Virus record (IMG/VR): IMGVR_UViG_3300034198_030559
Location: 1 to 27,737 of that record
Strand: one strand, 5' to 3'
DNA length: 27,737 nucleotides
Origin: a virus
Shown here: positions 1 through 27,737 of the stretch, in pieces
How the letters are laid out: every line of letters begins with the position of its first letter
Numbering within the stretch: position 1 is the first letter of the stretch
The notes under the pieces: generated by a model
What the model was told of the DNA's origin: nothing
The model's input: the letters and a program-made list of their open reading frames with translations, nothing else
The model's database searches: none
Translations under genes and position numbers: made by a program

Positions 1-1479
1 GCAGCCGCTACAGCCAAGAGCGTCGTCAGTCTTTTTGCCGGCTTGATAAAATTAAGCATATTTGGAATTCCTCTTTATGGAATTTATTACTTCTTTAGCT
101 CGGCAACATCATCAACCAGAGATAAGGCAGCTTACAATATAATTACATCAAAAAATTGCTTAGATGAAATAAATACAGCAAGTGGAACAAAGGCCGAATC
201 AATGAAGGCCTCGCTTTCTCAAGATCTTGACAGATTAAATCAAATGACGTCCTTAACATCGGGACGAGTCACGGAGGAATTTGTCCAAACTTATGCAAAT
301 CTAATTGACAAGGTTGGTGGGACAGGAGAGGGATCGATCTTCGCTTTTGCAAATCATTTGCAGCAAAATCCAGGAGAGTTGGTTGGTGGACTCTCGGCGC
401 AGGTATCGGAGTCAATGTCCTGCGTTGTTACAAACTTTAATGAAGCAAAAAAGATAATTATGAGTTTGGCAGCAAAGATTGTAGAAACCGGAAAAGAGAG
501 TCCAGGCGGAGGAAGAACAGATGCCGAAATACCATCAATTTCGGGAAGCAAAAATTCTATCTCCGGAAGCATATCTCTTGCAGATGGCTCTACACACTCT
601 GTTGTTATAACAACGAGGAAGCCCTCAATACCACCTAAGTTTATTTTGTTTTTCCAGGACGGAAGAAATCCGTTTTTCTCCTCGCCAACATTTACCGCAT
701 TTGTTGATCCAGATGGTCAGGGTCTTGTTCCAAATGCGGTTGGTAAACCTCTGGCTGGAGACGGAAGGATAGCTGCCGCAATAAAATATTGCTATAACAA
801 TGGAATAAAGACTGAATTAGATTTAAGAAGAGATGTGATTAAATCAATCAACTCTGGCTTAAGTCCGTTAAGAAAACTTTTTAAGAATGAACCAGAACAA
901 AAAGCCTTTGAAAGAATGATTAAAAAGTATAAAAGAGGTGGCGGTTCTAGCTCAGAATCTTTTTCGGATGATCACATGGATATAAATAAATCTTCAGAAT
1001 ATCAGAATAATTTATTTGAATCTATTAATAAAACAAGTTCAACTATGAACAAGCTCGCCTTGTCTAACGACAAAATAACTTACCACGAGGATGCCGTAAA
1101 GGGCCTTAAGGATAAATTAACAAAATCTTATTATGCAGGCTTAGATAGTATGTATAATGAGAAGCCAAAAGCTCAAAAAACAGACCTAAAAGATCTGTAT
1201 GGGTTCCAGGAAGAAACCGGATACGATTTACTCATGGAAGCACATCCAAAATCTACTTATCTAGCAGAAGCCATGGGCGATGGTGGATTAGTGGAAAATG
1301 GTTTAGAGCAGAAGGTCAAATCTGAAGCTGTCGCTCTCAGTGTACCTAGTGGCAATTTTCGGTCAAAATATGCAGAAACCCACGCTTATCTAAACAAACT
1401 ATTGAAGGTGGCAGAAGCTGAAAATAAGACCGAAGTTTCAAATCTAATAAAGCAGACAATCAATCAGTTTTTTAATTAA
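1..1479 (+). CDS. Membrane-segment protein upstream of capsid genes (5' end missing)
   Basis: The reading frame is open from the first base of the window, so the true start lies upstream; an internal TTG at 43 is not a convincing start. About 492 codons are visible, ending TAA at 1477-1479. Visible residues about 8-32 form a hydrophobic stretch (SLFAGLIKL...IFGIPLYGIYYFF), a probable membrane segment. The rest is hydrophilic, with Ser/Gly-rich linkers near nucleotides 490-560 and 935-970 and a Lys/Glu-rich, probably helical C-terminal third. No catalytic motif is recognised. The stop is 16 bases before the decoration-protein start, so it belongs to the head-gene operon. Its AT-rich codon use contrasts sharply with the next two genes. 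It could be an internal virion or ejection protein; the family is not recognised. Confidence 0.75.
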   Translation, partial: AAATAKSVVSLFAGLIKLSIFGIPLYGIYYFFSSATSSTRDKAAYNIITSKNCLDEINTASGTKAESMKASLSQDLDRLNQMTSLTSGRVTEEFVQTYANLIDKVGGTGEGSIFAFANHLQQNPGELVGGLSAQVSESMSCVVTNFNEAKKIIMSLAAKIVETGKESPGGGRTDAEIPSISGSKNSISGSISLADGSTHSVVITTRKPSIPPKFILFFQDGRNPFFSSPTFTAFVDPDGQGLVPNAVGKPLAGDGRIAAAIKYCYNNGIKTELDLRRDVIKSINSGLSPLRKLFKNEPEQKAFERMIKKYKRGGGSSSESFSDDHMDINKSSEYQNNLFESINKTSSTMNKLALSNDKITYHEDAVKGLKDKLTKSYYAGLDSMYNEKPKAQKTDLKDLYGFQEETGYDLLMEAHPKSTYLAEAMGDGGLVENGLEQKVKSEAVALSVPSGNFRSKYAETHAYLNKLLKVAEAENKTEVSNLIKQTINQFFN

Positions 1480-1495
1480 CTTTTAGGAGTAACAA

Positions 1496-2122
1496 ATGGC
1501 ATTAAAACCACTACATCCTGGCTACCTACCCCTCGGCCAGTACGATCTTAAGGATACCGTAACCTCCCTCGTTGGCGGTGAAGTTGGCGTTTTCGAAACC
1601 GTCGCTTCTGGCGACTATTACGCTGCTGACGCTGGCGGTCTTTCAATCGCACCAGACGTCAAGCTAACAACTGGTCAGCCCGCCGCAGGCGAGCTTTACG
1701 GCCTCCTCGATGAAGGCACCAGCGGCTATGGCACCCTCTACGGCACCGTCATCGGCGGCACCGCAGGTCAGGGTACCGGCTTCGTTTCTGGCGCTTACGC
1801 TGTCTCTAGCGCAACCGGCGCCGTCGTTGTTGGTCCAAAGACCTTCTTCGCTTCCGGTAAGGCAACCCTATGGTCTATGCCCGGTCTCTACGGCGTAACT
1901 GCAGACGCTTTCGGCGCTCTACCAGCCACCGTCAACACCAAGCTATATGCCGTCACCACTACCGGTCTTCTCTCCACCGCTTCCTCCGGTCCACAGGTCG
2001 CAGTATTCGTCAATACTGTTGCTGATAGTTCACTCGTTAGCACCACCGCTGCAGCCGCCACCGGTGCATCACTCGCAACCCCAGAATACTACGCTGTATA
2101 CCTCTTAGGCGTATCTAAGTAA
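1496..2122 (+). CDS. Putative capsid decoration / minor head protein
   Basis: A 208-residue protein starting MALKPLHPGYLPLGQYD, rich in Gly, Ala, Thr, Ser and Val, with almost no charged residues after the first 30. This composition suggests an all-beta, surface-exposed virion protein. ATG 1496 follows a good ribosome site (TAGGAG at about 1483-1488). It lies 27 bases upstream of the major capsid gene, the usual place for a head decoration or stabilising protein. Like the capsid gene it uses C-ending codons (GTC, CTC, ACC, GGC), indicating very abundant product. The decoration role is inferred from position, composition and codon use; no family motif was recognised. The alternative-frame ORF inside it (1710-1898) is a shadow. 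Confidence 0.7.
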   Translation: MALKPLHPGYLPLGQYDLKDTVTSLVGGEVGVFETVASGDYYAADAGGLSIAPDVKLTTGQPAAGELYGLLDEGTSGYGTLYGTVIGGTAGQGTGFVSGAYAVSSATGAVVVGPKTFFASGKATLWSMPGLYGVTADAFGALPATVNTKLYAVTTTGLLSTASSGPQVAVFVNTVADSSLVSTTAAAATGASLATPEYYAVYLLGVSK

Positions 2123-2149
2123 TTAAATAAGGATAAAAAGGAGAAAAAA

Positions 2150-3172
2150 ATGTCTAACATCTTTAATACTCATGGCGAACTAAACGCCAGCAACGTAAAA
2201 GAGGCACTTCAGCAGATCGTAAAATACGCATCTATCATCGAAGAGCTTCAGCCATCTAACTCTGTTGTCGCTTCTGCTCCATCTCTAACCGACGACCAGA
2301 GAGACGACATGATCAAGCAGGCTCTCATGACCCAGGAAGGCAAGATTGCTCTAGGTCAGGCCATGGCAACCCCAATCCGCCGCAACTTGGACTATCAGGG
2401 CGTTGGTCGTAAGGCTCTCGTTGTTGATCCACTGCCACAGGGCGCTCTACCCGTTTATGACCGCGACATCGACGTAGCCGCTGTCGTCGTCTCCTCTAAC
2501 GGTTCTGCTCCAGAAAGCCGTGTATTCGGTGACCGCGTAACCGTTCCCGAGTTCGAAATCGTCTCTAACCCCACCGTCCGTATTGCCGAAGTCAAGCGCC
2601 GCCGTTTCAACATCGTTGATCGCGCTCAGCAGAAAGCTCGTCAGGAAATCCAGGCTCAGGAAGATGCAAACGTCTTCGCAGCCCTTGATTTCGCTGGTGA
2701 TACCTCCAAGGGTGGCGAGAACGATTCTCAGACTCTCGACGTAAGCTCCAGACTTGGCCAGCTAGCCAAGGACGGCATGCTAAACCTCAAGCGTCAGATT
2801 GATCGTTGGGACCTCGTTACTTCCAAGTACTTCCTCAACATCAATGAGTTCACTGACATCCTAAACTGGGAATCTGCCGGTGCAGCCGGTAGCTCAATGG
2901 TTGATCCAGTCACCCAGAGAGAGATTCTCCAGACCGGTCTCTATGGCCAGATCTTCGGCGCCGATATCATCGTCTCCAAGATCGTTCCTGCTGGCAAGGC
3001 TTTCGCAACTGCAGAGCCAGAGCTAGTTGGTGTAATGCCAGTTCGCCAGGACATCGAGGTTCTACCTGCCGACGAGCCCAAGCAGCTCAAGCTCGGTTGG
3101 GTTGTTTCCGAGATCATCGGTATCGGTATCGTCAACCCCCGTGGCGTTGCCACCGGCACCGTCTCTGCCTAA
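2150..3172 (+). CDS. Major capsid protein (HK97 fold)
   Basis: A 340-residue protein whose layout fits HK97-fold major capsid proteins of myoviruses. A helical N-terminal arm (residues 1-75) is followed by TPIRRNLDYQGVGRKALVVD and then LPQGALPVYDRD, a segment type I associate with these capsid proteins. Next come the E-loop/P-domain region (EVKRRRFNIVDRAQQKARQEI, QEDANVFAALDFAG), an A-domain part (SKYFLNINEFTDILNWES, GLYGQIFGADIIVSKIV) and a C-terminal beta segment (LGWVVSEIIGIGIVNPRG). ATG 2150 follows a strong AAGGAG site. A perfect GC-rich terminator begins 22 bases after the stop. Codon use is strongly biased to C-ending codons, as expected for the most abundant phage protein. No separate protease or scaffold gene is visible in this window. 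Confidence 0.87.
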   Translation: MSNIFNTHGELNASNVKEALQQIVKYASIIEELQPSNSVVASAPSLTDDQRDDMIKQALMTQEGKIALGQAMATPIRRNLDYQGVGRKALVVDPLPQGALPVYDRDIDVAAVVVSSNGSAPESRVFGDRVTVPEFEIVSNPTVRIAEVKRRRFNIVDRAQQKARQEIQAQEDANVFAALDFAGDTSKGGENDSQTLDVSSRLGQLAKDGMLNLKRQIDRWDLVTSKYFLNINEFTDILNWESAGAAGSSMVDPVTQREILQTGLYGQIFGADIIVSKIVPAGKAFATAEPELVGVMPVRQDIEVLPADEPKQLKLGWVVSEIIGIGIVNPRGVATGTVSA

Positions 3173-3193
3173 TTTAGTTTAGTCGGAAACACT

Positions 3194-3226
3194 TAAAGGG
3201 GGCCAAAAGCCCCCTTTATTTGTTTG
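3194..3226 (+). terminator. Rho-independent terminator after the capsid gene
   Basis: A 10-bp perfect stem, TAAAGGGGGC (3194-3203) paired with GCCCCCTTTA (3209-3218), has a 5-base CAAAA loop and is followed by TTTGTTT. It lies just after the capsid stop and before the ribosome site (GGAGG, 3226-3230) of the next gene, so it should end or strongly attenuate the capsid transcript. Confidence 0.9.
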
Positions 3227-3239
3227 GAGGTTAAAGAAA

Positions 3240-3494
3240 ATGAACAAAATAAAATTAAAACATCGGCTGGTTTTTAAGGGCGTTGTTCAGAAAAAATTAT
3301 CGGAACCTGGCGGATTAAAGCATCGTAGGGATGGAAATTATATACCTCCGGATTCATCCACATCTCAAGAATCTGACTTCAGTGATATATTTAATGTTGG
3401 CGAAGAGTTAAGTGACATTCAGCCAAGCAATAACCTATATAACGAAATTTTTCAGGAAAAAAAAGAAGACAATGACGGCAATAAACAAGAGTAA
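3240..3494 (+). CDS. Small hydrophilic protein, function unknown
   Basis: An 84-residue protein starting MNKIKLKHRLVFKGVVQKK, with a basic N-terminal third and an acidic, Ser/Asp/Glu/Asn-rich C-terminal half (DFSDIFNVGEEL, EKKEDNDGNKQE) that is probably disordered. ATG 3240 is preceded by TTTGGAGG at 3223-3230, a strong Shine-Dalgarno with a 9-base gap. It sits just after the capsid terminator, so its expression probably relies on readthrough or a nearby promoter. Codon use is AT-rich, unlike the capsid gene. I do not recognise a family. The strong ribosome site and clean position argue that it is real. Confidence 0.65.
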   Translation: MNKIKLKHRLVFKGVVQKKLSEPGGLKHRRDGNYIPPDSSTSQESDFSDIFNVGEELSDIQPSNNLYNEIFQEKKEDNDGNKQE

Positions 3495-3521
3495 ATTCCA
3501 CAATTACTAGTAATATATTAT

Positions 3522-3550
3522 TTGTAAATGTGCAATTCTACTCATATTAT
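3522..3550 (+). promoter_or_regulatory. Sigma-70-like promoter candidate before the DUF5659-like gene
   Basis: TTGTAA (3522-3527) and TATTAT (3545-3550) are separated by exactly 17 bases, in an AT-rich gap between two genes. The start codon at 3580 is 30 bases downstream, and the ACTACT element (3552 onward) begins immediately after the -10-like hexamer. Such hexamers are common by chance in AT-rich DNA, so this is only a candidate. Confidence 0.4.
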
Positions 3551-3579
3551 AACTACTATCATAAAGAGTGTAATATTAC

Positions 3580-3813
3580 ATGGATAATGAAGTTAAGAAA
3601 TTCATAACATCAGACCTTTCACTTGCTGCTTTTTTGGCAATGAAAGGTCTAGAGCTAGTTAAGTGCGGAAAAACATCCACTGGAAAATTTGAATTTATCT
3701 TCAAAGATCCAGACGATGTTGGTCCAAAATATTCCGTCGAATATTTGAACAGTGATTTTTGTAAGTTTGATAATCATGTTAGAGTTATCAAAAAAATGCT
3801 TTATAAAAATTAA
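3580..3813 (+). CDS. DUF5659-like small protein
   Basis: A 77-residue protein, MDNEVKKFITSDLSLAAFL, continuing AMKGLELVKCGK, then FEFIFKDPD, a Y-rich segment (YSVEYLNSD) and a final helix (HVRVIKKMLYKN). This order matches what I recall of DUF5659: a TSDLxLAAFLxxKG opening, a central FxFxDP strand, and a last segment containing the Y..G/S helix. That family is common in phages and has no known function. The family call is from memory of the pattern. The ribosome site is weak (AAGAG at about 3563-3567, roughly 12 bases upstream). It stands alone between the small 84-residue gene and the fibre gene, with its own promoter candidate. Confidence 0.65.
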   Translation: MDNEVKKFITSDLSLAAFLAMKGLELVKCGKTSTGKFEFIFKDPDDVGPKYSVEYLNSDFCKFDNHVRVIKKMLYKN

Positions 3814-4072
3814 TTTTTTAAAATCTACTAATATATTTGTACAGTTGGCATAATGACTGCGTTTAAAGTCCTTTTGTTTCTAACATAATTATATTTGTTA
3901 TCGTATTGAAAGATTATATTGATAAAATAATTACTTTGAAAATAAACTATATTATTTTTTTCAATAATAAGTGGCAACAACAGAATCATAAATTGGTTCT
4001 AAAGTTTAAAGTATAGTTGCAGTTACAGAGATAGTTATAGGTAACTACTTTCAATATTTAGGAATTAACAAA
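3814..4072 (+). promoter_or_regulatory. 259-bp leader of the repeat-fibre gene
   Basis: This is the longest non-coding gap in the window. It is very AT-rich and holds no ORF I would call. It contains TACTAATATATTTGTA (3827-3842), nearly repeated upstream at 3505-3527. It also holds an imperfectly punctuated run of AGTTA/AGTTG words at 4014-4040, and a 6-bp inverted repeat AGTTAC (4021-4026) / GTAACT (4041-4046). An ACTACT element lies at 4044-4060 and a TTTAGGAATT ribosome site just before ATG 4073. A promoter and a structured 5' leader for the highly expressed fibre gene are likely, but I cannot pick one convincing -35/-10 pair. Confidence 0.4.
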
Positions 4073-6829
4073 ATGGCAAGAGCCTTTAATACCAAAATCT
4101 CAGGTGACCAGATCACACTTGAGGAGCGCTCCGGTCTTGGCACCGGTGGCTTAACTACCATTGACGCAACTGGCGGCCTAGCAGTAGACTGGAACGTTGT
4201 ACCAGACAAGAGCTCCGTAGAGTCAGTAATGACCGCAGAGTCTTCCACCAGACTCTCTGCTGATACCTCACTCACAACTCGCGTATCTTCTGAAGAAGTT
4301 GCTCGTTCTTCTGCAGACTCCGTAGAAGTCTCTGTCAGAGCTTCTGCTGATGCATCCCTTGAGTCTAGCCTCTCCGTAGAAGTTTCTACCAGAGGTTCTG
4401 CTGATACCTCCCTCACCACACGCCTCTCTTCTGAAGAAGTTACTCGCTCTTCTGCTGACTCTTCTCTCGCAGTCCTCGTCTCTGATGAGGTTTCATTAAG
4501 AGCTGCTGGTGATTCTTCTCTCACTGTTCGTCTCTCTACTGAAGAGTCCGCAAGAGAAGTTGGTGATTCTTCTCTAACCGTTCGCGTTTCTTCTGAGGAA
4601 GTTGCTCGCTCTTCCGCAGATTCTGTCGAAGCATCCGTAAGAGATTCTGCTGACGCCTCCCTCACCACTCGCGTTTCTTCCGAGGAAGTCACCCGTTCTT
4701 CTGCCGATTCTTCTCTCGCCGTCCTAGTATCTAGCGAAGTCTCTGCAAGAACTTCTGCTGATACCTCTCTTGCCGGTCGCATTTCCGACGAAGTTTCTCT
4801 AAGAGCTTCTGCTGATACCTCCCTCGCTGGTCGTATCTCTGACGAAGTTTCCCTAAGAGCTTCTGGCGATGCTTCTCTAGCCGTAAACCTCTCCAACGAG
4901 GCTTCTGTAAGAGCTTCTGCCGACACCTCTCTAACCACCCGTCTTTCTTCCGAAGAGGCCGCTCGCTCTACTGCAGATTCTTCTCTAGCAGTACTCGTCT
5001 CTGACGAGGTTTCTGTCAGAGCCGCAGGAGATTCCTCTCTCGCCGTTCGCATCTCTGATGAGGTTTCTACTCGTGCATCTGCCGATGATCTTGAGGCTTC
5101 AATCAGAGCTTCTGCCGACACCTCTCTAACCTCCAGAGTTTCCACCGAAGAGTCTTCAAGAACTGCCGGTGATTCATCTCTAGGAACAAGAGTAAGCATC
5201 ATCGAAGCCGGTATGGTTGCTGGCGTAACCTGGAAGGGTTCGTTCGCCACTGTAAGCGCTCTAACCTCATACATGGAAGCAGCCACTCCAGTTGCAGCTG
5301 GCGATACCGCAGCTTACAACTCTGTTATTGCTGCATCTGGTACTCCAGTCATGGAAGGTTGGGCATACTACGTCAAGGACGGTAACGACGCTTATGTTGT
5401 CGTCTCTGAAGTTGATGGCGATCTAACCATCTCTACCTGGGGCCCACTCGGTGTACTCTATTCTCTCGTTAAGTTTGCAGACTACAACGAACTTTCTGGT
5501 CTAGTAAGCAGCATCGATACCAGAATTTCTTCTGAAGCTTCAGCCAGAGCCGCAGCAGACACCTCACTCACAACTCGCCTCTCTACCGAAGAGTCCACCA
5601 GAGCAGTAGCAGACGGCTCCCTTGCAACCCTAATCTCTAACGAGGTTTCCGTAAGAGCTTCTGCAGATTCTGTCGAAGCCTCTGTAAGAGCTTCTGCTGA
5701 TTCCTCTTTGATGGGTCGCATTTCTGACGAAGTTTCCCTAAGAAGTGCTGGCGATTCCTCTCTAACTGTTCGCCTATCCTCTGAAGAGGTTGCTCGTTCT
5801 TCTGCAGACTCCGTTGAAGCTTCTGTAAGAGCCGCTGCCGATTCTTCTCTTGCCGTTCAGGTTTCTAGCGAAGAGTCTTCCAGAATCTCTGGTGACGCCT
5901 CTCTAACAACCCGTCTCTCTACCGAAGAGTCTGTACGTGATGCCGCTGATGCTCTTGAGGCCTCCACAAGAGCTTCTGCCGACACCTCACTAGAAACCCG
6001 TCTCTCTACCGAAGAGTCCACAAGAGCTTCTGGCGATACCTCCCTCACCACCCGTCTCTCCTCTGAGGAAGTAACTCGTTCTTCTGCCGATGCTTCTCTT
6101 GCTGGTCGCCTCTCTGACGAAGTTTCTCTAAGAACTTCTGGTGACGCTTCTCTCGCCGTTCGCGTTTCCAGTGAAGTTTCTGCAAGAACTTCCGCAGACA
6201 CCTCCCTAGAGACTCGCCTCTCTACTGAAGAGTCCGTAAGAGCTTCTGACGATACCTCGCTACAGACCCGTCTTTCTACCGAAGAGTCTGTAAGAGCTTC
6301 TGGCGAAGCTTCTCTAACCAGCCGCGTTTCTACTGAGGAAGATGCTCGCGCTTCTGTTGATTCTTCGATCGAAGCAAGACTATCTGATGCTGAAGTTTCC
6401 ATTGCTTCTGCCGAAACTTCCATCACTGCTGACGTTGCTACCAAGGTCTTCATGGCTAGAGTTGGTTCTGGTGGCTTCTCCGCTGTTTCCGCCGCAACCA
6501 ACATCGACCTCGATAGCGCTTCCAACCTCAAGAAGACCTTCACATTCAACTTCGGAGCCGATATCGTTCAGTCTGCACCATTCGTCTTCGTACCAGGACT
6601 CGAAGTCTTTGTAAACGGTAACCTCCTCAGACCAGTATTCGACGCATTTGGAGCCATCAAAGTTATTTCTGCACCAAGCTCCATTTCATTCGCCGGCCTA
6701 AATGGTGATTACCTCTTCTACTCTGACGTTGGCACCGATACCTTCGGTATAGCATTCCCCTTCAAGCTCACCAATGGTGACGAGATCCAGGTGCGCTATA
6801 ACCTAGTTGGTACTGAAGCAATCGCCTAG
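4073..6829 (+). CDS. Ser-rich repeat tail fibre / fibrous virion protein
   Basis: A 918-residue fibrous protein. Residues 1-55 form an N-terminal attachment region. Residues about 56-375 and 479-789 are near-perfect repeats of the form RASADTSLxxRLSxEES. Most are 18 residues long, with interspersed 11-residue units such as RSSADSVEASV. The 11/18 pattern (18 = 11+7) suggests a trimeric coiled coil with hendecad phasing, as in phage fibres. Between the tracts, residues about 376-478 form a globular insert (VTWKGSFATVSAL, WAYYVKDGNDAYVVV). The C-terminal 125 residues are beta-rich and contain LEVFVNG (843-849). Codons are C-ending and optimised as in the capsid gene, and a strong terminator follows, so the product should be abundant. 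Long minus-strand open frames beneath it are codon-bias artefacts. A whisker or head fibre is an alternative to a tail fibre. Confidence 0.8.
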   Translation: MARAFNTKISGDQITLEERSGLGTGGLTTIDATGGLAVDWNVVPDKSSVESVMTAESSTRLSADTSLTTRVSSEEVARSSADSVEVSVRASADASLESSLSVEVSTRGSADTSLTTRLSSEEVTRSSADSSLAVLVSDEVSLRAAGDSSLTVRLSTEESAREVGDSSLTVRVSSEEVARSSADSVEASVRDSADASLTTRVSSEEVTRSSADSSLAVLVSSEVSARTSADTSLAGRISDEVSLRASADTSLAGRISDEVSLRASGDASLAVNLSNEASVRASADTSLTTRLSSEEAARSTADSSLAVLVSDEVSVRAAGDSSLAVRISDEVSTRASADDLEASIRASADTSLTSRVSTEESSRTAGDSSLGTRVSIIEAGMVAGVTWKGSFATVSALTSYMEAATPVAAGDTAAYNSVIAASGTPVMEGWAYYVKDGNDAYVVVSEVDGDLTISTWGPLGVLYSLVKFADYNELSGLVSSIDTRISSEASARAAADTSLTTRLSTEESTRAVADGSLATLISNEVSVRASADSVEASVRASADSSLMGRISDEVSLRSAGDSSLTVRLSSEEVARSSADSVEASVRAAADSSLAVQVSSEESSRISGDASLTTRLSTEESVRDAADALEASTRASADTSLETRLSTEESTRASGDTSLTTRLSSEEVTRSSADASLAGRLSDEVSLRTSGDASLAVRVSSEVSARTSADTSLETRLSTEESVRASDDTSLQTRLSTEESVRASGEASLTSRVSTEEDARASVDSSIEARLSDAEVSIASAETSITADVATKVFMARVGSGGFSAVSAATNIDLDSASNLKKTFTFNFGADIVQSAPFVFVPGLEVFVNGNLLRPVFDAFGAIKVISAPSSISFAGLNGDYLFYSDVGTDTFGIAFPFKLTNGDEIQVRYNLVGTEAIA
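4235..5197 (+). repeat. First block of 54/33-bp in-frame coding repeats
   Basis: Tandem in-frame repeats of about 54 bp (18 codons), with shorter 33-bp (11-codon) units, encode variants of SADxSLxxRxSxEV(S)xR. Copies differ mostly at synonymous positions and at a few surface-type residues. This suggests old duplication plus selection on the protein rather than very recent slippage. Confidence 0.8.
5509..6440 (+). repeat. Second block of 54/33-bp in-frame coding repeats
   Basis: This is the same 18/11-codon repeat family as in the first block, resuming after the globular insert with SIDTRISSEASARAAADTSL. The unit order differs from block one, with runs of LETRLSTEES and LTTRLSTEES units near the C-terminal end. 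It ends where the beta-rich C-terminal domain begins (ASAETSITADVATKVF). Confidence 0.78.
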
Positions 6830-6855
6830 TAATAAAAAGCTGAACTAATTTGACG

Positions 6856-6895
6856 GAGGGGGTGAGAGAGTCTCACCCCCTCTTTTTTTTGTTTT
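6856..6895 (+). terminator. Rho-independent terminator after the fibre gene
   Basis: A 12-bp perfect stem, GAGGGGGTGAGA (6856-6867) with TCTCACCCCCTC (6871-6882), has a 3-base GAG loop and is followed by a run of eight T then GTTTT. It is 26 bases beyond the fibre stop codon and should isolate the fibre transcript from the next operon. Confidence 0.92.
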
Positions 6896-6932
6896 AGATT
6901 ACTAATTAAGACTTATATTCTTAGGAGTCATT

Positions 6933-7283
6933 ATGAATTCTAGAGATAAGTTGTTAAATTTAATTTCGCAAATAAAAAATGCAAAAAGCGAAAGCAGCAA
7001 GGCAGTTTCATATTCAGAAGGTTACTTGGATTGTCTTAAGGACATCTTAAATGATGATTGCAACGATCTTAATAAGATAATTATGGTAAAATATGATGGA
7101 AAAGTAAGGGAGGAGGTTTATTCTGAGGTTCTTCCAATACTAGAATCTATTAGCGAGCAAAATAAGCCAAATCAGGCAGGACCGGAAAATACTGGTATTG
7201 CGTCACAAGAAGACACAGAGTATTCTGCAATGCACCCTACGGACAGAGCTAGAAGCTTTTTAGAGAGAATTGGGAGGGCTTAA
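6933..7283 (+). CDS. Small helical protein, function unknown
   Basis: A 116-residue protein, MNSRDKLLNLISQIKNAKSE. The first 95 residues look helical, with Lys/Glu/Leu periodicity; the last part is a flexible linker (NKPNQAGPENTG) followed by HPTDRARSFLERIGR. ATG 6933 follows TTAGGAG at 6921-6927. It is the first gene after the fibre terminator and starts a three-gene, partly overlapping plus-strand cluster (6933-7939). An ATTACTAATTAAG element (6898-6910) lies 35 bases upstream. I recognise no family; a role in fibre or neck assembly is only suggested by position. Confidence 0.65.
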   Translation: MNSRDKLLNLISQIKNAKSESSKAVSYSEGYLDCLKDILNDDCNDLNKIIMVKYDGKVREEVYSEVLPILESISEQNKPNQAGPENTGIASQEDTEYSAMHPTDRARSFLERIGRA

Positions 7284-7284
7284 T

Positions 7285-7608
7285 ATGCCTGTTTATGTTA
7301 AACCTAAAAATAAAGTTTGTCAAGAGAGAGCTGAAAATGATGCAAACTTTTATTACAAACCATTTGAAGAGCTGCTACTTCAAGATCATAAAGAAGCTCT
7401 TTCATCCGAGACAAGACAGCAATTGTTAAGGCTAAATAAGTGGGTTATGTCATATAAAGCTTTTGCTTTCAGATATCATTTTGAAAACTTTGTCCAGGCA
7501 AACGATATATATGCAGATCCCGATGATGCCATTCGGTTTCCAATTAATAATGATATTCCAAACGCTCCATTTTTAGAAGTATTTGAGGAAATAGATGGCA
7601 ATAATTAA
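7285..7608 (+). CDS. Small protein, function unknown
   Basis: A 107-residue protein, MPVYVKPKNKVCQERAEND, with a middle region likely to be helical (SSETRQQLLRLNKWVMSYKAFAFRYHFENF) and an acidic tail. I chose ATG 7285 over the upstream TTG at 7270 because GGGAGGG (7272-7278) lies 6 bases before it, while the TTG overlaps that ribosome site. The start is one base after the previous stop codon, and the end overlaps the next gene by 14 bases, so the three are translationally coupled. No family recognised. Confidence 0.68.
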   Translation: MPVYVKPKNKVCQERAENDANFYYKPFEELLLQDHKEALSSETRQQLLRLNKWVMSYKAFAFRYHFENFVQANDIYADPDDAIRFPINNDIPNAPFLEVFEEIDGNN

Positions 7609-7939
7609 CATCCCCATTTCCTTAGGGCTTTCAATAACAAATGAGGGCGAGACTGATTATGCCACTAGTCTTATACGAACCGATAATGGTGGTATAATTT
7701 ATATAAATGAAGACATAACAAAGCAGGTTTCTGCCGGAAAGAGTGATTACAGAACTACTTATAATTTTATGGCATCATCTCTTGAGGTTTTCGTGAACGG
7801 AATGAAAGTTTCTCACGAATTTGATTTCACAGAAAACGTGGCAAAAAATGGATTTGATTTTATAACTAACGGTGGAAACTTCAGCAAATGGCTTCACGCA
7901 ACATCTGTTATCATGGTGAAATATATAAAATCTAGCTAA
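7595..7939 (+). CDS. Small fibre-module protein (LEVFVNG domain)
   Basis: A 114-residue, beta-rich protein, MAIINIPISLGLSITNEG. Residues 63-69 read LEVFVNG, identical to a segment in the C-terminal domain of the 918-residue fibre. Both proteins continue with a hydrophobic strand pattern and end in a V-x-V-(R/K)-Y strand (VRYNL in the fibre, MVKYIK here). This matches a common phage fibre module in which LEVxxNG leads a small beta domain. It therefore looks like a stand-alone version of that domain, perhaps a fibre cap, attachment protein or assembly partner. The start overlaps the previous gene by 14 bases. The stop overlaps the stop region of the convergent minus-strand gene by 8 bases. Confidence 0.68.
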   Translation: MAIINIPISLGLSITNEGETDYATSLIRTDNGGIIYINEDITKQVSAGKSDYRTTYNFMASSLEVFVNGMKVSHEFDFTENVAKNGFDFITNGGNFSKWLHATSVIMVKYIKSS

Positions 7940-9008
7940 TGTTATCTATAAGCCTTCTATACTTTGTTATGTTTTCTGGATTCTCTGCAGAGAACTTAAA
8001 AATAACTTCTTTCGCTGATTTTTTATAGTTCTCTATATTTTCATCGTGAGTTTCTATCGCCCTCTTTATTTGAGATATGCAGCTATCTGCGCTAAATGTC
8101 TCATAGAAATATCCGGCATCTTTGCAAAAATCACTATTGTGAATAACTGGGTGCCCAGAATAGAATCCTTCCAATGTCAGATAGTTTAAATCGCAATAGA
8201 ATTGGTGCGAGAGAATCATTCCAACATAGCCTTTTGCGATCATATTTGGCAGCGGGTATCTGCCCTCTGCTGATATCTTTTTATTTAAAAATATATCAAA
8301 ATTTGAAGTTACTTCTTTAAATTTTGGATTTTCTTTTAGGTGTATTGCATTAAACACCAGAATCTCTTTTATTACGTTTTTGTCTTCTCTTTCCAACTTT
8401 TCAAGCGCAACGAGAGGATAAATGCAAGTCTTTATTATATTTATGTTTGATTCAAAGATTCCAACTTTTCTTATATTTGAATTATTCTTATAAAAAATAT
8501 CTAGGTCATGCATCTTGCAATATTTATTAAATATTTTTGGAGACCAAATATAAGGACAGACATCTACCTTTCCTTTCGAGGTAGTCTCAACAAAGCCTTT
8601 TGAAAATTCAAAATGTGGCGAAATCCAGGAGTCAAGTCCGCCTCTATTTACGGCAGGATTACTCTTTGGATTCAGTATTAAATCTTCCTGCATTAACATT
8701 AAGATATTTCCGTAATTTACGGTTATTACTTTAATTCCCTTCTTTTTTGCATAATCCAATAGACTATCGGTGACAGAGTAACAAACCTCTATAATTAGAT
8801 CGTAGTTTGTTATCGTATCTTTATTCAGGAGAAGAATTTCATGTTCCTCGATGAATTTTTTGGCATCATCAAACTGAGAAACTGGGTCTACTCTCTTGTA
8901 TCCTATTTTTTTAAGTAATTCAATTAAAAAATAAGCATTTTGAGTCAAGCCATTTGACCAAAGCTTAGAAGAGTCCTTGCAGGTTACGCCTATTTTAAGT
9001 TTTCTCAT
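7932..9008 (-). CDS. DUF2827 glycosyltransferase-like protein (copy B)
   Basis: A 358-residue protein, MRKLKIGVTCKDSSKLWSNG. It carries the hallmark order I know for DUF2827: an opening IG(V/I)T strand with WSNGLxQNxYFL, then PYIWSP, VGIFESNINIIKT, LVFNAIHLKE, AEGRYPLPN, and a C-terminal FYSGHPVIHNSDFCKDAGYFY. The last segment resembles the donor-binding region of GT-B glycosyltransferases. The substrate is unknown. It is the second gene of a two-gene minus-strand unit; its ATG overlaps the stop of its paralogue by 4 bases (9005-9008). It lies opposite in direction to all surrounding virion genes, a typical accessory (moron-like) placement. Modification of the Ser-rich fibre, another virion protein or host surface glycans are alternatives. 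Confidence 0.82.
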   Translation of the reverse strand: MRKLKIGVTCKDSSKLWSNGLTQNAYFLIELLKKIGYKRVDPVSQFDDAKKFIEEHEILLLNKDTITNYDLIIEVCYSVTDSLLDYAKKKGIKVITVNYGNILMLMQEDLILNPKSNPAVNRGGLDSWISPHFEFSKGFVETTSKGKVDVCPYIWSPKIFNKYCKMHDLDIFYKNNSNIRKVGIFESNINIIKTCIYPLVALEKLEREDKNVIKEILVFNAIHLKENPKFKEVTSNFDIFLNKKISAEGRYPLPNMIAKGYVGMILSHQFYCDLNYLTLEGFYSGHPVIHNSDFCKDAGYFYETFSADSCISQIKRAIETHDENIENYKKSAKEVIFKFSAENPENITKYRRLIDNIS

Positions 9009-10090
9009 TTTAAAACGCCCTCAATAAGTGCTCTTGTATTTTCTTGATTTTTTTCGTTGTAAATTGAAACTTGTTCCAACTTTGCTTCATAAGATTCGAT
9101 ATGCGAAACTTGGTCGAAAGAATCCAGCGCTTCTATCAAAGCATCAGAGCCCTTATTTACATCAAATTCCGGATAGTAATAGCCGACATCTTTAAATAAT
9201 GGGCTATTGTGAATTAGCAACCTTTTATAAAACAAAGTCTCTATGTAAACGTAATTTTGCTCATTAAACAATTGGCTTGATACAATTGTATTTGCATTGT
9301 TATTTTTAAATATCTTATATAGTGGATATCTACCTTCGTATGAAGATACTTTATTTTTATGCATATTAAGACATTTTATGTAGTTCATAAAAACATTATT
9401 TTTATCTAAAGATTTTGAATTGAAGCAAAGAACCTCTTTTACCAGATCCGCTCTCTTGTCGTAAGCCATGTCGCATATCGCCAGAGGAACCATGCAGTTT
9501 TTTAATATGTTAAGATTTGGCTCAACAATAGCAATTTTTTTAAAATCATCTTTTTTGACTTTCATATCATGGTTATGAAAACCTTCATCGTACATTCTCA
9601 ATATGGAAGAGTCCCAGATATAAGGAATTACTTTAACGTTAGTTCTCGTAAGAACTTCTATGTAATCCTTGAATTTATAAAATTGTTCCGAAACCCAAAT
9701 TTCTCTATTTCGAAATGGAATATTTACGCCCGTAGAAAAATTCTTATTCTCTCCTGACTTTTGAATATATTTTTCTAAATCTATCATGAATGAATTTCCA
9801 TATTTTATGGAAATTAGAGGCTTTCCAAGGCTGTTGTAATATGACGTCAGTTTCTCACTCAACGGGTGAGCAACCTCTAAAACAATATCAAACTCCCTGA
9901 TTGAATAAATATCCTGTTTTTCTACAGGTATATCAACAAGCTTTAGTGAGTTTTGAGCCTCGGTAATTAGGTGCGGATCATAACCCATATCTTCGAGCAT
10001 TTTGTACAAAAAGTATATGTTCTGATCTAAGCCATTAGACCAGATACTTGCTTCGTCTCTGGTTGTAATTCCTATTTTTAATTTTTTCAT
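9005..10090 (-). CDS. DUF2827 glycosyltransferase-like protein (copy A)
   Basis: A 361-residue paralogue of the next gene: MKKLKIGITTRDEASIWSNG, LDQNIYFL, IPYIWDSSIL, IAIVEPNLNILKNC, EVLCFNSKSLDKN, YEGRYPLYKI, and LLIHNSPLFKDVGYYYPEFD. The same motif order and similar length identify it as DUF2827, with a GT-B-like C-terminal segment. A good ribosome site, GAGAGGAGC, directly precedes the minus-strand ATG at 10090. The 45-base divergent gap (10091-10135) separates it from a plus-strand structural gene and contains an ACTACTATCAATAAT element on the minus strand. Two diverged copies suggest two different donor or acceptor specificities, or a heteromer. Codon use is AT-rich, like most of the window, so it has adapted to this genome. 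Confidence 0.83.
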   Translation of the reverse strand: MKKLKIGITTRDEASIWSNGLDQNIYFLYKMLEDMGYDPHLITEAQNSLKLVDIPVEKQDIYSIREFDIVLEVAHPLSEKLTSYYNSLGKPLISIKYGNSFMIDLEKYIQKSGENKNFSTGVNIPFRNREIWVSEQFYKFKDYIEVLTRTNVKVIPYIWDSSILRMYDEGFHNHDMKVKKDDFKKIAIVEPNLNILKNCMVPLAICDMAYDKRADLVKEVLCFNSKSLDKNNVFMNYIKCLNMHKNKVSSYEGRYPLYKIFKNNNANTIVSSQLFNEQNYVYIETLFYKRLLIHNSPLFKDVGYYYPEFDVNKGSDALIEALDSFDQVSHIESYEAKLEQVSIYNEKNQENTRALIEGVLK

Positions 10091-10135
10091 GCTCCTCTCA
10101 TATATTAATAATTATTGATAGTAGTAGGTGATTTC
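10091..10135. promoter_or_regulatory. 45-bp divergent intergenic region
   Basis: This AT-rich gap lies between the divergent DUF2827 operon and the plus-strand structural genes. On the minus strand it reads ACTACTATCAATAAT (10125 down to 10111), then an alternating AT stretch and GAGAGGAGC before the start codon. On the plus strand AGGTG (10126-10130) serves ATG 10136. It must hold, or closely overlap, the minus-strand promoter. Confidence 0.45.
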
Positions 10136-10468
10136 ATGGGTTTAGGCAGCTACTTACTTGGAGCAGAAGTAAAGATACCGGTACAAGTAACCTTAAATGG
10201 AAAGCCACTTGTCGGACAAGTTCCGACAATAGAAAAGATAATAAAACCGAACGGGTCCTTAGTTCCTGGATTACCAGCATTGGCAACGGCAATTGATTCA
10301 AGTTCCGCCACATATTATTATAGCTTTACTCCGCAAGTTGTTGGAGATTATATCGTTATAATAAAAACAACGTTAAGTGGTGAAGATTATGTTACTATAG
10401 ACAACTTCACAGTTTCGTCTCAGTCTCAAAAACAAGTTATATCTGCACCAAGAGCGGAGCCCAAATAA
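10136..10468 (+). CDS. Small Ig-like beta-sandwich virion protein
   Basis: A 110-residue protein, MGLGSYLLGAEVKIPVQVTL, whose alternating hydrophobic strands look like a single Ig-like beta sandwich: VKIPVQVTLNGKPL, ATYYYSFTPQ, GDYIVIIKTTLSG. I chose ATG 10136 because AGGTGATTTC precedes it; the in-frame TTG at 10115 lies in the intergenic AT element. The stop overlaps the next ATG by one base (TAATG), so both are co-translated. Its strand pattern resembles the N-terminal domain of that next protein, suggesting related folds. A role in the neck or tail is inferred from context. Confidence 0.68.
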   Translation: MGLGSYLLGAEVKIPVQVTLNGKPLVGQVPTIEKIIKPNGSLVPGLPALATAIDSSSATYYYSFTPQVVGDYIVIIKTTLSGEDYVTIDNFTVSSQSQKQVISAPRAEPK

Positions 10469-11376
10469 TGGCAAACACAAGAAGCAAGGCGATTCGAGGA
10501 CAAGATGTAATATTATCCATTCAATATTATGGTATCGATGGACTTCCAACTGATGCTGATTCTACACCCGAAATAACCATAAAAGATTTAAATGGAAATA
10601 CTATTGTTGGTCCGACATCTACCGGCATAACCAGAGTTGAGCTTGGATTATATCAGTATTTATATTCGGTCCCAAAGCTATCTGACAAGGGCAACTGGAC
10701 GGATAACTGGTCCGCACAAATAGGCGGAATCTCTGTTCAGAACGTATTTCAGTTTCTTGTTGTCGATGAGTCTTCTGCGATTTCGGGCTCAATTAGGCTT
10801 GGCGATGATGTTAATTTTGACTTTACAGATGCTGAAATTCTAGGCATAAACGTTCTTTTGAAATTTCTTAAAGCAAGACTTCGTAATTCGGGAAAGAAGC
10901 CAAAGAGAGATGAATTTGGCGCAATAATGTATGATTCGTATGGTGAAGTCATTACAGAGGAGTGTGATGTTTTCTCTGATGATATTCTAATTTGTTTTCT
11001 TTGTCAAGCTCTCTCTGAATTTAATATGATTCCATTCTTTACAAGTTTTACTTTTGCCGATGAAGTTATCTACAAATTGTTTGCCGCAGCCCTTGTTGAG
11101 GGAGCTTACGTTTTTGCAATATCTTCTCAAGCCCTAATTGAAAAAGGCAGAGATTTCACAATAAGCGATGGAGGCCTGTCTTATCAGCCTCCTGCTCTTG
11201 GCGACTTCTTACAGACACATTTTGGCACATGGCTTACTAGCTATAGAGAAAGGTTGAAGTTCATAAAGAATAGCATCAGGCCTGGACCGAGAAGCTTTGG
11301 TACATACAGCAACTTAACAAGTGGTAGTCCGGCCCTGAATCGTCTTCGCCACGTAAGATCTCGCAGAATTATATAG
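10468..11376 (+). CDS. Neck/adaptor-like structural protein with N-terminal Ig-like domain
   Basis: A 302-residue protein, MANTRSKAIRGQDVILSIQY. Residues 1-100 form a beta-sandwich-like domain (EITIKDLNGNTIVG, LGLYQYLYSVP, GNWTDNWSAQIGG). Residues 105-240 are helical, with two conserved-looking Cys near 171 and 175 (ILICFLCQAL). Residues 220-302 read ALIEKGRDFTISDGG...YQPPALGDFL..., then RERLKFIKNSIRPGPRSFGTYSNL and LNRLRHVRSRRII. I associate this tail with uncharacterised structural proteins in other large myoviruses, but cannot name a family. The helical bundle plus basic C-terminus would suit a head-tail connector or adaptor; that role is inference. The basic C-terminus could bind DNA in the neck channel. 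Confidence 0.7.
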   Translation: MANTRSKAIRGQDVILSIQYYGIDGLPTDADSTPEITIKDLNGNTIVGPTSTGITRVELGLYQYLYSVPKLSDKGNWTDNWSAQIGGISVQNVFQFLVVDESSAISGSIRLGDDVNFDFTDAEILGINVLLKFLKARLRNSGKKPKRDEFGAIMYDSYGEVITEECDVFSDDILICFLCQALSEFNMIPFFTSFTFADEVIYKLFAAALVEGAYVFAISSQALIEKGRDFTISDGGLSYQPPALGDFLQTHFGTWLTSYRERLKFIKNSIRPGPRSFGTYSNLTSGSPALNRLRHVRSRRII

Positions 11377-11381
11377 TTAGC

Positions 11382-11398
11382 TCCATAATAATTATGGA
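11382..11398. terminator. Possible weak bidirectional terminator between convergent genes
   Basis: The inverted repeat TCCATAAT (11382-11389), A, ATTATGGA (11391-11398) lies where the plus-strand gene ending at 11376 meets the minus-strand gene ending at 11392. The stem is AT-rich with a nearly absent loop and no long T run, so termination would be weak. Confidence 0.3.
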
Positions 11399-11622
11399 TT
11401 TATAGTTATTACCATACTTATTGTTCCAACTGAATTATATCCTGCGTTGAATGCAAATCCTTTTCCGATTAAGCTCACCGTTGCATCGTCACACTGAGTA
11501 GGTGCTTGGAATGCGTAAGTTTTCACAAAAGAACTTCCTTGATTGTAAAGCTCAATAAGCGCAGATAAATCAATTTGGCCTACATCCGCTGTGCTTGCCA
11601 AAATAAAAACATAATTATTCAT
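11392..11622 (-). CDS. Small minus-strand protein, function unknown
   Basis: A 76-residue protein, MNNYVFILASTADVGQIDLS, with beta-like segments (YVFILAS, KTYAFQAP, TVSLIGKGFAF, TISMVITINP). It is judged real because a strong ribosome site, AAAGGAGATATT, directly precedes its start on the minus strand (bases just above 11622) and no plus-strand gene overlaps it. It is the only single-gene minus-strand unit in the window, convergent with the neck-like gene and divergent from the coiled-coil membrane gene at 11709. No family is recognised. A small regulatory or late accessory protein is possible. Confidence 0.68.
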   Translation of the reverse strand: MNNYVFILASTADVGQIDLSALIELYNQGSSFVKTYAFQAPTQCDDATVSLIGKGFAFNAGYNSVGTISMVITINP

Positions 11623-11646
11623 AATATCTCCTTTGAAAAAATAAGT

Positions 11647-11674
11647 TTGTCATACAATAATATAAAAGTAATAA
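11647..11674 (+). promoter_or_regulatory. Promoter-like hexamers upstream of the 11709 gene
   Basis: TTGTCA (11647-11652) is followed after 16 bases by TAATAA (11669-11674), about 35 bases before ATG 11709, in the divergent gap after the minus-strand gene. The -35 match is good and the -10 poor. A plus-strand promoter is expected here from gene orientation. Confidence 0.3.
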
Positions 11675-11708
11675 ACCAAGACTATGCTAATATTATGGGT
11701 AGATTATC

Positions 11709-12086
11709 ATGGATCCTTTTGCATTAATAATATCCGGCCTTATAGAGAAAGGTGGAATCTGGGGAATCATTGCTGCAATGATTTTCTTTTGGAATATTCA
11801 CAAAGAAAACAAGATGTTTGGAAAAGAAAAGAATATAAACGAAAAAGAGAAGGTTTTAGAAGTCAAGATTACACAAAATCAAGAAAGATGCGAAAAAAAG
11901 ATAAATTATCTTGAGCGAGAACTTATACAAGCTCAAAAGGAACTTCAGGAAAAAACTCAAGAAAACTCACATTTAAGATCTGAGAGAATAGAAGACTTGA
12001 AAAAAATAATTGGCGATTATCACAAGTTGGCAAGCGACACTTCTCAGACGTTAGAACAAATTAAATTCTTTTTATCAAAAAAATAG
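11709..12086 (+). CDS. Single-pass membrane coiled-coil protein (spanin- or holin-like)
   Basis: A 125-residue protein. Residues 1-28 include one hydrophobic segment (ALIISGLIEKGGIWGIIAAMIFFW), followed by a basic patch (HKENKMFGKEKN) and a long Glu/Lys/Gln coiled coil to about residue 110. The single N-terminal membrane span plus coiled coil resembles i-spanins and some holin-like or phage membrane proteins. However, the basic patch just after the span favours a cytoplasmic C-terminus, which would not fit an i-spanin. It starts the 11709-15736 operon. The +2-frame ORF overlapping it (11684-11914) is a shadow. The start has only a weak ribosome site (GGGTAG). Confidence 0.65.
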   Translation: MDPFALIISGLIEKGGIWGIIAAMIFFWNIHKENKMFGKEKNINEKEKVLEVKITQNQERCEKKINYLERELIQAQKELQEKTQENSHLRSERIEDLKKIIGDYHKLASDTSQTLEQIKFFLSKK

Positions 12087-12094
12087 GATGCGCA

Positions 12095-12283
12095 ATGAAT
12101 ATCTTAGATAATAATTTAAAGCTATTAATCGAAGAGTGTGCCCTTCTTAAAAATAAAATATCTGAGCAAGTGAAAGACATTTGTATTACAGTATCATCTC
12201 CACCAGAGAGCGTTAAAAGAGTTAGCGCAGAATCTCTAGAGGATGAAGAGACGCATGAAGAAGATAGAGAATTGCAAAATTAA
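12095..12283 (+). CDS. Very small acidic protein, function unknown
   Basis: A 62-residue protein, MNILDNNLKLLIEECALLKN, with a short amphipathic helix followed by an acidic C-terminus (SAESLEDEETHEEDRELQN). ATG 12095 follows ATAGGATG with normal spacing, 8 bases after the previous stop. Its 3' end overlaps the next gene by about 40 bases in another frame. No recognised family; possibly a small assembly or regulatory protein. Confidence 0.55.
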   Translation: MNILDNNLKLLIEECALLKNKISEQVKDICITVSSPPESVKRVSAESLEDEETHEEDRELQN

Positions 12284-12467
12284 TTATCTTGGCTTTTCAA
12301 AACCTGAGACACCTAACGAAATTGAGCTAGAAATACTTGGGTTAAAAAATCTAATTTGCAAAGCAAAAGAGAGAATTTCAGAATTGGAGCAAAGTACGAA
12401 ATTAGCACAATATATTATTGGGATGCAGAACAATGTTTATAGTAACAGCGAAGAAAAAAAAGATTGA
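12243..12467 (+). CDS. Small coiled-coil protein, function unknown
   Basis: A 74-residue protein (70 if the second ATG at 12255 is used), MKRRMKKIENCKINYLGFSK, then a helical segment (EIELEILGLKNLICKAKERI, SELEQSTKLAQYI). An AGAGG directly abuts ATG 12243 and is 12 bases from ATG 12255, so the start is uncertain. It overlaps both the preceding small gene and the following metallopeptidase, consistent with a tightly coupled operon. No family recognised. Confidence 0.5.
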   Translation: MKRRMKKIENCKINYLGFSKPETPNEIELEILGLKNLICKAKERISELEQSTKLAQYIIGMQNNVYSNSEEKKD

Positions 12468-12948
12468 ATCAATCGAAAATCAAGTAAAGATATTATCTAA
12501 AGTTAAAAAATATCTAAAAAAAGATCCTGTTGTAAAGGAAATATGCGAAGAATACGGAAAAAAGACCGATGAACTAGATGGCGTTTCCATTACATTTGAT
12601 TCCAATCTAGATGTTACCGCAAAGACTATAGACGGAAAAATGTTTCTAAATACATCACTTCTTGATGAAAAATTTGAAATATTATGCAGATATGTTGTTC
12701 ATGAATTAACACATGTTTTTCAGCATATGGAAAAGGAATTTAAGAAAAATAAGTCAAAAAGAAAAGAAGAGTATCTGGAAAGACCAGAGGAGATTGAGGC
12801 TTTTCAGAACCAAATAAAATTTGATGCCAACGAAAGATCCGAAGAAGCAGCAAAGGGCTATGTGAATAGGCTTTTAAAATATCACGATATAAAAGACGAA
12901 GAAGAAAAAGACTCTAAGAAAAAAGAGCTTCTTAAAAAGTTGAAGTAA
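12433..12948 (+). CDS. HEXXH zinc metallopeptidase-like protein
   Basis: A 171-residue protein from ATG 12433; the in-frame TTG at 12418 lacks a ribosome site. A Lys/Glu-rich helical N-terminus precedes a compact catalytic segment. HELTH at residues 90-94 is the zinc-binding HEXXH motif with the general-base Glu91, preceded by a hydrophobic helix (FEILCRYVV). About 25 residues later, YLERPEEIEAF (114-124) offers the third zinc ligand, one of Glu119, Glu120 or Glu122, as in gluzincin-type small peptidases. The C-terminus is highly charged (KDEEEKDSKKKELLKKLK). The size is near the minimum for such enzymes. Substrate unknown: virion protein maturation, lysis or a host target are possible. It is neither the usual capsid serine protease nor a recognisable endolysin. 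Confidence 0.7.
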   Translation: MFIVTAKKKKIESIENQVKILSKVKKYLKKDPVVKEICEEYGKKTDELDGVSITFDSNLDVTAKTIDGKMFLNTSLLDEKFEILCRYVVHELTHVFQHMEKEFKKNKSKRKEEYLERPEEIEAFQNQIKFDANERSEEAAKGYVNRLLKYHDIKDEEEKDSKKKELLKKLK

Positions 12949-12953
12949 ACTCT

Positions 12954-12970
12954 AGATATTAATAATATCT
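12954..12970. repeat. Short inverted repeat upstream of the 665-residue structural gene
   Basis: AGATATT (12954-12960), AAT, AATATCT (12964-12970) form a perfect 7-bp inverted repeat about 20 bases before ATG 12990, in the 41-base gap after the metallopeptidase. It is AT-only apart from the outer G/C. It could be an operator or promoter part, or chance in AT-rich DNA. Confidence 0.3.
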
Positions 12971-12989
12971 AAATAGGTGTGGAGATATT

Positions 12990-14987
12990 ATGTTTTCTTT
13001 AACTGGAGTCAGTCCTCCGGAGGGTTCCAAACGAAATCCTCTAGATACGTTAATTGAATTCACAATAGTCGATGACGGTACTGGCATTAATTCATCAACA
13101 TTAATTGTTCAAATTAACGGAGTCACTGCAGTAGAAGGCTCTGATTTTAAACCAGGGTTTGCCGGAATTTATTCTGATATAAATCCGGTTGGAAGTAATT
13201 TATCAGTTGTTATTAATCCTGAAAATACATTTGAAGAAAACTCAATAATAAATATAAAAATACAAGTTCAAAATTTTTTAGGAAAATACAATAATTTTAA
13301 CTATTCGTTCAAAGTTATTGAGAATAAGCCATATTTGTTTTTTTCTTCTCCAGAAAATAATTCAAATGTAATATCTCCGCAGAAGGTTTTTCTTCAGTTT
13401 AGGGATGATTCTTTTGATCTGGATTCTTCATCTCTAAATGTAACAATTAATGGTGCATATGCTATAAAAAATGGTGTATTTCAAAATGGGTTTAACGGAA
13501 TTGGCAGCGAAATTACGCTAGTATCGCTTAGAGACCTGGAAGTTACAATTGACCCAGACGAATTTCTTAGAGATGGAACATATACCTTACGTTATGATAT
13601 AAAGAATTCTGATTCAAAAATCCTTTCTTCTTTGTTTAAATTTTTCATAAAATATACTGAAGTTCCGCTCCCAGACATCTTTCCTCAAGGTGGCTTTGTT
13701 GGATTCTTTCAGGGTGTTACGTCGGTACGAGATCTTGGAAATGGAAAAGATGTTTATATAAGCTGGTCAAAGCCTGCTTCAAGATTTTATAATAGCGATA
13801 TATATGTATTGCTTTACTACTCGGAAGATCGTTTAAAAATATTTGATTCCGAACCAAAGTATCTTGTCGACAGTTCTATACTGGAAACAACACTATCAGA
13901 ATTTTCCGTTGGAATAGGATATTATTTCGCCGCAAGAGTCATGGAGACATACAAGGATTCCTTGAACACGGGCGGAATGGGCGAGCTCTCTCCTGGCATC
14001 TTTTATCTACCTTCTCCGACATCTCTTTCTGAAGAAATTTCTGACGAATCAACCATAATAAAAGTTTCAAGCGTTGTCGGCTTTCCTGCGACGGGGCTCC
14101 TCAAGATAGGAACTGAGGTTATAAGATATAACTCAATAAATTTTGATGAAAATCAGTTTCTTGTTCCTTCGGGCGGAAGAGGACTCTCTGGCACAACTCC
14201 GTCATATCATGACGCTGCCGATGCCGTCGAAATGTTTTTATCCTGCCAGGATGATAATAACGTTATTATCTATGGTTCATGCACCTATCAAGATCAAGAG
14301 TCGACAGGACGACAATATAATGCAGTTGGTTTGATTGTACCTGACTTTTCTGATTTCGAGAAAATGGCGCATGATGGCTTAGACCACTGCGGATACCACC
14401 AACCATTACCATGGGAAGTTCTAAACAATAAAAACGATTGCGGAACGTACCTTGGTGGTGAATACAATGGATTTAGAGGTGTAAATATATATCAGAGAGC
14501 CTTGGATAGAGAAGAGGAACTCATGGAGAACGTTGGTGAAAAATGCGTTCTTCTCAAAAGGCTGTGGTCTGGAGAAACATGTAGCTGCGTCACTCTAAGA
14601 AGACAGCATCCTAAAATTAGAAGTTGCAAGTTCTGCTTTGGCACCGGTATCGTTGGAGGGTACGAGCAATATGTGAACCAAAGAAGGGCGGATAAGAGGG
14701 TTTTAATCAGATTCTATGAGACTCCCGAAAATCTGGCGCTTGGAGATCATCAACATTTAAATCAAGACTTTAAGCCAACGGCCCTAGCCTTATATAAGCC
14801 GATCATAAAAGATCGCGATGTAATAATAAGATTTGATTATACTGATGACATTGAATTCATATATGAGGTTCTTGATTCATCAAGAGAGAGGTTTGTATTT
14901 AACAAGTATGGAAGGCAGAAACTAAACCTAATGAGAATGGATAAGACGGACATTCTATATCAGTATCCATTTGTAAAAAATATATAG
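12990..14987 (+). CDS. Multi-domain Ig/FN3-like baseplate or tail protein with Cys4 cluster
   Basis: A 665-residue protein. Two tandem Ig-like domains fill residues about 1-110 and 111-225. Both contain the pattern F-x-(I/F)-x-D-D, SS-L-x-V-x-(I)-N-G, and a GFxGI...V-x-(I)-x-P segment. Residues 235-345 look FN3-like (VYISWSKPASRFYNSDIYVLLYYS). Residues 345-415 contain the phage fibre pattern TIIKVSSVVGFPATGLLKIG...GGRGLSGTTPSYHDAADAV. The C-terminal 250 residues hold Cys531, Cys533, Cys546 and Cys549 in C-x-C...C-x2-C-FGTG, likely zinc-binding, followed by GGYEQY. ATG 12990 follows GTGGAG. Such Cys/GTG-GGY segments occur, as I recall, in other myovirus tail or neck proteins. A baseplate or tail-connecting role is inferred. 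Confidence 0.75.
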   Translation: MFSLTGVSPPEGSKRNPLDTLIEFTIVDDGTGINSSTLIVQINGVTAVEGSDFKPGFAGIYSDINPVGSNLSVVINPENTFEENSIINIKIQVQNFLGKYNNFNYSFKVIENKPYLFFSSPENNSNVISPQKVFLQFRDDSFDLDSSSLNVTINGAYAIKNGVFQNGFNGIGSEITLVSLRDLEVTIDPDEFLRDGTYTLRYDIKNSDSKILSSLFKFFIKYTEVPLPDIFPQGGFVGFFQGVTSVRDLGNGKDVYISWSKPASRFYNSDIYVLLYYSEDRLKIFDSEPKYLVDSSILETTLSEFSVGIGYYFAARVMETYKDSLNTGGMGELSPGIFYLPSPTSLSEEISDESTIIKVSSVVGFPATGLLKIGTEVIRYNSINFDENQFLVPSGGRGLSGTTPSYHDAADAVEMFLSCQDDNNVIIYGSCTYQDQESTGRQYNAVGLIVPDFSDFEKMAHDGLDHCGYHQPLPWEVLNNKNDCGTYLGGEYNGFRGVNIYQRALDREEELMENVGEKCVLLKRLWSGETCSCVTLRRQHPKIRSCKFCFGTGIVGGYEQYVNQRRADKRVLIRFYETPENLALGDHQHLNQDFKPTALALYKPIIKDRDVIIRFDYTDDIEFIYEVLDSSRERFVFNKYGRQKLNLMRMDKTDILYQYPFVKNI

Positions 14988-14995
14988 AGGATTTT

Positions 14996-15241
14996 ATGTG
15001 GATAAAGAACAGCAGAGGCAGAAAAGATGCCATGTTAACGTTTGCAACGATTTCTTTTCTTGTTGTAACTATGAACATCGTTCTTGTTTCATTTTCTCCA
15101 ATATTTGAAAAATACTTATCTTTTTCTTTTATTCCAGTTGATATAGCAATATTGACAATGTATATGTCATCAACATTTACCGCTTATGTCGCCAGGAAAT
15201 GGACTGATATAGGAAAGAAGGAAGACCAACAAAATGAATAA
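14996..15241 (+). CDS. Holin-like two-span membrane protein
   Basis: An 81-residue protein, MWIKNSRGRKDAMLTFATIS. It has two hydrophobic segments, about 13-33 (MLTFATISFLVVTMNIVLVS) and 45-66 (FIPVDIAILTMYMSSTFTAY), then ARKWTD and a charged tail. Short N-terminal charged region, two spans, and an AYxxRK(W/Y)T ending resemble small phage holins I have seen in other genomes. AGAGGA precedes ATG 14996, 8 bases after the previous stop. The gene overlaps the next by 8 bases. Holin function is plausible but unproven; a virion membrane-interacting protein is an alternative. Confidence 0.6.
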   Translation: MWIKNSRGRKDAMLTFATISFLVVTMNIVLVSFSPIFEKYLSFSFIPVDIAILTMYMSSTFTAYVARKWTDIGKKEDQQNE

Positions 15242-15464
15242 AGCCTATCTGATTAAAAAACTTGCAGAACTAAATGCAAAAACTGAGTTAGTAATTCATA
15301 AAAAGCTATCAAAAATAATTACTAATAGTTCTGATGATAATAACCATCTTAATTCAGATGATGGAGATAAGATATACTTTGATATCAATATTGTCCCAAT
15401 AAAAGAGCTTATGAATCAAACTGATATCGAAAAAATAACAATAAAACCGGTTTCACTAGGTTAA
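15234..15464 (+). CDS. Small hydrophilic protein, function unknown
   Basis: A 76-residue protein, MNKAYLIKKLAELNAKTELV, with an N-terminal helix, an Asn/Asp/Ser-rich linker (NSSDDNNHLNSDDGD) and a beta-like C-terminus (KIYFDINIVPIKEL, IEKITIKPVSL). It starts within the stop region of the holin-like gene, indicating coupled translation. No family recognised. Confidence 0.6.
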   Translation: MNKAYLIKKLAELNAKTELVIHKKLSKIITNSSDDNNHLNSDDGDKIYFDINIVPIKELMNQTDIEKITIKPVSLG

Positions 15465-15475
15465 TTAGGTAAATT

Positions 15476-15736
15476 ATGTTAAAGCATACTTCGTTAATTA
15501 TTTTCATACTTTTTAACATTTCTTATTTCTTTAAGAATTATGATGAAATTTCAAGTATGATTACAAGTTTTTCAAAAGCAGATCTTAGATACTTTGATGT
15601 CATACCATATCATACATTTGAACCATCAATTATATTGCCAATAAGCAACTCATCATCGGATGTTGAACCAACCTCAAATATAGACGGCGGGTACTACGAA
15701 TCAACCGATTTTGAAGAAAAATATTTAGTATATTAA
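15476..15736 (+). CDS. Small protein with N-terminal membrane anchor or signal sequence
   Basis: An 86-residue protein, MLKHTSLIIFILFNISYFFK. Residues 6-19 form a short hydrophobic core after a basic start, so it is likely a signal anchor. There is no lipobox Cys. The remainder is polar and acidic at the end (YESTDFEEKYLVY). TTAGGTAA lies just before ATG 15476. It follows the holin-like gene closely, so it might be part of a lysis or membrane module, for example a spanin-like subunit, but this is inferred from position only. Confidence 0.55.
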   Translation: MLKHTSLIIFILFNISYFFKNYDEISSMITSFSKADLRYFDVIPYHTFEPSIILPISNSSSDVEPTSNIDGGYYESTDFEEKYLVY

Positions 15737-15769
15737 AAAGAACAATATATTAAATTATAAGTATAGAGT

Positions 15770-18700
15770 ATGTCAAATTCAAAATATCCAAATCAAATAG
15801 ATACATCTGCAGAGCTACCTATAGTAAGAAATAACTTAAATGAGATAGGTGCAGATTCTATAAATTCTATTCGATCCGCCATAATTCAAATAGAGAAGAC
15901 CTTGGGATTAAATCCCCAGGGTGCCATAGGAAATACCGTTTCATCCAGGTTGTCCAAAAGTCTTGACGCATCTGGCTCAATACTGAAGGAAGCTCTGGAT
16001 AAGGCGAATGTCATTTATGGACCGATTTCAAATGACAATATAGCGAAGACGGCAGCGATAGAAGAAGAAAAGCTAAAGCTAAATTTTCCAACCACTGTTT
16101 TACAATCTCAAATCTCTTATGTCAACTCAATTATAGATTCATTAGAGCTGCAAATAAAAGAAATTAGCGCAAATCTATCTTCACATTTAAACAAGAGTGC
16201 TTCCGCAAGACATCCCGCGACTGCAATTTCAACCACATCATTCTCCGGATCTTCTTCAGAATCTTTGAAATCGATAGCAGACTCTAACGTACAGGCCGTC
16301 ATCGAAAGCATTGTATCATCTCATATAAATTATGATGGGTTAAATATATCGCAGGATAATAACTCACACAACTCAAATCAGATATATTTTGACAACGCGA
16401 GCACAAGCTCCGTTATCTCTTCCTCCACCGTTCAAGGGGCAATTGAAGATCTGGTTGCGGCACCAATTGTCGCAATAGAAAATTACAAGAATTATAATAA
16501 TTCAAACGGTGTTGTAAGAAAAGCAAATATATCTGACATCAACAACTCATCATATGGCATTCTTATTGCTTCCGGAATATCTATCACGATATTAAAGAAT
16601 CTTTCTTACTCTAAGATAATAAACATATCACTTGCCTCGGATATTTCCAGGCCAGACTTTGATTTAAAAAAATCAGATCAAATATCTGTAATCTCAAACG
16701 GAATAGAAAGAACTTTTCAAATTTATAAAGTAAATTATAATCCCTCAGATTTAACAAAGATATCCTCTTTTGATGTCTTTGGCACTGCAAACGAGGATAT
16801 AACATCAAGTAATTCTTTTATATATTACAAGCACAAAACAGACTATATAAAAACTTCTCTTTTGATGAGTGCAGTGCAAAATCAATCACTAACTTCATCA
16901 TCAACTGTAATGGTCTGTAATCCCGGTTCTGCATCAGTTATATCTTCTTCAATAAAGATCGGAGAGATAACGGCCACAAACAGATATTTTGATATATCTA
17001 TAAATGATGGTGCGGCATACAGCATAGATTGTTATGTTCTGTCTGGCGTAACGCTTGACGCAATTGTAGGTTATATAAACGAACAATTTGATGGCTACCT
17101 ACTTCCTGTATTGGCTTATCGCGTCGATCTTGAGGATGGCGGCTCTGAGATTGCAATTTGTTCGAATGTTGCAACTGGCGATTCTGAAGATATCTATTTT
17201 AAAATAACAAGATCTTCAGATGACGGAATTGATTCAATTGGTTTTTCATTCTGTGAAGATAAAAATATTTATGGAAAATATTCAACATCATTTGTTATCA
17301 ATGGAAAGGAGAAGAACTCTCTCGCCACTAAGTTAAAAACTCAAAGCATGAGTTTTTCAGCTGGTCTAAATGTAATAGAGACTTCAGATTCCGCATTAAA
17401 TTTAGTTACAAGTGGAATTAAGAAAGGCGATATAATCACAATTCTTGGCTCTGGCCAAAATATATCACTCAAAATAGCGGCAGTTACAGAGTCAACATTA
17501 ACAATATCCTCAAATCAGTTACCATCCGGTTTTTTAACATCCAGCACTGATGGGATAACATATATAGTCTATAATAACACATTAGACTTTTCGGATTATG
17601 AATTCCTAAAGGTGGCAGGATCCTTCGGGAGCACACTTTTCGAAATTTTTGCAGATCAGGATGCAAATCTATTTTACAATCCAATTGCCGAATTGGAAAC
17701 GCCAGTACTAATTGATTCTGCGCTTATTACGGTCGTTGATATTGAAAATAAATTTGCTGTAGAGCAAGCAACAATTAATTATACGCAAACGGCAGATGGC
17801 TATGTATCTCTAAGTCTTGATCAGGGACAGCAAATAAAGATTGTTGGAGATCATAATTACGTAAAATTAATTTCCAACAACGAAGCTCTAAAAATAACTG
17901 TTTATGTTCCAAGTAAGGATGATTTATATAGTTACATAGGCTCTAGCTCAGAAACAAGCTCTTTTATTTATCTGTTCGACTCAGTAGACGAAAATAATAA
18001 TTTAGTCATATCACAGATAGCTTATAATAACTTCTCTTCCTCACTTGTTGGAGGCATGGGCTCTGCAAGAGCTTTCTCTAGATTAAGCTATGGTATAATT
18101 TCTAACAAAGACATTTCAAATCTATTTATTGAGACGGCTGTAAGTAGCTCTACTGCGGAACTAAGAAGCAATGGAGTGGTTTTTGGACTAGAAGTCTTGT
18201 CAGGATCTGTAGGAATAGATGGAGTATATATAGTTAGTATAGGCTCTGGATCTTGTTACGTTGGTGGAAGAAAATTTATATTTAAAAATTTTGAAAATAT
18301 TTCGACCGGCATAAATTCCTCAGACACCGACAAGGTATATATAGGGGTAGATCAGGACGGAAATCTTATTTTCGAATCTTGCGACCCAGTTTGCAACTAT
18401 CCTTGGCAGGATTTGAACGTTGCTCTGCTGGGCAGCATAGAGCTATCCGCTGGAATTATCTATCCGTATGACCAAAGATTATTTATAAGTGAAATTGATC
18501 TAAAGATATTAAACTCAATTACAGTAAGTTCTCAGCCTGGAATGGCGCATTTCACAGATCTGGTGAAAGCAATAAAATATGCGAAGAGATTTTCGCAAAT
18601 ATTCCCATCCGCCGGCACCCCAGAAATTCACATGAAATCTGGAGTACATACTGTAAATGTAGATATAACAACAGAGCTATCCATTCTTGATTGGTATTCT

Positions 18701-19999
18701 GCGGTAATTACTATTGCAGAAGATGACACAAGGAAAGATTATTATGATTCTCTAATAAAGAGTGGATTTTGGATTGACTTTCCAGTCACAATATCTGGTG
18801 AGGGAACCTCAACAAAAGTAAAAATATTTTATAACGTCTCTGCCGCCGATGGGGATTTTGTTCTTGCGGGAGCTATAACAATACCCGGATATGGATTTAA
18901 TCAAACTGGAATACATGCCACGTTAGCACACGATAGATTTTATAGTGGGTTTTTAACTCTAAGAAATTTTGAGCTAACAACTGGCGGAATACACATAATA
19001 GACCTGAATAATTATGATTCACTTGGAAATAAATACGACTTTAAATTGGATATAGTTGGAATTTCAAAACTTAATGAGACAACCGGCCTATCAACTTCCT
19101 TTGCTTACTATTATTCGTTCTCATCTATCGAGATAAGTGAGCAAGATGATTCTGTAACAAATAAGGGAAATATCTCTATAAGAGATTGTTATATTAAGTC
19201 TTCGAACGATCTTCTGTCTCCTATAGATTTTACACCACCTTCTGCGTCAACAAGATATAAAAATATAAATCTCTTAAATAATATAACAACTTCGATAGAG
19301 CCAATAACAAGTCCCTCTATATTTGATACGTCTGATTTTCCACCCGAAAATGACATTACGTCTATAGGAAACTCAACACCATCTGTTTTGATTGCAGATA
19401 AGGTTGATCGCATATCAAATCATTTAGTTCTTGGTGGACAACTAACGACATCAGATATCTTTTTTGATACCGCAAGAAAAACTTCCAAAACTTATTGGTT
19501 TTATCAAAGTCAAATAATTGTTGGAACGGATGCTCTATACTATTTTGACGCATATGATCCACTTTTTGTTGGAGTTATATCCCCGGAAGATAGAATTTAC
19601 AGCCCTCCATATGGAGCTTATACTCGACCACTTGTTAATGTAAATATATCAGAAAGCGTTTCCTCGCCCATTGAGATCTTGCCTGGCCAGAAGCTAACTT
19701 CTGTAAAAATTACTGGTAATTTTACGGCATCATCACAGATTGAGGTTTTAATTATAAAAGAAAGTCCTCTTAGCATAGGATCTTACACAACTGTTGTTTC
19801 ATCTGGAACTTTATCCTCATTTACTGCATCTGGCGAACGTTTTTTCGAATTTGACTGTTCTTATAAGCCGGCTATGCTGCAACAACACTATTTAATAATA
19901 AATCTTCTAGCGTCATCAGCATCGCAAGATGGGTTCAGCAAAGCTATATTAACTTTTGAATCCACAAATCTATCAGAAATATTGGGAATCTCAGAATGA
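15770..19999 (+). CDS. Giant tail fibre/baseplate protein, paralogue 1
   Basis: A 1409-residue protein. Residues 1-160 are a conserved module: KYPNQIDTSAELPIVRNNL, EIGADSINSIRSAIIQIEKT, LGLNPQGAIGNTVSSRL, GPISNDNI, KLKLNFPTTVLQSQIS, then a coiled coil. It is followed by several beta domains, including GIKKGDIITILGSGQNISLK. A conserved middle block (GSARAFSRLSYGIIS...AVSSSTAELRSNGVVFG) precedes a beta-helix-like region (HFTDLVKAIKYAKRFSQIF, HMKSGVHTVNVDI, DFPVTISGEGTSTKV, NISIRDCYI). The last about 110 residues (SPIEILPGQKLTSVKITGNF onward) look like a beta-sandwich, absent from paralogue 2. The beta-helix suggests a tailspike-like receptor-binding or depolymerase function, but no catalytic residues can be assigned. 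Its stop overlaps the start of paralogue 2 (ATGA). Confidence 0.8.
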   Translation: MSNSKYPNQIDTSAELPIVRNNLNEIGADSINSIRSAIIQIEKTLGLNPQGAIGNTVSSRLSKSLDASGSILKEALDKANVIYGPISNDNIAKTAAIEEEKLKLNFPTTVLQSQISYVNSIIDSLELQIKEISANLSSHLNKSASARHPATAISTTSFSGSSSESLKSIADSNVQAVIESIVSSHINYDGLNISQDNNSHNSNQIYFDNASTSSVISSSTVQGAIEDLVAAPIVAIENYKNYNNSNGVVRKANISDINNSSYGILIASGISITILKNLSYSKIINISLASDISRPDFDLKKSDQISVISNGIERTFQIYKVNYNPSDLTKISSFDVFGTANEDITSSNSFIYYKHKTDYIKTSLLMSAVQNQSLTSSSTVMVCNPGSASVISSSIKIGEITATNRYFDISINDGAAYSIDCYVLSGVTLDAIVGYINEQFDGYLLPVLAYRVDLEDGGSEIAICSNVATGDSEDIYFKITRSSDDGIDSIGFSFCEDKNIYGKYSTSFVINGKEKNSLATKLKTQSMSFSAGLNVIETSDSALNLVTSGIKKGDIITILGSGQNISLKIAAVTESTLTISSNQLPSGFLTSSTDGITYIVYNNTLDFSDYEFLKVAGSFGSTLFEIFADQDANLFYNPIAELETPVLIDSALITVVDIENKFAVEQATINYTQTADGYVSLSLDQGQQIKIVGDHNYVKLISNNEALKITVYVPSKDDLYSYIGSSSETSSFIYLFDSVDENNNLVISQIAYNNFSSSLVGGMGSARAFSRLSYGIISNKDISNLFIETAVSSSTAELRSNGVVFGLEVLSGSVGIDGVYIVSIGSGSCYVGGRKFIFKNFENISTGINSSDTDKVYIGVDQDGNLIFESCDPVCNYPWQDLNVALLGSIELSAGIIYPYDQRLFISEIDLKILNSITVSSQPGMAHFTDLVKAIKYAKRFSQIFPSAGTPEIHMKSGVHTVNVDITTELSILDWYSAVITIAEDDTRKDYYDSLIKSGFWIDFPVTISGEGTSTKVKIFYNVSAADGDFVLAGAITIPGYGFNQTGIHATLAHDRFYSGFLTLRNFELTTGGIHIIDLNNYDSLGNKYDFKLDIVGISKLNETTGLSTSFAYYYSFSSIEISEQDDSVTNKGNISIRDCYIKSSNDLLSPIDFTPPSASTRYKNINLLNNITTSIEPITSPSIFDTSDFPPENDITSIGNSTPSVLIADKVDRISNHLVLGGQLTTSDIFFDTARKTSKTYWFYQSQIIVGTDALYYFDAYDPLFVGVISPEDRIYSPPYGAYTRPLVNVNISESVSSPIEILPGQKLTSVKITGNFTASSQIEVLIIKESPLSIGSYTTVVSSGTLSSFTASGERFFEFDCSYKPAMLQQHYLIINLLASSASQDGFSKAILTFESTNLSEILGISE
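15779..15813 (+). repeat. 35-bp exact direct repeat, copy 1
   Basis: This stretch at the 5' end of paralogue 1 is base-for-base identical to 20002-20036 at the 5' end of paralogue 2. It encodes (S)KYPNQIDTSAE. Flanking regions are similar in protein but diverged in DNA. Confidence 0.9.
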
Positions 20000-22900
20000 A
20001 GTCAAAATATCCAAATCAAATAGATACATCTGCAGAAGTTCCAGTAGTTCGTGACGGCATAACGGAAATATCTTCTGATTTTTTCAATTCACTTCGAAGT
20101 GCAATTATACAGATAGAGAAGACTCTCGGTGTAAACCCTCAAGGCGCAGTTGGATTAACGGTTGGCGATCGTATTTCGAATGCTCTTGATGCATCAGGCA
20201 ACCTGTCAAAGCAAGCACTTGATAATGCAAATGTTATCTATGGTCCAATCGCAAATGATAATATATCAGAGGCTGCATCAATTACTGAGTCAAAGCTAAA
20301 GCTTAATTTTCCGACAACTGTTCTTCAGTCGCAGATATCGACAATTAGCTCCCTAATTGATAATATTGTATCAAAAATTGACGAATTAAACATTCTTTTT
20401 TCTGCTCATATAAATCCAAATGCTTTGGCAAGACATTACGCAAAGTCCATCCTTGTCGAATCATATACGCAGTCAAGCTCTGACTTAGCCACATCTGATT
20501 TTGAACAATCCAGCTTACAGACTTTTGCAGAAAACCTATACTCTAAGCACATAAATTATTCTGGCGCATCAATATCACAGACAAATAATTCGCACACCGC
20601 ATCCCAAATATATTTTGACAGTCAGACAATATCCGATCTTTCATCATCCTCTGACGTTCAGGGTGTTATTGAGGACATCGCAACACTCAATGCAGAAGCA
20701 ATACGTGATAATTTTTCATATTTAAATTCAAACGCACAGATAAGGTTTGGAAGAAAGAAATCACTTTTCGAAGGTAATGATAAAAACCTTGCAATAATTC
20801 CATCTGCTGATGTTATTTATTCTGTTTCATCGACATCAGTAACAAAATTAACGCTAACGACGCCAATTTTCCCGGAGCAAGAAATATCAAAATTTGATTT
20901 GGTTTCTTTGTCTGGAACAACAAATGCTGTTGATGATGGCGAATATTATATAGAATCATTCGAAATGGATGGATTAAACATATCGTCCATAAGTATATTT
21001 TATCAAGCAAAAACAGAGTCTTCTGGAACCGCAATAATATCTGTTTTCAAAAATTCTTACGAAACCAATAACTTTAACGGTTTAAATACAACTGTAAGGC
21101 CCAGATTTAACTACACAAATACTCCAGATATTGTCGTTGCACACCCAAATGCTGCATCTATAATAAGTTTTGGGTTCGATAGCTCAAATATAACCTTGGC
21201 AAGTAATAAGCTCAAGGTGATGGTCGATGGAGATCTTGAACAAGATTTCGAGACATTTGATTCTACATTATCTGAGGATTCTCAGAATATCGATTCTGCT
21301 GTTTACAAATTAAATGAGCAATTTGTTGAAAATAAATTTCCAGTTATGGCATACAAGATTAGAAGAGCCTCATGCTATGAGCTGGCCCTAACGCACCTTG
21401 TCCCAGATTTGGCAGGTGATGTCAAGCAAAGATCAATAAAAATATCCTCGGCCTCTGATTCAGATGGAACAACAACATTAGGCTTTTCCTCAAGACTGGG
21501 AATAACCTACTATGGGTCTAACGGAAACCCAGTTCTTTTGAACGGCAATCTCCTGAGAGATTTTTATAAGATTATTTCTTTTGATGTTACACAGGTTTAT
21601 TTAAATCAATCTTCACAAAGAATTTCTCTTAATTCAGGAACCTTTGCATCATATGGGGTAGCAGTCGGCGACACCGTTATAGTCTCCGGCTCCTCCATTC
21701 AGAATGATGATGGAGCATTTAGAATACTTTCTGTCAGTGGTCCAGATATCGATCTTGATCTTTCTTCTTTTTCATTCTCAGGAGCACTTGATGACGGCTC
21801 CATAATATATGTTATAAAGAATTCCATACCTCTATATACATTGAATTTCGAGGAGGTTTCTGGTACCTCCGGGTTTTCGCTGGTCGATGCCCTCATGGAT
21901 ATTAACGGCTTCGTCTTTTTTAATAAAAGAGCGGAAATAAATTCGCCAATATCTTCATCATCGATATTTGCGTGCGTTGTGGATATCTCTGCGGGATATC
22001 TAACAGATGATTATGCAACACTAACAATAGATACAAATGGTGATGCATTTATAACTGGTTCGGATCTTACGGATGGCGAAAAAATAACTGTAACATCTAG
22101 CGGAATTTTTAATATACCGTCACCAGATAGACTAGGATATATTACAATTAGAGTTATTTATACTTCTCTTCCGGCTTCAAGCTTGTCGTGTATTGTGTAT
22201 GGTAAGCAGGAACATAAGAAGGATGTATATCATCTATCGAGATCTATATTCGGAAATTCGCTAGGAAGAGTTTTTGGAACAGCGACATCAACCGGAGTCC
22301 CAAATCTAATAGATAAAAGAACTTTTGGAAACATAGATATAAATCAGATTTCTCCAAATTTCATCGAAAAATATATAGAAGGCCCAAGAAATGAGTTGAG
22401 AGGTTCTGGCATTATTAGCGGATGTGCCGTCACCGCCATAACAAGAGAAACCGATGTTGGAGGGGACTATGTTTCCTTTGGAGTATCCGCAGGCATTGTA
22501 ATCGTTAATGGAATAAGATATATCTTCTCAGGAATAGAGTCATACAAACACTATACCATTACAAATTTCTATATCGCGATAGATAGATTTGGATGCCTAG
22601 ATGTAAGAGATGAGATATCTGAAGCGTACTCTTCATACAGAAATCAAACAGTAGCTTTCTTGGCTTATATTAAAAACACAACATCACCTTATGTACTATC
22701 TGTTAATGGTGATGAAATTTACGATCTTAGATATTTTATAAATAATATTGATTCAAAAATATCAAAAGAAATTACAGTTTCAAACAGTCAAACAGACTCT
22801 CACTTCCTAGATATAGATTCTGCAGTCAAATATGCTGGATTTTATTCTAGGTTATTTCCAAACGTCTCATATTATTCGCCTAAAATAACAATAAGGGAGG

Positions 22901-23583
22901 GCGAATACGAAGTAAATTCTCCAATTTTGATTGATTTTGACCTAACTATATCGGGATCTGGCCCAACCTCTCTAATAAAGAGAGGCGCAGATCTTTCCGT
23001 CGGAACTCCATATAGCACCTCTACGAATTTTGATGTTATGAAATCAATTTTCATTATTGGCGGTGGAGAAGCAGAATCCAGCACAAGGATTGTTAGAGGC
23101 GTAATGATTAAAGATCTTTCCTATAAGACTCACGGATCTTTTACGGGAACAGCGCCTGTATTCTGTATAACGCAAGATCTAGGTTCAGATGGAAGTAATC
23201 CATACTTTAGGTTTGAAAACATATATTTTGAGGGGCCACAAGATTTTAGCGCAAATCCTGCCGGAACACCAGTTTTTGAAAACCCAATAGTAGCAACGCA
23301 TTCTGTTGCGGGAAGTTTACCAACGGACGTCATCTTTGGCAATATTATAATGACCGGCTGCTATTTTAACTACATGGGCTCCGAAGATGGTATAATAAAG
23401 GTTGTGGTTGACCAGGGCAGCTCAAGCAATTCTACCGTCCAAAATATTATAGCCACAAATAATATCGCAGTTAATTCTTCACCTGACGGTTATATATCCT
23501 CACCACAAATGATATACGATAATTACACATCTTATGTGACCGTATTAAATCTAATAGAAAGTTCAAATGCAATAACAAACTAG
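19996..23583 (+). CDS. Giant tail fibre/baseplate protein, paralogue 2
   Basis: A 1195-residue tandem paralogue of the preceding gene. Its N-terminus keeps KYPNQIDTSAEVPVVRDGI, RSAIIQIEKTLGVNPQGAVG, LDASGNLSKQALDNANVIYG and KLKLNFPTTVLQSQIS almost unchanged. The middle has diverged, including VAVGDTVIVSGSSIQNDDGA. A conserved ring (GRVFGTATSTGV, FIEKYIEGPRNELRGSGIIS, RYIFSGIESY) precedes a beta-helix-like end: HFLDIDSAVKYAGFYSRLF, KITIREGEYEVNSPI, LTISGSGPTSLIKRG, ENIYFEGPQ, IIMTGCYFNYMGS. It ends without the extra C-terminal sandwich of paralogue 1. ATG 19996 overlaps the upstream stop by 4 bases, so the pair is translationally coupled. The two may form a hetero-oligomeric spike, or different spikes for different receptors. 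Confidence 0.8.
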   Translation: MKSKYPNQIDTSAEVPVVRDGITEISSDFFNSLRSAIIQIEKTLGVNPQGAVGLTVGDRISNALDASGNLSKQALDNANVIYGPIANDNISEAASITESKLKLNFPTTVLQSQISTISSLIDNIVSKIDELNILFSAHINPNALARHYAKSILVESYTQSSSDLATSDFEQSSLQTFAENLYSKHINYSGASISQTNNSHTASQIYFDSQTISDLSSSSDVQGVIEDIATLNAEAIRDNFSYLNSNAQIRFGRKKSLFEGNDKNLAIIPSADVIYSVSSTSVTKLTLTTPIFPEQEISKFDLVSLSGTTNAVDDGEYYIESFEMDGLNISSISIFYQAKTESSGTAIISVFKNSYETNNFNGLNTTVRPRFNYTNTPDIVVAHPNAASIISFGFDSSNITLASNKLKVMVDGDLEQDFETFDSTLSEDSQNIDSAVYKLNEQFVENKFPVMAYKIRRASCYELALTHLVPDLAGDVKQRSIKISSASDSDGTTTLGFSSRLGITYYGSNGNPVLLNGNLLRDFYKIISFDVTQVYLNQSSQRISLNSGTFASYGVAVGDTVIVSGSSIQNDDGAFRILSVSGPDIDLDLSSFSFSGALDDGSIIYVIKNSIPLYTLNFEEVSGTSGFSLVDALMDINGFVFFNKRAEINSPISSSSIFACVVDISAGYLTDDYATLTIDTNGDAFITGSDLTDGEKITVTSSGIFNIPSPDRLGYITIRVIYTSLPASSLSCIVYGKQEHKKDVYHLSRSIFGNSLGRVFGTATSTGVPNLIDKRTFGNIDINQISPNFIEKYIEGPRNELRGSGIISGCAVTAITRETDVGGDYVSFGVSAGIVIVNGIRYIFSGIESYKHYTITNFYIAIDRFGCLDVRDEISEAYSSYRNQTVAFLAYIKNTTSPYVLSVNGDEIYDLRYFINNIDSKISKEITVSNSQTDSHFLDIDSAVKYAGFYSRLFPNVSYYSPKITIREGEYEVNSPILIDFDLTISGSGPTSLIKRGADLSVGTPYSTSTNFDVMKSIFIIGGGEAESSTRIVRGVMIKDLSYKTHGSFTGTAPVFCITQDLGSDGSNPYFRFENIYFEGPQDFSANPAGTPVFENPIVATHSVAGSLPTDVIFGNIIMTGCYFNYMGSEDGIIKVVVDQGSSSNSTVQNIIATNNIAVNSSPDGYISSPQMIYDNYTSYVTVLNLIESSNAITN
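20002..20036 (+). repeat. 35-bp exact direct repeat, copy 2
   Basis: This is the second copy of the repeat at 15779-15813, 4.2 kb apart in the same orientation. Recombination between copies would delete paralogue 1 while keeping one intact reading frame. Confidence 0.9.
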
Positions 23584-23590
23584 GAATAGT

Positions 23591-24181
23591 ATGACTGAAG
23601 ATGAAAAATCAGCTCTCGATATAATATATTCTCTTCCGGCTATATTAAAGAAATTAGAATCAAAGATAGACGTAATTGATAACAATGTAAAAATATTAAA
23701 TAACAAGGTACTGAAGCTATCAAGTAATCAGCAGGCCAATCAAAATGTTGCAGATAAGGGTCAAGAATCCGCAAGAAGTGATTCCAAGGTCGCTCAAGAA
23801 CAACAGTCCAAAAGTTTGGAACAAAAATTTCTAATGCCTCGCGCAGAATCACCAGATGAAATGCCAAAGGTCTACAAAAAGGATGGTCAGCCGGATGTTA
23901 GAGAGCCGTCTGATGTTCAGATTAAAAAAATAGTTCTCGGAAACATAAAGCTTTTTGGCTATATAAAAACAACTTCGATGAAACCAGTTACAAACGCAAC
24001 AATTAGGGTCTTTGATAAAGATAACGATCTCATTAAAAATATGAGCACCGATAAGGATGGATATTGGGAATGTAGGCTTCCAGCTGGTCAATATAACTCC
24101 GAAATATTGATATCAGGCATAAAACCTATAAACAGACAGTTTGCTTTACTAAACGGAATGAAGGAGTTTGAGCTTAAATAA
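23591..24181 (+). CDS. Coiled-coil plus transthyretin/carboxypeptidase-regulatory-like domain protein
   Basis: A 196-residue protein. Residues about 5-50 form a coiled coil (ILKKLESKIDVIDNNVKILN). Residues 50-105 are a Gln/Ser/Lys-rich linker. Residues 110-196 look like a CarboxypepD_reg/transthyretin-like beta sandwich: LGNIKLFGYIKTTSMKPVTN, ATIRVFDKDNDLI, STDKDGYWECRLPAGQYNSE. The order G-x-(I/V)...PV.NA.I.V.D, T(D)KDG.(W/Y), L(P).G.Y is characteristic. This domain often occurs in phage structural and fibre proteins as a binding or spacer module. It follows paralogue 2 by 8 bases (TAGGAAT precedes ATG 23591) and overlaps the next gene by one base. A fibre adaptor or spike-linked protein is likely. 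Confidence 0.72.
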   Translation: MTEDEKSALDIIYSLPAILKKLESKIDVIDNNVKILNNKVLKLSSNQQANQNVADKGQESARSDSKVAQEQQSKSLEQKFLMPRAESPDEMPKVYKKDGQPDVREPSDVQIKKIVLGNIKLFGYIKTTSMKPVTNATIRVFDKDNDLIKNMSTDKDGYWECRLPAGQYNSEILISGIKPINRQFALLNGMKEFELK

Positions 24182-24549
24182 TGATTAATATAAGATTCAA
24201 TCAGAAAAAAGACGAAAGAGCCGGAATCTTTTATGAAATAAATAAAAAAATATCAGAATTTATTAGCAATAAAATTGATAAAAAAATAAATCTAATAGAA
24301 GATAATAACTCCATGGAGATCGTTGCTTCAAATCTAAGCATAGATAATCCCGGAGAAATTAAAATAGAATTATCTTATAGAAAAACCATTACTATTAATA
24401 ATTCGGACTTATTTGACAAGTCAAAAGTTGACAAACTTGTTACCGAAATTAAAAATTTCTGCGAGCAAGCCATAAATATTGAAAAGTTCAGTTACGTGCC
24501 AATCCATATGAGAGAAAAGAAAGAAACGATAAAAGATGCCAATAAATGA
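24181..24549 (+). CDS. Small tail-associated protein, function unknown
   Basis: A 122-residue protein, MINIRFNQKKDERAGIFYEI. The first half is helical (FYEINKKISEFISNKIDKKI), then beta strands (SMEIVASNLSI, GEIKIELSYRKTITINN), then a helix (VDKLVTEIKNFCEQAI). Its ATG overlaps the upstream stop by one base and its end overlaps the next gene by 14 bases. Such tight coupling with a tail-terminator-like gene and the sheath suggests a tail completion or assembly function. No family recognised. Confidence 0.65.
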   Translation: MINIRFNQKKDERAGIFYEINKKISEFISNKIDKKINLIEDNNSMEIVASNLSIDNPGEIKIELSYRKTITINNSDLFDKSKVDKLVTEIKNFCEQAINIEKFSYVPIHMREKKETIKDANK

Positions 24550-25345
24550 GCAAGCTTTACCGGGAACCGGAATCAACGGTGACCACAGGGTTTTTTCGGA
24601 CTTCTTTGCTGACAACAATATTGTCCAGCAAGTTGCGATAGTACACCCAAAAAACCTGTTGATACAATCTCTCAGAGATCTATTTAGAAAGGACTCTGTT
24701 TATACATACAGGTCTGATGAGTACGGCTTTCCACTAACAGTAGATCTTACCGGGAAAGACCTTGAGACGACAGATACAACAAAAATCTTGATAAGCGATG
24801 TTTACAGATATGATGTGAAATTTTTTCCAGCAATCATTATAAAGCATACCGGAGGAGCTTATAAACCGCTCTCCTTTAATCAGGAGGGAACTTATAGATA
24901 TAGGAGAGATTATATAGAGGATGCCTTTGGCGGAAGGAGACCAATATCTGTACCGACTCATAAAATATATGCAGGGAAATGGGACCTTGGTTTTGATGTT
25001 GCCATCTACTCCGAAAGCTACTCTGAATTGCAAGAAATTGTAGATATAACATCAATTGCCTTGCAACATGTTCTCTGGAATGACCTTCGTGCATCGGGTT
25101 TATTTATAAGTTCTTTGAACATTGGCTCCGAAAATGCTGAGCCATATGCTAATGATTATGTATACACTCAGAGTATAACGATTAAAACTCTATCTGAGTG
25201 GAGAGTTGAAATTCCGATAGAAAGTGTCGTAGAAAAAATACTTTTTAATATTGATTCGAACCTTACTTCTTCACCATTTGAAGGAAATACTGCAAATTCT
25301 ACAATATTAAGATATGATGATTTATTGAGTCTAACTAAGATATAA
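24536..25345 (+). CDS. Tail terminator / neck-type protein
   Basis: A 269-residue protein, MPINEQALPGTGINGDHRVF, SDFFADNNIVQQVAIVH. The C-terminal half reads WDLGFDVAIYSESYSELQEI, VDITSIALQHVLWNDLRASG, LFISSLNIGSENAEPYANDY, VYTQSITIKTLSEWRVEIP. This alternation (strand, long amphipathic helix, strands with a closing VxI-x-T...W) resembles the tail-terminator or neck-terminator fold of contractile phages. Position immediately upstream of the sheath gene supports that. It could equally be a sheath terminator or tail completion protein in the sense of T4 gp3/gp15. The assignment rests on fold-like pattern and context, not on a clear family motif. The ribosome site is weak (AAAAG), but translation is coupled through the 14-base overlap. 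Confidence 0.6.
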   Translation: MPINEQALPGTGINGDHRVFSDFFADNNIVQQVAIVHPKNLLIQSLRDLFRKDSVYTYRSDEYGFPLTVDLTGKDLETTDTTKILISDVYRYDVKFFPAIIIKHTGGAYKPLSFNQEGTYRYRRDYIEDAFGGRRPISVPTHKIYAGKWDLGFDVAIYSESYSELQEIVDITSIALQHVLWNDLRASGLFISSLNIGSENAEPYANDYVYTQSITIKTLSEWRVEIPIESVVEKILFNIDSNLTSSPFEGNTANSTILRYDDLLSLTKI

Positions 25346-25374
25346 TACTACTAATAATAAAATAGAAGTGTAAT
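25341..25374 (+). promoter_or_regulatory. Candidate promoter and ACTACT element upstream of the sheath
   Basis: TATAAT (25341-25346, overlapping the previous stop) is followed directly by ACTACTAATAATAAAATAG and then AAGTGTAAT (to 25374). A similar order, TATTAT then ACTACTATCATAAAG and AGTGTAAT, lies at 3545-3574 upstream of the DUF5659-like gene. No good -35 is visible 17 bases upstream here. GGAGG (about 25386-25390) serves ATG 25399. Confidence 0.4.
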
Positions 25375-25398
25375 TTATTTTTTTCGGAGGTTTTATAA

Positions 25399-27737
25399 TG
25401 GCAAATATTCCAGGTATAAGTGGATATACCCAACCGGGCACCTTTGCCAGAGACAGAGTTGTTTCTAGAGCTGTTTCTATTCCAGGTGGCTTAAGACTTC
25501 TTTGCATTATGGGTGAAGGCTTAAAGAGAGAAGTTCTTGTAGACTCTGCAGTAGGTAATGGTCTTGACGGTTCATCTTCCTGCAGCCCAACAGGAAGTGG
25601 TGATGGAAAGTATTTTTCAATCTCCACATACCCAATAGTTTCTGGAAGAACTGAAGTTTATCTAAATGGAACTGCTCTTTACGGTCTTGAGCAGGCAGTA
25701 GATGAAACCTCGTTTGAAGGAAAATATGACTTTAGACTTGACTTAGATACTGGCTGCCTAGAACTTCAGGGCGCAAGCATTGGAGATCAGAATGGTAGAA
25801 ATTATTCCGCAAGCTCTCTAAATGTCGGTAACGGACTTATTGCCGATGGAACTTGTGGAGCATTTGATCTTATTTCAATTCTTGACGTAAACACACCTCC
25901 AGAAAGATGGACGGTTCGTTGCGTCTCCGTTACAAGGGATTCTTCTGGAAACCCAATACCCGGTCTATCAACATTCACAGTTTCTGGCTCTGTATCTGGA
26001 CAGCTGAAGGACTCTAGCGGTCAGCCATTCCTATTCCACGGAACCTACTTTACAGGAACCGATGGCGCCGTATCTGGAAATTCAACACCATGCTCTGATG
26101 GATTAATTGTCGCAGAAAACGGACCCGTATTTGGACAGGCCTTCCCAGTATCTGTAACTGGCGACACCACCACCGGAACCACAGCACAATATAGCTTCTC
26201 CGGAGATCTAATTACACAAGGACAGGCGCTTGTTGGAGACCACTTCTGTCTGCAGGATGGCTATTCTGAGTTCTACGCAATCATCACAGATATAACTTAC
26301 GACTCCGATGCTGATGAGACGACAATCACCGTTCAGACGGACACACTTCCAACAGATGTGCCTGTCGGTGGAGTTGACTGGCAGATCAGAGCAACAAACG
26401 TATTTATTCAGGATCCATCCTCACCATATGATGATGGAGATGGCTCTTTCACAAGTAAGGATTTAAACAAGGTTCTTCTCATCTGCTCAGGAACATCTGC
26501 ACAAAAATACAAGATTATTGCAGTAACCTCCTCAAGAAGAGTTCGCGTACAGCTATTGACCAATTCCGAAGTAGCATTCCCAGAGATGACTGCCGCCGCA
26601 GATCCAATCCTAGGAATAGCTGAGGACGGACTCACTTACGCACTACTAGAGACAAATGGAGTTCTCGTATTTGGAATAAACGAAGGAACCGTTCCATTTG
26701 AAGTTGGTGACAAATTCTTTATTGATGTAAGATCAAGAGTTCTGAAGGCCAGCGACTCTCTAGAGGTTAGATATGTTGCTGAGCAGGATTTAAATGATCC
26801 AGAGTTCTTCACAAGTGCTAACGAGCTTTACACAAAACATGGAGATCCAAGCGTAACAAATACACTATCTCTTGGAGCTCAATTGGCATTCCAGAATGGT
26901 GCTGCCGGTGTATTTACAGTTCAGTGCAAGCCATCAATTCCAAGAAGAAGCAGTGTTACTCTCTTCGGCGAAGTTAAGGGAGGAAAGGGCGGATATCCCG
27001 GATGTGGTTCTGGAACTTGCGAAGTAGATGATGTCTCTTTCGTTATACCTGCACCAATATCAGGCCTAACCGCAGGAAGGCCTGATGGAGATACGAACGT
27101 AAACTTCTTCGTAAAAAGAGGTGGCGTAGAGACTCAGATCTTCCCAAACAAAGTTGGTTTCTACAATTCTCAGCTTGAAAGCCCTGTTGGACAGCAGAAT
27201 TTCGTTACAAGTTCTGACTATGCCTTCTCTTATACTGTAGTTAATACAAGTGCAAAGATCACCGCACAGGGAACTGGAGCAACAATAACCGCATCGACTG
27301 GATACTTCCAATCCTTAGATGTTGATTTCTCAAGCAAGGATATTGGAAAGGTAATAGTTCTCCAGTCTGTTGAGAACTCGACTGGCACAGTATTTACATC
27401 AATTTCAGACATAAGCAACTTTGTTTTCGGCGGAGTGCCTGCTACAGACATCGCTGAACTTGTAATTACTGAAATTATAAATGACAATACAGTTGCCGTT
27501 GTCGCAAATAACATAGCTGAAGATGTTGTTGTAGCGGACTGTCAGGATGTAAACTTCTTTATAAAGGATGAATCTGATACCACAAACCTATCTGCAATGA
27601 TTCTTCTAAACAAGGATGTGGTTGAGAGCGGCACCCTCAAGAGGGGTGATGGATTAAGAATTTCTTATATTGATGAGAAGGACGCAACTTATTTTGACAC
27701 AAACTGGTTTGAAGCGCTAGAAGCTCTTGAGGCTGTA
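25399..27737 (+). CDS. Tail sheath protein, very large (3' end missing)
   Basis: The frame is open from ATG 25399 to the window edge (779 full codons) with no stop. The N-terminus MANIPGISGYTQPGTFARDR, VVSRAVSIPGGLRLLCIMG fits phage tail sheath starts. Residues near 491 (SLGAQLAFQNGAAGVFTVQC, KPSIPRRSSV) match a segment typical of sheath proteins, and the last visible residues (WFEALEALEAV) match the beginning of the conserved core, where W..AL..LE precedes the LDIVV strand. Between lie several beta-rich inserts. Two share the pattern F-(T/S)-SKD-(L/I)-x-KV-(L/I): near residues 350-385 and 643-670. Codon use is partly optimised, as expected for an abundant protein, and GGAGG precedes the start. 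T4 gp18 is 659 residues in total, so this sheath is unusually long. Confidence 0.85.

Follow-up and report, generated by a model that had tools for sequence, protein, structure and literature searches.

The 27,737-nucleotide stretch of DNA analysed here (the window) comes from a virus record. Its virion cluster contains two adjacent minus-strand genes whose products are both matched by Pfam family PF10933 (DUF2827) along nearly their full length, at scores to be compared with a family cut-off of 25 bits. The pair and the features around it are as follows.

2150–3172, plus strand: major capsid protein (phrog_2522, E 4e-72)
4073–6829, plus strand: repetitive fibre of 918 aa, the proposed acceptor; 29% Ser+Thr, repeats, weak PHROG tail-fibre match
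6855–6883, plus strand: terminator-like hairpin with a 13 bp stem and a T tract, found by pattern scan directly after the fibre
6933–7939, plus strand: three small ORFs (116, 112 and 114 aa) between the fibre and the pair; no family; kept in relatives L003–L006
7932–9008, minus strand: DUF2827 gene 1, 358 aa (PF10933, 246.5 bits, E 5e-73)
9005–10090, minus strand: DUF2827 gene 2, 361 aa, the first gene of the minus-strand pair (PF10933, 209.6 bits, E 8e-62)
10136–11376, plus strand: two genes (110 and 302 aa) that border the pair on the side away from the fibre; kept in all relatives including L015

The two DUF2827 proteins are 31% identical and their genes overlap by 4 bp, bearing out the preliminary description of an inverted pair of paralogues inside the virion cluster. 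The tight fit reported there also agrees with our measurements: the plus-strand ORF at 7595–7939 overlaps the pair by 8 bp, and the gap from the pair to the ATG at 10136 is 45 bp, shrinking to 24 bp should translation begin at the upstream TTG (10115). The Ser/Thr-rich fibre that had been noticed nearby lies 1.1 kb from the pair and is indeed built of repeats, with a period of 18 residues. The strong hairpin at 6855–6883 sets this fibre apart from the small ORFs and the DUF2827 pair, and promoter matches found by scanning the region were at chance level. Two very large ORFs of the virion cluster (15770–19999 and 19996–23583; 1409 and 1195 aa) have no Pfam or PHROG match. The major capsid protein is 48% identical to gp27 of Bacillus phage G, and we used it as the query for viral relatives with and without DUF2827.

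Conservation and predicted fold of the DUF2827 pair

Four related viral contigs carry the pair in the identical slot, order and orientation, at 72–93% identity, and a fifth (L015) carries a more distant pair (46% to gene 1) with flanking genes as in the window. The two genes are therefore conserved coding sequence and not chance ORFs. In the family tree, the pairs of L015, L023 and L024 divide between the two copies of the window, their first genes grouping with gene 2 and their second genes with gene 1, indicating that both copies have been retained together since those phages diverged. Two arrangements depart from that of the window. The single fibre ORF of the window corresponds to two in L006 (12161–16978; 461 and 1140 aa), whose fibre is split, recombined or frameshifted. 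A 316-kb contig of the same capsid clade (L200, IMGVR_UViG_3300025133_009608; 14230–19626) has a different DUF2827 pair that lies downstream of an SLTTRLS fibre and is co-directional with it; because of these differences, we think that the module was probably swapped or reinserted there.

An AlphaFold2 model of gene 1, computed with 84 relatives in the alignment, has a mean pLDDT of 95 and a pTM of 0.92. When the model was compared with the PDB by Foldseek, GT-B glycosyltransferases led the matches, with E values down to 3e-10. The best match is the GT4 enzyme BshA (E 3e-10, TM 0.63), and further matches include PimB', HepE, WaaG, PglA, TarM and SdgB. On the strength of this model, gene 1 is predicted to be a GT-B glycosyltransferase with two Rossmann-like domains in the GT-B arrangement, as the preliminary description had anticipated; gene 2 is assigned to the fold by homology only. 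A sequence-profile search of the PDB returned no relative of DUF2827, and hence no relation to a solved GT4 structure at the level of sequence. A UDP-sugar donor is no more than a guess from the nearest folds.

Among 84 DUF2827 members, W155, H290, G299 and Y302 are invariant, K193, R250 and N275 are nearly invariant, and position 280 always carries an acid (E or D). The putative nucleotide-site residues K193, R250, E/D280 and H290 are kept in both copies of the window and in 81–84 of the 84 members. The acid at position 280 we take to be the ribose-binding acid of GT4 enzymes, by way of the motif E-x6-G-x-P and without structural superposition. The canonical GT4 motif E-x7-E is incomplete in the pair, its first acid being absent and only its second (E/D280) present; at alignment position 272, gene 1 has C and gene 2 has N. 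Gene 2 keeps all near-invariant residues of the family except P287, which is replaced by L, and in gene 1 P187 is replaced by S. We count these two losses and the missing first acid against the explanation proposed below.

Linkage to repeat fibres in phages and trimeric adhesins in bacteria

Starting from DUF2827, we found by inspection a repetitive, coiled-coil-like fibre in about 22 of 33 viral loci, in several unrelated settings. In L046, a DUF2827 gene whose product is 24% identical to gene 1 is separated by about 75 bp from a fibre that also has the DASLTTRLSNEE repeats. Four other loci (L035, L038, L039 and L045) have SLSTA-type fibres that resemble Burkholderia adhesins.

The co-occurrence with Ser-rich repeat fibres that the preliminary description had proposed as a check was borne out when we started from the fibre. 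The pattern D-x-S-L-T-T-R-x-S-x-E-E gave 70 matching stretches in 2.9 million IMG/VR contigs. With six contigs already known to contain DUF2827 excluded, the family was found in 31 of 59 further motif contigs, mostly as the next gene; one of the 31 records holds only a 29-residue tail at the contig end. The DUF2827 gene lies within 5 kb of the motif in 26 of the 31, where 7.5 would be expected under random placement, and the DUF2827 genes of the 31 records fall into 25 groups at 90% identity and 11 at 50%. As a control we used a sister fibre motif without those Ser/Thr residues, A-D-T-(T/A)-L-Q-x-N-I-(N/D), and found DUF2827 in none of 50 contigs of at least 13 kb (P 4e-11 against 31 of 59; about 1e-9 after approximate collapse of duplicates). 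No DUF2827 was seen in the remaining 28 motif contigs, about one third of which are short or end near the fibre; several of the 28 are 38–58 kb long with room on both sides, and the 28 as a whole count against our explanation.

The capsid relatives give a second view of the linkage. Of the 26 relatives whose contigs continue downstream for at least 7 kb, five have both the fibre and DUF2827, 20 have neither, one has the fibre alone and none has DUF2827 alone (P 9e-5). In the sole exception (L187) the contig ends about 860 bp past the fibre, and the tail of a minus-strand DUF2827 gene lies there, in the same arrangement as in the window. Repeat ORFs in two control-set members (L155 and L158) were rejected as fibres of the window type, being collagen-like or shadow frames.

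The suggestion that the opposite orientation of the pair implies timing separate from the virion genes cannot be generalized, since DUF2827 genes are co-directional with the fibre in L200, L030, L036, L040 and L041. The viral neighbourhoods of DUF2827 in L036, L037 and L032 contain further glycosyltransferase-like genes (FINLDRRxDR motifs) and are perhaps larger glycan islands. Six forms of DUF2827 had no match in 50,697 phage records, and PHROGs contains no family that matches it, which may explain why DUF2827 has been missed in phages.

In bacteria, DUF2827 genes are annotated beside YadA-like proteins on Burkholderia plasmids. A genome scan with a mixed DUF2827 alignment yielded 80 bacterial loci, mostly in Burkholderiaceae and also in Neisseriaceae, Comamonadaceae, Oxalobacteraceae and Verrucomicrobiota, and nearly all of them have DUF2827 as a tandem pair or triple. 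A YadA anchor is present in 54 of the 80, and in 8 more an SLST passenger is cut by the contig end; usually adhesin and DUF2827 share a strand, with about 30–430 bp or about 1.24 kb separating the end of the adhesin gene from the first DUF2827 gene downstream. Ten whole genomes together contain 18 DUF2827 clusters and 55 Pfam YadA anchors; 15 of these clusters have an anchor no more than 5 kb away, where about 1% would be expected per cluster; the binomial P of about 4e-27 is nominal because the genomes are related. SLST repeats occur in all 15 of the DUF2827-linked adhesins and in 5 of 18 unlinked ones from the same genomes (P 3e-5). Such repeats have been described in Burkholderia adhesins (PMC2955633), for which O-glycosylation was suggested and no enzyme named (PMC7142374).

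No such adhesin was found at 18 of the 80 bacterial loci. A minority clade from Hydromonas and Verrucomicrobiota (L063, L091 and L101) is located among glycosyltransferase-like genes and not YadA-like adhesins; in L101 a 697-aa repetitive protein is encoded about 150 bp upstream of DUF2827. A third DUF2827 gene, from a clade of its own, is repeatedly found near the bacterial pair (for example, L055 12492–13586). The tree of the family cannot be explained with fewer than three changes between virus and bacterium.

The phage and bacterial repeats share a register. The unit of the window fibre is 18 residues long, (A/G)D-x-S-L-x-x-(R/L)-(V/L/I)-S, and its S-L pairs are spaced 18 or 29 residues apart; in the bacterial adhesins the spacings are 18, 14, 11 and 7. 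Each of these lengths is a combination of heptads and hendecads, the pattern seen in coiled coils. The bacterial core S-L-S-T-x-(L/I)-S and its phage counterpart S-L-T-T-R-(L/V)-S can be superposed at every residue. Ser or Thr occupies L-1 and L+5 in 100% of the 28 units of the window fibre and in 72–100% of units in three other DUF2827-linked fibres, compared with 17–50% and 0–33%, respectively, in four similarly built fibres of cultured phages that lack DUF2827. Some linked phage fibres (L023 and L025–L030) are poorer in Ser/Thr, which we counted against the fibre as acceptor. In L023 the units (GDSVLTSNLA) lack the S-L core and break the L-1/L+5 rule, and the acceptor may therefore differ from one lineage to another, as far as can be judged from the repeats alone.

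A proposed fibre glycosylation system and its alternatives

We propose that DUF2827 is a dedicated protein glycosyltransferase family for the Ser/Thr-rich trimeric coiled coils of bacterial adhesins and phage fibres, and we put the probability of this at about 0.74. The pair would be two cytosolic GT-B glycosyltransferases whose substrate, within the infected cell, is the long trimeric coiled-coil fibre of the phage itself. One or both enzymes would O-glycosylate the fibre repeats in the cytosol while virions are being assembled or earlier, attaching sugar to those Ser/Thr residues that hold fixed places in the register of the 18-residue units with the core S-L-(S/T)-T-x-(L/V/I)-S. Bacterial DUF2827 proteins would likewise modify SLST-repeat trimeric autotransporter adhesins before export. 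Family membership, the conserved pairing, the linkage to fibres and adhesins and the common repeat register are observed, and the GT-B fold of gene 1 is a prediction. The reaction, the activity of both copies and the fibre trimer are inferred, as is any benefit to the fibre, which might be solubility, resistance to proteases or a tuning of its antigen or receptor properties. There are no biochemical or mass data that demonstrate glycosylation itself, the sugar or the acceptor residues. Of the earlier idea that the phage glycosylates its own fibre or its capsid, the fibre part thus gains support from the linkage, with glycosylation still unshown, and there is no evidence for the capsid part.

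The main rival explanation is that the enzymes glycosylate a surface glycan of the host (LPS, capsule or teichoic acid), so as to block superinfection or change the receptor, and form a host-range module with the fibre. Surface-glycan glycosyltransferases of phages are well known, linkage to a fibre is what would be expected of host-range modules, WaaG and TarM are among the fold neighbours of gene 1, and L036 and L037 hold glycosyltransferase-like genes in addition to DUF2827. However, this explanation is weakened by the bacterial context, in which most homologues adjoin adhesin genes and not surface-glycan clusters, and by repeat specificity, as the linkage is to one repeat chemistry and not to coiled-coil fibres generally. 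Because the bacterial homologues adjoin Ser/Thr-rich trimeric adhesins, we favour a protein acceptor over host surface glycans, whose modification we judge unlikely. A protein acceptor can be argued independently from bacteria and from phages and is the most likely. Even so, gene linkage can also arise from co-transfer of fibre modules, and the bacterial loci of Hydromonas and Verrucomicrobiota that lack an adhesin amid other glycosyltransferase-like genes also count against our proposal.

Two further explanations were weighed. DUF2827 might be a folding or assembly chaperone derived from GT-B enzymes that binds Ser/Thr-rich coiled coils without transferring sugar. The same linkage data fit, the first acid of E-x7-E is missing, and there is precedent in GtfB of the SRRP system, a non-catalytic GT-B partner; but a pure chaperone would have no need of K193, R250, E/D280 and H290, and their retention makes this role quite improbable in our estimation. 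To the idea that another acceptor is modified, namely the capsid, the proteins encoded at 10136–11376 or phage DNA, with the fibre a mere neighbour, we give the least credence of all. The genes at 10136–11376 do flank the pair in every close relative, and capsid glycosylation has been reported for mycobacteriophages (Freeman et al. 2023, as cited in PMC11256854). Yet the 20 capsid relatives without the fibre share the capsid gene and also lack DUF2827, which disfavours the capsid as acceptor; L046 and L041 still share the fibre and DUF2827 in unrelated surroundings; and the bacterial members have no virion genes.

Within the proposal of a dedicated protein glycosyltransferase, we lean, short of real confidence, towards the idea that DUF2827 reads a portable acceptor signature, S-L-(S/T)-T-x-(L/V/I)-S set in a coiled coil of heptads and hendecads, and that the family has moved between bacterial adhesin loci and phage fibre modules. 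The evidence gives DUF2827 a concrete and testable function, and makes it a candidate enzyme with a short, portable acceptor. It is our proposed missing enzyme for the SLST-repeat adhesins of Burkholderia, with the same module in uncultured phages. If the proposal is true, DUF2827 would supply, for the first time, an enzyme for the O-glycosylation suspected in these adhesins and, in phages, a glycosylation system specific to fibres; there the modification would alter phage stability, host recognition and immune visibility.

Comparison with known systems

In the full text of 5.4 million open papers, DUF2827 is named in only one, a database paper. Several of the closest parallels come from adhesin glycosylation. 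GtfA–GtfB of Gram-positive bacteria is a pair of GT-B paralogues encoded beside a serine-rich repeat adhesin, and DUF2827 resembles it in being a pair of neighbouring GT-B paralogues next to a Ser/Thr-rich repeat adhesin or fibre, which is what defines an adhesin-linked pair. The two systems belong to different protein families. In the GtfA–GtfB type one partner is catalytic and the other is not, and the modification is O-GlcNAc on Ser. The GtfA–GtfB acceptor is an SRR domain, whereas that of DUF2827 is predicted to be a helical coiled coil, and both DUF2827 copies keep the conserved site residues, so that a division into active and inactive partners as in GtfA/GtfB is unsupported. In the BAHT/TibC–Aah and HMW1C systems, the gene for a cytosolic enzyme adjoins that of its autotransporter substrate, which is modified before export, as we propose for DUF2827 in bacteria; their passengers are monomeric, and the enzymes belong to the heptosyltransferase-like and GT41 families and not to DUF2827. 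SdgA and SdgB of Staphylococcus are GT-B enzymes for surface proteins with Ser-Asp repeats. SdgB is among the fold matches, with a TM-score of only about 0.47, 13% identity and no sequence relation found. BshA, the best fold match, differs in its low identity (about 15%), its small-molecule acceptor and its canonical E-x7-E.

Among phages, the glycosyltransferases of mycobacteriophages Che8 and Rita are thought to modify virion proteins (Freeman et al. 2023, via PMC11256854). That system is likewise phage-encoded with presumed virion-protein acceptors; it differs in that the acceptors are capsid proteins and not fibre repeats and the genes lie outside the virion cluster. Adhesin-linked glycosyltransferases and virion glycosylation are known kinds of system, and what appears to be new here is the enzyme family, the coiled-coil class of acceptor and the sharing of the family between phage fibres and bacterial adhesins.
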